Of a stretch of DNA of 64,000 nt, positions 1 through 64,000 are shown in pieces; the first letter of the stretch is position 1; every line of letters starts with the position of its first letter. The notes below the pieces were generated by a model, which was not told the origin of the DNA, made no database searches, and saw only the letters and a program-made list of their open reading frames with translations. This DNA is from Bythopirellula goksoeyrii. GTDB taxonomy: Bacteria; Planctomycetota; Planctomycetia; Pirellulales; Lacipirellulaceae. Position numbers and translations under genes: made by a program. The DNA lies in the NCBI RefSeq assembly GCF_008065115.1, contig NZ_CP042913.1, positions 3,631,658 through 3,695,657 of the forward strand, given 5' to 3'.

Positions 1-791
1 AGAACTAAACTGGAGGGCTCGGGTACTATTGTAAGATTCATCTCGGCCAGATCGACGACTCCAGGACGTTGATTGAGCCTCGCATTGCCGAAGCCAACCT
101 CCGCACCAACTCGTAGCGTTCCTGTCGGTACAATTACATTATTTAACGCAATAGTTTCCCAAGTCCCAATATTGGCATCGAGGTTAGGATTTGAAGCAGT
201 GAATGTTGCAATCGCACTTCCTGGACCCACGGGATTAAAGGTATTAAAAAATCGCAAAGCAACATATCCACCTGCACCCGCTGCAGCCGAAGGAACATTG
301 AAACAGGCGGAGAGGTCGATTGTTGCATTTCCAGCTGTTATGGCTGCTTGAAATATCGGCGCTGACAGATCGACAAACTGAATCGCCTGGGTCGCTACGC
401 CCCCTGTTGCATTCTCCCGCAACATTCCATTTCCCTCCTTGGGAGTAATTAGATTTAGACCTGAGTTCAAGAGTACGGGGACAAAGGCCCCCGACTCTAT
501 TCCCCATGTGTCGAAGACAGGTGTGTTGTAAGCCGTTGTGTATGCGATGGGTGCGTTCGTGGGCGGGGTGTTGAAGCCGGGATCCGTCAGCAGTGGGAAT
601 ACTTGCGCCCGAGCTTGGCTAAGGCACACAACACTCAGCAGTGCAATCGAGAAAGTGAGTAGTTTGGAGAAGTATGTTGGGTGCGATCCCCAAGATCTTC
701 CGTTGGTGTCGAGCAATTCCGTGGGATTCGTTGGAGTTGCTTCTGCTTGAGAATGCAGAGTAATGTCGTAATTGATAGGTTTAATATTCAT
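1..791 (-). CDS. PEP-CTERM secreted protein, 3' end cut by window edge
   Basis: Translating the minus strand from the ATG at 791 gives 263 open codons with no stop before the window edge. An unusually long N-terminal segment of about 45 residues precedes a hydrophobic signal helix (roughly residues 43-60) ending near QARAQ. The mature part is Ser/Thr/Ala/Asn rich with no catalytic motif that I recognise. The last readable residues are VPEPSSLVL, the start of a PEP-CTERM sorting signal, so only the membrane helix and basic tail are missing. PEP-CTERM proteins are exported and processed by an exosortase at the envelope. This is the last visible gene of a nine-gene co-directional run, 64 bases after the previous stop. 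Its ligand or role is unknown. Confidence 0.85.
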   Translation of the reverse strand, partial: MNIKPINYDITLHSQAEATPTNPTELLDTNGRSWGSHPTYFSKLLTFSIALLSVVCLSQARAQVFPLLTDPGFNTPPTNAPIAYTTAYNTPVFDTWGIESGAFVPVLLNSGLNLITPKEGNGMLRENATGGVATQAIQFVDLSAPIFQAAITAGNATIDLSACFNVPSAAAGAGGYVALRFFNTFNPVGPGSAIATFTASNPNLDANIGTWETIALNNVIVPTGTLRVGAEVGFGNARLNQRPGVVDLAEMNLTIVPEPSSLV

Positions 792-855
792 TAGTTTCTT
801 TCTCTAATTATTGAGCTGAATTGGTTAAGAAATACAAATCCGAACAAAATCGCAG

Positions 856-1671
856 TCATTTTCTCCATTGGCGGTACCTCCTGGTCAATCCCACGCACCC
901 AAAGGCCAGCATCACCACACTCGACGGCTCAGGAACCACCCCCACTCGCATACTATTAAAAAAGGCATCGTTTGCGGGACTGAGTCCGGAAGCGGAATTT
1001 TGCAGGACGATTCCCATGACATTGCCATCCAATGTGGTTAATGGGAGGGTCTGCGAGTTTCCATTCCGCAATGTGACTTTCAGGTCGAAGGTCGTCGAAC
1101 CAGTTCGCAGCAGATTGAAGGAGAGCCCTTCGTCGGCAAAACCAAGAGTGCTCTGCTGATGGGCGGTGAGGTTCTGAGAGTAAACCTCGTAGGTAGAATC
1201 TCCCCCGTGGTATCGGAATAGGATGTAATCACTGTTAGTGATGAACTGCAACCCTGCGAATTGGGTTGTGTCTACGCTACCATTGTCAAAATCGATTTCA
1301 ATCGCTTGTCCGATGGACAAGGGTCCACCGGTCAATTGGCGGAAAGCTGCGATGGCGCTGTTGCCGTTGCGGGCAAAGAGTCCCCACGAGCGGCCTGCGG
1401 TGTCGATGTCTGAATCGCCAGCGATACCTTGGGAGTTTCCATCGTCTAGGCCATCGCCATTAGCGGTCGAAGTCCCCATGAACTGGCCAGCACTACCTTG
1501 GGGAAGAAAGGCCCACGGGGTAAAGCCGAAGCCACCGTTGTCGCCTGCCTGCCAACCATTGTTGTAGACAGCATCGGCAGCAGAATCGAAGGCAATGTTT
1601 GCCGCGCCAAGTGGAGCAATTCCACAGCAAGAAATCAACAAGAGCTGACCAGCGAATAGTATGCGTGTCAT
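856..1671 (-). CDS. PEP-CTERM secreted protein
   Basis: The open frame reaches back to 1758, but the ATG at 1671 puts a typical signal peptide at the N-terminus (MTRILFAGQLLLISCC, cleavage near LGAAN) and is preferred. The mature domain of about 200 residues resembles planctomycete PEP-CTERM proteins that start with an ANIAFDSAADAVYNNGW-like segment; I know of no function for them. The C-terminus has the complete sorting signal: VPEPSS, a hydrophobic stretch, then a basic tail (RRYRQWRK). The protein is probably displayed on or released from the envelope after exosortase processing. The 164-base gap upstream is the longest inside the PEP-CTERM run, so an extra promoter here is possible. Confidence 0.85.
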   Translation of the reverse strand: MTRILFAGQLLLISCCGIAPLGAANIAFDSAADAVYNNGWQAGDNGGFGFTPWAFLPQGSAGQFMGTSTANGDGLDDGNSQGIAGDSDIDTAGRSWGLFARNGNSAIAAFRQLTGGPLSIGQAIEIDFDNGSVDTTQFAGLQFITNSDYILFRYHGGDSTYEVYSQNLTAHQQSTLGFADEGLSFNLLRTGSTTFDLKVTLRNGNSQTLPLTTLDGNVMGIVLQNSASGLSPANDAFFNSMRVGVVPEPSSVVMLAFGCVGLTRRYRQWRK

Positions 1672-1835
1672 ATAAACTTTCAGGTAAAAAAGGGTTTGGT
1701 AGATGATTCCAGATCTGGAACGGAGTAAAGTAAAAAATCGTATCTGTGATTGGACCATGTTGAATCAGGCGAGGCCCCAGCCATTCCCCCTATCTGAGAG
1801 AATGGCAAATGCCTCAAGAAAAGTTTTTCCAGCAT

Positions 1836-2513
1836 CTAGCTCATGCAACCCTTTCGTCGCCAAGCGAGCATCGCAAGGATTGTCAAGCCGGCGATCGCAA
1901 CCGAAGCCGGCTCAGGCACGGCGATCGGTTGTTGACGGAGTGTGAACTTGGTCACTCCCCGAGGTAGGTCGGGGACGTCGAACGAGAAGGTGTATTCTGC
2001 GTAGCTGGAGCCAAGAGTGTTGGAATGGATGCCGCCGCTGGCGAGTAGCACGTCTTCGCTCTCGTCGACAGTGGAGAAATTGAGTGAAAAATCAGGAGGT
2101 GAATTGTAATCGGGGGCGTCGAAGTCAAGCTCATCGCCGGGATCTGACTCTTCGAAATCTGCTCCTACTCCGAATCCCAATACAATGCGATAGGAGGACC
2201 AATCCCACGGCGTGCTGTTGTCGACCCCTTCCATGACGAAGTATTCGTTGACTCCACCGGAAGGAACGACGTCAAATTCAATATCTACAGGCCCTATTCC
2301 TGTATAGTGTTTCTGCGCGACGATAAACACATTTGACGAGTCCCCGGCCACATCGTCATTATTTGGGTCTACAAGCGGACCAATTACTGTGCCGGCCACC
2401 GATGCAACACCAGAAAACCAGTTCAAATTAACGATCTCACCTGCCTGGATCGGTAGACTGAATGAGAGCAAGAGAATTGTGAATAAAATGGAGCGAGTTT
2501 CAAAAAGAGTCAT
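1836..2513 (-). CDS. PEP-CTERM secreted protein, Asp-rich
   Basis: The frame extends to 2750, but that part overlaps the upstream PEP-CTERM gene and has the composition of a shadow. The ATG at 2513 gives a clean signal peptide (MTLFETRSILFTILLLSFSL, cleavage near IQAGE). The mature protein is acidic, with many Asp and Glu in the middle (a segment like DFEESDPGDELDFDAPD), and no known domain is recognised. It ends with VPEPAS, a hydrophobic helix and the tail AWRRKGCMS, a full PEP-CTERM signal. The gene starts 46 bases after the stop of the preceding one, consistent with co-transcription. Confidence 0.85.
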   Translation of the reverse strand: MTLFETRSILFTILLLSFSLPIQAGEIVNLNWFSGVASVAGTVIGPLVDPNNDDVAGDSSNVFIVAQKHYTGIGPVDIEFDVVPSGGVNEYFVMEGVDNSTPWDWSSYRIVLGFGVGADFEESDPGDELDFDAPDYNSPPDFSLNFSTVDESEDVLLASGGIHSNTLGSSYAEYTFSFDVPDLPRGVTKFTLRQQPIAVPEPASVAIAGLTILAMLAWRRKGCMS

Positions 2514-2559
2514 GAGTCTGCTTTCGTTGGGTACTGTGATTTTCCAGAAAGTGTTGGGT

Positions 2560-3264
2560 CTATCGAAGTCGAGAAACTCCTGGTGCGGCGCAAGCGAATA
2601 ACAACAAGAGCGCGATGCTCGCCGGTTCGGGGATCGTGGGAATAGCAATGATGCTGCCCGACGAGCGGACGATACCGGGTACATCGGCAGAGGCACTACC
2701 GACGCCCAGGGATGTAAACGCAGCGGCAGGGAGGTTAGCGGAGTTGACATAGTCCTGGATCACAAATCGCCATTCTTCACCCGCTTCCCAGATGCCATCG
2801 ACAGTCATGCTCTCAAAGACGAGCGGGTGATTCATCCCGCCCGGATCAGAGATGTCGTGATCGATCCGAAAGGCGGGCCACCCCGGGTTGGTTGGGGAAA
2901 ATGCGTCGTTGGAGTACCCGTCGTAGTTGGACAGCGTCGTCTCGGGGTCGGCGACGTACCAGACCTCTTCGAAGCTTCGCCCTGTGCCGTTAAACATATT
3001 GACTTGTGGGTTATCGATCGCCGGGTCATCATGCGTAGGGCAAGGGTTTACTGTCGATTTTCCTGGTGAGAAGTAGTCGATTAATTCATCGGGAGGAAAT
3101 ACGCTACCGAGGCCTAGTTCATCGACATCAAACGGAATAAAAAGCTGATCGCAATGCATCGGATCGTCTTGATGACGAACTTGAGTGGGAAACGCGAAGG
3201 CTTGAGTACAAGTAACAGTTAGTGCAATCGCCGAAAGCATAGAAGCAAAATCACGAGATGACAT
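2560..3264 (-). CDS. PEP-CTERM secreted protein, paralogue of 6704-7423
   Basis: The ATG at 3264 follows a GGAGAA ribosome-binding site and begins a signal peptide (MSSRDFASMLSAIALTVTC). The frame upstream of it overlaps the neighbour and is discarded. The mature part shares several blocks with the protein at 6704-7423: an HQDxPxHCDxLFIPxDVDE block, a VFPPDE block, a VWYVA...SNYDGY block, an HPLVFES block and the shared end GSIIAIPxIPEPxSIAL. It ends with IPEPAS, a hydrophobic stretch and SRLR, a PEP-CTERM signal with a short tail. The shared Cys and acidic residues may bind a metal or form a disulphide, but no activity can be assigned. Confidence 0.85.
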   Translation of the reverse strand: MSSRDFASMLSAIALTVTCTQAFAFPTQVRHQDDPMHCDQLFIPFDVDELGLGSVFPPDELIDYFSPGKSTVNPCPTHDDPAIDNPQVNMFNGTGRSFEEVWYVADPETTLSNYDGYSNDAFSPTNPGWPAFRIDHDISDPGGMNHPLVFESMTVDGIWEAGEEWRFVIQDYVNSANLPAAAFTSLGVGSASADVPGIVRSSGSIIAIPTIPEPASIALLLLFACAAPGVSRLR

Positions 3265-3349
3265 AAGGCATTCTCCAGTAAAGGTGGTCAGGATAAATTG
3301 CAATTGCCAGCTGCGAACCGAAGGGAACGCGAAAGGAGCATGTTCCACT

Positions 3350-4051
3350 TCAGTCGGGAAACCTCCTAACTCTGTTTCGGGAACGCTGTGGAGCACAAAG
3401 CCCAATGCAAGCGATCAATCCGAGAAGCAAGGAAGCAGGTTCAGGAACCACAAGGCCTGAGAACCGAATATTACGGCCCGGTATCTCGCTACCTGCCCCA
3501 GCAGCTCCTGGAAGATGATTGGCAAATCCCATACGTGCCCCTGGGTTGGGCGCTGTTGCATAAAACCGGAAGGTGATTGCGCCCGTGATCGGACCTAAGC
3601 CAGTCAGATTCGAGGTGCGGTTGGTGACCACGACTCCGTTAGCGGCAAACAAATCTATGTCTGAAGTGAATCCATCAAGGCTGGATCGTACAGAAAAAAA
3701 AGAAACTGGATTGGTCGCTTCGACAGAATAGCTAACATCGGTTAAGAATAGAGTCTTTCCAGGAGCGACTGTCAGAGTGTTTTGATAGTACTTGGCCGAG
3801 TTGATAGTAGTATTCCAATTTCGAAAATAAAAGTGATTGCCAAAAGTATTCGGAGTTAGCGTGTTGGTTGCAGCAAGTGTTGAGGCTGAGATGTCTATTG
3901 CCACTCCACTGGGAGGAATATTTGTATAGTTGCTTCCTGTCTGAGGGATGTTGTAAGTCACAATAGGTGCTGAAAAAGTGGGAGTACTTATTGAACAGAG
4001 GACTGCAATTGCAATACTCCGGATATAGCCAGTCGCAAAGGATTGTTTCAT
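3350..4051 (-). CDS. PEP-CTERM secreted protein
   Basis: The start is the ATG at 4051, preceded by GAGGAAA at good spacing and followed by a signal peptide (MKQSFATGYIRSIAIAVLCS, cleavage near TFSAP). The mature domain is Thr/Asn/Ser rich with predicted beta strands and a FYFRNWNT segment. The family looks like a generic beta-sandwich surface protein; I recognise no catalytic residues. The C-terminus is VVPEPASLLLGLIACIGLC followed by an Arg-rich tail, a complete PEP-CTERM signal. The leader before the ATG resembles those of the genes starting at 3264, 5956 and 6648. Confidence 0.85.
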   Translation of the reverse strand: MKQSFATGYIRSIAIAVLCSISTPTFSAPIVTYNIPQTGSNYTNIPPSGVAIDISASTLAATNTLTPNTFGNHFYFRNWNTTINSAKYYQNTLTVAPGKTLFLTDVSYSVEATNPVSFFSVRSSLDGFTSDIDLFAANGVVVTNRTSNLTGLGPITGAITFRFYATAPNPGARMGFANHLPGAAGAGSEIPGRNIRFSGLVVPEPASLLLGLIACIGLCAPQRSRNRVRRFPD

Positions 4052-4143
4052 GAGATGTTTCCTCAATAAATGGTCAAGAAATATAAGAGTTATTTGTTGC
4101 AAGCCGCAGAGGAGCGAGATAGAGAAGTTCACTGGTTTCAGCT

Positions 4144-4785
4144 TTATCTTAGAAATCGAGGGCTAGTTAAGCACCAGCCGACCAAGAGAATCAGTGTTGC
4201 AGGCTCCGGAATAGTCGTGGTCGGAAACTCGGCCAATGTGAACAACAACGTGTTGGGTCCGACGACATTATCCGTGGTTATCTCGAAGTGCTTTTCGATC
4301 TCCAACACTTGTCCGGGAAGTACAGGTTGCGAGAAATTGTCCAGGTTCAACGTTTGACCACTTACGGAAGCGGTAAATGAAATCGAAGTTCCGTCAACGC
4401 GCACTTCAGTTGCGGCGTTACCCGATCCCCAGTTCGCGCCGATTTGCCCGAGGTTCAAGTTGATTTCATGCCAATCAGTCCAAGGCTCTGTTCCCGCGTT
4501 AAGTATCGTCTCGCGGAAAACAGGGCTGCCGCCAAAGAAAGGGCTCGTTGAGTTACTATAGATTTGTTTCCTCCAAGGGCCACCGTTTGCGTCAAGGTCA
4601 ATGGGAATAGGTAAGGGGCCATTGATCGTGTCGTTCGGGCCACCGATCCAAACAATGCTGTTTGTTACGTCTACGACATGCTGCGTCGAAGGCGAATTGG
4701 CAGTTCCTTGTGCTAGTGCGGCCTGGCCGGCCAGAAAGATCGTCACAACACTGGCGATTGCATGATGTAAAGATGATTGATTCAC
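4144..4785 (-). CDS. PEP-CTERM secreted protein, probable GTG start
   Basis: The ATG at 4887 would overlap the end of the preceding gene and translate a hairpin into a Glu-rich segment. The GTG at 4785, eight bases after AGGAG, instead gives a standard signal peptide (MNQSSLHHAIASVVTIFLAG, cleavage after AALAQ) and is preferred. The mature part of about 190 residues seems to be a beta-sandwich. It has phrases such as WTDWHEINLNL and an LDNFSQPVLPGQ segment that recur in planctomycete PEP-CTERM proteins. The end is IPEPATLILLVGW followed by a short basic tail (SPRFLR). Its function is unknown. Confidence 0.8.
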   Translation of the reverse strand: MNQSSLHHAIASVVTIFLAGQAALAQGTANSPSTQHVVDVTNSIVWIGGPNDTINGPLPIPIDLDANGGPWRKQIYSNSTSPFFGGSPVFRETILNAGTEPWTDWHEINLNLGQIGANWGSGNAATEVRVDGTSISFTASVSGQTLNLDNFSQPVLPGQVLEIEKHFEITTDNVVGPNTLLFTLAEFPTTTIPEPATLILLVGWCLTSPRFLR

Positions 4786-4826
4786 GACTTGATCTCCTGA
4801 GATCTGAGTAGAGAGTAAATTCCCAA

Positions 4827-4853
4827 CCTCCTCCTCGTTTGGCGAGGAGGAGG
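4827..4853. repeat. Perfect 11-bp inverted repeat between two PEP-CTERM genes
   Basis: The arms are CCTCCTCCTCG (4827-4837) and its exact complement (4843-4853), with a five-base loop. The repeat lies in the 91-base gap between the stop of the gene ending at 4877 and the GTG start at 4785. There is no T-run after it in the direction of transcription, so it is not a standard intrinsic terminator. It could stabilise or partly attenuate the transcript inside the operon. Confidence 0.65.
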
Positions 4854-4876
4854 CGAGAAACCTTGAGCCAAGCACA

Positions 4877-5956
4877 TTAGGAAACACACTTCGAAGGGTG
4901 TGCCACGAAGACGCCTAAACCAGCTAGCAGCAGCATGCAAGTGGTTGGCTCGGGAATCGTGTAGAGCTCGAAGGCCAGATCTTTAGAAAACTGACCAATG
5001 CCACCAAAATTGGTGCCAGGTATCGGACCAGGGCCATCCAAACCGTCGGCATAGTACCTATCCAATGGGTTTATCTGATCCACTTTGGTAGGCATGTTTG
5101 GCATGTTGGGATCGTTGATTTCGATGAGCACTCGGGACTCGACCGCATCATCTTGAAAGTGCCAGACACTTGTCGGGTAAGTAGGGTCGATGAGCGGCTG
5201 CTGATCTGTTTCTCCCGGGGTAACATTTGGCGAGGCCAAAGTGTTCTGCACGGTGTAGTCTCGGTTGTGCCAACCCCACTCAGTATTTGGTGCGGTTGCA
5301 TCACGTGGTGCATCAATTAGGGCAACGACCTTCAACCAATAGATGGTGTCTGCTTTTTCCGGAAACTGCTTGTCGAAATGAAGTTCGGCGTTGTATTTGT
5401 AGATATTCTCTGGAAGATTGAACGTTACTTGTTGTTCTGTATAAGTTCCAGAACCAGGAGCAAGCGCTCCCGTCAGATTAACAATTTGACTCGAAAGCAC
5501 ATTGCCGGGACGACTATAGGGTAAGATTTGACCATCCGGCCCAGGTTGGTTGGCCGGCACATCGTCTTCAAAAGCAATAAGAAATTTTGTTACGGTCTGA
5601 TTGGGATTAATGATGTTGTTCAAATAGGATCCCCACCAGGAAATATGTACGATTGGCGAGTTGAAGTTGTCTGCAAAGTCGTCTGCCATAGAAACTCCTT
5701 GATACACCAGCGGCGCTGCCGGATTAGGTGGCACTGGGGAAGTTAGCCATGCCGTGCTGAGTTCATCGTGACCGTTGTAAATTGCAGGAGTTCCATCTGC
5801 ATTGACTCCGACGCCTGTGCCTATCATTGGGTTTTGCTGAAACTTCAGAATCTGACCAGGTAATGGATCGGCACTGGCATGGCTGGTCATCAGAGCCAGC
5901 AGAGCAACCGCACAGAGCAGACGTGGAATTGAGGGTTGTTGAAAGTTTGTTTTCAT
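4877..5956 (-). CDS. PEP-CTERM secreted protein, large (359 aa)
   Basis: The ATG at 5956 follows GGAGATGATCTG and begins a signal peptide (MKTNFQQPSIPRLLCAVALL, cleavage near SHASADP). The roughly 330-residue mature region carries segments typical of planctomycete and verrucomicrobial PEP-CTERM proteins of unknown function: MADDFADNF, ISWWGSYL, then Asn/Pro-rich strands with YWLKVVALID and a TEWGWHNRDY block. It ends with IPEPTTCMLLLAGLGVFVA followed by HPSKCVS, a PEP-CTERM signal whose tail has only one Lys. No enzymatic signature is visible. Confidence 0.85.
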   Translation of the reverse strand: MKTNFQQPSIPRLLCAVALLALMTSHASADPLPGQILKFQQNPMIGTGVGVNADGTPAIYNGHDELSTAWLTSPVPPNPAAPLVYQGVSMADDFADNFNSPIVHISWWGSYLNNIINPNQTVTKFLIAFEDDVPANQPGPDGQILPYSRPGNVLSSQIVNLTGALAPGSGTYTEQQVTFNLPENIYKYNAELHFDKQFPEKADTIYWLKVVALIDAPRDATAPNTEWGWHNRDYTVQNTLASPNVTPGETDQQPLIDPTYPTSVWHFQDDAVESRVLIEINDPNMPNMPTKVDQINPLDRYYADGLDGPGPIPGTNFGGIGQFSKDLAFELYTIPEPTTCMLLLAGLGVFVAHPSKCVS

Positions 5957-6009
5957 CAGATCATCTCCAGAAAAAAGGTGAAAGTAAGAGCAATACATTC
6001 GAAAAGAAA

Positions 6010-6648
6010 CTACATTCTTCGTCGCACAAGCAGGCCCCCCAATCCGATGGCTGCCAGGACGCAACTTCCCGGTTCAGGAATAAGGTCGTACTTGCCGCGC
6101 ATCCGATCGACGCGCAATCCGGTAGGGCCTCCCGCATTAGTCAAGTAAAAGTCCAGTGTATTGAGCCCAACGTTGAAGCCGCTGGTCACAGTGAACGGCA
6201 CCAAAGATGTAAAAGCAGCAGACGTTTGCCCCGTCGAAAGCCCGTTGATCCGGATATCCGTTCCGGGGTCGTCAGTGCCCCATAATCCTCCAAGCATGGC
6301 CGTGCTAAGATTGGCATTTGCAGGAAGATTGAAGGTAGTGCGATAGATGTAGTTTCCAGCGGGACCTTGGCTATTGGCCCGAGGACCAATCCAGCGAGAA
6401 TTGGCGTTGTTCGGCACCCAGGGAGGAAAGGGAAATGCAGTGTCTGCGACGGTTACTGGTGTAAACAGCGTCGATGGTTGCAGGATGGCGTTATAGTGAA
6501 TGTCAGACACACCGCCGGCCCCCCAGGCATTTCCGCTGTTGTCGACTCCAGTATTAAACAATCCGGTAATGGGTACGGCAGAGGCAGTGGTAGCCATTGA
6601 CAGGAAAAAGAGTGTAAACGTAGCAGAGATAATTTTGGGTAGTTTCAT
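6010..6648 (-). CDS. PEP-CTERM secreted protein
   Basis: The ATG at 6648 follows AAAGGAACGAACTC and begins the signal peptide MKLPKIISATFTLFFLSMAT, with cleavage near ASAVP. The mature domain contains WIGPRANSQGPAGNYIYRTT and LWGTDDPGTDIRINGL, resembling the jelly-roll ligand-binding type of domain often found in PEP-CTERM proteins. That similarity is by eye only. The protein ends IPEPGSCVLAAIGLGGLL then VRRRM, a compact, complete PEP-CTERM signal. It starts 55 bases after the previous stop. Confidence 0.85.
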   Translation of the reverse strand: MKLPKIISATFTLFFLSMATTASAVPITGLFNTGVDNSGNAWGAGGVSDIHYNAILQPSTLFTPVTVADTAFPFPPWVPNNANSRWIGPRANSQGPAGNYIYRTTFNLPANANLSTAMLGGLWGTDDPGTDIRINGLSTGQTSAAFTSLVPFTVTSGFNVGLNTLDFYLTNAGGPTGLRVDRMRGKYDLIPEPGSCVLAAIGLGGLLVRRRM

Positions 6649-6703
6649 GAGTTCGTTCCTTTGAGAAAATGGTTGAGTATTGTCGGTATATGGTCTGAAA
6701 GAG

Positions 6704-7423
6704 CTATTTCCACCGCTTTGTCACAACTAGCGACACAAGACTGAGCATTACTAGGGCGATGCTTCCTGGCTCAGGTATTCTCGGGATAGCAATAATGCTT
6801 CCCGATGAGGGCGGAGTACCGGCAACGAACGTAGAGGCATTGCCCACGCCGAACGAGTTGAACTGGTCGGGAGCAAGTCCTAAAGTATTGCTGTAGTCTT
6901 GTAAGACGAACTGCCAGATTTCGAAGGGTTGCCATACACCGTCCTGCACTCCGCTTTCGAATACCAGTGGATGGTGCCCGCCATTTGGATCAGAAAAGAT
7001 ATTGTCGATTCGGAAAGCAAATCGGCCTGGGTCGTTCGCAGTTGGAGGGAATGCAGCATCGTTGGCATATCCGTCGTAGTTGCTAATCCTGGTTTCGACA
7101 TTTGCCACGTACCAGACTTCGCTCAATTCCCTTCCCGTGAAGTTTATGATCTGAACCAATTCCTCGGGTTGAGCAGTGTTGTTGAATTGTGGACAAGGTA
7201 TTACCGGAGTTTGCCCCAGAGCAATATGTTCAAGCGATTCATCAGGAGGGAAAACCAACAGATCGCCGATCTCATCGACGTCGGTGGGAATGAATAACCG
7301 ATCGCAATGCGGGGGAATGTCCTGATGTACTACGGACGTGAAAACTGCCAGTGCTGGGTTGGTTAGCATGGTGCCTACAACCAATGCAGAATAAAATGAG
7401 TTGCTATATTGTTTGATAGTCAT
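6704..7423 (-). CDS. PEP-CTERM secreted protein, first of the nine-gene run
   Basis: The signal peptide begins MTIKQYSNSFYSALVVGTML, with cleavage near PALAV. The mature part is a clear paralogue of the protein at 2560-3264, sharing the HCDRLFIPTDVDEIG block, VFPPDES, EVWYVANVETRISNYDGY, HPLVFESG and the C-terminal GSIIAIPRIPEPGSIALVML. The tail is VTKRWK. It is the first PEP-CTERM gene downstream of the regulatory genes at 7615-9703. A 191-base gap separates it from the 64-residue gene, so it may have its own promoter, although I see no clear -24/-12 element there. Confidence 0.85.
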   Translation of the reverse strand: MTIKQYSNSFYSALVVGTMLTNPALAVFTSVVHQDIPPHCDRLFIPTDVDEIGDLLVFPPDESLEHIALGQTPVIPCPQFNNTAQPEELVQIINFTGRELSEVWYVANVETRISNYDGYANDAAFPPTANDPGRFAFRIDNIFSDPNGGHHPLVFESGVQDGVWQPFEIWQFVLQDYSNTLGLAPDQFNSFGVGNASTFVAGTPPSSGSIIAIPRIPEPGSIALVMLSLVSLVVTKRWK

Positions 7424-7614
7424 GGGTTTGCTCCTTGAAAATCACAAAGCGTTGGAAGAAAAAAGTGTAAAAGAGTAGTTGGGTCGCGCATTATTGCGTT
7501 AACTTGATTCATGGGCGTCTCTTGTTGACCTCGTTGGGATGAACTTTCATTGGCCCGGCATACTCACTCACGATTGTTGAGCAATCGCTTGCGAAATCCT
7601 GCTTAGTTCTCAGA

Positions 7615-7809
7615 CTATGAGACCAGGCCAATGATTTTGCGGCTACTGCGACGCCAGGGTTGTTTGCGGCGCGAAGAACGAATAGCCGCCGCCGAGCTGC
7701 CGACTGGCATGCGGCCATCACGATGGTGACGGATTCTTTCGAAGGTGATTGCGTCATCAACACTTGAAAAGAAGTCGTCTTCAATTTCTTGGATTTCGAG
7801 CGTAGACAT
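7615..7809 (-). CDS. Small protein of unknown function (64 aa)
   Basis: The ATG at 7809 lies two bases after the stop of the receiver-like gene and follows an AGGAATCCTGAAC ribosome-binding site. Position and spacing therefore support a real, coupled gene. The N-terminal 20 residues are acidic (MSTLEIQEIEDDFFSSVDDA). The rest is strongly basic with Arg clusters (HHRDGR, SSRRKQPWRRSSRK). There is no signal peptide or membrane helix. I do not recognise the family. A role in the sigma-54/PEP-CTERM circuit is suggested only by position. An alternative frame at 7509-7784 overlaps it but has no ribosome-binding site. Confidence 0.55.
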   Translation of the reverse strand: MSTLEIQEIEDDFFSSVDDAITFERIRHHRDGRMPVGSSAAAIRSSRRKQPWRRSSRKIIGLVS

Positions 7810-7811
7810 GT

Positions 7812-8300
7812 TCAGGATTCCTTGTGAGAGTGAGTGGGGAAGAGGATTGAAGGATTAGAGTAAGCAGCACCGAGAGCATCCTTTCGAGACTGGGGACTCG
7901 CACGTGCCCTCATTCGAGCCAAGGTTGAACAACAGATTTCAAGCCAAGTGTGATCGGCAGGCTTACTTAGATATCCTGCCGCTCCTGCAGCTCGAGCTTG
8001 CCGTTCTTCCTCGGCTGAATACTCGTCGCTGACCAGATAGAAGAGAGTCGCAGGGCGCTTAGCCCGAACGATTTCCAGTAGTTCAATGCCTGACATATCA
8101 GGCAATTGCATATTGGAAAACCAGAGTCGGATATTCTTACCCGACGAGAGTTGCAGCGCGTGATGGCCGTCGTTGGCATGTTTCCAATTAAGGTTCGCAT
8201 CTTGCACCTCAAAGGAGAGGTCGCGATAGTCTTCGGCCTTGCTATCGACAACCAAGAGATCGAGGTTTTTTTTTGCAATACGTGGGGACATCATGAGCAC
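7812..8300 (-). CDS. Receiver-like (CheY-fold) protein lacking the phospho-acceptor Asp
   Basis: The 162-residue protein follows the receiver pattern: LDLLVVDS (residues 13-20), RLWFSNMQLPDMSG (58-71), LVSDE (89-93) and the conserved Lys in YLSKPAD (K113). In the usual LxxDxxMPxMxG motif the phosphorylated Asp is replaced by Asn63. The acidic pair of the Mg site is reduced to Asp19-Ser20. It is therefore probably a pseudo-receiver that does not accept phosphate in the normal way. A C-terminal extension of about 35 residues follows the fold and no output domain is present. The gene is preceded by a -24/-12 sequence and is followed two bases later by the 64-residue gene. It may act as a partner of the sigma-54 activator upstream. 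Confidence 0.8.
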   Translation of the reverse strand: MLMMSPRIAKKNLDLLVVDSKAEDYRDLSFEVQDANLNWKHANDGHHALQLSSGKNIRLWFSNMQLPDMSGIELLEIVRAKRPATLFYLVSDEYSAEEERQARAAGAAGYLSKPADHTWLEICCSTLARMRARASPQSRKDALGAAYSNPSILFPTHSHKES

Positions 8301-8358
8301 CTACCTTTCAAGTGTTGGTCTGCGAGCATTTCAGACTCGCGAGTACTACCAGAGATAA

Positions 8359-8374
8359 GGCAAGTGATGCGCCA
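8359..8374 (-). promoter_or_regulatory. Candidate sigma-54 promoter for the receiver operon
   Basis: The minus strand reads TGGCGC-ATCAC-TTGCC. The invariant GG (8373-8372) and GC (8361-8360) are twelve bases apart, as sigma-54 promoters require, and TGGC and TTGC both match consensus. The inferred start of transcription near 8349 leaves a leader of about 50 bases before the receiver ATG at 8300. The adjacent gene encodes a sigma-54 activator. Confidence 0.6.
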
Positions 8375-8540
8375 ATCATCGGAACTAAACATGACTAATC
8401 ACGCTAAACTCTGTGACTAGCCTAACTTGCAGATCGAAGTTAGAGAGAAATTGCAACAGACTGCGGAAGAAGCATTTTTCCCTTGTCCGGATACGTGATA
8501 GATGTGACCGGTTACGAGAGAGCCCAATCGTGATAGAAGT

Positions 8541-8554
8541 GTCCGATATCGGAC
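8541..8554. promoter_or_regulatory. Perfect palindrome, candidate activator (UAS) site
   Basis: GTCCGATATCGGAC is a perfect 14-base palindrome about 170-180 bases upstream of the -24/-12 element at 8359-8374, the usual distance for an enhancer site of a sigma-54 activator. A weaker relative, GTGACCGGTTAC, lies about 40 bases away around 8506-8517. The link to the activator at 8621-9703 is inferred from position. Confidence 0.5.
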
Positions 8555-8589
8555 GTAGGCTACGTTGGCCTGCGCGTGACCTCCCTTCC

Positions 8590-8605
8590 ACTGTCTGGTG
8601 ACAGT
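8590..8605. repeat. Short hairpin after the activator gene
   Basis: ACTGTC (8590-8595) and GACAGT (8600-8605) form a perfect six-base stem with loop TGGT, starting 15 bases past the activator's stop codon. No T-run follows on the minus strand, so it is at best a weak terminator. It could also be a protein-binding site. Confidence 0.35.
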
Positions 8606-8620
8606 AGCTTTGAGATCAGC

Positions 8621-9703
8621 TTATCCAGGAATTCCCAACTTGGCTAATTTGCGCAAGAGAGCTTGGCGAGAAATGCCCAATAGCCGAGCTGCGGCACTCT
8701 TATTCTGGTAAGTGTGCTTGAGCGTATGCGCGATATGGAGTCGCTCAAGCTCAGCAAGGCATGGCCAGGTTTCGTTCGGAGCGGAGTAGTCAAGACGGAC
8801 GGAACTATCGAGTAAATGTGAGCTGCGAACCGAGTGTTCTTCTGCAGGGACACGAGGATTACCCAGTTCTACCCGCTCTCCAACCGAATTCGCTAACACG
8901 GACATGACCACCTCTTCGGTGATCCATTCTCCCTCCGATTCAACCGCCGCCTGCTCAATGACGTTCTTTAACTCCCGAACATTGCCTGGCCAATCGTAGG
9001 ACTGCAATAATTCCATCGCCGCTCGATTGAGCTGCTGGCGGGGATGACCTTCTGCTTCCAGTTCGGCCAGGAACTGAGGAGCCAATATGAGAATGTCTTC
9101 ACTTCGTTCAGAGAGTGGAGTAGTGCGAATCTTGATAACGCTAAGGCGATAATACAGATCTTCTCGGAACCGTCCGGCAAGCATTTCCTGCTTTAAATCT
9201 CGATTTGTGGCGGCGAGAATCCGGACATCGACCGGGATGGCCTGATGGCTACCGACTGGAACCACTGCTCGTTCTTGAATGACTCGCAGAAGCTTAGCTT
9301 GTAAAGGAAGGGGCAGTTCGCCAATCTCATCAAGAAAAATAGTTCCCTGATCTGCAGCACGAAAACAGCCAAGAGACCCTTGGTCGGCACTTGTAAATGC
9401 CCCCTTTACGTGCCCAAAGAGTTGGCTGGCCATCAATTCGCCAGTCATAGAGGCACAATCGACAGGAACAAATAACTCCCCTGTTCGAGGGCTCTTCGCA
9501 TGAATTTGCCGGGCGACCAATTCCTTGCCCGTGCCACTGCCTCCGGTGATAAGTACCGTTGAATTGAACTTCGCAACACGAGAGACGGATTTAAGAAGTG
9601 CTCTCGTAGCAAGGGATTCCCCCACGATCTCTACGCCGCTGTTTCGGCGTAGTATGTCCTGCGAAGTCATCTCATTAGCCCCCCTGCCGCTTGACTGTTC
9701 CAC
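8621..9703 (-). CDS. Sigma-54 dependent transcriptional activator (AAA+ and Fis-type HTH)
   Basis: The protein has no N-terminal sensor or receiver domain: about 22 residues lead straight into the AAA+ domain. Visible motifs are Walker A GGSGTGKE (from residue 54), the sigma-54 contact loop GAFTSA (101-106) instead of the usual GAFTGA, Walker B TIFLDE (121-126), and REDLYYRL. The C-terminus carries a Fis-type helix-turn-helix (KSAAARLLGISRQALLRKL). Such proteins open sigma-54 promoters by ATP hydrolysis. In other bacteria, PEP-CTERM genes are known to be under PrsR-type activators with RpoN, and this gene sits directly upstream of the PEP-CTERM run. Without an input domain it may be controlled by a partner protein or by its own level. 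An alternative start is the Met at residue 12. Confidence 0.92.
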   Translation of the reverse strand: MEQSSGRGANEMTSQDILRRNSGVEIVGESLATRALLKSVSRVAKFNSTVLITGGSGTGKELVARQIHAKSPRTGELFVPVDCASMTGELMASQLFGHVKGAFTSADQGSLGCFRAADQGTIFLDEIGELPLPLQAKLLRVIQERAVVPVGSHQAIPVDVRILAATNRDLKQEMLAGRFREDLYYRLSVIKIRTTPLSERSEDILILAPQFLAELEAEGHPRQQLNRAAMELLQSYDWPGNVRELKNVIEQAAVESEGEWITEEVVMSVLANSVGERVELGNPRVPAEEHSVRSSHLLDSSVRLDYSAPNETWPCLAELERLHIAHTLKHTYQNKSAAARLLGISRQALLRKLAKLGIPG

Positions 9704-9786
9704 AAGTCAAGTAATACGTATGAGAAGACGAGTTAATGCTGACCAGTAACTAGTCGAATGGATTGTAGCGGATCATATTCCCATTA

Positions 9787-9802
9787 TGCAATCATCTTGC
9801 CA
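9787..9802 (-). promoter_or_regulatory. Candidate sigma-54 promoter for the activator gene
   Basis: The minus strand reads TGGCAA-GATGA-TTGCA, a near-perfect -24/-12 element (consensus TGGCAC-N5-TTGCA/T). GG is at 9801-9800 and GC at 9789-9788, with exact spacing. Transcription would start near 9776, leaving a leader of 73-106 bases depending on the start codon used. This suggests the activator drives its own expression. Confidence 0.65.
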
Positions 9803-9863
9803 TGCGATTTCAGAAAAAATGCAAGCCCTTGCTATGAATCAACTTAGGTCGACATTAATACAT

Positions 9864-11132
9864 CTACCCCATGCGGGAGTGATGGGCCCAGAGTCCGAGG
9901 GCGGGATTGCTGATGTAGAAAACATCTTCGCCATCAATCGTCTGCAACCCATCTTTCATGTTTTCGACAGGATAGCGGTGTGAGTATTCCGCCAGATCGC
10001 CATAGTTGTACCCGACCCCTTCAATTTCGGCGCGGCTAAGTTCCCCTGGGCAATAGGTGACTTGGAAGCGACCCTCAGAAGAACCATGAATCAGATGGGC
10101 AGCGGCAGAAAGATTCTCACGTAAGTCTGCGTTCTCCTCGACAAACTTGAGTACCTCGGGCGTAGTTCGATAGCCATACTTGCGGATAAGTACGTCGATT
10201 TGGGGGTCCTCGCCAAAGGTGCGAACCGAAGGTGCCAGCACAACCAACTCACCTCCATCCGCGATGGCCATCCGGCTGCGATATATAGACTTATTGCCTA
10301 ACCAAGTGCTGTGAAACTCTTCCGGATCAAGGTAGACAACAACTTTCTTGAGTGGCTCAGACACCATCTCAAAGTTGACAGCAAGTGACAGCTCGCTTGC
10401 CTGCTCAAAACACTCGACGTCGTCTCCTATGAAGAGCCCACGAACTACCAACTGACGTTTTTCGTTGTAGCCCACTACTGTTAACACATAGATGATCGGC
10501 AAATGTTGGCAGAAATTGTCTTGGGCATAGTTTAGTATCTTACGCAAGGGATTGTCCGCACGCCCCAAAATGCGCTCGATGCCATACACGGCGCCGATGT
10601 AATGACTCTCATTGATGCCACGCAATCCTCCGGTTCCTACGAAGAGATTCTTGTTGTAGTTGGCCATCCCAATAACTTCATGCGGCACAACCTGCCCCAG
10701 TGAGAGGATTAGATCATGGTCTCCCTGAGAGATAAGCCGATTCAATTGGCAAGGCCACGGCTGAGAGTAAATGTCTTCGGTAACTTCGGTGACAAAATCT
10801 GCTGGTACTGTGCCAATGGTCTCAACATCTTTTCTCCAGTTGTGATAGCGAAATAAAGCATCGGGAACCCCCGGAAACATCTTTTCCTTTTGCCACCTGG
10901 GCATTTCAAAGTGGGTGCCTAAGGCTGGGAGTACATCGGCCAAGGAGTTTCCATAGTACTCGTGCGTGAGGCAGGTCAATTGTCCAGCCCGACTATTAAA
11001 ACGCGTAAAGTCTGGAGGGACAGCAATGACACGTTCTCGTTTGCCAAGTCGATCATAGACGTCAAACAGAGCGGAACGAATGTCTGCGTCTGACAATTCA
11101 GTGGTTGGCGAACCCGTAGCAAAGTACAGCAT
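9864..11132 (-). CDS. LarA-family nickel-dependent 2-hydroxyacid racemase/epimerase homologue
   Basis: The 422-residue protein follows the lactate racemase LarA layout. DFTR (Asp41, Arg44) corresponds to the LarA DxTR motif. GTH (His74) is at the position of the first catalytic His. VVPHEVIGMANYNK contains His151 and Lys161 with the same ten-residue spacing as LarA His174 and Lys184, the latter being the covalent site of the nickel-pincer nucleotide. Family members racemise or epimerise lactate, malate, phenyllactate or aldonates, so the substrate here is open. The LarB/LarC/LarE genes for the cofactor are not in the window. The neighbours do not define a pathway. Confidence 0.82.
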   Translation of the reverse strand: MLYFATGSPTTELSDADIRSALFDVYDRLGKRERVIAVPPDFTRFNSRAGQLTCLTHEYYGNSLADVLPALGTHFEMPRWQKEKMFPGVPDALFRYHNWRKDVETIGTVPADFVTEVTEDIYSQPWPCQLNRLISQGDHDLILSLGQVVPHEVIGMANYNKNLFVGTGGLRGINESHYIGAVYGIERILGRADNPLRKILNYAQDNFCQHLPIIYVLTVVGYNEKRQLVVRGLFIGDDVECFEQASELSLAVNFEMVSEPLKKVVVYLDPEEFHSTWLGNKSIYRSRMAIADGGELVVLAPSVRTFGEDPQIDVLIRKYGYRTTPEVLKFVEENADLRENLSAAAHLIHGSSEGRFQVTYCPGELSRAEIEGVGYNYGDLAEYSHRYPVENMKDGLQTIDGEDVFYISNPALGLWAHHSRMG

Positions 11133-11997
11133 CGACTAACTTTCAAAGTATATAGGGCAGAAGAATAGTCTCATGGCATTTACAAAATCTGTGCGGTTCG
11201 GCTTGTGTATCGCTTTGATCTTCCTTCAGCTTACCCGAAAAGCTGGTGACTCGTCATTCGCCTCACATGAATTCGCGGTTTTGAGTGGTACTCGCAAACT
11301 CGAATCGCTAGTAAGGAAGCAGCCTGAGAAAGCCCTCTTTTCTTGGTTTTGTCCCCACTCATTTCTTGGAAACCGAAAAACAAGAAAAACTAAACCATCT
11401 TCACCGATTTACCCCTTGTTTTATAGAGGCCTTATAGGTCTTGGCCATTATTTTTGTAACAAAAACCCCGACTCCCCGGTACAAATTACCAAGTGCTCCG
11501 AGCCAGCGATGGTGTGGAAACACACTGTAGCTGGATTCACAAGAGTTCAGACGAAATTGGTCATTCCTTTGTTGCGTGGGCTGTGAAAACTGGATGAATC
11601 TTTTTCATTCCAGCGCACCGCAGGGGACGTTTTGTCGCCGCACATTTTGTCGAAAACTTTTCTTACAAAACAAAACCTCCTCTCATTCTCCCGGTTCGTT
11701 GGGCTTCAACTCGTTGGCCGATCATGACTTACGCGAATCACGCTGCCTCGCGGGCGATAGGGTTTTGAAAACTAAACCCCACGAATCTAGCCTCTTCTTG
11801 CTCGTCCAAATCGCCAAACTCGTTTAGCGCGCGGACCTGTCACGAGCAAACCCGTAAGTCCATACGGGCGATAGTGCGTTCCGATTACTTATCGCACGTA
11901 CCATTATCAAGATGCCGGGGAGAAATTCCACAACGATTTTTGTGCCAAGCGGAAAACAGCCGCGCAGCAACGATTGGTTACTCAAACTGAAAAGGAG

Positions 11998-12027
11998 AAC
12001 CACGGATTGCACGAATTTCACGGATAA
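11998..12027 (+). repeat. Copy 1 of an inverted dispersed repeat
   Basis: The unit begins AACCACGGAT and is built from three 9-base sub-units of the form CACGGATTG, CACGAATTT and CACGGATAA. A second copy lies on the opposite strand at 12132-12161. About 25 of 30 positions agree between the two. Confidence 0.6.
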
Positions 12028-12131
12028 ATGGAGACGAAACCGTACATATATTCATCGAGTAGGTTTGAGCAGATGGTGGGTGTGATTTTGAACCATCGAA
12101 TGAGTTTCGTCCCGTTTTCGTGGGACTTGCT

Positions 12132-12161
12132 CTATCCGAGAAATCCTTGTTATCCGTGGTT
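12132..12161 (-). repeat. Copy 2 of the inverted dispersed repeat
   Basis: Read on the minus strand it begins AACCACGGATAACAAGGATT, matching copy 1 at 11998-12027, and then continues with a CGGATA sub-unit. The pair is separated by about 105 bases and could fold into a long imperfect stem. Confidence 0.6.
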
Positions 12162-12816
12162 ACCGTAGTCTTGCTTTTCACTTTGAGTTGGTTAGCCGTA
12201 AACGTGAGTGACCGGAGGAGATCGGGATACTGGGGGCTGCGGGCGAGGGAATCCATGCGGGCCGCGAATCGCGGCAGTTCCGGCGAGGTCACTCGTGACT
12301 TGTGCCAGAGTAGATGCAACTATAAAGTCGCTCTCGAGTCGTTGAAAACCTATTCCCCTGGTTCGCACTCTCCGGTTTGGAATGCACTATCTGCGAGGCT
12401 CCGCCTGCCATTCGCACCGCGTTCCCGCAGAGTCGCCTTTTGCTCCGCAAAAGTAGCGGGAAAGGGAAAAAAGGGCAGACATAATTGGGGCTCTGATAAG
12501 ACGCTGTATCATCGTAAGTGCTTTAGAGACCACAGGTTCTAAGCTCTCTCGGCGTTTTGCAATGATCGAAATGTGCATGTCCTTTTTGTTTCTTTAAGTG
12601 GGATTTCCCATAAACTCTTACCAGGAAAAGGTTTACGCCGACGCTCTCTTAGAGATGCTTTCCGAAAGATGCCTGTCCTTTCTTCTGCGATAATAATGGC
12701 CATTTGGTGCACCAATGTCTCGTATGCCATGAGATTATTCACGTAAATCTATAATATTTTCATAACCTGCGCTCATTTCTTAGGGAATCATGACACTATC
12801 CTCATGACGATTCGAA

Positions 12817-13374
12817 TTGTCTTCAACATGTCAACAAAGAGACTGTCCTTTGCAGCAATCTGATGCAGATCTCGTCGTGGCTGCTAGCCGAGGCGACCTA
12901 GCAAGTTTTGGCCTTTTGTATGAACGATACTATCGCATGGCGGTTGGGATCGCTCGAAGTCGTCTGTTCGACGAACATTTGGCCGAAGATGTTGCACAAG
13001 AGGCGTTTGCCGTTGCATGTCGTACTTTATCTACTTTGGAGCATAAGGATAAGTTTCCACAGTGGCTTGGAACAATTTGCCGCCGCACGGCATCACGATT
13101 GGGAAAGGCACAACAAAATCATGAAGCACTAACTGATGATACGGTACCTACCAGCAATATCAGGTTGCCTGCATTACAACAGGAGATCCATGAAGTATTG
13201 GAGCAACTCGATGAATCATCTCGCGAAATTGTTTTGCTCCACTACTTCAGTGGTTTGTCGTATAAAGAAATTGCTGATGTAGTTGATCTTTCTACCCAAG
13301 CGATTCATGGTCGCCTGCAACGTACTCGAAACAAACTGGCCACAATCCTCAATTCTTCGGAGACAAAGCAATGA
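12817..13374 (+). CDS. ECF-type RNA polymerase sigma factor
   Basis: Region 2 runs from SFGLLYERYYRMAVGIARSR through EHLAEDVAQEAFAVACRTL to FPQWLGTICRR. Region 4 is LDESSREIVLLHYFSGLSYK with the helix-turn-helix IADVVDLSTQAIHGRLQRTR. Length (about 185 aa) is normal. No ATG fits the frame. The start is taken as TTG at 12817, because an in-frame stop lies just upstream at 12805 and region 2 begins soon after; a TTG a few codons downstream is also possible. The stop overlaps the start of the next gene by four bases, so the two are translationally coupled. It presumably directs polymerase to a stress or envelope regulon under control of its neighbour. Confidence 0.9.
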   Translation: MSSTCQQRDCPLQQSDADLVVAASRGDLASFGLLYERYYRMAVGIARSRLFDEHLAEDVAQEAFAVACRTLSTLEHKDKFPQWLGTICRRTASRLGKAQQNHEALTDDTVPTSNIRLPALQQEIHEVLEQLDESSREIVLLHYFSGLSYKEIADVVDLSTQAIHGRLQRTRNKLATILNSSETKQ

Positions 13375-14744
13375 ATATGTCACCTCAGGATCAGGATTTG
13401 GAAGAACAGCTACGTGCATCTTTGGGGACAGCACCCACACCAGATTTCGATTCCTGGTGCAAACGGCATCCCGACGCAACTGCAGTTCTAAAATCCCTTG
13501 CTCCACCAGCTCATACTCACGAATTATCAAAATACATCGATAGGAGAACTGTGATGATCATTTCAAAGGTACTTGCTGCTTCATTGCTTATTGTCTGTGG
13601 GCTGATGTGGATAGGTCCAGACAGCAACACTCTTAGCCAAAGTGCGTTTGCAAACTCTATTCCAGGTATTGACAACGTCCAAACAATGAAATGGACGTCA
13701 ACTATATATATCCGCCTCTCCGACAAAGACGGCAAGAAAAGCTTGATCAGAAAAGAACGACGCTTATATGCGTATCGCCACCCAGGTCAATACCGCGAAA
13801 CGTTTTTGGACGAAGAAGGCAAGCCGTATAGTGTTGAAATCACGGATCTGAACGCAGGGAGAATGCTGACTTTAGATCTCCGAGAAAAAAAGGCTGTGCT
13901 AAAATTTCCGCCTTTCCGACGCGATTTGCGCAGTCCGTTCGCCTGGGTTGGAGACATGATTCGTGAACGCAAGTACCCTGGCGATGGCGAAGGATGTCGG
14001 GTGAAATCGGTTTCTCTGCAAGGACAAAAAGAGATTGACAGGATCCAGGCAAATGTCGTCCGAGTGATAACTTTAAATGGGTTGGACCAGAACGACCATC
14101 GGACTGATTTTTTCTTTGATGCATCAACAAAGCAACTGGTCGGCATGTGGGGTCCGAATGAGGTAGATCTCGAATTTGAAACCCTGGAAAATGGAGCTAG
14201 TGTGTCCAAGAATGAGTGGTACCGTATGGAGCCCATCGGCGGCCTGACACACGAAATAGTACTCGACACAAAGATCGCCGCATCTGAGTTTAGCTTGGAT
14301 CCTCCGGCAGACTATGCGTTCGAAAAAATGGCGAAACCAACCGTCACAGAAGGCGAGATGATCGCTTACTTAGGAGCCGCAGCTCGATTTAACAACCAAG
14401 TGTTTCCTGAATCTCCCTACAATGCATTTGACAGCGATAAGTTCAATGCTGCGAGCTATAAAGATCCAAAAGATCGCACGAAAGTGGAACAAGCGATGAT
14501 CGACATTCGCGACAAGATCATGATGCGAGAGATCTATCGGTCACCTGTTAAGCAGTTTGAGGAAGACCAGACTGTGCCGAATAGTTTCTATTATGTAGGC
14601 ACGGGAGTGGAAATTGGGCAAGCTGACAAGATTGTAGGTTGGTACAGACTTCGCCAAGGCAAGCAGCTCCGAGCTTTTTATGGTGACCTCTCAGTCAAAG
14701 ATATAACTGAGTCTCAGCTTCCGCTTAACTTGCTAGAACAGTGA
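13371..14744 (+). CDS. Membrane-anchored probable anti-sigma factor with periplasmic domain
   Basis: The start overlaps the ECF sigma stop (ATGA arrangement), the classic place for its regulator. The N-terminal roughly 60 residues (acidic, with a DFDSWCKRHPDA segment) would be cytoplasmic. A single membrane helix follows (VMIISKVLAASLLIVCGLMW, about residues 61-82). The remaining 370 residues lie outside. The first outside part (SIPGIDNVQTMKWTSTIYIR onward) resembles the lipoprotein-sorting/RseB-like domain often fused to planctomycete anti-sigma proteins, ending in SEFSLDPPADYAFEKM. The last 130 residues are not recognised. Sensing of an envelope signal is an inference. Confidence 0.75.
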   Translation: MNMSPQDQDLEEQLRASLGTAPTPDFDSWCKRHPDATAVLKSLAPPAHTHELSKYIDRRTVMIISKVLAASLLIVCGLMWIGPDSNTLSQSAFANSIPGIDNVQTMKWTSTIYIRLSDKDGKKSLIRKERRLYAYRHPGQYRETFLDEEGKPYSVEITDLNAGRMLTLDLREKKAVLKFPPFRRDLRSPFAWVGDMIRERKYPGDGEGCRVKSVSLQGQKEIDRIQANVVRVITLNGLDQNDHRTDFFFDASTKQLVGMWGPNEVDLEFETLENGASVSKNEWYRMEPIGGLTHEIVLDTKIAASEFSLDPPADYAFEKMAKPTVTEGEMIAYLGAAARFNNQVFPESPYNAFDSDKFNAASYKDPKDRTKVEQAMIDIRDKIMMREIYRSPVKQFEEDQTVPNSFYYVGTGVEIGQADKIVGWYRLRQGKQLRAFYGDLSVKDITESQLPLNLLEQ

Positions 14745-14999
14745 ATTGGCTGCACCAGCTACGGAATTCACCACTCGCCATAGCAAAAAGGACAGGCGCA
14801 ATTGAAGAGCGGGTACCATCTCCTTGCTACTTGTGCAATCTGAAGCCCGCTTGGCGGTGTTTCGCTCGCGAATGGCGAGCGAGATGGCTCGGTTCGCCGT
14901 GTCAGAGGAAGAAAGTGCGCGATGTTTGCGCAGTTTCTTCACAAGCTTGGCAAGCGTGGCAGAGAATTGGGCTTGGAAGATCGACCGGCTAGGTCGTTG

Positions 15000-15052
15000 C
15001 CGATAACGTCCTAATTATTGCGCAGATTGTTTGGGCAGCCCCTGCTTGGTAG
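15000..15052. repeat. Left terminal inverted repeat of the IS256-type element
   Basis: Begins CCGATAACGTCC and ends GCTTGGTAGG. Its reverse complement aligns with the right end at 18373-18429 over most of its length with a few small gaps, including the shared cores CCTACC, AAACAA and TGCGCA. Confidence 0.6.
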
Positions 15053-15100
15053 GAATTGGATTGTTACGATTCATTCCCCCAAGCGAAGGAGACTGCCACG

Positions 15101-16315
15101 ATGGCGAGTTTAACAGGAAGTACTGAAAACGGAAGCATGGTTCGGATCGACGAGGCTCAGATTCGAGGGCACGTCGACGAGGTGGTTCGCAAGAGCGTCG
15201 AGGAGACGCTCAATGGACTGTTGGAGGCCGAAGCTGATCAACTCTGTGGAGCGAAGCGTTACGAGCGGAGCCCCGACCGCGTGGATACGCGGGCCGGGTC
15301 ATACGATCGCGGACTGCAGACAAAGGCAGGCCAAGTGACGCTCAAGGTTCCTAGACTCCGCAGTTTGCCATTTGAGACGCAGATTATTGAGCGGTACCGA
15401 CGACGGGAGTCGTCGGTCGAAGAGGCGCTAATGGAGATGTACCTCGCCGGGGTGAGCGTTCGCCGGGTGGAGGACATCACCGAGGCGTTGTGGGGAACAC
15501 GAGTTTCTCCGAGCACGGTGAGCGAGCTGAATCAGCAGCTCTACGAGCGGATCGAAGCCTGGCGAAACCAGCCGATCGAGGGCGATTTTGCCTACGTGGC
15601 CCTGGATGGTATTTGGCTGAAACGGTCGTGGGGCGGCGAGGTGAAGAACGTGGCGGTATTGGTTGCCGTGGGCGTCGACCAGGACGGCTATCGGCAGGTT
15701 CTGGGTGTTTGCGAAGGGACGAAGGAAGATACCGAGAGTTGGCGGAAGTTCCTCCGGCATCTCAAGGAGCGTGGCCTGAAGGGAGTTCGCCTGGTGACCA
15801 GCGACAAGTGTTTAGGGTTGGTAGAAGCCTTGGGCGAGTTTTATCCGGAGGCAGACTGGCAACGGTGTGTGGTCCACTGGTATCGCAACGTTGGCTCGGA
15901 AGTTCCTCGTCATCGAATGAAGGAGGTGATGGCGATGCTCAAGGCAATTCACGCGCAGGAAGACCGCGAGGCGGCCAAGAAGAAGGCGGGCGACGTTGTG
16001 GAGAAGCTGCGAGCGATGAAGCTCACCAAGGCAGCCAAGGTGGTCGAGGAGGGCGTGGGCGAGACGTTGCGGTACATGTCCTATCCTCGCGAGCATTGGA
16101 CGCGGATTCGCACGAACAACGCTTTGGAGCGATTGATGCGCGAAGTCCGCCGGCGGACGCGCGTCGTGGGTGCCTTCCCGGACGGCAACAGCGCATTGAT
16201 GCTGGTATCCGCAAGACTGCGACACGTCGCTGGTACCAAATGGGGCACGCGCAAGTACCTCGATATGGAGCGATTGCAAGAGACAACGAAGGAGACCAGC
16301 GGAGTGGCCTCGTAG
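15101..16315 (+). CDS. IS256-family transposase
   Basis: The ATG at 15101 follows GAAGGAGACTGCC and is preferred over the in-frame start at 15056. The 404-residue protein has the mutator-type DDE layout: Asp169 in VALDGIWLK, Asp235 in LVTSDKCLG and Glu343 in TNNALERLMRE. The N-terminal region is the usual Ile/Val/Glu-rich DNA-binding part with a YDRGLQTKAGQVTLKVPRLR segment. It appears full length and intact. It cuts and joins element ends, here the imperfect repeats at 15000-15052 and 18373-18429. The gene is GC-richer than its surroundings, in line with recent arrival. Confidence 0.95.
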   Translation: MASLTGSTENGSMVRIDEAQIRGHVDEVVRKSVEETLNGLLEAEADQLCGAKRYERSPDRVDTRAGSYDRGLQTKAGQVTLKVPRLRSLPFETQIIERYRRRESSVEEALMEMYLAGVSVRRVEDITEALWGTRVSPSTVSELNQQLYERIEAWRNQPIEGDFAYVALDGIWLKRSWGGEVKNVAVLVAVGVDQDGYRQVLGVCEGTKEDTESWRKFLRHLKERGLKGVRLVTSDKCLGLVEALGEFYPEADWQRCVVHWYRNVGSEVPRHRMKEVMAMLKAIHAQEDREAAKKKAGDVVEKLRAMKLTKAAKVVEEGVGETLRYMSYPREHWTRIRTNNALERLMREVRRRTRVVGAFPDGNSALMLVSARLRHVAGTKWGTRKYLDMERLQETTKETSGVAS

Positions 16316-16376
16316 GCCGCGCACGCCCCCAACTCGTCGAGTAGGCCCGGGGGATCTCTCCCCCAAGCCTCTCACA

Positions 16377-16407
16377 GAACCGGACTTGCGGGTCACGCAT
16401 CCGGCTC
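16377..16407 (-). ncRNA. Group II intron domain V
   Basis: The minus strand starts GAGCCGGATGCG and ends TCCGGTTC. The outer eight-base stem GAGCCGGA/TCCGGTTC includes the catalytic triad AGC, a two-base AG bulge follows, and the inner stem is TGCG/CGCA. It lies about 15 bases after the reverse transcriptase stop codon, as expected for the ribozyme core. Confidence 0.8.
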
Positions 16408-16421
16408 TTCAAGTTGCTGCC

Positions 16422-17900
16422 TTAGGTTTCAAACAGTCGTTGCTGTTTGATGAAGACCTGTCGGGAAGGGTTCAAGGCATGCCAACGGTCGGTGAGCGGC
16501 ATCAATCGTTCGGCGAACCAGGCGTTGGAATACGCCTGATGGATGCCATAGCTGACACTGCGTCTCCAAACGCCAGCACGAGTGAAGGCGGTCTTAGCCG
16601 CCGACTTCCGAGAAACGCCACGTGTTTGCAGGTGGCGGAACAGATACCGGTCCCGCTTCTTCTGACGAATGATAATCGCCCGAATACGACGCCGAATGTG
16701 GGCGTCGAACTTGTGGAGCGGTCGCAGGGAATCTTCGGTACACAACCGAAAGTATCCAATCCATCCTCGCAGGTAGCGTTCGGTTCTCTCGAAGCACGTC
16801 GACAGCGATTGACCCCAGACTCGTGGCGTTAGCTCACGAATACGGGCATCCATTCGCTCCTTAGTTCGGCGAGAGATTGCCACCATGACTTGGCCCTCGG
16901 CATTCTTGCCGAGTTGAAAGCCGAGGAAAGTTAGATAATTCGGACCCGTGACGGAACTCTTGTCTTCATTGACCAGCAGACGCAAGCGTCTATCAATGAA
17001 TTTACTGACGGAGTCCATCACCCGACGACCGGCACGTTCGCTTTTCACGAACACGCTGAAGTCGTCGGCGTAACGCACGAACCGAAGTCCACGACGTGCC
17101 AGTTCCCAATCGAGTTCGTCAAGAACTACATTGGAAAGTAGCGGAGAAAGCGGACCACCTTGCGGTGCGCCTTCGGTCGTGGCCGTTCGTGTGCCATCGG
17201 GCAACACAACCTTCGCCTTGAGCATGCCATGCACTAGCTTTAGGAGACGCCCATCCTTTACGTGGTTCGCCAAGCGGTTTAATAGCCGCTGGTGGTGAAC
17301 ACGATCGAAGAACTTTGAAAGGTCAATATCGACCGTCCAGGCATATCCTTCTGCCAGATATTGCTTGGCCGCAGCAATGGCCGTTTGTGCACCACGCCTC
17401 GGACGGAATCCGTGACTGCTGTCGTGAAACGTCGGCTCGAAGATCGGCTCCAAAACTTGGAGTACGGCCTGCTGAACCCAGCGGTCCACGACATTCGGAA
17501 TACCTAGGCCCCGATGCCCGCCACCGGACTTGGGAATCCAGACCCGGCGAATGTCGCCAGGCAGGTAGGTACCCGAAAGCAATTCACGGCGTAGCTGAGC
17601 AAGCAGTTGGGGCGAAGCCTCAACCACTTCCCGTACACCACGTCCGTCCACACCTGCCGCACCTTTATTGCGCGCGACGTTAAGCAACGCCCGGGCCAAA
17701 TTAGACACCGAGGCTACTTGTTCCAGTGACCGACTTGTGTCGTCGGCTACCCAGGTGGCTGGATGATCTACCTCCTTGGTATTCGCTCTGAGCAGCAGGT
17801 GCGACTTTCCCTTGGATTCGTCCGAGGTTCTCTCGTCCTTGCCCCCATGCGGGCTGTCGGCAAACGCGAAAGCCAGTTGGCATGTTCCAGCACTTAACAA
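16422..17900 (-). CDS. ltrA: Group II intron reverse transcriptase/maturase
   Basis: The 492-residue protein has the full reverse transcriptase series: NVARNKGAAGVDG (about 74-86), WIPKSGGGHRGLGIPNV (121-137), SSHGFRPRRGAQTA, WTVDIDLSKFFDRV, GAPQGGPLSPLLSN and the catalytic YADD at 277-280. The maturase region ERYLRGWIGYFRL and a C-terminal basic DNA-binding-like part follow. No HNH endonuclease domain is seen at the C-terminus. It acts with the intron RNA in splicing and in target-primed retrohoming. The ORF is complete and not frameshifted. Confidence 0.95.
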   Translation of the reverse strand: MLSAGTCQLAFAFADSPHGGKDERTSDESKGKSHLLLRANTKEVDHPATWVADDTSRSLEQVASVSNLARALLNVARNKGAAGVDGRGVREVVEASPQLLAQLRRELLSGTYLPGDIRRVWIPKSGGGHRGLGIPNVVDRWVQQAVLQVLEPIFEPTFHDSSHGFRPRRGAQTAIAAAKQYLAEGYAWTVDIDLSKFFDRVHHQRLLNRLANHVKDGRLLKLVHGMLKAKVVLPDGTRTATTEGAPQGGPLSPLLSNVVLDELDWELARRGLRFVRYADDFSVFVKSERAGRRVMDSVSKFIDRRLRLLVNEDKSSVTGPNYLTFLGFQLGKNAEGQVMVAISRRTKERMDARIRELTPRVWGQSLSTCFERTERYLRGWIGYFRLCTEDSLRPLHKFDAHIRRRIRAIIIRQKKRDRYLFRHLQTRGVSRKSAAKTAFTRAGVWRRSVSYGIHQAYSNAWFAERLMPLTDRWHALNPSRQVFIKQQRLFET

Positions 17901-18372
17901 CTTGTCGCCCCCTTCGCTCCACCGGCATTACCCAGCTTCAGCACTACTATGGGGCGATCCGACTTCTCTGCGGGCATCAACCGGTCGTCGTTGCCTTCTT
18001 CCGGAATACCGATAGGCGGACCCGCAGAGATCTCCTGGGGTAAGATCGAACAATGTCCTGCCGCCTCCGCCCTCACTACTCCTCGGCCACCAACGGATAT
18101 CGGGCGTCGCGCTGGAAGGCACGCTAACCCAGGTCCGAGAAGCCCGTTTGAGGGTTCACTTACGTTCGGTGCTGCAGTTCGGCTACGGCTTCCTCCCCAC
18201 ACGCCCTCGCGGGATAGACTTCGATTGTCCAATGTCCAAACTCCGTCTCGTGCAGTTGCTTTCACCTCGTGGTTACCTCCGTTAGGATCCACAGGGGACT
18301 TCCACCCTCAATCGCTCGACCATGCACAGCGCACCTCCTCCGCTGCTACGCAGCTACGGAGTTGGGGGCGGA

Positions 18373-18429
18373 CCTACCGACAGGGCTAAACCCTAAAAAC
18401 AAATGTGCGCATCTTGACGGACACTACCG
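18373..18429. repeat. Right terminal inverted repeat of the IS256-type element
   Basis: Runs from CCTACCGACAGGGCT through AAAACAAATGTGCGCA to GGACACTACCG and pairs imperfectly with the left end at 15000-15052. The truncated nucleotidyltransferase frame reads into it and stops at 18393. Confidence 0.6.
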
Positions 18430-19070
18430 TAAAGCGCGTCCCCCTCCGGATGGTACTTGAGATTCTGGTTGACATTCTCCAGGGGAAGCAGCAACGCTTC
18501 AAAAAATTGAAAGCGGTCGACCTGCTGCTCGGCATCGAGGATCGCCGCATCTAGATCGAAGTCGGGATACTCGCGCTGCAAGAACTGCTCCAACTCGGCA
18601 ATGCTTGCGCGCTCGATCGCTTTGCCGGTGATCGAACTCTTGAAGACATAGTGCGCTAAGTTCGTCGCATAGATGGTCAGTTCATAGGTATGTTCACTGA
18701 GAATATGGACATGCTGGTAAACACGCTGCTCGCCATCCTTGCGAACCCGCTTGCGCTCGACATCGTAGACAAACCCTTCCTGATCAAGTACATGCGTCAC
18801 CGCCTCAACATTATTGGAAAACAGATGGAGATCGATGTCAGAACCCTTGCGGATACGGCCAGTCAAGACGCTGCCAATCAGGCATGGCCGAAAACGCGAT
18901 AGTAACCGCATCATCTGCAGCGCTGCAATTCGCATGTGCAGCAGGTCGGGTATCCGCTGCTCACCTGCATAAAGCCTGGCAAAGAGTTGAATCTGATCAC
19001 GGATTTCGGCATTACTTGGCAGATCGGCCGGTCTTGCCCAACCTCGGCATAGTTGCCGAGCCGCCTTCAT
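18393..19070 (-). pseudogene. Nucleotidyltransferase-domain gene truncated by the IS
   Basis: The N-terminal 170 residues form a Pol-beta-type nucleotidyltransferase: CLIGSVLTGRIRKGSDIDLH holds the GS and DxD motif. The frame then reads FFEALLLPLENVNQN and YHPEGDALY. In related proteins, as I recall them, this leads into an HD phosphohydrolase domain, but here it enters the IS end at about 18429 and stops after twelve foreign codons. The HD part is not found on the other side of the element, so the gene is probably non-functional, or reduced to the transferase half. Substrate unknown; related fusions are poorly characterised. Confidence 0.75.
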
Positions 19071-19330
19071 CTGAGCACGATAGTATTCGGATACCTGGCG
19101 TTAGTACAACATTCGAGCCGCCTCCCAGGCGATCCGCCTCCGAAACTTCGTATTATCCAACATAGTGCGTCGTAAGCCCATTGAATCGACGCGCGGGCAT
19201 AAAGGATAGTTGACGGAATGCGTTGTGCATTCCTCAGATGTTACGATGATACTTGGCCGATTTGGAAAAAGCTCCCCCAAACTATAGACAAGAAAAACCT
19301 TGATCGCGTCAATACGGTTCAACAGGAGAG

Positions 19331-19404
19331 CACCCCGGGCAGGACTCGAACCTGCGACCCTGGGATTAGAAATCCCATGCTCTATCCAGCTGAGCTACCG
19401 GGGC
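19331..19404 (-). tRNA. tRNA-Arg (anticodon TCT)
   Basis: The 74-base cloverleaf folds cleanly: acceptor GCCCCGG/CCGGGGT, D stem GCTC/GAGC, anticodon stem TGGGA/TCCCA with loop TTTCTAA (anticodon TCT), and T arm GCAGG-TTCGAGT-CCTGC. CCA is not encoded. It reads AGA codons. No T-run terminator follows closely. Confidence 0.95.
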
Positions 19405-19568
19405 AATATCGCTATTCTAGCGTCTTGCGTGCTCCTAGGTAGTGGAGTCCGACGACGGAACACAATCGAATCAATTGACGAGTGACGGACCAGATCCCAG
19501 AAAGAAGAAAACGGACCTGCAAGACTCGATCCGCAATTACCTTGTAGCACTGACTACAAAAAAAGAAG

Positions 19569-19642
19569 CGACGCCGACGGGGCTCGAACCCGCAACCACT
19601 GGATCGACAGTCCAGTACTCTAACCAATTGAGCTACGGCGCC
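19569..19642 (-). tRNA. tRNA-Asp (anticodon GTC)
   Basis: The 74-base cloverleaf has acceptor GGCGCCG/CGGCGTC with discriminator G, anticodon stem CTGGA/TCCAG with loop CTGTCGA (anticodon GTC), and T arm GCGGG-TTCGAGC-CCCGT. CCA is not encoded. The 164 bases between the two tRNAs hold no gene that I can support. Confidence 0.95.
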
Positions 19643-19810
19643 TTGATTTCAAAATAAAAAGCCTCCTGCGGCACTTCAATGGCCCAAGTTAGAAAGCATA
19701 TTTATCTGCAAATCAGACCCGGAAATATAGCGGTTGAGGCGGAAATTGACAAGGGGCCTTCAGCGAACCAAATAGAGAGCTGGAGGCTGGGAAATTGACT
19801 TCAGTTGGCA

Positions 19811-21682
19811 CTATTTACCCGGAAGCTTCCAAACAGCACTATCGGCCGTCGCCTGGGAATTGCATGCCTCTTCAATGCGCGTAGCTAGGGCCTGAGCTGC
19901 CAAATCGTTTGGAAAGTCCTTGCACAGCTTTTCTGAAAGGTCACCTGCCAGAGTGTGGTTCTTGGTTTCCAAAGCACTCAGAACTTCCTGGTAGCGGTCG
20001 CAATGTATCTGCCAGTTCTCCGGAACATCGGGAATAAGTTCGTAGAGTTCTAGTGGTTGCTCGATGTTGACTACTTTCACGCATGCGAGTCTCCGGGTCG
20101 TATGTGAATTCGACAGGTTGGCGAGTGTTGAACCGGTAATCAGGCAGTCGGTACCAACATATTTGGTCGCGCCTTGGACTCTGCTTGCGATATTGACAGT
20201 ATCCCCCAACGGGCCGTATTTGAATTTTTGCTTGGATCCTGTGTTCCCAACTCGTGCCAATCCTGAGTTGATACCGATTCCGATATGAACTTGAGATGAG
20301 AGTTCCTTCTGCCAACGATTATTTATTTCTGGCAGGGAGGCGATCATCTTCATAGCCGCCCGACAGGCTAAATCAGCGTGATCCGACTGAGCAATTGGAG
20401 CCCCCCACATTGCCATGATTTCATCGCCCAAGAAATCGACCAAAACACCATCAGACTCTAAAACGCATTCGGATAAAGTACCCATGACATCCTGGATCCA
20501 GGCCATCGTACGTGCCGGGCCGAGTTGTTCACTGATTCTACTGAATCCTCGAATGTCGGCAAAAAGAACGGTAATGTTTGCGTCACGGCCATCGAGAAGT
20601 TGAGGGTCTTCCTCCATCTGAGCAGCAAGCTGGGGAGTGAAAAACTGTTCGAATTGAACTCGAGCAGCCATCGCAGCCTTTTCCTCTTTCACTCGCGCAA
20701 GACCGGCAGCTATACCACTGGCTAATACTTCAACTAGCTTTGCCTCGAAAGGACTGATCTCAGGAATCTCATTGACAGATCCACCGCCGCGCCGGTCTCC
20801 GTAAAGAACTCCTAGTACCTGCCCCTCCCCGTCGAGAATCGGAGCAGCTACGAGTGCCAAAACATTTTGGAGGCTCTTGGCCGTGTCAGGTACATTCGCC
20901 GGCACATGGCGAAAAGTCCTCCTTTCCTGGAGTACTCGTGTAAGCAGCGTTTGACTAGGGACCCAAGTTTCCTCACTTTGTCCTTCGACAATTGAATGGA
21001 GTGCCGCAACATTCCAGCGTTTTGCTTCATCGCATTCAATCATGGCTGCTGCGTCAAGTCCGACGATCTTCACCAGTGCCTTAGCCGCCAGCACCGGGAA
21101 ATCACGCGAGTTTGCGGCGCTCTGAAATACCCCCAACACCGTTTCCAGCCACCGCAGCAACAAACGCTCATCCATCGTGTCAATGTTTAACCGCCCAAGC
21201 CCACTTTCCACAGATTTCGGACCGGGGGGTATCGTAGCTTCCGGCAACGGCTGAAGGTCAAGGTCTTCCTCAAGGGGCGGTTCTACGCGCACTGCATAGG
21301 AGCTGAATTGGGCTAACAAGGGGGGAGAAATAATCGCCTTCTCACCCGGACTAAGCATCTTCTCCCGCGACAAACGCACCGGTTGCGATCGACTGAGATT
21401 GGTTACTTCAATCTCATTCTCATTCAAGGCAACGAGCGAGAGGTGTGAACGGGAAATGTCCACGTCGTCAAAGGGCGCTAATACGATGCGAGCATAACCG
21501 GTGCGGTCGATTCGCCTACGTGGCGATGGCTCGCCAGAACGCTGCCTCCCGATTTCCAAACGCGTATCCAGCGGAGTGGCAAAGACTCTTTGGTGGCGAT
21601 GATAGAATAAGACCGACAGTATTACCTTATCCTGATCGGTACTATCGCGGTCGGTCGCTCTTTGCAATGATGATTCTGGCAT
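19811..21682 (-). CDS. FHA-GAF-class III adenylate cyclase
   Basis: This is a 623-residue signalling protein. Residues about 20-135 look like an FHA phosphopeptide-binding domain (LEIGRQRSGEP, then DVDISRSHLSLV and EVTNLSRSQPV). About 170-325 is a GAF sensor domain, joined by a short helical linker to the cyclase domain (about 365-555). The cyclase has both metal Asp residues (Asp376 in LFADIRGF, Asp420 in FLGDE), Lys486/Lys488 and Asp494 in KQKFKYGPLGDT as adenine-selecting residues, and Asn497 and Arg501 as transition-state residues, so it should make cAMP. No membrane segment or signal peptide is seen, so it is cytoplasmic. It stands alone between the tRNAs and the carbohydrate region. Confidence 0.92.
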   Translation of the reverse strand: MPESSLQRATDRDSTDQDKVILSVLFYHRHQRVFATPLDTRLEIGRQRSGEPSPRRRIDRTGYARIVLAPFDDVDISRSHLSLVALNENEIEVTNLSRSQPVRLSREKMLSPGEKAIISPPLLAQFSSYAVRVEPPLEEDLDLQPLPEATIPPGPKSVESGLGRLNIDTMDERLLLRWLETVLGVFQSAANSRDFPVLAAKALVKIVGLDAAAMIECDEAKRWNVAALHSIVEGQSEETWVPSQTLLTRVLQERRTFRHVPANVPDTAKSLQNVLALVAAPILDGEGQVLGVLYGDRRGGGSVNEIPEISPFEAKLVEVLASGIAAGLARVKEEKAAMAARVQFEQFFTPQLAAQMEEDPQLLDGRDANITVLFADIRGFSRISEQLGPARTMAWIQDVMGTLSECVLESDGVLVDFLGDEIMAMWGAPIAQSDHADLACRAAMKMIASLPEINNRWQKELSSQVHIGIGINSGLARVGNTGSKQKFKYGPLGDTVNIASRVQGATKYVGTDCLITGSTLANLSNSHTTRRLACVKVVNIEQPLELYELIPDVPENWQIHCDRYQEVLSALETKNHTLAGDLSEKLCKDFPNDLAAQALATRIEEACNSQATADSAVWKLPGK

Positions 21683-21843
21683 ATGCCGACTGGGGCACGT
21701 TTCAAAGTGGAATACTAGATGTCGACGGAAACTCTGACACTTCTATGTTAATCAAAGAAACTACGCCAGCCTACTAGTTCTTGATGAATAGCGGATCTTA
21801 CAAAGAGATTGAACGGAAAAATATGAGGTTTAGGGTGCCTCTC

Positions 21844-21865
21844 GGGGAGTCTGAATCTTCTCCCC
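21844..21865. terminator. Possible hairpin after the GH95 operon
   Basis: GGGGAG (21844-21849) pairs with CTCCCC (21860-21865) around a ten-base loop, about 100 bases past the GH95 stop on the minus strand. No T-run follows, so termination here is only a possibility. The rest of 21683-21968 shows nothing recognisable beyond the upstream region of the cyclase. Confidence 0.3.
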
Positions 21866-21968
21866 AATAGAGATCAAGCAGAACTTACCCCACAAAACTA
21901 TGGATAGATCAGCAAATGCTCAGGACAAAGAAGCCACAACGTCTTGATCTAGTTCTCCCAGCCCAGAA

Positions 21969-24380
21969 TCACTTCAACAATAGTGATCCATCGAACTTCT
22001 TTGTTTCTCCTCGTGCAAAGTTTACAGTCGTCTGCAGCGAATTGTAACTCAGACAGCATGCACCGCCGCTTGTGCTGAGAATCACAACTTCTCTCAGCTG
22101 ACCCTCTAGCCAAGAGAAATCAATGTCAAAGCCACCACGTGCACGCAATCCAGTGACCTTGCCTTTTGGCCAGGCATCTGGCAAGGCGGGCAGGAGTTCG
22201 ATCAACCACAACCCATCATCAGTTCTGCGATAGGACTGTAATAGCATCTCGCATATTCCATTTGTCGCACCGAAGTTGCCGTCGATCTGAAACGGAGGAT
22301 GGGCATCGAATAGGTTTGGATAGACGCCTCCACCTCGGTAATCAGTGAGGGGCGAATCCGTGAGCTTCAGCAATCCATGTAATACTTTATGAGCTCGATT
22401 TCCCTCTCGCATGCGTGCCCACAGATTGATCTTCCAGGCGCGTGCCCATCCCGTCCCCTCATCCCCCCGGAAATTGAGTGATTGCTTTGCAGCCTCCAGA
22501 AGTCCTGGAGTATCTATCGAGATTTCCTCACCTGGAAAGACTCCCCATAGATGAGAGACGTGGCGATGCTCGTTTTCTGGATCATCCACATCGTCGAGCC
22601 ATTCTTGGAGCTGGCCATATTGGCCAATCTGATTAGGAGCGATGCGTGCACGTAGCGATATCAGGTTGGCTCGAAAGTCTTGGTCGGCTTCAAGGATTTC
22701 CGAAGCCTCGATTGTACTCTTAAATAACTCGCGAATGATCTGATGGTCCATCGTGGGACCCATCACCAACCCTCCTTGCTCTGGCGAATTGCTGGGACCA
22801 CTAATGAGCCAGTGAGAATCCTGCCGTGGATCTTCAACAAGATAGTCTGCAAAGAACTCTGCGGCAGCTTTCATAATGGGATAGGCTGTCGTCTCTAGAA
22901 AGTCGCGGTCGCCGGTATAGAGATAGTGCCACCAGAGGTGCTGACACAACCACGCCCCCCCCGTTGGCCAGATACCATGGTTGGAGGCATTAATCGGTGC
23001 CGTACCTCGCCAGAGATCAAAGTTGTGGTGCAATACCCAACCCGGCGCGTCATATTGCTCTCGGGCAGTCTCACTGCCCGAGATCGCCAAGTCGCCAAGT
23101 GCGAGAAACAGCGGCTCGCCGCACTCAGACAAATTGCACGGTTCAGTCAGCCAGTAGTTCATTTCTGTATTGATATTGACCGTGTATTTACTATCCCAAG
23201 GAGGATTAAGTTGATTGTTCCATAGTCCTTGTAAACTGGCAGGTTGGCAATTGGGTCGACTGGAAGCGATCATCAAATAGCGGCCGTATTGAAAGAACAA
23301 TGCTTCCAACTCTGGATCGGGATGATCCGCATATCTAATTACTCGTTTATCGGTTGGCAAATCGATTTTCGGCGGATTCCCTAAGTTGAGCGATACTCTT
23401 TCGAATAGTTCTTGATGGTCAGAAATGTGTTCTTCGCGCAAAACTTGATAGGACTTGTTCTGGATATGTTCCAGGTCCTGTCGGCTGCGCAATTGTGGAT
23501 TTCCCGTGAGGTCTCGGAAACTCACAAAGTTTGTAGATGCAGTTAGGACTAAAGTTACATTGCTGGCGTCTTTCACGTGCAAGACGCCATTTGAAGCTGA
23601 GGTAATTCCATCCGTTTCTAGCACGTGTAAATGTGAGGTTAAAAGCATTTTGCTCGCGATCTCGCCGACTTGCTTAATCTCGGCATCTCTCACGCGCCCA
23701 GTCATAGTCAGCGTCTGGTCATCAACGAGAGTACTGCTGATATCCTCCTGTGGGCTTGTCATAGAGGCAGAAAAAGAAAGGCCCCGCGGAGTATCACAAG
23801 AAAGGTGAATAATGATAGCCCTGGCAGGATAGCTGGCAAAACACTCTCGTTTATAAGAGACGCCGTTCACCCGATATTGCGTAGTTGCTACCGCCGAGTC
23901 GAGGTCGAGTGATCGACGATACTCTTCGTAGCCCTGGTGACCAGGGAACTCTAGAATGAGATCCCCAAACGGTTGATATGCCATTTGCCTGATGGGAACC
24001 GACATAAAATGTTTCGTTGCCATTTGTTCCGCTTCACGCTGTTTGCCTTCGAATAACAGTGATCGAATCTGAGGTAAGTATTCGGCCGCACCAGGGTTCG
24101 CATAGCTACGAGGGCTTCCGGACCAAAGCGTGTCCTCATTGAATTGGTATCTTGCCTGCTGGGGGCCTCCAAAGACCATAACACCCATCCGACCGTTTCC
24201 AAGTGGCAGGGCCTCGGTCCATTTCTTGGCTGGAGAAGTGTACCAAAGCTCAAGTCTGGGAGTCTGGGAATCTGATGTAGATTCGCTTTCGGATGCTGAA
24301 GCAGATTCAGACCATGGGTAAGATGAGCAGAGCGACAATACTAAACTCACAAGAAGCAACGACAGAGCACGTTTGTTCAT
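21969..24380 (-). CDS. GH95 alpha-L-fucosidase/alpha-L-galactosidase, secreted
   Basis: The 803-residue protein has a signal peptide (MNKRALSLLLVSLVLSLCSS) and a Ser/Glu-rich linker, then the GH95 N-terminal beta domain (WYTSPAKKWTEALPLGNGRM, FNEDTLWSGSP) and the (alpha/alpha)6 catalytic barrel. The residues known from bifidobacterial AfcA are present: Asn402 and Asn404 in VNINTEMNYW, general acid Glu534 in GPSNSPEQG, and Asp700 in HPPFQIDGNFGAT. It removes terminal alpha-linked L-fucose or L-galactose by inversion, and sequence reading alone cannot tell which. Its ATG overlaps the stop of the upstream gene by four bases. A second GH95 is at 43091-45568. Confidence 0.93.
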   Translation of the reverse strand: MNKRALSLLLVSLVLSLCSSYPWSESASASESESTSDSQTPRLELWYTSPAKKWTEALPLGNGRMGVMVFGGPQQARYQFNEDTLWSGSPRSYANPGAAEYLPQIRSLLFEGKQREAEQMATKHFMSVPIRQMAYQPFGDLILEFPGHQGYEEYRRSLDLDSAVATTQYRVNGVSYKRECFASYPARAIIIHLSCDTPRGLSFSASMTSPQEDISSTLVDDQTLTMTGRVRDAEIKQVGEIASKMLLTSHLHVLETDGITSASNGVLHVKDASNVTLVLTASTNFVSFRDLTGNPQLRSRQDLEHIQNKSYQVLREEHISDHQELFERVSLNLGNPPKIDLPTDKRVIRYADHPDPELEALFFQYGRYLMIASSRPNCQPASLQGLWNNQLNPPWDSKYTVNINTEMNYWLTEPCNLSECGEPLFLALGDLAISGSETAREQYDAPGWVLHHNFDLWRGTAPINASNHGIWPTGGAWLCQHLWWHYLYTGDRDFLETTAYPIMKAAAEFFADYLVEDPRQDSHWLISGPSNSPEQGGLVMGPTMDHQIIRELFKSTIEASEILEADQDFRANLISLRARIAPNQIGQYGQLQEWLDDVDDPENEHRHVSHLWGVFPGEEISIDTPGLLEAAKQSLNFRGDEGTGWARAWKINLWARMREGNRAHKVLHGLLKLTDSPLTDYRGGGVYPNLFDAHPPFQIDGNFGATNGICEMLLQSYRRTDDGLWLIELLPALPDAWPKGKVTGLRARGGFDIDFSWLEGQLREVVILSTSGGACCLSYNSLQTTVNFARGETKKFDGSLLLK

Positions 24381-25924
24381 GGCAATTCCACTGTTAGCCG
24401 TTCAATTGCGGAAGCTCGCCCGATTTCTACCCCGTCAGCAAGTACGATGAGCCCCTTCCCACGATGGTATCGTTCTCCTGTGCGGTCCCAGAGGATGGTT
24501 AGCGTGTGATCATGGTACTTCACGTTATCGAGGCAAAACCAATCCCAAGTATTCTCCGGAATGAGTGGATCGACCTCTAAGATTCTGTCCGCTCGAGGAA
24601 CAATCCCCAAAAGTCCGGATATGACGAGATCATTGAAGGTGGAGTGATTGTAGAAGCGACTTCTCTCCGCCTTGGGGCCAGTAATTAACCATTGCCCCGT
24701 TTGTTCGTCATAGTACTCACCGATGTATGCCATGCCGTCTTGCTCCTGGGCCTCGGCATATAGCAACAACTGCTCGAAAAAGTCTTGCTTAGTAACAATT
24801 GATTGGGGTTTATTTCGCAACAGATTTGCTAGCCCATTCAAGGTCTGGCTTGTAGCGAAAGGCCAGACGGCACCATCCCACTCGCAGGTGCCTGTGCCGT
24901 GGGTGCGAAATTCGGGATGTCTTCTTTCGGCTGTCGTTATTCCCCAGGGCCCCCGAAATCCCTCCGGATCTTTCAATTGTGACCAAGCTATGGCATGTTC
25001 CGAGTCGGCAAGGTTAAACATCCATGGAATAAAGCCGATGGCTTCTCTGGCTGTGGAGAATTCTCCGCTTTCGAGCAAAACTTTGTAGAATTGCGCCTCA
25101 CTATCCCAGAGTTTCTGATTCAGTTCAGCTGTCAATACTTGAGTTTTCCCTGCGAATTCCTTGCTAAGTTCCATATTGCCCGCTAGTGCTGCTATATGCG
25201 AAATCGCCAAGGCATTGGCAGCCATGTAGCTGTTAATTGTGGGGCGGATATTCTCTTCTCGCCGGCCTCCGCTGATAGATTCCTCCATGCCATCCTTAAC
25301 ATCGTGTTGCCAGAAGAGACCGTCAGGCGTTTGGCGTTCTTCCTCCCAGATTGCGTAATCCGCGACCAAATCGGGAAGAATGTTGATGATGAAACTACGG
25401 TCCAAAGTGACAAGATACCGATCGTACAATGCTGCTGCCGCCCAACTGCTAAACTTATGGAAATGGTCGGCTGGGCCACCGTCTGGGCCGGAACGGAACC
25501 AAAACAGTGTGTACTCATCGAGCAGTCTTTGGCTGCGTAGCCAACGTCCTTCGGCAATTTGATGTCCAAAAGCACATGAAACTGTGTTGTACTCTCCAGC
25601 ATGGCTAACAGGGAGAATAAACTCGGTCAGCACCATTCCCGCCGGAGTCTGTTTGATGTGTTTTCGATAGGTCCACCAGCGAAAATAGTAAGTCTCTTCA
25701 AGCCGCGTGGAGGGACATTCAAACAGAGGTGCTTGATCGACAATCCACTGCCAGGATTCTGAATTAGGAATAAGATTGACTATCTGCTCGCTATCACAGT
25801 CGTTGAACCTCTCAACATATTGACGAAAACCATTTGGCTCTAGGATTGCAGGCTCAGCGCAGATTGAGACTGACATCCATTGCATGGGAAATATCACCGT
25901 AATAACAAGCAACAATTGTTTCAC
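24377..25924 (-). CDS. GH63/MGH1-like (alpha/alpha)6-barrel glycosidase, secreted
   Basis: After a signal peptide (MKQLLLVITVIFPMQWMSVS) the protein has the pattern of MGH1-like/GH63-like barrels: FGHQIAEGRWLR, then FHKFSSWAAAALYDRYLV, DGLFWQHDVKDGMEESISGG, RPTINSYMAANALAI, TCEWDGAVWPFATSQTLNGL and the C-terminal STFNDLVISGLLG...RADRILEVDPLIP. Candidate catalytic acids are in DGMEE and CEWDG. Family members act on glucosides, mannosides and other alpha-linked sugars, so the substrate is not assigned. It is first in a two-gene operon with the GH95 that follows (four-base overlap), so the two enzymes probably act on the same glycan. Confidence 0.75.
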   Translation of the reverse strand: MKQLLLVITVIFPMQWMSVSICAEPAILEPNGFRQYVERFNDCDSEQIVNLIPNSESWQWIVDQAPLFECPSTRLEETYYFRWWTYRKHIKQTPAGMVLTEFILPVSHAGEYNTVSCAFGHQIAEGRWLRSQRLLDEYTLFWFRSGPDGGPADHFHKFSSWAAAALYDRYLVTLDRSFIINILPDLVADYAIWEEERQTPDGLFWQHDVKDGMEESISGGRREENIRPTINSYMAANALAISHIAALAGNMELSKEFAGKTQVLTAELNQKLWDSEAQFYKVLLESGEFSTAREAIGFIPWMFNLADSEHAIAWSQLKDPEGFRGPWGITTAERRHPEFRTHGTGTCEWDGAVWPFATSQTLNGLANLLRNKPQSIVTKQDFFEQLLLYAEAQEQDGMAYIGEYYDEQTGQWLITGPKAERSRFYNHSTFNDLVISGLLGIVPRADRILEVDPLIPENTWDWFCLDNVKYHDHTLTILWDRTGERYHRGKGLIVLADGVEIGRASAIERLTVELP

Positions 25925-26156
25925 AGTTTGCTCTCGGTAATCCTAGATGAGACAGCTTTGTCGAGTGAAAAATCGCAAATCACCGAATTAGACAGTGAAG
26001 CGTCAACGTTAGATTCATACTAGCTCTGGAAAGGGAATCGAACAAGCTGCTTTCAATTGAGTGGAACCAGAAACGAAACTAACGTAGAATCATTATTGCA
26101 GGCAGTAGTCCATTTTCTGCAAATAAAGTCTTTTTAACTCACGGTGATATCCCACA
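25925..26156. promoter_or_regulatory. Divergent intergenic region (GH63-like / GH127)
   Basis: These 232 bases separate divergent starts at 25924 (minus) and 26157 (plus) and must contain both promoters. I find no strong palindrome, -24/-12 element or clear -35/-10 pair. A shared regulator for the two transcripts is plausible but not shown. Confidence 0.5.
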
Positions 26157-28196
26157 ATGCTTAGACCTTCATTTGTTCTTTTGGGGTTCGTCAGGTTGAC
26201 TCTCGTCGGCATGATATCTCTCGAAATGAACTTACTCACTGCGGCGGACATTGTTGACACGTCAAACAGCAAATTCACCGTCACAAGTCCGGTCGGTCTC
26301 GACGAAGTTCATTGGACCGAAGGGTTTTGGGCAGACCGAATGAATGTATGCCGAGAAAAGTCTATCCCGGCGATGTGGGAACTGATGAAAGGGCATGAGT
26401 ACAAACCATTTCTAGAGCATTTCCTCATTGCGGCTGGCCTGGCTGATGGAGATCATCACGGAGCAAAATGGAATGATGGCGACTTCTACAAATGGCTTGA
26501 AGCTGCCATAGCAACGGTAGCGGTGACGGATGATTCGCAATTGAGGGATGCAATCAATCAATCCATCGAGGCGATTGGACTGGCGCAACGTCCTGACGGT
26601 TATATTCACACTCCGGTACTCATTGCTCAACGCAACGGTGACACAAACGCGAAGCCGTTCCAAGATCGACATGCTTTTGAAATGTATAACATGGGTCACC
26701 TGATGACGACGGGATGCATCCACTATCGAGTAACCGGTGAGACTACCCTTCTCGATATCTCCAAGAAAGCAGCGGACTATCTGATTGAGACTTTTCGCAA
26801 TCCCACCCCCGAACAGGCCCGCAATTCTATCTGTCCATCTCATTACATGGGTGCTGTGGAGCTTTATCGCACGACTGGCGAGGCTCGCTATTTGGATTTG
26901 GCAAAGAACTTTCTGGCAATGCGAAATCTTGTAACTGACGGGGGTGACGATAATCAAGATCGTATTCCGTTTGTCGAACAGCGAGAAGCAGTGGGACATG
27001 CTGTAAGGGCCAATTACCTCTACGCTGGTGCGGCTGACCTGTACGCGGAGACAGGTGAATCAGATCTCCTGGAACCTCTAGAGGCGGCCTGGAACAACAT
27101 GGTCTCCAAGAAAATGTATATAACGGGAGCTTGCGGGGCTCTTTACGATGGCGCCTCTCCGGATGGTTCAGCTGATCAGCAGCATATTACACGCGTACAT
27201 CAGTCGTACGGACGAAACTATCAGTTGCCCAATACCACCTCGCACAACGAGACATGTGCGAATATCGCCAATCTTATGTGGTCGTGGCGAATGTTTCAGC
27301 TAACCGGTGATGCCAAATACGTCGATGTCCTGGAGCTGGCTCTATACAACAGCATCCTGAGTGGTGTGAGTCTGAGCGGCACAGAGTATTTCTACGTCAA
27401 TCCGATGCGAGTCGTTGATCCTTTGCCGACAAGTTTGAGATATCCTCGGACACGCCAGCCCTTTTTTGTTTCCTTTTGTTGCCCCCCCAACCTATTGCGC
27501 ACCATTGCTGAGATCAGCGGATACGCCTACAGCAAGAGTGAAAATACTTTTTGGCTCAATCTGTATGGTGCCAACACGGTTTCCATGGAGTTCCTTGGAG
27601 AACCGTTAACAATTTCACAGCAGACTGCCTATCCTTGGAACGGAATTGTCCAATTGCAAATTGAAGCTTGTCCCAAGCAGGAATTCGCGATTAATCTGCG
27701 GATACCAGAGTGGGCGGACGGGGCTACTGTCGCTGTCAATGACGAACAGCTAGAAACATTGAGCATAGTAAAAGGCTTTTGCCAAATCCGCCGCAGATGG
27801 AAAATAGGTGACCGCGTCGAACTCAACCTACCCATGCAGGCAAAGTTAATGAGAGCAAATCCGCTAGTTGAAGAAACCACGAATCAGGTAGCCGTTCAGC
27901 GAGGTCCGATCGTATATTGTTTGGAATCAGTCGATTTACCAAGCGGCGTAAACATTGAGGATGTGATTATCCCTCAAGACATCCAGCTTCAAGAACGCTA
28001 TGATGCAGATTTCCTTCAGGGTATCACATTGATCGAAGGAACGGCACTAGTCTCAAGTACCCCCGAATGGGGTGAAAAGCTATATCGTGAAGCGGGTAAA
28101 CGTACTACCAAAGAGTTCGAACTTCGTTTAATTCCGTACTATGCTTGGGCAAATCGCGGGCAATCAGAAATGTCGGTTTGGCTACCTGTGCGGTAG
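26157..28196 (+). CDS. GH127 family beta-L-arabinofuranosidase-type enzyme, secreted
   Basis: The 679-residue protein has an N-terminal hydrophobic signal, then the (alpha/alpha)6 barrel of GH127 (SKFTVTSPVGLDEVHW start, YLYAGAADLY, YNSILSGVS). The zinc/cysteine catalytic set of HypBA1 is present: Glu365 and Cys367 in HNETCANIANLMW, and Cys441 (nucleophile) and Cys442 in SFCCPPNLLR. GH127 enzymes release beta-L-arabinofuranose. A Bacteroides member instead removes aceric acid from rhamnogalacturonan II, so the exact sugar is open. The gene stands alone on the plus strand, diverging from the GH63-like/GH95 operon and meeting the DUF6298 gene tail-to-tail with a 23-base gap. Confidence 0.92.
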   Translation: MLRPSFVLLGFVRLTLVGMISLEMNLLTAADIVDTSNSKFTVTSPVGLDEVHWTEGFWADRMNVCREKSIPAMWELMKGHEYKPFLEHFLIAAGLADGDHHGAKWNDGDFYKWLEAAIATVAVTDDSQLRDAINQSIEAIGLAQRPDGYIHTPVLIAQRNGDTNAKPFQDRHAFEMYNMGHLMTTGCIHYRVTGETTLLDISKKAADYLIETFRNPTPEQARNSICPSHYMGAVELYRTTGEARYLDLAKNFLAMRNLVTDGGDDNQDRIPFVEQREAVGHAVRANYLYAGAADLYAETGESDLLEPLEAAWNNMVSKKMYITGACGALYDGASPDGSADQQHITRVHQSYGRNYQLPNTTSHNETCANIANLMWSWRMFQLTGDAKYVDVLELALYNSILSGVSLSGTEYFYVNPMRVVDPLPTSLRYPRTRQPFFVSFCCPPNLLRTIAEISGYAYSKSENTFWLNLYGANTVSMEFLGEPLTISQQTAYPWNGIVQLQIEACPKQEFAINLRIPEWADGATVAVNDEQLETLSIVKGFCQIRRRWKIGDRVELNLPMQAKLMRANPLVEETTNQVAVQRGPIVYCLESVDLPSGVNIEDVIIPQDIQLQERYDADFLQGITLIEGTALVSSTPEWGEKLYREAGKRTTKEFELRLIPYYAWANRGQSEMSVWLPVR

Positions 28197-28219
28197 AGCA
28201 GCGCGGTCGATGGGTTTCT

Positions 28220-31200
28220 CTATGGTTTAACCTCTGAAATCCAGATTGCTTTAGATTTCGGTGACAGCTCTAAATGTTTCTCGGATCGAATCTCGGTATC
28301 TTCAACTATTTCTCCGGTTTCAGTATCGATCCATCGCAATCGTAGAGTTTTAGCATTGGTTGCAAAGTCTATCGCAAGCTCATCTGATGAAGTTTCTGTG
28401 TAGACCAGAAGATCGCCATCTTGGGACGCCATGGACCACTGGCCGTTGCCCTTCACTACATTGTCAACCGGAAGCATTCGTGGTGCTTCGCGGGCTAATT
28501 CCGGTGGCAGGCTCACATTCGGCAATGAACCTCCTCCCATTACGACTGCCCATCCCGCGTTAGGACTTCGGCAAACGAGATCAGCATTGTACAGAACTAC
28601 TTTCTCCGGATAGATGCTGCGGTATTCGCTTACTGCCTTTACGATCGAGTCGAAAGAGGAGGCCTGTGGTCTCATTTGCCGCATATGTTGACGTGGTGCT
28701 AGATACTTCCCCCCTTCAGGCGCGTACAGTTTGAAATCCTTATCGTATGTCCAGTAGCGGATATCGATGATGTCAACATGAGGTCCTCGCTCTGGATCTG
28801 CCAGAATCACATCTTGTACATCTTTCGTGCAGCTAAGTCCGAGAAGTATTTTGTTACCAGTCTCTTGTTCCCACTCGACGATTGTGTCGATCCAAAACTG
28901 AACGAACTCCAAGGGTCCAGTGAATTCGGCACTTGTCATCTGAATGACATTGGAGCGATCTTTAAACGCATCTAAACATTGGCGAATGTACCGTCGGTGT
29001 AGCTCGCGGAGATTGGGATTGGCAACATCATAGAAGTGTTGAGCCATGAAAAGACGTTTGTCGCCAATATAAGGAGGTGGCTCAGGGAGGCCCGTCTCAT
29101 TGATATTGTTCGCCGGCCTCCAGGGACAATCGGCCCAGTGCGCACCCGCTTCCAGGATGTTATGCTGAAAGTAGTTTTGATGAACGAGTACCAGTCCATT
29201 TTCTTCACATTGCTGTGCAAAGGCTTTGAGGCGGTGCCAATACCAGGGATTCTCCTTGGTCAGATCGTATTTACTCAATCCATCCCAAGCTAATCCCTGC
29301 CCGCTTCTTGCGAATGGCTGTTCGTAAAATGGTGGAGCAACCGCTCCGTCGGCCCGTCTCACCATTAAATGGTCATCGCGCCGGCGGTCGTACCATAAAC
29401 CGTAGTGATGTTCATAAACTGCTGTGCTCTTAGCAACCATATCCTCTACCACGTCTTGAATATCTTCCGTGAGGCCGACACCTTCTCTGCCAGGGACAAA
29501 CCGAGAGATATTATGACCAAAACTTTCAGCTTCTTCAGGGTGAAGTTTGCCTCTCCACCAGGTGGGCGTGAGGCGTTTCCCGGTTATCAGTTGGCCGTTT
29601 GCAACGAGCCAACCATTCTCAACGGATACTTCCTTTTCAGACGCTACTTTTTGCAAGGCTTCTTGATTCGGAAGATTCTCAAGATCAACCGCATCATTGA
29701 GTTCGCCGGCCTCAAATTTAACTGCCAGCTCTTCTGTCGCCCGCGCGATGTTGTCCTCAATCAAATCCACAAGTTGTTTGGCTGGGAGCTCCGATTGCTC
29801 AAGAAAATGCGCTGCCTCTTGATAGCTTGGGTTGGTGGCAGCAATTGGCTTACCCAATATCAGATCGAGGCGAGCCGCCGCACTTTCATCCAAACGCTGT
29901 CTTAACTGTGCCTGATACAAGCTCTGCGGCTTTACGAAATCACTCGAACTCTCGAAAACTCCATCTCCGGCAGGAGTCGCCCACGCACCTATTGTCCAAT
30001 TGTTCGCATCAGGTGGACGAAAGCAGCGGACGTTTGCTGCTCGACACTGCCAAAGGAGGCAATTCGCGGCGGCCCAACCCGTACCAGGCGGATCGTTCCA
30101 GCGATTCTGTAGTTGCAGATCGCTTCCATCGATTCGAACATTATCATAGAGAACTCCCGAGGCCCAACTCTCGATGGGACCGCTTTCTCCGAGAGCACGA
30201 TCGGCATGACACTGAACAAATGCATTCGGGCCAGGAGCACAATGCCCCACTGAGAAATCGTGTCGTCCCGATTCTGACCAACACCGATTGAACAAGGTCA
30301 ATTGGCCCAGAGTGAAAAAAGTATGCCGCCGATAGCCACCAATTTCTGAGATGGGAGCAAGGGAAATGCAGTCTTCCACAGTGATCGATTTCGTATTGCG
30401 GCCTAGCGAGACGGCTCCCCCGGCAAAGTGTTCAAAAGTTGTCCGTCGTACCCATGCATTTTGCACGTTGTCCATCGTGATGCCAAACCACGAATGGTCT
30501 TCATCCTTAGGATTGTCCTCGGAATAACTCGACTGAAGGCAAACGTCTTCGATGCCTACGTGCTGGAGTCGCCCAGGCCAGTCGTAGATATGTACGGTGC
30601 CCCCACCAAAGTGTTTTTCCAGCGCCGTAGTTATGGGAGCGTCAACAGTTATAGAATCCTCATCAACTTGGGTTATCTTTCGATCCCAATAAATATCTCT
30701 CGAACCAGGCTTCCAACCTATCCCCTCCGCTCTTCCTCCAACTTCCTGAATCCACTCTGCTGTGCTGGGACGAGTAATCAACACAGAATCCCCGACCGCA
30801 AATGAATCAGCGGATCCGACGTTGAATATATATGCGCCCACATTGACATAGTCGTCTCTGATTTCCTGAATACCGGGCTCATCTTGGATCGTACGGTCAT
30901 CTACTCCCATAACCTTGATCAGTGCCCGTCGATCCTGTCCAGTAGCTAGAACGGTAGTCCCACCTTTGTTGGCGCCGGATCCTTGGAGTACAACTCCGGA
31001 AGTCCTGATTAGGATCTGTCCGGCGACTTGGAACTCCCCCGGTGCAAGCCCCACGGCACCGCGATAGCCATCACTGTCTTTTGGCAAGTCAGCTACATAA
31101 TCTATTGCTGTCTGGATTCGTTCTCCATCATCGCCATCTGCCGGTTTCACAACGACCCGAACGGTAACTTGCGGAATATCACTGGAAGCCATGTCGTAGC

Positions 31201-31396
31201 CACAGTAAGAAAAATCGGGTATCGCATTTCCTTGCTCATCCTGCGCGTAGTTCAACTTGCCGTTGTCATCTGGCCTCACTGATGGCTGAGCAGAAGTAAA
31301 TGCCAAAGAAACCACTAAACACAATACGCAAGTCAGACAGAGTTTTCCAAAAGTCCTGAAAACCAACATCATAAGAGCTTGCAGATATCGTTGCAC
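28220..31396 (-). CDS. Secreted beta-helix plus DUF6298 protein (1058 aa)
   Basis: The N-terminus is a signal peptide (residues 1-36). Residues about 75-500 look like a right-handed beta-helix of the pectate-lyase type (IQTAIDYVADLP, GVVLQGSGANKGGTTV, VRRTTFEHFAGGAVSLG, RCWSESGRHDFSVGHC). Residues about 590 to the end match DUF6298 as I know it (LWYDRRRDDH, PPFYEQPFARSGQGLAWDG, VHQNYFQHNILEAGAHW), likely a TIM-barrel glycosidase-like domain. A hydrolase or lyase acting on an uncommon pectic linkage is inferred from the fold and neighbours; no activity is established. It is the last gene of the eleven-gene run, 37 bases after the transporter. Confidence 0.8.
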   Translation of the reverse strand: MQRYLQALMMLVFRTFGKLCLTCVLCLVVSLAFTSAQPSVRPDDNGKLNYAQDEQGNAIPDFSYCGYDMASSDIPQVTVRVVVKPADGDDGERIQTAIDYVADLPKDSDGYRGAVGLAPGEFQVAGQILIRTSGVVLQGSGANKGGTTVLATGQDRRALIKVMGVDDRTIQDEPGIQEIRDDYVNVGAYIFNVGSADSFAVGDSVLITRPSTAEWIQEVGGRAEGIGWKPGSRDIYWDRKITQVDEDSITVDAPITTALEKHFGGGTVHIYDWPGRLQHVGIEDVCLQSSYSEDNPKDEDHSWFGITMDNVQNAWVRRTTFEHFAGGAVSLGRNTKSITVEDCISLAPISEIGGYRRHTFFTLGQLTLFNRCWSESGRHDFSVGHCAPGPNAFVQCHADRALGESGPIESWASGVLYDNVRIDGSDLQLQNRWNDPPGTGWAAANCLLWQCRAANVRCFRPPDANNWTIGAWATPAGDGVFESSSDFVKPQSLYQAQLRQRLDESAAARLDLILGKPIAATNPSYQEAAHFLEQSELPAKQLVDLIEDNIARATEELAVKFEAGELNDAVDLENLPNQEALQKVASEKEVSVENGWLVANGQLITGKRLTPTWWRGKLHPEEAESFGHNISRFVPGREGVGLTEDIQDVVEDMVAKSTAVYEHHYGLWYDRRRDDHLMVRRADGAVAPPFYEQPFARSGQGLAWDGLSKYDLTKENPWYWHRLKAFAQQCEENGLVLVHQNYFQHNILEAGAHWADCPWRPANNINETGLPEPPPYIGDKRLFMAQHFYDVANPNLRELHRRYIRQCLDAFKDRSNVIQMTSAEFTGPLEFVQFWIDTIVEWEQETGNKILLGLSCTKDVQDVILADPERGPHVDIIDIRYWTYDKDFKLYAPEGGKYLAPRQHMRQMRPQASSFDSIVKAVSEYRSIYPEKVVLYNADLVCRSPNAGWAVVMGGGSLPNVSLPPELAREAPRMLPVDNVVKGNGQWSMASQDGDLLVYTETSSDELAIDFATNAKTLRLRWIDTETGEIVEDTEIRSEKHLELSPKSKAIWISEVKP

Positions 31397-31433
31397 TGGA
31401 ATGTCCTCTGAAGTAATAAATTGGGTTATGAAA

Positions 31434-32750
31434 TCAATCGGAATTTGATGCTTTCGACTCGTTGTGACGGCGGATCTGGTTGGCTAGGAGCGATCCTGAG
31501 ATATTCATCCATGGACTGAACACTGCCGCTGCCAAGCCGACTGTACCCAACTTTCCCATCAAGCCTGCCAATCCAGAAGCCATCCCGCCGTTTTGCATTC
31601 CGACTTCAAAACCTACGGTAATTGCCGACTTCTTGTCGAGTCCTGCGAGGCGACTCATCAAATAGCCAAGTGTATAGCCGGAAAAATTATGAATAACAGC
31701 CGCGAGGAAAAGAGCCATACCAGCTACCAGTAAATTGTCTCTTCCGGCTGCTGTAGTGACCGCGGTAAAGAAAACGATTCCGAACATAGAAATAACATGC
31801 ATGTTGCGATCAATCCAAGGTAACCGACTCGCGATAAAGTGATAAGCTAATGCAAAGGTCACTGCTCCGCTGAAAATAACGAGTGCTTCTAAAGCAGCAG
31901 GCGACAGAGGAAGAACATAAGCGTCCTTTATGAGCCAGCTATTTATTACCAATAGGATACAAACCACCCCGCAGATCATTCCAGTAGCGACTACTATCTT
32001 TCTCATCGGGAGAGTCGCGTGTTTCAAGTAGTCTTGCAGCAGGGCAGCGCCAATTGGCACGAGCACAATTTTGACGATCTGCCCCAGCATTGCCAAGGAA
32101 TCAATTTCTACGAACTCTCCGGCAAGTCGTTGCATCCAAAAGGTTGTCGCTAGGGGGGCAAGCAATGTGGCTACTGCCGTGAGCGTGATCGAGAGTGCTA
32201 AGTTTGCGCCAGCAAGATAACACATCACGTTTGATGCTAGACCACTGGAACATGAGCCAATAAGCACTACCCCTGCTGCTATTTCTGGAGGAAACGCAAA
32301 AAACTTGGCCAAGGCGTAGCCCATCAACGGCATAATAAGAAATTGCAGTCCCACGCCTATAAAGACCGGGTATGGCATTTTCGCCACACCTGCGAAGTCC
32401 CTGAAGCCCATTTTTGTTCCCATGCCAAACATTACCAGTTGGACGATAACCAAAATCACCCATTTATTTTGCAAGTCGATTTCTGGTATCTGAAACAGCT
32501 TAAGATCAAAGGGGCCCAAGTGAAGGAAGTGGGTTGGATAGATTAATGCTGAGACTACGGCTGCCAAGATCCACAGTGTGAATCGATAGCCGGAATAGTT
32601 TGGAAACGCACCGAGGCCGAGAGCAGTTGCTACAGAAGCAACCACTGCCGCCGGTTGCCAAAGTTGGGCAGAGGAGAAAAATACTCCCAGCAAACATAAG
32701 ATAAGAGCCAAGCCTGCAACTACTAAGCAGAGTTTATACGCAATTGACAT
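31434..32750 (-). CDS. BASS/SBF-family (bile acid:sodium symporter-like) transporter
   Basis: About ten to twelve hydrophobic helices are visible over 438 residues. The two crossover motifs of the family are recognisable: GSCSSGLASNVMCYLAGANL near the middle and EVGMQNGGMASGLAG near the C-terminus. BASS proteins are sodium-coupled carriers of organic anions (bile acids, pyruvate, 2-keto acids, pantoate-type compounds). Because it lies nine bases after the racemase-like gene, in a run with an RLP and a sugar-acid kinase, it probably imports or exports a sugar acid or an intermediate. The cargo is not visible from sequence. Confidence 0.87.
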   Translation of the reverse strand: MSIAYKLCLVVAGLALILCLLGVFFSSAQLWQPAAVVASVATALGLGAFPNYSGYRFTLWILAAVVSALIYPTHFLHLGPFDLKLFQIPEIDLQNKWVILVIVQLVMFGMGTKMGFRDFAGVAKMPYPVFIGVGLQFLIMPLMGYALAKFFAFPPEIAAGVVLIGSCSSGLASNVMCYLAGANLALSITLTAVATLLAPLATTFWMQRLAGEFVEIDSLAMLGQIVKIVLVPIGAALLQDYLKHATLPMRKIVVATGMICGVVCILLVINSWLIKDAYVLPLSPAALEALVIFSGAVTFALAYHFIASRLPWIDRNMHVISMFGIVFFTAVTTAAGRDNLLVAGMALFLAAVIHNFSGYTLGYLMSRLAGLDKKSAITVGFEVGMQNGGMASGLAGLMGKLGTVGLAAAVFSPWMNISGSLLANQIRRHNESKASNSD

Positions 32751-32759
32751 ACTAGGCGT

Positions 32760-33419
32760 TTATAACACACTTGCGAGATAGTCTACAGCCAAAGAAGGAC
32801 TCGACAGAATAGGAATACTGACAGCGCCAGCCTCCAACTGGCTTGCCACTCTGGCCATGGAAGCTTGGGCCAGGACAATGACGTCGACCTTCGGAGCAAG
32901 CCTCTCAATAGCATCCTTCACGGCGAGATCATGCTTCTCAAGGTCTCCGATGAGAAATGCGTCGAAAGCACCGCTGCACAACTCTGTTTCAATACTGATC
33001 TCCTTCCCAACCTTCTCTGCTTGGCGTCGGATGAGATCAGCAGTTGGCGTCAAGGTAGTAACTAAGGTTGCTACCACGCCAATCTTGGCACCTAGTTTGA
33101 CTGCCTCTTCCGCCAAGGGTTGATCGACACGCAAAATTGGCTTGTGGAGCCGAGACTGGGCAGCATCCACCGCAGGGCCTATCGAAGAACAAGTCACCAT
33201 AATGTAGTCGGCGATCGTGTCTTCAGCGGCGGTGAGATGATGTAGTACTCGCTCCAAAGTATCGGCAGTCAATTCTCCATCCGCAATCACATCTCGAATC
33301 AAAGTCGAATCCGCTATATGAACTAAATCCACATCAAGTTTCTTCTCTTTACACAACTGTTCAAAAACAGGTTCCAGAGATGATGAAGTGTGAACCAAAG
33401 CTAATGTTTTACGATTCAT
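32760..33419 (-). CDS. Asp/Glu/hydantoin racemase superfamily protein
   Basis: The ATG at 33419 (MNRKTLALVHTSSSL) is preferred over the start at 33455. The fold is that of the two-cysteine racemases. The first catalytic Cys is present (MVTCSSIGPAVDAA), but the position of the second holds AQASMARV with no Cys. Family members with one Cys include racemases using another second base, maleate isomerase-like and decarboxylase-like proteins. A role in handling a sugar-acid intermediate is suggested by the adjacent kinase (37 bases upstream) and transporter (9 bases downstream). No function should be taken as certain. Confidence 0.75.
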   Translation of the reverse strand: MNRKTLALVHTSSSLEPVFEQLCKEKKLDVDLVHIADSTLIRDVIADGELTADTLERVLHHLTAAEDTIADYIMVTCSSIGPAVDAAQSRLHKPILRVDQPLAEEAVKLGAKIGVVATLVTTLTPTADLIRRQAEKVGKEISIETELCSGAFDAFLIGDLEKHDLAVKDAIERLAPKVDVIVLAQASMARVASQLEAGAVSIPILSSPSLAVDYLASVL

Positions 33420-33456
33420 GTTTTTATCTAATCTCGATCGTTGGGATCGATACAAC

Positions 33457-34845
33457 CTATTGGATTGTTCCTGTGAGCAGCGACCCGAAGTATTCCTCTC
33501 GTCCGACTTGACCTCCTTTAAAACTAATCTCGACTCCGTCGGCAGGAGACCTTGGAGCCCGAGCGGAGCATAATGGAGCTCCTATTGCCAAAGGGTAGAG
33601 CATCTCAATACTCTCGACACCGATTTCCTGAGCGATATAGCTGGAGGTATCGCCACCTGCCACACAAAGTCTTCGTACTGATGTTTCCGCTAAAGACTGT
33701 CTTACCAAGTGCCCCATCGCAGTTCCAAGAACTTGCGAACTGTGTGCTGCTATTGGCTGACCATTAGGGCTCCATTTGGAGAACACCTCTACTGTAGCTG
33801 CTATGCGCGGGTCAGAAGACCCCTTGCTCGTATGTGCGACGACACTTTTCCCTGATTTTAACAATCCGATTACTTCGCGAGTTGACCGCTGGATAGATTC
33901 TTCCGTACCTTCCTTGGCAGCTACCGCCGGTGTATCAATTGCTACTTCTGCGAACCCGTTCTTGGCTGCCCAAGCAATCTGGGAATCTGTAATGGGGGAA
34001 CAGCTGCCAGATACAACCAAGACATTGTTTGTCTTTTCCGGAATATCCCAATGCGTTACTGGGGAAATTGTGCCATCCGATGTCCACTTCGAGCACAGAG
34101 CCGTTTCAATCGCAGAAGAACCCACGGAAAAAAGTGGCTGTCCGGGGCAACTTCCCTCGTCGATTAAGCTACCAATGTGCTTTATATGTTGGTTATTTAG
34201 AACGTCAAAGAGCACGACCTCAGCGCCTGCAGCAATGAGATGATCCAGCTCTTTTTTTTGCTGTTCATCAGGCAATGCGAGCTTCAGCACACTGAACAAA
34301 TCAGTCTTCGATTGTGTCTGTGCTGCTAGATGAACACGAAGATCACTTTCTGTCATGGGAGTCTTGGGATGGCAACTCATCGAGGGGTGTCGATCAAGTC
34401 GGTATACTTCCCCCGAATGCCCAACTCCAGCTGCTGCAAACAGATTACCAAACAAACAATAGCGTCCCAACGACGGCGAACCTACTACGAGTGGAACATA
34501 GGCCGAGCCGACAACTCGTCGGCCAACATCAATTGCGCAGCCTATGCTTCCAGTCTCAGGAGTAGAATCGAACGTTGAGCACACTTTGTAGTGAATATGA
34601 CGTGGACGGTGCTCTAGAAATGCGGTGAATGCATGGACTAACTCGCTCTCCATGGCCTTAGGCGCAAGAGAACGAGTTGTTCCAGCCACTCCTATGGCTT
34701 GCAATCCGTTGTGTCGAGATAGCATCTCTGGAGTGGGAGGCTGAGTGAACAAAGCCGATCGGACTCCTGCTCGAGCTAGACATTCCAATGCATCGGTGGA
34801 GCCGGTGAAATCGTCTCCATAATAGGCGAGCAACAATTCATTCAT
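33457..34845 (-). CDS. DUF1537 four-carbon-acid-type sugar kinase, OiaK/OtnK-like
   Basis: The frame opens at 35169, but the true start is the ATG at 34845 (MNELLLAYYGDDFTGSTDAL), giving 462 residues. It overlaps the RLP stop by four bases. The N-terminal domain carries YGDDFTGSTDALE (substrate binding) and the C-terminal nucleotide domain VVAHTSKG and CVAGGDTSSYIAQEIG. DUF1537 kinases phosphorylate 3-oxo-tetronates, D-threonate, erythronate or 3-oxo-isoapionate. Coupling to a RuBisCO-like protein specifically recalls the OiaK kinase of D-apiose catabolism, which makes the 4-phosphate that the RLP cleaves. That choice is inference; an OtnK-type role with the aldolase at 38864 is the alternative. 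Confidence 0.88.
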   Translation of the reverse strand: MNELLLAYYGDDFTGSTDALECLARAGVRSALFTQPPTPEMLSRHNGLQAIGVAGTTRSLAPKAMESELVHAFTAFLEHRPRHIHYKVCSTFDSTPETGSIGCAIDVGRRVVGSAYVPLVVGSPSLGRYCLFGNLFAAAGVGHSGEVYRLDRHPSMSCHPKTPMTESDLRVHLAAQTQSKTDLFSVLKLALPDEQQKKELDHLIAAGAEVVLFDVLNNQHIKHIGSLIDEGSCPGQPLFSVGSSAIETALCSKWTSDGTISPVTHWDIPEKTNNVLVVSGSCSPITDSQIAWAAKNGFAEVAIDTPAVAAKEGTEESIQRSTREVIGLLKSGKSVVAHTSKGSSDPRIAATVEVFSKWSPNGQPIAAHSSQVLGTAMGHLVRQSLAETSVRRLCVAGGDTSSYIAQEIGVESIEMLYPLAIGAPLCSARAPRSPADGVEISFKGGQVGREEYFGSLLTGTIQ

Positions 34846-36137
34846 TGGACCAGGGCTCCCTGAGATGTTGGAGTCTGATCTAAACCAGTGCAAAGATGTT
34901 TCGAGAATTTTTCTGTAGATCGCAACAAAGCTGGAGATTCTACAATCGCTTCTTCCAGGGAAAGGCCGGCAACAGCAGCCTCCCAAGCTTGCTGGAGTGC
35001 TTTCACTCCTTCGGAAGGACCATCGGGATGCGCCAATATTCCTCCTCCGGCGAGATACAATAGGTCGATAGATTGTGTCTGGCGATAAGTCTCTGGTGCC
35101 TGCCCCCCCCATTGGCCGGAAGATACAACTGGCAGAATCTCCCATCCACCAAACATCGGTTCTTGACATGCCTTGATGGATCGGATTACCGAATCATCTG
35201 ATTCGCAGAATTTGTTCTGAAGACCGTTGACATGGATCTGATCGACTCCGACCAATCGCCATAGTTTTTGGTAGGCTTTGAAATCAATACCCAACAAGGG
35301 GTGTCGATTGAGCATCCCCCAGCCATTGCGGTGTCCATGGATAGCGAGCTTTCCTCGATCACAAATCTTCTTGACTCCCGCGATACCGACGCTATTAAGG
35401 CTGACCATCGCACAGGTACCACCATGACTAATCACAGTATCATAGTGATCTAGCATGCGATCCATCTCGTCGCTGAGATTGAATGCAAACATGATCTTCT
35501 TGCCACTGCGATCTGCGTGATCATTGATTACACGCATAACCTCTGCAACACGTTCGTTAAAAGGTGAGTGAGGAGCATCAGCCATTAGCTCATCGTCTTT
35601 GATGAAATCGACCCCCGCCTCTGCAAGTGTCCTCACTAGTTCGGCAGTTTCCTGGGGAGACATCCCCACACTTGGCTTGATGATTGTCCCTAAGAGCGGA
35701 CGATCTTGGATGCCAGTCAACCGTCGAGAACCTTCAATTCCAAAATTGGGACCGTTAAAATGCGATGAGAAAGTCGGAGGGAACTCCAAGTCTACTAATT
35801 TCAGGCCAGAAAACTGTCGCATTTCATAGAGGTTGCCCTGCACTGTCGAGACAATCGTTGGCAGGTTGTACCCAACGTTTTCAAGTGACCAGGAGACGAC
35901 TACCTCGGCACGACGATAGCTGTTAGCATTGGCCGAGCAGCCAGGTAGACTTGGTGAACTGCATTCTTCGATCTCCCTAATACTTTCAACGCGAGCGGCA
36001 AAGCGTTCTTTTAGGGCTGCAGTTTCACCCGGCACGGAAACAAAGGTACCGGAAGATTGCTCGCCTGCCAACGACTCTGCCGCAGCCGCGATATCTAGCG
36101 GCGTCTCGATCAGATAGGTTGCGGAGAATCGTTCCAT
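34842..36137 (-). CDS. RuBisCO-like protein (form IV) with a full set of catalytic residues
   Basis: The 431-residue protein has both RuBisCO large-subunit domains. Equivalents of the catalytic residues are present: Asn102 (QGNLYE), Lys154 (IIKPSVG), carbamate Lys180 with Asp182 and Glu183 (FIKDDE), His269-Arg270 (HGHRNG), His302 (IHVNG), loop-6 Lys309 seven residues later, Ser339/340 (VVSSGQWGG) and a GGG phosphate loop (LAGGGILAHP). It should enolise a phosphorylated keto acid. RLPs coupled with DUF1537 kinases act on 3-oxo-isoapionate 4-phosphate in D-apiose pathways. It starts 24 bases after the pectate lyase and its stop overlaps the kinase start, so kinase and RLP are made together. Confidence 0.93.
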   Translation of the reverse strand: MERFSATYLIETPLDIAAAAESLAGEQSSGTFVSVPGETAALKERFAARVESIREIEECSSPSLPGCSANANSYRRAEVVVSWSLENVGYNLPTIVSTVQGNLYEMRQFSGLKLVDLEFPPTFSSHFNGPNFGIEGSRRLTGIQDRPLLGTIIKPSVGMSPQETAELVRTLAEAGVDFIKDDELMADAPHSPFNERVAEVMRVINDHADRSGKKIMFAFNLSDEMDRMLDHYDTVISHGGTCAMVSLNSVGIAGVKKICDRGKLAIHGHRNGWGMLNRHPLLGIDFKAYQKLWRLVGVDQIHVNGLQNKFCESDDSVIRSIKACQEPMFGGWEILPVVSSGQWGGQAPETYRQTQSIDLLYLAGGGILAHPDGPSEGVKALQQAWEAAVAGLSLEEAIVESPALLRSTEKFSKHLCTGLDQTPTSQGALVQ

Positions 36138-36161
36138 GTTGTTTCAATACCCTGGCCGAAA

Positions 36162-37877
36162 CTACTGCCAGAATAAATCCCGATAGGTTTTCGGAGTGGA
36201 CCAGGGGTCGTATAGCGTGCCGGGATCTAATCCATAGAGAAAGTCTTCGATATGTGTATACCCGTCGAGATTGAGATCGCCAGTGGCATCGGATGGATCA
36301 ACTGGGTCAAGATTATGACTCAGCTCCCACTGATCGGGCATACCGTCGCCATCGGTATCTTGATAAGGTTCGCCCTCGTAATTGGGATACCCACCAACTT
36401 GTTCGATATCAGTAATTATTCCCTTGCCTTCCCGATAGCCGACTTCCCCCGTTCGAACCATTTCAACCACGCGCTGATCAACTTCGTCGCGTTTTGGAAG
36501 TGTAGCTCCAGCGTTGTCCAGGACAAATGCATATGCCTCCTCGGCAGTCTGGATTGTCAAGTAAGAATGGGGGTAGGGCTGATCTGCTCTTACCTGGGCA
36601 AGAATTTCAGACCGTGTTTCCTCTACAAGAGACCTGCGTTGCTTCGGTGAAAGATCAGCCATTCCCGACCTAAGCTGCTTTTGAGTTAATTGTTCAGAAC
36701 TAGCCAACAGCTCTTCTTCCTCAAATTGGACCCCGCCATTCCAGTTGTCCCTGGTGACCTGTTCATTTCCATCGACTACATTGCCGGCCACATATGCCTT
36801 ACCAAAGTCGAGATTGAAGCTCGGACTCCTGCGCTTCTCCGGCTTGAGGATTCGGTAACTGATCGGACGTGATTGGTCAGTAATAGGGCCAGGCTTGAAA
36901 TAGTTGTTTACGATTGTGTAAAAACTGCGATGGTCACCGCCGTCAATCGTTCGATGCCGCCAATTAAAAAGGACGTTATTGGCAAAGGTAAAATCGTAAA
37001 TCATTCCAACACTGGGGTTGCGCCCTGTGTTGCAGGCCCAAAGATTGTGGTGGAACGTGCTGTTGTAGCCTCCTAAAGTACTGCCAAAGGAATGGTTGTA
37101 GGTATCCAAAGCTTCACTAAAGATGGAGTTCTGAATCGTAATATTTACTGTCGGAAGCTTCTGTTCCCGACTACCATCAGGCGGCTCATACATGTGGCGG
37201 TACATTGACAAGTTTTCGTCCAAACCCCAACTTGCCGAAACGTGGTCAATAATAATGTTCCCTACTGGATTACCTCCTAAGGAATCGTTGCGATCGCCAA
37301 CCCACGTCGCCCCTCGCCGAAACCGCAGGTGACGAATAATGACATCATGCGTCTCGATCTCAACAGTGTCGCCGGCGATGCATACTCCATCTCCCGGTGC
37401 GTGGCTGCCATCGATGGTAAGGTAAGGAGCGCGTACTAAAATTCGTTCTTTCAACTTGATGATTCCTGCCACGTTGAAGACGACGAACCGAGGCCCTCCA
37501 GCTTCCAAAGCATCCCGGAAACTTCCCGGACCCCTATCGTTGAGATTTGTCACGACATACACTTTCCCCCCACGACCGCCGAAGCTATACATGCCTCCCC
37601 CCTGAGCACCTGGAAATGAAGGAATCGATGCCTGAGGTAAGTCGCTCGGCGTTTTGGCCCAAGGAATATAGGGCTTATCCTTGGCTTCCCACTGGCGTAT
37701 TGTGGGCAGTGCTTTTCGCCAAGCGGCGTCTGAGTGCTCCTGGATAGCGTCCATACGCTTCTTTGACTCCGCAGCAACTTCAGGACTAATATCGGGGTAT
37801 TGGCCAAGGCATACATCTGCCAGCAAAGTCAGAAGCGTAAACGTGGCTCCATAGAGGATATTCAAAATACGAGTCAT
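36162..37877 (-). CDS. Secreted pectate lyase (PL1-like) with Ca-binding tail
   Basis: A signal peptide (MTRILNILYGATFTLLTLLA) is followed by about 60 helical residues. The parallel beta-helix begins at FPGAQGGGMYSFGGRGGKVY and includes GPGSFRDALEAGGPRFVVFN, YLTIDGSHAPGDGVCIAGD, VIIRHLRFRRG and IIIDHVSASWGLDENLS, all typical of pectate lyases, with Asp/Arg clusters for Ca and catalysis. The C-terminus has a thrombospondin-3-like or EF-hand-like Ca segment (DTDGDGMPDQWE and LNLDGYTHIEDFLYGLDP). It would cleave homogalacturonan stretches outside the cytoplasm by beta-elimination. Its place directly before the RLP and kinase ties those genes to pectin use. Confidence 0.88.
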   Translation of the reverse strand: MTRILNILYGATFTLLTLLADVCLGQYPDISPEVAAESKKRMDAIQEHSDAAWRKALPTIRQWEAKDKPYIPWAKTPSDLPQASIPSFPGAQGGGMYSFGGRGGKVYVVTNLNDRGPGSFRDALEAGGPRFVVFNVAGIIKLKERILVRAPYLTIDGSHAPGDGVCIAGDTVEIETHDVIIRHLRFRRGATWVGDRNDSLGGNPVGNIIIDHVSASWGLDENLSMYRHMYEPPDGSREQKLPTVNITIQNSIFSEALDTYNHSFGSTLGGYNSTFHHNLWACNTGRNPSVGMIYDFTFANNVLFNWRHRTIDGGDHRSFYTIVNNYFKPGPITDQSRPISYRILKPEKRRSPSFNLDFGKAYVAGNVVDGNEQVTRDNWNGGVQFEEEELLASSEQLTQKQLRSGMADLSPKQRRSLVEETRSEILAQVRADQPYPHSYLTIQTAEEAYAFVLDNAGATLPKRDEVDQRVVEMVRTGEVGYREGKGIITDIEQVGGYPNYEGEPYQDTDGDGMPDQWELSHNLDPVDPSDATGDLNLDGYTHIEDFLYGLDPGTLYDPWSTPKTYRDLFWQ

Positions 37878-37960
37878 GGTTCCTTGTCCGATTCACCCTC
37901 TGGAAGCCAGCAAAGTGAATTCTTAGTCATAGTCTTAATCTGGGCAAAGGATGCCCCAAG

Positions 37961-38599
37961 CTACATCTTATAACCAGCAGCTGATAAGTAGTTGTTGATT
38001 TTGCCTTTGTATTTACGAAACCAACCATGTTTTTCGTCCGAAGTGCCAGCATCCATAGCATACTCACGGGCTTCTATTAAAAATGCCAAGACCGTACGTT
38101 TTTCATCTTCGCTAAGATTAGGAAGCTTTTGCAGGTAGCGAGCGTACGTCGCAGGTACGACCCCGTATGTCATACCGTCTTTTACGCCATTCACTTGGTC
38201 AGAATTTAACTCCACAGCTAACTGGGCAACAAAGCTTCGATGCAAGTTAAACTGTTTGATCAGTGAGTCCTGTCGCACTCGTTCGATCAAGACTCCAACT
38301 CTTTGCTCATTCTCTCCAGCCGTGTCTTTCAGGCTCGCAATCTCAGCATCGCGCGAATCATGAATTTCTCGCAAAGCCCGGTATTGTTCTGCTATCAATT
38401 GCTCGGTGCGTTGGACACAGTCCTCGTCAGTGAGTTCGAGTTTATCAACAATGGCGCGGGATCTTGCAGCGATCGCCTGAGAGTACGCCTCCTCCTGACT
38501 GCTTTTGTCGTCAACGGCAGTTTGTGAGCGTGTTGCAGTAAAAAGCTGCAACCAAATCGCGAAACTAAGTGACAGTATGATGTGACGCTTGGAAAACAT
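37961..38599 (-). CDS. DUF3826 family secreted protein
   Basis: The ATG at 38599 begins a signal peptide (MFSKRHIILSLSFAIWLQLF, cleavage near TATRSQT). The earlier in-frame start at 38659 adds an unlikely extension. The 190-residue mature part is helical and charged (AIAARSRAIVDKLELTDEDC, EQLIAEQYRALREIHDSRD) and ends with WFRKYKGKINNYLSAAGY, which I associate with DUF3826. Members occur in polysaccharide-use loci next to pectin enzymes; the molecular role is unknown. A long helical region suggests a coiled coil. It lies 83 bases before the pectate lyase. Confidence 0.75.
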   Translation of the reverse strand: MFSKRHIILSLSFAIWLQLFTATRSQTAVDDKSSQEEAYSQAIAARSRAIVDKLELTDEDCVQRTEQLIAEQYRALREIHDSRDAEIASLKDTAGENEQRVGVLIERVRQDSLIKQFNLHRSFVAQLAVELNSDQVNGVKDGMTYGVVPATYARYLQKLPNLSEDEKRTVLAFLIEAREYAMDAGTSDEKHGWFRKYKGKINNYLSAAGYKM

Positions 38600-38728
38600 A
38601 ATGAATAAGAAAGTGTTATTGAGAAATCCCGGTTCTTTTAGCATATTCAGGGGTTGCAATATATTAAAGGAGACCGCCTTGCAATGCTGTTCCGCAAAAC
38701 CGCAGCAGAAGGTACTTCAGCGAAATCG

Positions 38729-38743
38729 CGTCAATTATTGACG
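38729..38743. promoter_or_regulatory. 15-base perfect palindrome upstream of DUF3826
   Basis: CGTCAATTATTGACG is symmetric around a central T. It lies 130 bases before the DUF3826 ATG, in a 264-base gap (38600-38863) that is the longest inside the eleven-gene run. A dimeric repressor or activator site and an internal promoter are plausible. No bound regulator is known. Confidence 0.4.
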
Positions 38744-38863
38744 GGAAATCGACGATGTGGCGGAGTGACCACACGAGCTAGTTGTAGGCCGGACATTACC
38801 TAGAAACAGTACCCACGAAGAAATTGCAATGGAGCAGCTGGGCAGATACTGCCAGAGCGTGAA

Positions 38864-39631
38864 TCAATTCGATTCGATCATACGTTGGCGATAATGCTCG
38901 TCAGAACGAGAGGCGATGCGATCTACTTGTTCTTGAGGCAAAACGATTGGACCTCCTGCTGCGATTGCACCGACAAACACACGTGCCGACTTTTCTGTCA
39001 TTCTGAGTGTGGCTTCCACCTGCTTGGCTGTTGTTCCCAGTGCAATGAGTCCGTGGTTTTCTAAGAGAATGGTTTTTGGAAAGGTCTTCTTTCGCTTGAT
39101 AAAATCATCGACGAGATCTGCAATTCGAGTAGCGAGAACTAGCCCTGGATCGACGTAGGGCACCAGTACAGATTCTGCTCCACAGTAAACGATTTGATCA
39201 GGAAATAGCCGATGCTCAGCAAACTCTTTTGCTCGCGGTGAACAGAGGACTTGATTAACACATACAGGATGCGTGTGTCCAACGAATAACACGTGAGGCA
39301 ATTGCAAAAGCCATGCATGGAATAAGGTTTCCACTGAAGGCTTCAATGCTGTGGAGTCAACACGGCTTGTCAGCAACAAATCCTCGATCTCATCGTCCTC
39401 TACATTGCTTCCTTTGAGAGCCTTGAGAATCGGTTTAGAATGAACAGCAACAAGTTGATTCTCCGTTAGCGAACCAAGCTCGGTACCACTGGCCTTAATT
39501 AAGAACTGATCAGCGTTGAGCTGCCCAGAGACATTACCCTCGCCCAGAATCGCCATTTGTTCGGTCGTACCGATGCGATGAGACAACTCAAGGAGTTTTT
39601 CGATCGTTTCGTTAACACTATTCATTGTCAT
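38864..39631 (-). CDS. Class II aldolase/adducin family protein
   Basis: The 255-residue protein has the zinc-aldolase signature: GEGNVSG (residues 30-36, phosphate binding), SGTELGSL, Glu101 in SVETLFHAW, the metal pair His119 and His121 in VGHTHP, and a third His in LENHGLIALG. Relatives cleave fuculose- or rhamnulose-1-phosphate, or decarboxylate 3-oxo-tetronate 4-phosphate (OtnC type). With GH95 and GH78 enzymes releasing deoxy-L-sugars, an L-fuculose- or L-rhamnulose-phosphate aldolase role is possible. With the DUF1537 kinase in the same run, an OtnC-like role is equally possible. No signal peptide is seen, so it is cytoplasmic. Confidence 0.87.
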   Translation of the reverse strand: MTMNSVNETIEKLLELSHRIGTTEQMAILGEGNVSGQLNADQFLIKASGTELGSLTENQLVAVHSKPILKALKGSNVEDDEIEDLLLTSRVDSTALKPSVETLFHAWLLQLPHVLFVGHTHPVCVNQVLCSPRAKEFAEHRLFPDQIVYCGAESVLVPYVDPGLVLATRIADLVDDFIKRKKTFPKTILLENHGLIALGTTAKQVEATLRMTEKSARVFVGAIAAGGPIVLPQEQVDRIASRSDEHYRQRMIESN

Positions 39632-39719
39632 TCAATGTAGTTCTTCTTAAACGTATGGATACTAGTCGTAGTTCGCTTTTTCGGATGTTTCGGTAGGTAT
39701 TCTTCGCTATCTAGTGTTC

Positions 39720-45568
<5,849 letters not shown>

Positions 45569-45569
45569 G

Positions 45570-46727
45570 TTAGTTCTTCCGAAGATCCACAGAAGTTGCC
45601 AGGGCAAGTGCGCGGCCTTCCTTGCCGACTGCGCAGTAGAAATGATAAACCACGCCATCATGTTTGAGCATCCAAGGCTTGTGGGCAAAAGTCTTATCCC
45701 AAGGCTCCGAAGGTTGAATTAGGACCTCTCCATCCCACTGAGTCCAATGCACTAGATCCTTGGAACAGGAAAAACTATCGAACGCTCCTGGCCCCCATCC
45801 TAAACCAAAATAAAACATGACCCATAAGTCATCGATCTTGACGATCTGAGGATCTCCAGAGATTCCTTTTCCATTGTCGATCACCGGTCCAGAGCCATAG
45901 CGCGACCAGGTCTTCATGTCCTTGGATACCGCCATTCCAATTCGTTCAATTCCTTCACCCTGCTGCTTCCCGTTGTAATACATGACAAAGGGGTAGCCCA
46001 ACGATTCCGATTTATCCCAAAGGATCTGACTCTTATAGAGCGTAGCGCGTTCGAAAGGGCGGGCATCTGGCTGATTCGGAGTTAGCACTGGATTTTCTTC
46101 CAGACGATTCCAGGGTTGTGGTTTCTGGGGCTGAGTAGTCCAAGCTAGCCCTAACGACAGCGGATCGGTTTCGTAGCCTTGCAGGGCGCCGCCGAAGTAA
46201 GACATCCAGTATTTTCCGTCATAGGATTGCAGCTTCATCGACCCTCCCCAAGTGGGGTCGACCAAAGCAATGCTTCCATCGGCTTGCCATTTATCCCAAC
46301 CGCTCTCACGAAAAGGAAGAATTGTCCCTAGTGGTTTCCAATTCAGCAAATCTTCGCTGCGTGCCAGATAGGTTTCGTAACCAATCTTGCCCTTAATCCC
46401 TACGTATACCATATACCAGGCATCATCTCCACGAAAAATGTTCGGGCAATCAATCGAATGACCTTCACTGGGTCGCATTACGATTCCATATTTATATGGT
46501 GTTTTGACTTCCTCGTAGATCGCCTTCATCTCTTCCTGTGTTACGGTACTCTCGGGATCTCGTTGGCGGGCTTCAACGACTTCTCTTTCTTTGGGCGCGG
46601 CCCAAGAAGTCTCAGCAGAAAGACTCATGCAGAAGAGCAACGAGCAACTCATCAAGCATAAATTCAATGTAAGTTTCTCATTTAATGACAAGAGAATGTC
46701 TGAGTTTGTTATCATGACAGTGAGCAT
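45570..46727 (-). CDS. Five-bladed beta-propeller glycosidase (GH43/GH32/GH130-like)
   Basis: The protein has a signal peptide (LTLNLCLMSCSLLFCMSLSA) and then repeated blades with Asp-rich turns: HSIDCPNIFRGDDAWYMVYV, YLARSEDLLNWKPLG, YDGKYWMSYFGGALQGYE, RIGMAVSKDMKTWSRYGSG, GDPQIVKIDDLWVMFYFGLG and FAHKPWMLKHDGVVYHFYCA. This is the five-bladed fold of GH43, GH32 and GH130. The typical family-specific catalytic triad cannot be assigned with confidence, so the exact family is left open. It is first of the eleven-gene run and ends one base before the GH95 start. An alternative start is the Met five codons in. Confidence 0.78.
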   Translation of the reverse strand: MLTVMITNSDILLSLNEKLTLNLCLMSCSLLFCMSLSAETSWAAPKEREVVEARQRDPESTVTQEEMKAIYEEVKTPYKYGIVMRPSEGHSIDCPNIFRGDDAWYMVYVGIKGKIGYETYLARSEDLLNWKPLGTILPFRESGWDKWQADGSIALVDPTWGGSMKLQSYDGKYWMSYFGGALQGYETDPLSLGLAWTTQPQKPQPWNRLEENPVLTPNQPDARPFERATLYKSQILWDKSESLGYPFVMYYNGKQQGEGIERIGMAVSKDMKTWSRYGSGPVIDNGKGISGDPQIVKIDDLWVMFYFGLGWGPGAFDSFSCSKDLVHWTQWDGEVLIQPSEPWDKTFAHKPWMLKHDGVVYHFYCAVGKEGRALALATSVDLRKN

Positions 46728-46887
46728 CCTATGAGAAACTGTGAATTATTGAGAGAAGTATTGAGGCTCTGTCTCGCAACTTCTACGAGAGGTCCATTTC
46801 GATATCATGTTGAATCACTTTGTATTGGATAGACTATTCAGTCCGTTGGTGGCTATTTCATATTCATCTTACATTTGACCAATTTAC
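46728..46887. promoter_or_regulatory. Divergent promoter region between the two large runs
   Basis: These 160 bases lie between the starts at 46727 (minus, eleven-gene run) and 46888 (plus, GH2/sialidase run). Both transcripts must start here or close by. I see A/T-rich stretches but no palindrome or -24/-12 element. Joint control of the two runs is inferred from the arrangement. Confidence 0.5.
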
Positions 46888-49335
46888 ATGCAACTCTCAG
46901 CTATCCAACTTATTGCGGTCTCTCAACTATTGCTGAGACTCTCGGTCTTATTTTGCATTTGGTCATATCTTGCAGCGATTTCTCTCGCAGGCGAGAAAAT
47001 TTCACTTGATGCGAATTGGAAGTTCCGGCTGAGTGAAGAGACTCAGGCCTACGAGACTATGTTTGACGATTCAAAATGGCAAGTAATTCAACTTCCACAT
47101 GACTGGAGCATCGAACAATCTACTGATCCTCAAGCACTTGCAGCAGGTGGCGGCGGATTCTTTCCAACGGGCATTGGATGGTATCGCCGTGAGTTGGTCG
47201 CCCCTGACGAATGGAGGGATCAACGAATAAGCATTGAGTTTGAAGGAGTTTATCGCAATGCCGAAGTGTGGATCAACGGAGTACCTCTTGGAAAGCACCC
47301 CTATGGATATACTCCGTTTCGCTACGATCTTTCAAAGTACTTGAAATATGGTGAAGCCAATTCTATTGCGGTGCGAGTCGACAATTCCGAACAACCGAAT
47401 TCGCGGTGGTACAGTGGGTCGGGGATCTATCGGCATGTGTGGTTGCACGTGAATAGCTCTGTATATCTTGATGAACGGGACATCTCGATTCAGACTGAGC
47501 TTATTTCCGAGACTGAAGCATTGATTGCCTTGGAGGTGACAGTATCAAATAACTCTCCAGGAAGAAAGTCACTTAATTTGGTGACCGATATTCTTGATTC
47601 GGACAACGAGACTATTGCATCGGATACAATTTCATGCCTAGTTGCACCTCACTCACAGGCCAATGTGGCGCGGTCGATTACAATCCCCCACCCACAATTA
47701 TGGTCACCTGATACTCCTGATCTCTACACTGCTCGCCTCCGTATTGCGGAAGGTGATCAAGTACTCGACAATACCTCGATCCAGTTTGGCGTGAGAACGA
47801 TTGATATTTCCGCCACTCATGGCCTATTACTTAACGGAAAATCAGTCCTGCTCTGTGGTGCGAACGTCCACCATGACAATGGGCCACTAGGCGCTGCGGC
47901 GTTCGACCGTGCTGAAACCAGGAAGGTTGAAATTCTCAAAGCCGCCGGTTTCAATGCCGTCCGCACTGCTCACAATCCCCCTTCCATTGCTTTCCTGGAT
48001 GCCTGTGACCAAGTGGGAATGCTTGTGATCGACGAAGCCTTCGATGGTTGGGCTGCTAAGAAAACACCCAATGACTATGGCATCGTCTTTCATGAATGCT
48101 GGCAACGCGATCTTGAAGCAATGCTTCGGCGAGATCGCAATCACCCTTCAGTTATCATGTGGAGCATCGGCAATGAGGTTTATGAGAGAGGAAATTCGGA
48201 AGGATTGGCGATTGCTAAAGCGATGACCAAGCGAATCAAAGAATTGGATTCCTCTCGCCCCATAACCGCCGGAATAAACGGACTCGGAGATAAAAATGAA
48301 TGGTCTGAACTCGATCCCCTTTTTGATAAGCTGGATGTAGCTGGTTACAACTACGAGCTGCAACGTCACAGACTTGATCATCTACGTTCTCCTAGCCGTG
48401 TTATCATGTCGGCAGAGTCTTATCCTCAGGACGTATTCGCAAACTGGAAAGCTGTTGATGAGTTTCCTTATGTGATCGGCGATTTCGTGTGGAGTGGGCT
48501 CGATTATCTTGGTGAATCGGGCATTGGTCGAGTATTCCCCTCCGGCGAACGAGTGATGCCTCATTGGGAAGGAAGCCACTACCCCTGGCACGGCGCCATC
48601 TGTGGAGACATTGATATTACCGGTTGGAGAAAACCTCTGTCCTACTATCGCAATATTGTGTGGGACCGCGGAGAGATGCTATACATGGCTGTGAAAGTTC
48701 CATCACCAGGCAAGAATGAATGGCAACTTTCCGCCTGGGCGCAACCAAACTCTTTGCCAAGTTGGACGTGGCCTAGTCATGAAGGTGATGAGTTGACAGT
48801 GGAAGTCTACTCGCGCTATCCGATTGTGCGTTTGTACTTGAACGATCAGTTAGTTGGAGAGCAACTGACATCAAAGGAGTATGAGTTTCGAACAGAATTC
48901 AAGACTACATACACGCAAGGTGTCCTCAGAGCAGTGGGAGTGGAGAACGGCATTGAACAGGAAGAGATGGTCCTCACAACAGCAGGTAAACCAAGCAGCA
49001 TCAGGCTTTTGCCCGATCGAAGTACGATTTCTGCGGATGGGCAGGATCTCTCATTTGTTACGGTAGAAGTCGTCGACGATGAAGGACGAGTCTGTCCTCA
49101 ATCGGAAGCAATTGTCGAATACAATATCAATGGACCCGGCAGGTTGGCCGCCATCGGTAGTGGTGACCTCGCAACGCTTGAAAGCTATTTAGCGAATCCT
49201 CGCCATGTCTTCCAAGGGAGATCTCTTGTGATTATTCGATCCTCAGATGCCCCTGGAACAATTGAATTAGAAGCCTGTTCTACTGGTCTCAAGAGTGCAA
49301 ATACGACGATTCGTGCCAAGAACTTAGTCAATTAG
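46888..49335 (+). CDS. GH2 glycosidase (beta-galactosidase-like), secreted
   Basis: The 815-residue protein starts with a long signal helix (LLLRLSVLFCIWSYLAAIS). The GH2 sugar-binding domain follows (LPHDWSIEQ, GIGWYRRELVAPDEW), then an Ig-like domain and a barrel with acid/base Glu430 (WSIGNEVYERG) and nucleophile Glu510 (VIMSAESYPQ). C-terminal Ig-like domains of the DUF4982 and GH2-C type come last (GDELTVEVYSRYPIVRLYLN, ISADGQDLSFVTVEV). It is clearly a different subfamily from the LacZ-type enzyme at 39720. Candidate activities are beta-galactosidase, beta-glucuronidase or alpha-L-arabinopyranosidase. Confidence 0.92.
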   Translation: MQLSAIQLIAVSQLLLRLSVLFCIWSYLAAISLAGEKISLDANWKFRLSEETQAYETMFDDSKWQVIQLPHDWSIEQSTDPQALAAGGGGFFPTGIGWYRRELVAPDEWRDQRISIEFEGVYRNAEVWINGVPLGKHPYGYTPFRYDLSKYLKYGEANSIAVRVDNSEQPNSRWYSGSGIYRHVWLHVNSSVYLDERDISIQTELISETEALIALEVTVSNNSPGRKSLNLVTDILDSDNETIASDTISCLVAPHSQANVARSITIPHPQLWSPDTPDLYTARLRIAEGDQVLDNTSIQFGVRTIDISATHGLLLNGKSVLLCGANVHHDNGPLGAAAFDRAETRKVEILKAAGFNAVRTAHNPPSIAFLDACDQVGMLVIDEAFDGWAAKKTPNDYGIVFHECWQRDLEAMLRRDRNHPSVIMWSIGNEVYERGNSEGLAIAKAMTKRIKELDSSRPITAGINGLGDKNEWSELDPLFDKLDVAGYNYELQRHRLDHLRSPSRVIMSAESYPQDVFANWKAVDEFPYVIGDFVWSGLDYLGESGIGRVFPSGERVMPHWEGSHYPWHGAICGDIDITGWRKPLSYYRNIVWDRGEMLYMAVKVPSPGKNEWQLSAWAQPNSLPSWTWPSHEGDELTVEVYSRYPIVRLYLNDQLVGEQLTSKEYEFRTEFKTTYTQGVLRAVGVENGIEQEEMVLTTAGKPSSIRLLPDRSTISADGQDLSFVTVEVVDDEGRVCPQSEAIVEYNINGPGRLAAIGSGDLATLESYLANPRHVFQGRSLVIIRSSDAPGTIELEACSTGLKSANTTIRAKNLVN

Positions 49336-49541
49336 GGAATCACGCGACTGCTTCTATTCTACACCATGTGGAATTCCTACTGCGAAATATGGAGCATTTC
49401 TTGCAATATGCGGCGGTAGACTGCAATTTCAAGGGCGGTACGATGAAGTGATAGGTTCTTCTATAAGCCTACACACTGAGTGTTTCGGATTTCACAAGAT
49501 GCAACATGGGCGAGAGTTGTCTTGCCCCCTGAGCAAATCAC

Positions 49542-50651
49542 ATGATTAACTCCACGATTCTAATTTCAAGCATCGCCACATTGCTCGCCTCAATGGGCTT
49601 TGTTACTGCAGCTGAAGAACTTGCCGTGTCGCTTGCAGAACAACCCGGATACCTATCGAGCGAGTTTATCTACGATACCGCGCCTTTTCCATCCTGTCAT
49701 GCTTCAACGATCGAAGAGACTTCCAATGGACTCATCGCCGCCTGGTTCGGTGGCACACATGAACGAAACCCCGATGTTGGGATCTGGATTTCTCGACGCG
49801 ACAATGGCAAGTGGTCCATCCCCGAAGAGGTTGCCAACGGAGTAGTCTCAGAAAGTGAGCGCTATCCCAGTTGGAATCCTGTGTTATTTCAACCTTCATC
49901 TGGACCGTTGCTACTGTTTTACAAAGTAGGCCCCACACCCAGTGACTGGTGGGGGATGCTTATGACTTCTGCAGATGGAGGCAGAAGTTGGTCAGAACCT
50001 CGCCGCCTGCCGGACGGGATACTAGGTCCCATCAAGAACAAGCCAATTCAACTGACAAATGGAGATATAGTTTCTCCCTCAAGCTCAGAACATGATGGTT
50101 GGCGAGTTCATTTCGAGCGCTCGACCGACATGGGACATACTTGGCAAGCGACTTCGCCGGTTAATGATGGAAAAGACATTCGAGCAATCCAACCAAGTCT
50201 CTTGACCTATGGAAAAAATCGCCTCCAGGCTTTAGGTCGCACACGCTCCAGCGGCATCTTTGAGATTTGGTCGGAGGACGGGGGAAAAACCTGGGAAGAA
50301 ATGACTCTTCTCACACTTCCCAATCCGAGTGCCGGTACAGATGCAGTGACACTCGCTGATGGTCGTCAATTGCTGGTGTACAACCACAACCCCAACTACA
50401 AAGGCCGTAGTCCTCTGAACGTAGCAATCTCTGAAGACGGCAGGAACTGGCAAGCGGCACTTGTATTGGAAGACACGCCTGCGAATGAGTTTTCCTATCC
50501 TGCGGTTATCCAAACAAGAGATGGTTTAGTGCATATCACTTATACATGGAATCGCAAGCTAATCAAACATGTCGTAGTTGACCCTAACGCACTGAGTCTT
50601 CAGCCAATTGAGGAAGGCAAGTGGCCCCATGCGTCTCGGGAAGACCTGTGA
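49542..50651 (+). CDS. Secreted sialidase-fold (BNR/Asp-box) exo-hydrolase
   Basis: A signal peptide (MINSTILISSIATLLASMGF) precedes a six-bladed propeller with Asp-boxes at SADGGRSWSEP, STDMGHTWQ, SEDGGKTWEE and SEDGRNWQ. The family segment ASTIEETSNGLIAAWFGG and the C-terminal NEFSYPAVIQTRDGLVHITY fit planctomycete exo-sialidase-like proteins. GH33-type relatives release sialic acid, and one pectin-degrading relative releases a 2-keto-3-deoxy acid. A DapA-type lyase that could cleave such a released acid follows 201 bases later, supporting a 2-keto-3-deoxy acid substrate. The identity of the acid is unknown. Confidence 0.82.
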   Translation: MINSTILISSIATLLASMGFVTAAEELAVSLAEQPGYLSSEFIYDTAPFPSCHASTIEETSNGLIAAWFGGTHERNPDVGIWISRRDNGKWSIPEEVANGVVSESERYPSWNPVLFQPSSGPLLLFYKVGPTPSDWWGMLMTSADGGRSWSEPRRLPDGILGPIKNKPIQLTNGDIVSPSSSEHDGWRVHFERSTDMGHTWQATSPVNDGKDIRAIQPSLLTYGKNRLQALGRTRSSGIFEIWSEDGGKTWEEMTLLTLPNPSAGTDAVTLADGRQLLVYNHNPNYKGRSPLNVAISEDGRNWQAALVLEDTPANEFSYPAVIQTRDGLVHITYTWNRKLIKHVVVDPNALSLQPIEEGKWPHASREDL

Positions 50652-50852
50652 TTCTGTCCTTCGTATCCTTACTGGTAGACAGCCAGCACCCCACTCTGAG
50701 ACAGAGAATCATAAGACTTATAGATCTTGCTTGTCAGAAAGTACTACAACAACCCGGCAGCAGAGATGGACGAAAGGTGGACTCTGTCTACTTTGTGGTA
50801 AACAATAGTAGTATTGATTCGAAAACATAACCCTCGGCAAATTAAAGATTCT

Positions 50853-51812
50853 ATGAAGACAGATCCCATGCGATCCGACCGAGGAATTGTTCCTCCACTA
50901 GTCACTCCACTCACAGAAAAGGGCCGACTCGACCTTGTTGGGCTTGAATGCCTAATCGAACATGTTGTAGCCGGTGGTGTTCACGGCCTGTTCATATTGG
51001 GTACGACTGGCGAAGGTCCTTCGCTTTGTTGCGAGGTAAGACGTGAGATGATCCGTCACACGTGCCGTATCGCTAGAGGTCGGCTCCCAGTCTATGTCGG
51101 AATCTCTGATACGGCGATCATTGAATCTGTATCACTGGCTCGCTTTGCTGCAGATGCAGGATGCGACTTTGTAGTCGTTACCCCTCCATACTATTTTCCC
51201 GTCGGTCAAGTCGAGCTAACTGCTTATTTCAGGCAGCTCCTCGCTGAGTTGCCTTTACCGACGATGCTCTACAACATGCCTTCCGTAACCGGGCTATCGA
51301 TCGACCCTGAAACCGTTCGGAGTTTACTCGATCAAGAAAAGGTCGTTGGACTCAAAGACAGTTCGGGAGATCTAGACTACTTTAAAGAGATCTTGAAAAT
51401 TGCTTCGGTGCGTGAGGACTTCTCCGTGATGGTTGGCCCTGAGCATTTGTTGGCTCAGACTCTTGCCTTGGGTGGTGACGGTGGTGTGGCTGGAGGAGCG
51501 AACATATGGCCTTCTATATTTGTCGATTTGTATGAAGCCTCAGTTAGCGACGAATCAGTTGATATTTCCCCTTTGAATTCGTACATAGTACAATTGGGCG
51601 AGATCTACAAAGTTGGCCCCGAATCGATTACTGCAACGATCGCCCGCACCAAAATGGCACTGTCTATTTGCCAAATATGCACTGAAACGACCGCTCCGCC
51701 TATATTGCCAACAAACAGCAAAGAGCGAGAACGAATCTCGCAGATTTTGGTCCAATTAGGAAGAATCCCAGGCCAATCTCACGCTGGCATACCCCAATCC
51801 CAAATAGCTTGA
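50853..51812 (+). CDS. DapA/NanA-type pyruvate-dependent lyase or synthase
   Basis: The ATG at 50853 is preferred to the start at 50814. The class I aldolase barrel is clear: GTTGEGPSL (residues about 51-59), VVVTPPYYFP, the catalytic Tyr in YNMPSVTG, the Schiff-base Lys in VVGLKDSSGD, and GGDGGVAGGANIWPS. This superfamily includes dihydrodipicolinate synthase, N-acetylneuraminate lyase and 2-keto-3-deoxy sugar-acid aldolases or dehydratases. Following a sialidase-fold hydrolase and in a carbohydrate locus, a catabolic lyase for a 2-keto-3-deoxy acid is the best reading. It has no signal peptide. The next gene starts four bases after its stop. Confidence 0.88.
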   Translation: MKTDPMRSDRGIVPPLVTPLTEKGRLDLVGLECLIEHVVAGGVHGLFILGTTGEGPSLCCEVRREMIRHTCRIARGRLPVYVGISDTAIIESVSLARFAADAGCDFVVVTPPYYFPVGQVELTAYFRQLLAELPLPTMLYNMPSVTGLSIDPETVRSLLDQEKVVGLKDSSGDLDYFKEILKIASVREDFSVMVGPEHLLAQTLALGGDGGVAGGANIWPSIFVDLYEASVSDESVDISPLNSYIVQLGEIYKVGPESITATIARTKMALSICQICTETTAPPILPTNSKERERISQILVQLGRIPGQSHAGIPQSQIA

Positions 51813-51816
51813 AATC

Positions 51817-54800
51817 ATGAAAGACTGTTGCCGACAACACGAATTAGGTAGTCGTGCCACTCATGGCCGCCAAGCTTTTCCTCCAACTCTTAGTTCCTGG
51901 TTCGTAATAGTCGTTATGTTGTTATTCTGTTTCACTGCCAAAAAAGTGGAATCTGCTGAGGCAACAGTCAACTTTAGTAAAGATATCAGGCCTATTCTCT
52001 CTGACAATTGCTTTCATTGTCATGGACCTGATCCATCACATCGTGAGGCCGATTTACGACTCGACATTTGGGACTCCGACGACGACTACGCGGCTAGTGG
52101 TGTTATCGTTGCTGGTGAGCCGGAGGAGAGCGAACTAATCTCTCGAATCTATTCCGACGATACGGGTATACAAATGCCCCCGATCGATTCGGGGAAAACT
52201 CTTTCTGACGAGCAAAAGGCCCTCATCACGGCATGGATAGAGCAGGGGGCTCGCTACGAAAAGCATTGGGCGTTTGTAGCTCCCACCCGTCCTCAGATTC
52301 CTGCCGTACGAAATGAGAACTGGGTCAGCAATCCGATTGATTCCTTTGTGATGGCCCGGCTGGAATCAGATGGTCTGCAACCATCTCCTCAAGCAACCCC
52401 GCTGGCTCTCTTGCGGCGTTCGTCGCTCGATTTGATTGGTTTGACGCCGACAATTGAAGAGATCGAAGAATTTGAAAGCCTGTCGGCTGATGAAGCGTAT
52501 GAGAAAACGGTCAATCGACTGTTGGTGTCGCCTCATTTTGGTGAGAAGTGGGCTCGTGAGTGGCTCGATGCGGCACGTTATGCAGACTCTGATGGATATG
52601 AAAAGGATTTGCCGCGAAATGTGTGGATGTATCGAAACTGGGTGATCGACGCATTGAACAACGATATGCCGTACGACGAATTCCTCGTCGAGCAAATCGC
52701 AGGGGATTTACTTACAGATCCGACACAGGATGAGTTGATTGCTACGGGTTTTATGCGCAATTCGATGACGAATCGTGAAGGTGGCATCGATCCTGAAGAA
52801 TTCCGGATGGAAGCCATGTTCGACCGGATGGATGCGATTGGCAAATCGGTACTTGGTCTTACTGTGCAATGTGCCCAGTGCCACACCCACAAGTACGATC
52901 CGATTACGCACACAGACTACTATCGGATGTTCGCATTCATCAACAACTGTGACGAGGCTGAGAATACGGTGTACACCGAAGAGCAGCGATTGCAGCGGCA
53001 GCAGATTCTTCGGGAGATCGAAGAAATTGAAAGGGATTTGCAACGAGGTGCTCCCGACTGGAAGCAGCAAATGTCGCAGTGGGAGAAATCGCTGGTAGAT
53101 CAGGTGGACAACTGGACGATCGTTCGTCCTGATATCGATGGCAGCGGAGGTCAGAAGCACTATCTCCTGGAAGACGGGTCTATTCTGGCACAGGGATATG
53201 CACCTCCAATGCTGAGCTCCACTTTCAAGGTGGATACTGAGCAGCCTAATATCACTGCCATTCGGCTTGAATTGCTCAACGATCCAAATTTGCCACGTGG
53301 TGGTCCGGGTCGGTCCTCTCTGGGACTCTGTGCATTGTCAGAGTTGAAGGCAGTCGTTGCACCAATCAGCAATCCTCAAAAAAAGAACGATTTAAAGTTT
53401 GTTTCCGCTACGGCGGACGTCAATCCAGCTAGGCAAGTGCTGAAGAGGACAACCGACGATGAATCTAAGCCGGACCGCTTTATTGGCCCTGTCGAACTGG
53501 CAGTTGACGAAGATGAAACTACTGCCTGGGGAATCGATATCGGACCTGGGCGAAGTAACGTCCCACGTGAGGCGGTCTTTGTTCTTGAAAAACCTATCAA
53601 ATCTAGCAAACCGCTTCAGCTTAGTATTACTCTCGTCCAGTCCCACGGTGGGAAGAAGATTACTTCTGCTCGGACAAACAATCTTGGTCGCTTTCGCCTG
53701 TCAGTAAGTTCCGCGCGCAGTCCGAGAGCCAACCCAATTCCACCATCAATCCGCGAAATATTGCAAATTCCTGTCAGACAAAGGACTCCGGCTCAAGTCG
53801 CGTTAGTTTTCAGTTATTGGCGGACTACAATACCTGCATGGCAAGTTGCCAACCAGAGAATAGAGGCTTTCTGGAAGCAACATCCTCAAGGGACTTCTCA
53901 ACTCGTGCTTCATGAACGAGAGCAGCCTCGGAAGACTTGTCGTCTCGACCGGGGTAGCTTTCTAAGCCCTGCTGAAGAAGTTTCACCAGGCGTCCCTGAG
54001 TTTTTGCACCCTCTCGAGAGCACTTCACCCAATCGCCTTGACTTTGCGCGTTGGCTGGCCGACAGACGCTCTCCAACAACTGCCCGTGCATTGGTAAACC
54101 GGATCTGGCAGTCTTATTTTGGTTCGGGTTTAGTGGAAACCTCTGGCGACTTTGGTCTTCAAGGAGATGCTCCTACTCATCCTGCTCTACTAGATTGGCT
54201 AGCAGTAGAATTGATGGACAACAATTGGAGTCAAAAGCATATTCACCGACTGATCGTGACTTCTTCAACCTATCGCCAACAATCAATTGTAACTGACCAA
54301 CTACTAGAGATTGATCCATCGAACAGACTCCTTGCACGTGGCCCTCGTAATCGACTCGATGCGGAGTTAGTGCGTGATGTTGCGTTGACTGCCAGCGGAT
54401 TACTGAATCGAACAATAGGTGGACCAAGTGTTTTCCCACCGGCACCTGATTTCTTGTTTGTACCTCCCGCCAGCTATGAGCCGAAATCATGGCCCTTCAC
54501 CGCTGGGAACCAGCAATTCCGGCGCTCGTTGTATGTCTTCAGATTTCGGTCTGTTCCCCACCCAGTGATGGAAACGTTTGACGCTCCTAGTGGCAACGTT
54601 TCCTGCGTGCGCAGGTCACGTTCTAACACCCCACTTCAAGCTTTGACTACATTGAACGAGCCTTTGTTTCTCGAATGTGCTCGCGGACTGGCGGAGAAAA
54701 CCCTGTCATTGGAATCGAACTCTGATAAGGAGCGTCTGACTTATGCTTTCCGCCGATGCTTGACTCGTTCGCCCTCAGATGAGGAATTGGCGGTCTTGCT

Positions 54801-54984
54801 GGACTTCCTTGATCGTCAAACTTTGCGTTTCTCTAATACCAATTCGGGAAACAATCATCTCGTTGCCACCGAATTTGGAGTGCCGAGTAATTCGCGACGA
54901 TCAGAACTCCAGCCAAAAGAACTTCCCTGGATTGCGGTTGCCCGAGTTCTGCTGAATCTGGACGAAACGGTCACCAATGAGTAG
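51817..54984 (+). CDS. Planctomycete cytochrome-type protein PSCyt1-DUF1549-DUF1553
   Basis: The order is a membrane/signal helix (WFVIVVMLLFCF), the PSCyt1 cytochrome-like domain with a heme motif CFHCH (Cys65, Cys68, His69), then DUF1549 (NPIDSFVMARLESDGLQPSP, DAARYADSDGYEKDLPRNVW, and a second CAQCH in VQCAQCHTHKYDP), a central beta domain, and C-terminal DUF1553 (LVNRIWQSYFGSGLVETSGD, SNTPLQALTTLNEP). The length (1055 aa) is normal. These proteins are nearly confined to Planctomycetes and relatives, sit outside the inner membrane and travel with DUF1501 proteins, as here. They are thought to take part in redox-linked polymer processing, but no activity is proven. Confidence 0.93.
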   Translation: MKDCCRQHELGSRATHGRQAFPPTLSSWFVIVVMLLFCFTAKKVESAEATVNFSKDIRPILSDNCFHCHGPDPSHREADLRLDIWDSDDDYAASGVIVAGEPEESELISRIYSDDTGIQMPPIDSGKTLSDEQKALITAWIEQGARYEKHWAFVAPTRPQIPAVRNENWVSNPIDSFVMARLESDGLQPSPQATPLALLRRSSLDLIGLTPTIEEIEEFESLSADEAYEKTVNRLLVSPHFGEKWAREWLDAARYADSDGYEKDLPRNVWMYRNWVIDALNNDMPYDEFLVEQIAGDLLTDPTQDELIATGFMRNSMTNREGGIDPEEFRMEAMFDRMDAIGKSVLGLTVQCAQCHTHKYDPITHTDYYRMFAFINNCDEAENTVYTEEQRLQRQQILREIEEIERDLQRGAPDWKQQMSQWEKSLVDQVDNWTIVRPDIDGSGGQKHYLLEDGSILAQGYAPPMLSSTFKVDTEQPNITAIRLELLNDPNLPRGGPGRSSLGLCALSELKAVVAPISNPQKKNDLKFVSATADVNPARQVLKRTTDDESKPDRFIGPVELAVDEDETTAWGIDIGPGRSNVPREAVFVLEKPIKSSKPLQLSITLVQSHGGKKITSARTNNLGRFRLSVSSARSPRANPIPPSIREILQIPVRQRTPAQVALVFSYWRTTIPAWQVANQRIEAFWKQHPQGTSQLVLHEREQPRKTCRLDRGSFLSPAEEVSPGVPEFLHPLESTSPNRLDFARWLADRRSPTTARALVNRIWQSYFGSGLVETSGDFGLQGDAPTHPALLDWLAVELMDNNWSQKHIHRLIVTSSTYRQQSIVTDQLLEIDPSNRLLARGPRNRLDAELVRDVALTASGLLNRTIGGPSVFPPAPDFLFVPPASYEPKSWPFTAGNQQFRRSLYVFRFRSVPHPVMETFDAPSGNVSCVRRSRSNTPLQALTTLNEPLFLECARGLAEKTLSLESNSDKERLTYAFRRCLTRSPSDEELAVLLDFLDRQTLRFSNTNSGNNHLVATEFGVPSNSRRSELQPKELPWIAVARVLLNLDETVTNE

Positions 54985-55062
54985 CCGGCTGACCAATTTC
55001 CCCACTGAGCTCGAATCTGATATGCTAAAGACAAGTTCAACCCCCAAAAGGGCGATGAAACT

Positions 55063-56496
55063 ATGAACTGTCAATCACACTTAAATCGACATATCGCTCC
55101 CGAGAAGCTAGCTCGTCGATGGTTTCTCAGAGATTGTGGAGTTGGCCTGGGGGCTATTGCTCTTAGTCAGCTAGCTGGAATTCCCACGGCTCAAGCTAGT
55201 AGCGACCCGATCGCTCCCAAGCAACCACACTTCAGCCCTAAAGCCAAGAATATCATTTTCCTATTTATGGCTGGTGCGCCCAGCCACCTGGAACTCTTTG
55301 ACTATAAACCTGATTTGGTGAAGTTTGATGGCACTCTCCCGCCACCCGAGTTGTTGGAAGGATATCGAGCTGCTTTTATCAAACCCAATTCCAAACTGAT
55401 GGGGCCAAAATTCAAGTTCGGAAGACATGGTGAGTGTGGAGCAGAAATCTCTGAGTTACTGCCCCACTTGGCTGGCGTCGCTGATGACCTCACGATCATA
55501 AAGTCAATGACCACCGATGCGTTTAACCATGCGCCGGGGCAGTTGCAAATGAGTACGGGGTCTCAGCAGTTTGGCAAACCAAGCTTGGGTGCCTGGTCGC
55601 TCTATGGATTGGGAAGTGAATGTAATAATCTTCCTGGCTTCGTCGTCTTTAATACCGGAAAAAAGGGGCCTAGCGCGGGTAGTGCCAATTGGGGAAGCGG
55701 TTATCTTCCGCCGGTCTATCAGGGAGCTCCGTTTAGAACGGTTGGCGACCCTGTACTCTACCTATCCAACCCACCCGGCATAGACCGAGAACTTCAGCGT
55801 GAATCTTTGGACGCAATTAATGCTCTTAATCAGCAGCATTTCGATGAATTTGGTGATCCGCAAATTGAGGCAAGAATTCGTTCGTTCGAAATGGCCTACC
55901 AAATGCAGGCTACCGCGCCTGATGTGACTGATTTGACTCAGGAACCTCAGCATATTCTAGACCTCTATGGCGCTGAACCGGGCGTTCGCTCTTTTGCAAA
56001 TTCTTGCCTATTGGCTCGTAGGCTGGTGGAAAACGGTGTACGCTTTGTAGAGATATTCCATGAGGCGTGGGACCAACATGGTGAATTGGTAAAAGACATC
56101 AAACAGAACTGTGTGGATACCGACCAAGCCGCTGCAGCTTTGATTACAGATCTGAAGCAACGAGGGCTCTTGGAAGACACTTTAGTAGTTTGGGGAGGAG
56201 AATTTGGCCGTACTCCAATGGTCGAAGGGGACAGCAATGATGGTCGAGATCACCACCCCAATGCATTTACGATGTGGCTAGCAGGAGGAGGAACAAATGC
56301 TGGGCTAACGCTTGGCGAGACTGATAATTTAGGATTCAATGTAGTTGGTGATCCGGTACATGTTCGAGACCTGCATGCCACGATCCTGAAGCTGCTTGGA
56401 TTCGATCATTCTCGGTTGACATACAAGTTTCAAGGTCTTGATCAGAGGCTCACAGGCGTGGAACAGGCCTATGTGGTTAACAAATTGATTGCCTAG
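55063..56496 (+). CDS. DUF1501 sulfatase/phosphatase-like protein, Tat-exported
   Basis: The N-terminus carries a twin-arginine signal (ARRWFLRDCGVGLGAIALSQ, cleavage near AQA). The rest follows DUF1501: NIIFLFMAGAPSHLELFDYK, ELLPHLAGVADDLTIIKSMT, NHAPGQLQMSTGSQ, VVWGGEFGRTPMVEG and GRDHHPNAFTMWLAGGG. The fold is that of alkaline phosphatase/sulfatase enzymes, but the usual formylglycine site of sulfatases is not present. It pairs with the DUF1549/DUF1553 gene 78 bases upstream, a constant planctomycete arrangement. A dual role in binding or modifying extracellular polymer has been suggested for such pairs but is not proven. Confidence 0.93.
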   Translation: MNCQSHLNRHIAPEKLARRWFLRDCGVGLGAIALSQLAGIPTAQASSDPIAPKQPHFSPKAKNIIFLFMAGAPSHLELFDYKPDLVKFDGTLPPPELLEGYRAAFIKPNSKLMGPKFKFGRHGECGAEISELLPHLAGVADDLTIIKSMTTDAFNHAPGQLQMSTGSQQFGKPSLGAWSLYGLGSECNNLPGFVVFNTGKKGPSAGSANWGSGYLPPVYQGAPFRTVGDPVLYLSNPPGIDRELQRESLDAINALNQQHFDEFGDPQIEARIRSFEMAYQMQATAPDVTDLTQEPQHILDLYGAEPGVRSFANSCLLARRLVENGVRFVEIFHEAWDQHGELVKDIKQNCVDTDQAAAALITDLKQRGLLEDTLVVWGGEFGRTPMVEGDSNDGRDHHPNAFTMWLAGGGTNAGLTLGETDNLGFNVVGDPVHVRDLHATILKLLGFDHSRLTYKFQGLDQRLTGVEQAYVVNKLIA

Positions 56497-56567
56497 GAGG
56501 CCAAACTTATCACAAATCTCTTAGAAGATTCTCTCTTTTCCCAAAAGTATCATAAAGGGTGTTAAAA

Positions 56568-57650
56568 ATGTCTCGTTCGAATCTCTTTTTTCTTGCCGTT
56601 GCAGTAGGTGCCATTGGAATGGCAATGTGGTATCGCCAGCAGGTGTTTAAGGAAAAACCTGTACCCACGACTCCCAAGTTGGCTTTTGTTACGGGTGGTT
56701 CTGGGCCCTATTGGCAGCTTACCGCCGAGGGAGCGCGAGCTGCTGCAGAATCCTTGCAATGCGATGTCGACATTGAATTACCAAAGGATGACGAAAGCCT
56801 TGATCAGCAAATGGCCATCCTAACGCGACTCAACCTGGAAGAACTGGATGGTGTTGCATTAAGCCCGTTGGATGCCGAAGGGCAAACGAATATGATCAAC
56901 CGCATTCAACAACAAACGAACGTGGTAACCTTTGACTCCGACGCTCCACATTCATTGCGCCGCGGCCATGTGGGAACCAGCAATTTTGGGGCGGGAGGAA
57001 TCTGTGCCCGGTTGGTAGCTGAAGCCTTGCCGGATGGTGGTGATGTGCTCGTGCTGATGGCGAATTTGACCAAAGAGAATATGATCGATCGAAAAATCGG
57101 CTTTGAAGAGACTCTTAACAAACCACCAGTAGCAGCAGAGGAAGATGAGGAAGAAGAGGAAGAAGAGGAAGAAGAGGAAAAAGCAGAAGAAAAACAAGCT
57201 GCCCCAAAGTACAACATCGTTGGATTTCTGATCGATAACGGAGACGCAAGCATCAGCAAGCAAAATATTCTAGTTACTCTTAAATCGCATCCAGAGTTGT
57301 CATGCATCGTTGGCATGAACTCGCAACATGGTGCGATCATTATGGATGTCCTCAAAGAAGAAGATAAGCTCGGGAAGATCAAAGTGGTAACCTTCGATGC
57401 CGAACCTGCAACGTTGGAAGGCATTGAAGAGGGGAACATCTTCGCAACCATCGCCCAGGATCCCTATAAGTATGGATTTGAGGCAACTCGGATGCTTTCA
57501 ACACTGAGCCGCAGTGGAGTGGAAGAACTTCCCATCGTTGGGGGAGGGACGGTGAACATCAACGCCGAGCCGATCCATCAGGAAGAACTCAAAGAGTTCA
57601 AGGATCGACTTTTGGCGCGTACAAACAAACCCGAAAAACCCGGCAAGTAG
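56568..57650 (+). CDS. Sugar ABC-type substrate-binding protein with poly-Glu insertion
   Basis: The ATG at 56568 follows AAAGGGTGTTAAAA and is preferred over the GTG at 56559. An N-terminal hydrophobic helix (NLFFLAVAVGAIGMAMW) without lipobox anchors or exports the protein. The remainder is a Peripla_BP_4 (ribose/xylose-type) fold: KLAFVTGGSGPYWQLTAEGA, ITRLNLEELDGVALSPLDAEG-like region, NVVTFDSDAP, HVGTSNFGAGG and GIEEGNIFATIAQDPYKYGF. Residues about 188-210 form an acidic insertion of mostly Glu, encoded by GAA/GAG repeats at 57136-57195. No ABC permease or ATPase gene accompanies it in this window, so the partner is elsewhere or it acts as a sensor. Confidence 0.87.
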   Translation: MSRSNLFFLAVAVGAIGMAMWYRQQVFKEKPVPTTPKLAFVTGGSGPYWQLTAEGARAAAESLQCDVDIELPKDDESLDQQMAILTRLNLEELDGVALSPLDAEGQTNMINRIQQQTNVVTFDSDAPHSLRRGHVGTSNFGAGGICARLVAEALPDGGDVLVLMANLTKENMIDRKIGFEETLNKPPVAAEEDEEEEEEEEEEEKAEEKQAAPKYNIVGFLIDNGDASISKQNILVTLKSHPELSCIVGMNSQHGAIIMDVLKEEDKLGKIKVVTFDAEPATLEGIEEGNIFATIAQDPYKYGFEATRMLSTLSRSGVEELPIVGGGTVNINAEPIHQEELKEFKDRLLARTNKPEKPGK

Positions 57651-57673
57651 CCCGTCACTGGTACGACAGGTCC

Positions 57674-58288
57674 TCACTCAAGGTTCGCGATCCGTATCTT
57701 TCGAAAGCTGATCGACATCTCATTGCCAGGATGCAATTGCAGTCCCACGGGGCCTGTTTTGATAGCGGTTTCAGAATCGTAAGTCATTACGCTTCTATGA
57801 TTGAGCCAAACGGTGTAGTTTTCTCCCATCGCGACAATCGTTAACGTATTCCAGTCATCGGTTTTCAATAAACCTTCAATTCCCTCAGCCTCCACTGGAT
57901 ATCCCTTTCCAGCGATATAAGGAGAAGCAGTCAGATCGCGCTTCAGCGAACCTGATATGCCGATTTGAATCTGCTCATTTGAATTTCGCAGGAAAACTCC
58001 AGAATCGACTGTCCCACTACCGAACTTGAACTCACACTCAAAAATGAAGTTGGTGTATTCTTGCTGGGTCCATAATGTTGAGCCGACTCGTTTTAGATCG
58101 TTCTCAGCCGTCAGGACTCCCCCATCGACTTTCCACCAGATGTTGTCCTCGGGCACTTGCCAACCGGAGAGATCATTGCCATTGAAAGCGGAAGGCAATT
58201 CCTGTCCAAATGTAGTTTGAGGGTTAAGCAGACAACTGATGGCTGCTAGCAAGAAATATGTGGCAATCGCAAGTGGATAGTATCTCAT
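57674..58288 (-). CDS. Secreted DUF1080 (3-keto-glycoside hydrolase-like) protein
   Basis: The signal peptide MRYYPLAIATYFLLAAISCL is followed by one concanavalin-like domain: AFNGNDLSGWQVPEDNIWWK, TLWTQQEYTNFIFECEFKF, DSGVFLRNS, DDWNTLTIVAMGENYTVWLN and GPVGLQLHPGNEMSISFRKI. DUF1080 proteins are abundant in Planctomycetes, and some hydrolyse 3-keto-glycosides. At 204 residues this is the single-domain form. It ends the transporter/GH78 operon, 37 bases after the rhamnosidase stop, and meets the substrate-binding gene tail-to-tail. Confidence 0.9.
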   Translation of the reverse strand: MRYYPLAIATYFLLAAISCLLNPQTTFGQELPSAFNGNDLSGWQVPEDNIWWKVDGGVLTAENDLKRVGSTLWTQQEYTNFIFECEFKFGSGTVDSGVFLRNSNEQIQIGISGSLKRDLTASPYIAGKGYPVEAEGIEGLLKTDDWNTLTIVAMGENYTVWLNHRSVMTYDSETAIKTGPVGLQLHPGNEMSISFRKIRIANLE

Positions 58289-58325
58289 ATTCTACTTCAC
58301 CTTTGTCTTTCGGAATGATTTCGCG

Positions 58326-61145
58326 TCAAGTGTTGGGGCATTGCCCGGTAATATGATAAGTTCCAGAGTCCGCTACGATGACGGTGAATTCTCCTTCACG
58401 ATGAGAATAGCGCAAGTGAGGACATGCATCAATGGACGCGCCGTTTTCCAGCGTAATGGTATTGGCTTCACAAGGCAGGAAAACGTGAGCCTTTGTGTTT
58501 GCTGGAATCGTTACGCACAGTTCTAACTTTGCTCCTTGTCGCTCCCAGTGACTATGGATGGTTCCATGGATGGAATTATAGCTTGCTTTGGCGTACTGAA
58601 GGTTGCCCCCCAGATGTGGCTTGATCAGAATTTGTTGGAAGCCCACGCCATCGGGATCCAATTCGATTCCTGCAACGTGACGATAGAGCCATTCACCAAC
58701 GCTGCCGAGCGAATAGTGGTTGAATGAGTTCATCTGTGGATCAAAGAATCCATCTTCTTCTGTCCATCCGTTCCAACGTTCCCAAATGGTTGTCGCACCA
58801 TGGAGCACAGGGTAGAGCCAGGAAGGGTAATCTTCATTGCACAGTAGACGATAAGCCACGTCGGAATATCCCAGGTTCGTCAGAACAGGATTCAGAAATC
58901 GTATTCCAATAAAGCCGGTACTCAGATGGCAATCTAGCTGGTCAATATTTTCAACTAGATGAGCTGCTGCTCTTTCTAGCAAGTTTTCGGGAATTAGATT
59001 GAATTCCAAAGCTAACAGATAAGCCGTCTGGGTATCGACCGCAAGACGACCATCGTCCTCGAGCCATTTGTCTTGAAACGCCTTGCGAACTATTTCGTGC
59101 ATCGCTTCAAAACGCTCGACCTCCTCTGTTCTGCCGAGCATCCGTGCCAATTGAGCCATTTTGGCGGCACCATCGGCCCAGAAGGAGGTGGCGAGCAAGG
59201 TCTTCATTTCTGATTGCGTACGGAAGCTGGTGTCCGATGGAATACAGAGCCAATCCCCGTAGTTGTTGCCAAGGTGGTTGCAGCGAATTCCCTGGGGATT
59301 GGTTTTTTCGAGCCAGTCGAGCCAGCTTACCATCGCGTCCCAATGACGCTCGACGATTCGCCGGTCTCCGTAGACACGCCAAAGGGTCCAAGGAATGATG
59401 ATCCCTGCATCAGCCCACCCCGCGCCACCGCCCAAGCCATCGAGCCCTACGAAGTTGTCTCCTTCACGCAGCCGAGGTGCTACATCCGGGAAGATACCGT
59501 CGGAGTCCTGCGAATCGATAACATCTGTCATCCATTTCGTGAAGAACGCGGCGACATCCATGTTGTAGGCAGCGGTCCGCAGAAAGACCTGGGCATCCCC
59601 CATCCAACCCAGGCGTTCGTCGCGCTGAGGACAATCTGTGGGAACGCTGAGAAAGTTACCTTTTTGACCCCATAGGGCATTCTTCCAAAGTCGATTCACG
59701 AGGGGGTGGGAGCATTCGAATTCCCCTGCGGACTCCATGGAAGACATGACAACGCAACCACGAACGCACTCAAGCGGAAGGGGTGAGCTAAGGCCAGAAA
59801 TTTCTAAGTACTGAAACCCATGGAAAGTGAATCGCGGCTGCCAGTTCTCTTCCGCTTCGCCCTTGAGAACATAAACATCGGTTGCCTTGGCTCGACGCAA
59901 GTTCTCAGTATAGAGCGTTCCATCCGGGTTCAATCGCTCACCGTATCGAAGCTGAACACGTGTGCCCTCTGTACCCGATACCGAGATATCGACCCAGCCG
60001 GCAATGTTCTGGCCGAGATCGTAGATGAACGTATTTGGCTCGACCTGCTCGACTGATATGGGGGTGAGCCGTTCGACTACACGCACCGGTTCGTTACGCT
60101 GAGCAACTAGCGGCAATGGCTCAGATGTCTCTGCCTGCACATTGTTCGAAAATCCAAACTTGGGAATATGTATCGTCGGAGGATCTGCTTCCAGCGCTGG
60201 CAACCAGATGGCATCGTCAAAGTCTGACCTATCCCAACCCTCTTGCTCTCGACGGGCATCGTAAGATTCTCCCATCATGAAATCACTAAAAAGTATCGGC
60301 CCTGAGTTGCACTTCCATGTGCCATCGCTGCCGAAGGTCAAAGTGTGACCATTCTCGAGTTCAACTTCAAGTTGCAACAGAAGACTGTTTTCTAAGGTGC
60401 CATATTGGCCGCGAGTTTCCTGCCAACCGATGTATCCGCTCCACCAGCCATCGCCCAAGGTAGCGCCCATAGCATTCGTACCCGGCCTGATCAGGCTAGT
60501 GACATCAAATGTGCGGTACTGCAGGCGTTTGTTGTAGTCGGTCCACTCGGGTAGGAAGCGATCGTGAGTGACACTGGCACCGTTGAGGCTCAGATCGAGT
60601 ATGCCGCGCGCCGTGGCATATAATGTAGCGCGAAGAATCGACGATGGCACGTCAACCGTCTTACGGAAGATTGCCGGTGTGCCAGGCTGGGTTTCCGTTC
60701 CAAGCATCGCCTCGGGATCACGCTGAATTATTTCAGGATCGTGCGTGATCCAACGTGCTTGCCAGTCGCTGGAATCCAAGAGCCCCATTGTCCAGAGAGC
60801 GGGTTGGCTTGTCGTGCTGTCGTTTCGCTCGTCCCATGTAGTTACTTGCCAGTGGCACACCATTCGCGATTGAAGGGGTGCTCCCTCATATTCAATTTGG
60901 CAAGACTGATTGCTTTCAATTCGACCGCTGTCCCACAAGCCAGCTTGCCCGGCAGTCAACTTATCCAAAGCACTGGCAACTTGAACTCTCCAGGCGGTTT
61001 GGCGCGCTCCACGTCGACCGCTTTGCATGATCCAACTTAATCGAGGGCGGAGTTCGTCAATCCCCAAAGGATTCTTCAAATACTCGCAGCGAAGATGTTC
61101 GATTCTCGTAGTATCATCCATGGCAGAACTTGCAGTCGTTGTCAT
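58326..61145 (-). CDS. GH78 alpha-L-rhamnosidase, apparently cytoplasmic
   Basis: The 939-residue protein shows the GH78 order: N-terminal beta domains (LRCEYLKNPLGIDELRPRLS, WQARWITHDPE, ATLYATARGILDLSLNG), the middle domain with YDLGQNIAGWVDISVSG and LRYGERLNPDGTLY, and the (alpha/alpha)6 barrel with FLSVPTDCPQRDERLGWMGD, which carries the general acid Glu. The C-terminal part has WLYPVLHGATTIWERWNGW and FNHYSLGSVGEWLYRHVAG. No signal peptide is present. This is unlike the other hydrolases here and suggests it cleaves imported rhamnosides. Its ATG overlaps the stop of the 63-residue membrane gene by four bases, tying it to the transporter. Confidence 0.93.
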   Translation of the reverse strand: MTTTASSAMDDTTRIEHLRCEYLKNPLGIDELRPRLSWIMQSGRRGARQTAWRVQVASALDKLTAGQAGLWDSGRIESNQSCQIEYEGAPLQSRMVCHWQVTTWDERNDSTTSQPALWTMGLLDSSDWQARWITHDPEIIQRDPEAMLGTETQPGTPAIFRKTVDVPSSILRATLYATARGILDLSLNGASVTHDRFLPEWTDYNKRLQYRTFDVTSLIRPGTNAMGATLGDGWWSGYIGWQETRGQYGTLENSLLLQLEVELENGHTLTFGSDGTWKCNSGPILFSDFMMGESYDARREQEGWDRSDFDDAIWLPALEADPPTIHIPKFGFSNNVQAETSEPLPLVAQRNEPVRVVERLTPISVEQVEPNTFIYDLGQNIAGWVDISVSGTEGTRVQLRYGERLNPDGTLYTENLRRAKATDVYVLKGEAEENWQPRFTFHGFQYLEISGLSSPLPLECVRGCVVMSSMESAGEFECSHPLVNRLWKNALWGQKGNFLSVPTDCPQRDERLGWMGDAQVFLRTAAYNMDVAAFFTKWMTDVIDSQDSDGIFPDVAPRLREGDNFVGLDGLGGGAGWADAGIIIPWTLWRVYGDRRIVERHWDAMVSWLDWLEKTNPQGIRCNHLGNNYGDWLCIPSDTSFRTQSEMKTLLATSFWADGAAKMAQLARMLGRTEEVERFEAMHEIVRKAFQDKWLEDDGRLAVDTQTAYLLALEFNLIPENLLERAAAHLVENIDQLDCHLSTGFIGIRFLNPVLTNLGYSDVAYRLLCNEDYPSWLYPVLHGATTIWERWNGWTEEDGFFDPQMNSFNHYSLGSVGEWLYRHVAGIELDPDGVGFQQILIKPHLGGNLQYAKASYNSIHGTIHSHWERQGAKLELCVTIPANTKAHVFLPCEANTITLENGASIDACPHLRYSHREGEFTVIVADSGTYHITGQCPNT

Positions 61146-61333
61146 TCGCCGAGATTGTCGGGCTTAATCCACAGAATGGCAGTGCTGAACCACATCAGCA
61201 TGCCAACAAGAATAAGTTGAAAATAGGTATCCTTAGAGAGACTGCCATGAAACACAAACACCGCAGGAAGAAAAGAGAGGGCTAATCCGCTATAGGAAAT
61301 CAACTTTATTATGCGTTGGGCATTGTTACTCAT
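61142..61333 (-). CDS. Small two-helix membrane protein (63 aa)
   Basis: The frame overlaps the transporter stop by four bases and the GH78 start by four bases, so coding is well supported despite its size. The sequence has two hydrophobic helices (LISYSGLALSFLPAVFVFHG and TYFQLILVGMLMWFSTAILW) joined by a short charged loop (SLSKDT), with a KPDNLGE tail. It resembles small partner subunits of secondary transporters. I know of no named family for it. An accessory subunit for the NCS1-type carrier is the simplest inference. Confidence 0.75.
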   Translation of the reverse strand: MSNNAQRIIKLISYSGLALSFLPAVFVFHGSLSKDTYFQLILVGMLMWFSTAILWIKPDNLGE

Positions 61334-62829
61334 TGGGGCACCTCCTGGGAAAAATCAACACCGGAAGTTCGCTGCTGTACCATGCTACAAACCGTATAGA
61401 GAGTTACAGCAATCACCCACGCAGGAAGGACCTGCGAGAACAAATCGGCATGGTATTTTGCCAACGTCGCTGGCAGGCGATCGTTGATCCAGGCAAAACT
61501 TTCGTAATTGTCTTTGGCGTAAAGCATAAAGCAAATTGCAAAGGATCCAAACCAACCCACCGCAGCGGGCCAGCTAGCCAATAGCCCCTCTCGCTCGGCA
61601 TAGTTGCGCACAAGACCCAGGCGGGGAAAGAGCCAAAAGTCGATGAAGATAAACGCCCCCAATGGCATGAAGAACAGACCGTAGTAGGCCACGATGCGAT
61701 CGAGATAGTGGAGCACCGCAGGGATACAAGCAGTGATGATCATCACCACACCTGCTATCAGCGTGACGACCCACCGTCGCCAGTTAGGGGTTGCTACCTG
61801 AAACGCGAGACCTGCTCGATAGAGCGTGGGATTGGCTGTGGTCCACCCGGCCAGCAGTACACAAACAATCCCAGCGTAGCCGGCACCAAGCATGGCGATA
61901 TTCGCCGGTGTCGGATTGGGATCGTTTATACCGGCGGCTAGTTCTGATTGCACAAAAGCCGCACACAGAACGCCTGAACAAATCCAGGCCATGTAATGAC
62001 CCAAGAACATGCCGAATGCCGAACAAAAGCCCATCTGCCATTTCTTGGCATAGCGAAAGATCGTAACGTCTCCCATCCCCATATGCTGGGTGATATTGCA
62101 AAGCCATGCCAGACCGACACACGACCAGAATCCGTATTGCATATGTCCTTCATGTGCGACACCGGTCCAAATCTTTTCGTTGGCCACATCCCAAAACTGA
62201 CTCAGATTCGACACACCAAGTGAAGGAAGGGATGCGATCGCGCCTGCCAGGAACACAAAAGGCATCCAGGGCGCAACAACCTTGGCAAAGTGGGTCAGTC
62301 GCTCGAATCCCAAGACTGCCAACACGGCGATGACGGTTCCGACGCCTATCGCGACCATTATCCATGGCAGACTTGGGAAGGTGTCACCTGCGGCGAAATT
62401 GGGACTTGAAATGCCTAGCGTCAACGAAACTGCGGTAGTCGAAACATTGACCATTGAGCCAGCCAGCAGGCACAGGATTAACGCAAACAAGCCTGAATAA
62501 AGGACCGTCAGATAAGGTCCGGCGATCTTGCGGATCTGCCAATAGACCGTGAGTCGTTCTTTTACGGCGATCGGAGCACACATCAGAGCCCAGCTTAGTA
62601 CCGCCAGCACATTGCCCAAGGCGAGTCCCACGAACACGTCGTAAGCGGTCACTCCATGCAGAACTAAGAGCGTTCCCAGCACAAATTCGGTTCCGGCGAT
62701 ATGCTCACTGGCAAACATCGCGATGAAGGTACTCCAGCCATAAAGCTTGTCCTCTTTGACCGGTTCACGGTCGTACTCATAAAGGGCGTCGAGTCGCTCG
62801 ATTAGCGTTTGCGAATTGGTGGAGTCCAT
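61330..62829 (-). CDS. NCS1-family (purine-cytosine-permease-like) transporter
   Basis: The 499-residue membrane protein has about twelve hydrophobic helices and NCS1-like features: EDKLYGWSTFIAMFASEHIA near the N-terminus, VLHGVTAYDVFVGLALGNVL, ALMCAPIAVKERLTVYWQ and IRKIAGPYLTVLY. NCS1 members usually carry nucleobases, allantoin or vitamins with H+ or Na+. Here the gene is coupled to a small membrane protein and a cytoplasmic GH78, so a rhamnoside or other glycan fragment may be the cargo. That would be unusual for the family. It diverges from the DUF5060 gene; the gap contains an 18-base perfect palindrome. Confidence 0.85.
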   Translation of the reverse strand: MDSTNSQTLIERLDALYEYDREPVKEDKLYGWSTFIAMFASEHIAGTEFVLGTLLVLHGVTAYDVFVGLALGNVLAVLSWALMCAPIAVKERLTVYWQIRKIAGPYLTVLYSGLFALILCLLAGSMVNVSTTAVSLTLGISSPNFAAGDTFPSLPWIMVAIGVGTVIAVLAVLGFERLTHFAKVVAPWMPFVFLAGAIASLPSLGVSNLSQFWDVANEKIWTGVAHEGHMQYGFWSCVGLAWLCNITQHMGMGDVTIFRYAKKWQMGFCSAFGMFLGHYMAWICSGVLCAAFVQSELAAGINDPNPTPANIAMLGAGYAGIVCVLLAGWTTANPTLYRAGLAFQVATPNWRRWVVTLIAGVVMIITACIPAVLHYLDRIVAYYGLFFMPLGAFIFIDFWLFPRLGLVRNYAEREGLLASWPAAVGWFGSFAICFMLYAKDNYESFAWINDRLPATLAKYHADLFSQVLPAWVIAVTLYTVCSMVQQRTSGVDFSQEVPQ

Positions 62830-62852
62830 CTACACACTCTCTATTAACGAAC

Positions 62853-62870
62853 CGAACTTCCGGAAGTTCG
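62853..62870. promoter_or_regulatory. 18-base perfect palindrome, candidate operator
   Basis: CGAACTTCCGGAAGTTCG is perfectly symmetric and lies in the 126-base divergent gap, 24 bases upstream of the NCS1 start and 85 bases before the DUF5060 gene. Length and placement fit a dimeric repressor or activator controlling both directions. No regulator gene is present nearby. Confidence 0.6.
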
Positions 62871-62955
62871 CAACCATGGAAACTAAGCACAGATTGTTGA
62901 TTGATACTTACCAGCGTTTGGCGTATTGTTAGGGAAAACCCCAGCGAGCAATGTG

Positions 62956-64000
62956 ATGTCTTATCCTAGAAAAGCCTGTCACCACTTCTTGTTTCTTGCC
63001 GCAGCAATGCTCCTCAGTTTTAGTGCATTGAGTACTGTTGCTGCAACAGATGAGGTAGGACTTTATCGAATATTTGAAACTTCGATTGAAAACGACAAAG
63101 CCTACGAGAACAAATTCAACGACGCGGAACTTCGTTGCAAGTACACCGCCCCTTCCTCGCGCGAGGTGGAGTTTGCGGGCTTCTTCGACGGCGATGGCGA
63201 AGGGGGCGGCGATGCCAAAACTGGCAATGTATGGAAACTTCGCTTCTTGCCTGACGAGTTGGGCGAGTGGCAATACAGTTGGTCCTGGAGCGACGGCACC
63301 TCCGGCGGTTCGGGAACATTTACCTGTGTCGCTGAAGGAGCAGGCAAGGGCATTCTGCGACCCTACAAAGAGAATCCCCAATGGTTTGCGTACAACGGCA
63401 CCGAGCCGGTTTGGATCAAATCCTACTACGAAACGGGGCATGGCTCGATCGCTCAGCCTTTCGAGTGGATTACCGCCAATGTTTATCAGCCCATGCTTGA
63501 TCGTGGCTACAACCATTTGCAAGTGAATTGGCTGCTCTCGCTCTGTTGCTTTGGCCAGTACTATCTCGATGGTCCAGCGCCCTCGACCGAAGACTTGGCG
63601 CTCTACGAAGAGGGCAGGGCGTCTAGCACGATGCGACTTGATGTGTGGAAAATGATGGAGCGCCACCTTGGGTGGCTCAACGAGCGAAATGTTGGCGTGC
63701 ATATGTTTCTCGGCTTTGAAGGTCGTAAGAATGAAGGAGCGAGTTGGGAAAAGCTCAGTGAAGAGGAAAAGGATTTCTATGTCCGCTATGTGGTAGCCCG
63801 GGTTGCCCCCTTCGCGAATGTCGCGGGCTGGAATTTTGTTTGGGAAGATCCAGGGCATCGCGAAAGCCATGAACTGGGGCTTGCACGCCTTTTGGAAAAG
63901 TACGACGTATTCAATCACTTGCGCACCTATCAAGATGAGCACCCGCGTGACAATGAATACGAACGTCCCGAGTACACGTTCGCGGCGATTGAAAACCATT
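62956..64000 (+). CDS. Secreted DUF5060 glycosidase (apiosidase/GH140-like barrel), 3' end beyond window
   Basis: Direct translation from the ATG at 62956 gives 348 open codons to the window edge. A signal peptide (MSYPRKACHHFLFLAAAMLL, cleavage near VAAT) is followed by a DUF5060 beta domain (YRIFETSIENDKAYENKFND, FAGFFDGDGEGGG, FLPDELGEWQYSWSWSDG) and the start of a TIM barrel (WFAYNGTEPVWIKSYYETGH, YNHLQVNWLLSLCCFG, AGWNFVWEDPGHRESHEL). Proteins with this order are often annotated as apiosidase-like or DUF4038-type hydrolases. A Glu in FVWEDPG is a candidate catalytic acid. If it is an apiosidase it would feed the RLP/kinase pathway, but that is a hypothesis. The minus-strand frame over the same region is a shadow. 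Confidence 0.87.
   Translation, partial: MSYPRKACHHFLFLAAAMLLSFSALSTVAATDEVGLYRIFETSIENDKAYENKFNDAELRCKYTAPSSREVEFAGFFDGDGEGGGDAKTGNVWKLRFLPDELGEWQYSWSWSDGTSGGSGTFTCVAEGAGKGILRPYKENPQWFAYNGTEPVWIKSYYETGHGSIAQPFEWITANVYQPMLDRGYNHLQVNWLLSLCCFGQYYLDGPAPSTEDLALYEEGRASSTMRLDVWKMMERHLGWLNERNVGVHMFLGFEGRKNEGASWEKLSEEEKDFYVRYVVARVAPFANVAGWNFVWEDPGHRESHELGLARLLEKYDVFNHLRTYQDEHPRDNEYERPEYTFAAIENH

Follow-up and report, generated by a model that had tools for sequence, protein, structure and literature searches.

The window analyzed here, a stretch of 64,000 nucleotides from Bythopirellula goksoeyrii, contains eleven open reading frames on the minus strand at positions 28220 to 46727, which lie close together or overlap, as a sequence-only reading had described. 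In the order listed below, the gaps between them are 1, -4, 88, 264, 83, 24, -4, 37, 9, and 37 bases when computed from likely starts (the GH95 start, for instance, was corrected to 45568), and the two longer gaps, of 264 and 83 bases, have the lengths originally reported.

45570 to 46727, minus strand: GH137 homologue, with a 5-bladed propeller, of the type of beta-L-arabinofuranosidase that acts on rhamnogalacturonan II (RG-II) chain B (NF049877, 397 bits; best PDB match 5mt2_A, 314 bits)
43091 to 45568, minus strand: GH95 (alpha-L-fucosidase/galactosidase family; PF22124, 588 bits)
39720 to 43094, minus strand: GH2, LacZ-type five-domain beta-galactosidase family (PF02836, PF02929, PF02837)
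38864 to 39631, minus strand: class II aldolase (PF00596, 73.5 bits; top NCBIfam matches, RhaD-type aldolase/dehydrogenases)
37961 to 38599, minus strand: DUF3826 protein (PF12875, 176 bits)
36162 to 37877, minus strand: PL1-like pectate lyase (PelZ model NF041900, 137 bits, cut-off 840)
34842 to 36137, minus strand: RuBisCO-like protein (RLP), core gene 1 (OiaX equivalog NF042437, 513 bits, curated cut-off 700)
33457 to 34845, minus strand: DUF1537-type kinase (SBD_N/NBD_C), core gene 2 (OiaK equivalog NF042436, 420 bits, curated cut-off 700)
32760 to 33419, minus strand: Asp/Glu-racemase-fold protein with one Cys, core gene 3 (PF01177)
31434 to 32750, minus strand: BASS/PanS-type carrier (SBF), core gene 4 (PF01758, 96 bits; PanS model, 177 bits, cut-off 400)
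28220 to 31396, minus strand: DUF6298 protein, candidate RG-II glycosidase (PF19815, 677 bits)

Pfam and NCBIfam searches bore out the names previously given to the GH95, GH2, aldolase, DUF3826, RLP, kinase, racemase, BASS, and DUF6298 genes. What had been called a propeller glycosidase does have a 5-bladed propeller and can now be specified as a GH137 homologue, while the PL1 lyase assignment has the PelZ match, below its cut-off, as its sole support. The DUF6298 gene adjoins the core in four planctomycete loci; the AlphaFold2 model of its product has a mean pLDDT of 42.7, which is too low for a fold assignment. Internal promoters and terminators gained no support: promoter-like and terminator-like matches were no more numerous than in shuffled sequence.

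The functional unit does not stop at the ends of the run: Bythopirellula polymerisocia keeps the gene order over approximately 58 kb at 59 to 92% identity. The RLP/kinase block, the lyase, and the glycosidases are retained together there, so that the earlier reading survives the refuting condition it had set, a lack of such conservation in related genomes. The following genes and the apiose block described below belong to the same conserved region.

21969 to 24380, minus strand: second GH95 (PF22124; synteny)
24377 to 25924, minus strand: MGH1-like glycoside hydrolase (PF22422; synteny)
26157 to 28196, plus strand: GH127 resembling the aceric-acid hydrolase BT1003 (BT1003-type), converging on the run (5mqo_A, 703 bits; next PDB match, 415)
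46888 to 49335, plus strand: GH2 (PF02836/PF18565; 7rsk_A, 618 bits; synteny)
49542 to 50651, plus strand: BNR_2 (GH33-like) protein (PF13088, 312 bits; synteny)
50814 to 51812, plus strand: DHDPS-family lyase (PF00701; synteny)
58326 to 61145, minus strand: GH78 alpha-L-rhamnosidase (PF17389, 407 bits; synteny)

GH137 and the BT1003-type GH127, which are both predicted here, act on side chain B of RG-II, the most complex pectin in plant cell walls, and the target polymer appears to be much more specifically RG-II than generic pectin or apiogalacturonan. We take 5mqo to be BT1003, the title of the PDB entry being non-reducing end beta-L-arabinofuranosidase. BT1003 is an aceric-acid hydrolase (PMC10850190, PMC5698469), and other substrates are possible for related GH127 enzymes (PMC5698469). 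With the polymer so redefined, the association of extracellular pectin depolymerization with a cytoplasmic RLP/kinase pathway stands: the two are co-located here, and relatives keep this layout.

The eleven genes are co-located and may form one transcription unit, but the functional core seems to comprise only the RLP, kinase, racemase-like, and BASS genes. In other phyla these are found in the absence of the lyase and of most glycosidases, with flanking genes that differ between phyla. These four genes are found together in approximately 70 other genomes of Bacteroidota, Verrucomicrobiota, and Planctomycetota. A racemase-like gene is present in 73 of 83 surveyed loci, in 70 of them with a BASS gene; the ten loci lacking it are five of the ApnL/ApnO type, four contigs that end early, and one that is neither. 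Within the Planctomycetota the core is rare, with two matches of >60% identity in 392 genomes, one of which is B. goksoeyrii itself. An initial RLP survey of this phylum returned mainly distant RuBisCO relatives. The class II aldolase was rejected as a conserved core member, as it adjoins the core only in B. goksoeyrii and its Bythopirellula relative.

The BT1003-type GH127 (at least 682 bits) was found in all 44 core genomes searched, whereas both ApnL-type genomes lacked it, and it immediately precedes the core in loci L057, L095, L098, L104, and L105. Among 150 genomes of the genus Flavobacterium, 9 have the racemase-like gene and 25 have the GH127, with an overlap of 8 (Fisher P = 1.7e-6); GH137 is present in exactly the same 25. 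Because 17 of these 25 lack the core, the linkage also reflects, in part, general RG-II degradation. It could be argued that the core merely lies beside the RG-II glycosidases, with no common substrate, in a stretch where sugar genes are abundant, and the rarity of the core in the phylum and its variable flanks would fit this; however, the same association in independent phyla, the finding of GH127 somewhere in the genome of all 44 core bearers searched, and the Flavobacterium statistics make it very improbable. The gene identities, the conservation of the core, its linkage to RG-II enzymes, its distinctness from the apionate pathway, and the existence of a separate apiose-type block in the B. 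goksoeyrii genome can all be read from the sequence.

The RLP gene overlaps the kinase gene by 4 bases, and the closest named models for the two products are OiaX and OiaK. Reportedly, as described by Carter et al. in 2018, OiaK is a 3-oxo-isoapionate kinase and OiaX a 3-oxo-isoapionate-4-phosphate decarboxylase in the D-apionate pathway. In an alignment, RLP positions K154, K180/D182/E183, H267, R270, S340, and G364 to G366 are also found in the OiaX-annotated sequences; by equivalence to RuBisCO numbering, these include the RuBisCO-type carbamylation lysine, Mg ligands, and base lysine. In a quick tree, the RLPs of the core loci and the four early-ending contigs form one clade (SH-aLRT, 100), and every ApnL/ApnO-type RLP falls outside it.

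In light of these models, the core could be a variant D-apiose/D-apionate pathway, in which the BASS carrier would import apionate or 3-oxo-isoapionate, the racemase-like protein would replace ApnO or ApnL, and the OiaK and OiaX homologues would act as known. Apiose is an RG-II sugar, the ApnL-type RLPs of loci L096, L097, and L107 are near relatives (approximately 63% identity), and apiose could still be the substrate in the 18 of 45 core genomes without a close AptA. We nevertheless consider this reading unlikely. In protein searches, ApnL and ApnO were absent from 26 of 26 core genomes, including B. goksoeyrii, and were found in both positive controls; the NCBIfam model of ApnL, searched without a positive control, had no match in the B. 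goksoeyrii genome. Core genes and ApnL/ApnO never shared a locus among the 83 surveyed, both Oia models score below cut-off, the RLP clade is separate, and an Asp/Glu-racemase fold would be an unlikely stand-in for an NAD-dependent oxidoisomerase.

Furthermore, an apiose-type block lies 6.5 kb beyond the window, with an isomerase, AptA, AptB, and an FGGY kinase at positions 4000 to 8788 of locus L161, the last three being adjacent at 4000 to 7321. This block appears to be of the transketolase type, judging from its similarity to the cluster of E. coli SE15, whose AptA, AptB, and AplK were matched by related loci. It is syntenic in the Bythopirellula relative and lies directly upstream of the RLP gene, contiguous with the core, in Aeoliella; of 45 core genomes, 27 carry an AptA-type transketolase (>350 bits), B. 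goksoeyrii among them. Since this block is separate and ApnL/ApnO are absent, apiose is probably handled outside the RLP core and is unlikely to be its substrate.

The racemase-like protein yielded an AlphaFold2 model (pLDDT, 92.4) that matches aspartate racemase 1jfl_A and 3s81_D, each with a Z score of 21. C77 is invariant, while the second catalytic Cys is absent from 66 of 66 aligned members, which all read LAQAS at that site. The modeled protein has an Asp/Glu-racemase fold but lacks the two-Cys catalytic pair of two-base racemases. We know of no aldose-ketose isomerase with this fold.

Aceric acid, 3-C-carboxy-5-deoxy-L-xylose, is a rare branched sugar of RG-II. We consider it reasonably probable that the region is an RG-II utilization locus and that the four-gene core is a catabolic pathway for aceric acid; its substrate, the sequence of its reactions, and the part played by the individual core proteins are inferred. 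Outside the cytoplasm, GH137, GH78, GH2, and GH127 would cut back side chain B, the BT1003-type GH127 releasing aceric acid, which the BASS carrier would import. The one-Cys racemase-fold protein, or an unlinked isomerase, may then convert the aldose to the ketose CH3-CHOH-C(OH)(COOH)-CO-CH2OH, a compound that differs from 3-oxo-isoapionate by an additional methyl group. Its CH2OH group would be phosphorylated by the OiaK-like kinase. The product, a 2-carboxy-3-keto acid that shares this motif with RuBisCO's six-carbon intermediate, would be decarboxylated by the OiaX-like RLP, giving a 5-deoxypentulose 1-phosphate. The class II aldolase at 38864 to 39631 could cleave this product to DHAP and acetaldehyde, as the class II aldolase DrdA does with 5-deoxyribulose 1-phosphate (PMC6079011). 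Since the aldolase gene adjoins a FucI-like isomerase gene in the Bythopirellula relative, the enzyme may instead serve L-fucose, with fuculose or rhamnulose 1-phosphate as alternative or additional substrates. That FucI-like protein (positions 4822 to 6501 of Bythopirellula locus L032) was also considered as the missing isomerase, a role weakened by the unlinked position of its B. goksoeyrii homologue (5.76 Mb) and its occurrence in 7 of 15 core genomes.

RG-II has acidic sugars besides aceric acid, and the specificity of the BASS carrier and the kinase is not readable from sequence, so that the core might degrade another RG-II or pectin acid, such as a derivative of Dha, Kdo, or galacturonate, by unknown RLP chemistry. 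OiaX/RuBisCO chemistry, however, requires a tertiary carboxyl adjoining a potential ketone, and none of these acids is C-branched in this way; lyases normally cleave deoxy-keto acids, and the region has one of the DHDPS family. This makes another acid quite unlikely.

To our knowledge, bacterial breakdown of released aceric acid is undescribed, and a literature search returned no paper joining aceric acid, catabolism, and RuBisCO. We put forward only tentatively the fuller proposal of an undescribed aceric acid pathway with an RLP decarboxylase, a one-Cys racemase-fold isomerase as its first cytoplasmic enzyme, and a four-gene module shared by RG-II degraders from three or more phyla. Should the aceric acid assignment as such prove right, it would give RuBisCO-like proteins a new physiological substrate, explain a conserved orphan gene module, and provide a genetic marker of complete RG-II use in bacteria; the prediction concerns a single substrate.

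Compared with known systems, the core resembles OiaK/OiaX in its adjacent, often overlapping RLP and DUF1537-type kinase genes, its best NCBIfam matches, and its kept catalytic positions; it differs in falling below both equivalog cut-offs, in its separate RLP clade, and in lacking ApnL/ApnO. It is further set apart from the D-apionate system by the one-Cys racemase-fold protein, the BASS carrier, and the BT1003-type GH127 that all the searched core genomes carry. The proposed last step, cleavage of a 5-deoxypentulose 1-phosphate by a class II aldolase, is like that of 5-deoxyribose salvage (DrdK/DrdI/DrdA; PMC6079011), whereas upstream of the aldolase phosphorylation is proposed to follow isomerization and to be followed by decarboxylation. 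Homologues of the split transketolase and FGGY kinase of the transketolase-type D-apiose pathway (aplK, aptA, aptB; E. coli SE15; PMC13001218) also adjoin the B. goksoeyrii region. There, a FucI-like isomerase takes the place of the E. coli SDR pair, and the pathway is distinct from the RLP core. The RG-II degradome of Bacteroides thetaiotaomicron presumably includes GH137, BT1003-type GH127, GH2, and GH95 enzymes, all of which are in common with the B. goksoeyrii region. That degradome (Ndeh et al. 2017, as cited by PMC12282258) comprises 22 enzymes to metabolize RG-II (PMC12282258). B. goksoeyrii differs from it in having no GH140-type apiosidase (PF13204) in its genome, two control genomes being positive, and no SusCD seen within the 64-kb window, and it would add a cytoplasmic pathway for the released rare sugar.

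An ORF check of the window bore out the eleven-gene minus-strand run at 28220-46727 that the sequence-only reading had described as joining pectin enzymes with an RLP/kinase sugar-acid pathway; that observation stands, and the interpretation placed on it is right in part. Family searches assigned the genes to a GH137-like propeller, GH95, LacZ-type GH2, class II aldolase, DUF3826, PL1-like lyase (from a PelZ match below cut-off), RLP, DUF1537-type kinase, Asp/Glu-racemase family, BASS carrier, and DUF6298, with intergenic distances, in this order and with starts corrected, of 1, -4, 88, 264, 83, 24, -4, 37, 9, and 37 bases. The host genome (6.47 Mb in a single contig; the window is G000:C1:3631658-3695657) has only one RLP copy. 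The features most relevant here are as follows.

26157-28196, plus strand: GH127, convergent with the run
28220-31396, minus strand: DUF6298 protein
31434-32750, minus strand: BASS carrier (core)
32760-33419, minus strand: racemase-like protein (core)
33457-34845, minus strand: kinase (core)
34842-36137, minus strand: RLP (core)
38864-39631, minus strand: class II aldolase
45570-46727, minus strand: GH137 homologue (propeller protein)
4000-8788 of locus L161 (G000:C1 3699657-3704445), just past the window: probable D-apiose block of FucI-like isomerase, split transketolase, and FGGY kinase

The polymer appears to be rhamnogalacturonan II (RG-II). With 397 bits, the propeller protein aligns to the RG-II enzyme model NF049877 over that model's N-terminal part, and its best PDB match is 5mt2, which we take to be the GH137 beta-L-arabinofuranosidase acting on RG-II chain B. 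For the GH127 protein, the best PDB match is 5mqo, presumably BT1003 (703 bits versus 415 for the next). BT1003 is an aceric-acid (3-C-carboxy-5-deoxy-L-xylose) hydrolase in RG-II breakdown (PMC10850190; PMC5698469). Among 150 genomes of the genus Flavobacterium, GH127 and GH137 occur in an identical set of 25, about 15 kb apart where one contig carries both, and this exact co-occurrence supports the RG-II assignment without reliance on these PDB identities.

Related genomes conserve the arrangement, and the sequence-only reading thus withstands its own refuting condition, a lack of such conservation. In Bythopirellula polymerisocia, gene order is kept over ~58 kb at 59 to 92% identity, from a second GH95 to a GH29-like gene outside the window, the difference being one extra gene, for a FucI-like isomerase, inserted between those for LacZ and the aldolase; Aeoliella straminimaris retains the RLP-kinase-racemase-BASS-DUF6298 block along with the convergent GH127, second GH95, and MGH1-like genes. 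A secreted BNR_2 (GH33-like) protein (49542-50651), followed by a DHDPS-family lyase (50814-51812), is conserved with the locus in Bythopirellula, and the pair is a candidate for release and splitting of Kdo or Dha from RG-II side chains C and D. Elsewhere in the window, eight minus-strand proteins form a run at 856-7423, several with a C-terminal PEP-CTERM-like sorting signal (e.g., VPEPSS or IPEPAS); an ORF resembling a sigma-54-dependent regulator (8621-9703) adjoins a protein that matches the lactate-racemase N-terminal model (Lar_N) weakly, below the cut-off (9864-11132); and a transposase-like ORF lies near a group II intron-type reverse transcriptase ORF at 15056-17900, upstream of the locus.

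With each species represented by one genome, a scan yielded 80 loci with RLPs ~60 to 79% identical, mainly in Bacteroidota and Verrucomicrobiota, with a few in Planctomycetota. Of the 83 loci examined, 73 carry the racemase-like gene and 70 have BASS alongside it, in a sample drawn from uneven genome collections in which several loci end at contig ends. Since RLP, kinase, racemase-like protein, and BASS recur together while the other neighbors vary (GH127, GH137, GH78, GH2, PL1, and, in Bacteroidota, TonB-receptor genes), we regard the four as a functional unit. GH127 lies directly upstream of RLP in five loci (L057, L095, L098, L104, and L105). In another planctomycete (G200), a Gfo/Idh/MocA oxidoreductase (locus L003, 2757-3833) immediately precedes an RLP-kinase pair, and no racemase-like gene was found within the short stretch covered.

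A BT1003-type GH127 scoring at least 682 bits was found in all 44 core genomes searched, and no GH127 match above 405 bits was found in two ApnL-type genomes. In Flavobacterium, nine of the 150 genomes have the racemase-like gene, and eight of the nine also belong to the GH127-bearing set of 25 (Fisher P = 1.7e-6, kinship ignored); in three genomes (G411, G420, and G478) the two share a contig, with ~50 to 55 kb between them. Because GH127 marks RG-II degradation generally, this shows dependence on RG-II and not on aceric acid alone. We infer the substrate from chemistry, the ketose of aceric acid being 3-oxo-isoapionate plus one methyl; were this ketose phosphorylated and then decarboxylated in the manner of OiaK and OiaX, a 5-deoxypentulose 1-phosphate would result. 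The racemase-like protein (confident AlphaFold2 model, pLDDT of 92.4) has the Asp/Glu-racemase fold (Z = 21 in structure comparison), and its family has an invariant first cysteine and LAQAS at the second site in all members. An active site with a single base would suit aldose-ketose isomerization but not two-base racemization; other roles are possible, and we put forward an aldose-ketose isomerase only tentatively, at somewhat less than even odds. One class II aldolase is known to split 5-deoxyribulose 1-phosphate into DHAP and acetaldehyde (PMC6079011). The aldolase here is close to RhaD-type enzymes by NCBIfam models, and its place beside the core is limited to this genome and Bythopirellula, and so it may serve L-fucose or L-rhamnose instead. 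The best-supported reading, which we hold with moderate confidence, is an RG-II locus in which the conserved set of four genes would serve a pathway for aceric acid.

The branched sugars of RG-II are two, apiose and aceric acid. Eleven core loci have a split transketolase among their neighbors, and most of these add FucI-like isomerase, FGGY kinase, and Rbs-like ABC transporter genes. The split transketolase and the kinase have homologues in aptA, aptB, and aplK, from the E. coli apiose cluster, which supports D-apiose growth (PMC13001218). Of 45 core genomes, 27 encode an AptA-type protein (>350 bits). This genome is one of them: AptA lies 6.5 kb past the window end, and isomerase, AptA, AptB, and kinase stand in a row; unlike the E. 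coli arrangement, the block here has a FucI-like isomerase. In Aeoliella, an apiose-type block leads straight into the RLP core, with 62 bases between. Judged from gene content, apiose is probably handled outside the core, and two branched-sugar pathways standing side by side suggest the two branched sugars as substrates. GH140 is absent from this genome, and hence release of apiose, if it occurs, would call for a different apiosidase; the DUF6298 protein is a candidate only.

The nearest named families to the core RLP and kinase are those of D-apionate catabolism, OiaX (513 bits) and OiaK (420 bits), each with a cut-off of 700. Unlike the core loci, those with the lactonase ApnL and oxidoisomerase ApnO, seen in Armatimonadota, Latescibacterota, Gemmatimonadota, and some alphaproteobacterial plasmids, lack both the racemase-like gene and BASS; they do carry the RLP and, as a rule, the kinase. 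A pectin-linked RLP set of a different kind, from Actinomycetota, was seen on Streptomyces plasmid NZ_CP108139.1 (locus L120, 2235-16262), with RLP and a DUF1537-type kinase between GH28, GH78, and GH2 genes and with no racemase-like gene or BASS. A quick maximum-likelihood tree places the 74 core RLPs in a single clade with four from contigs cut short (SH-aLRT of 100), and all RLPs of the ApnL/ApnO type fall outside it. Searches of 26 core genomes, this one among them, turned up no ApnL and no ApnO; the two control genomes gave both. As read from these sequence comparisons, the core is probably not the apionate pathway; the proposed aceric-acid pathway would be a new variant of OiaK/OiaX-type chemistry.
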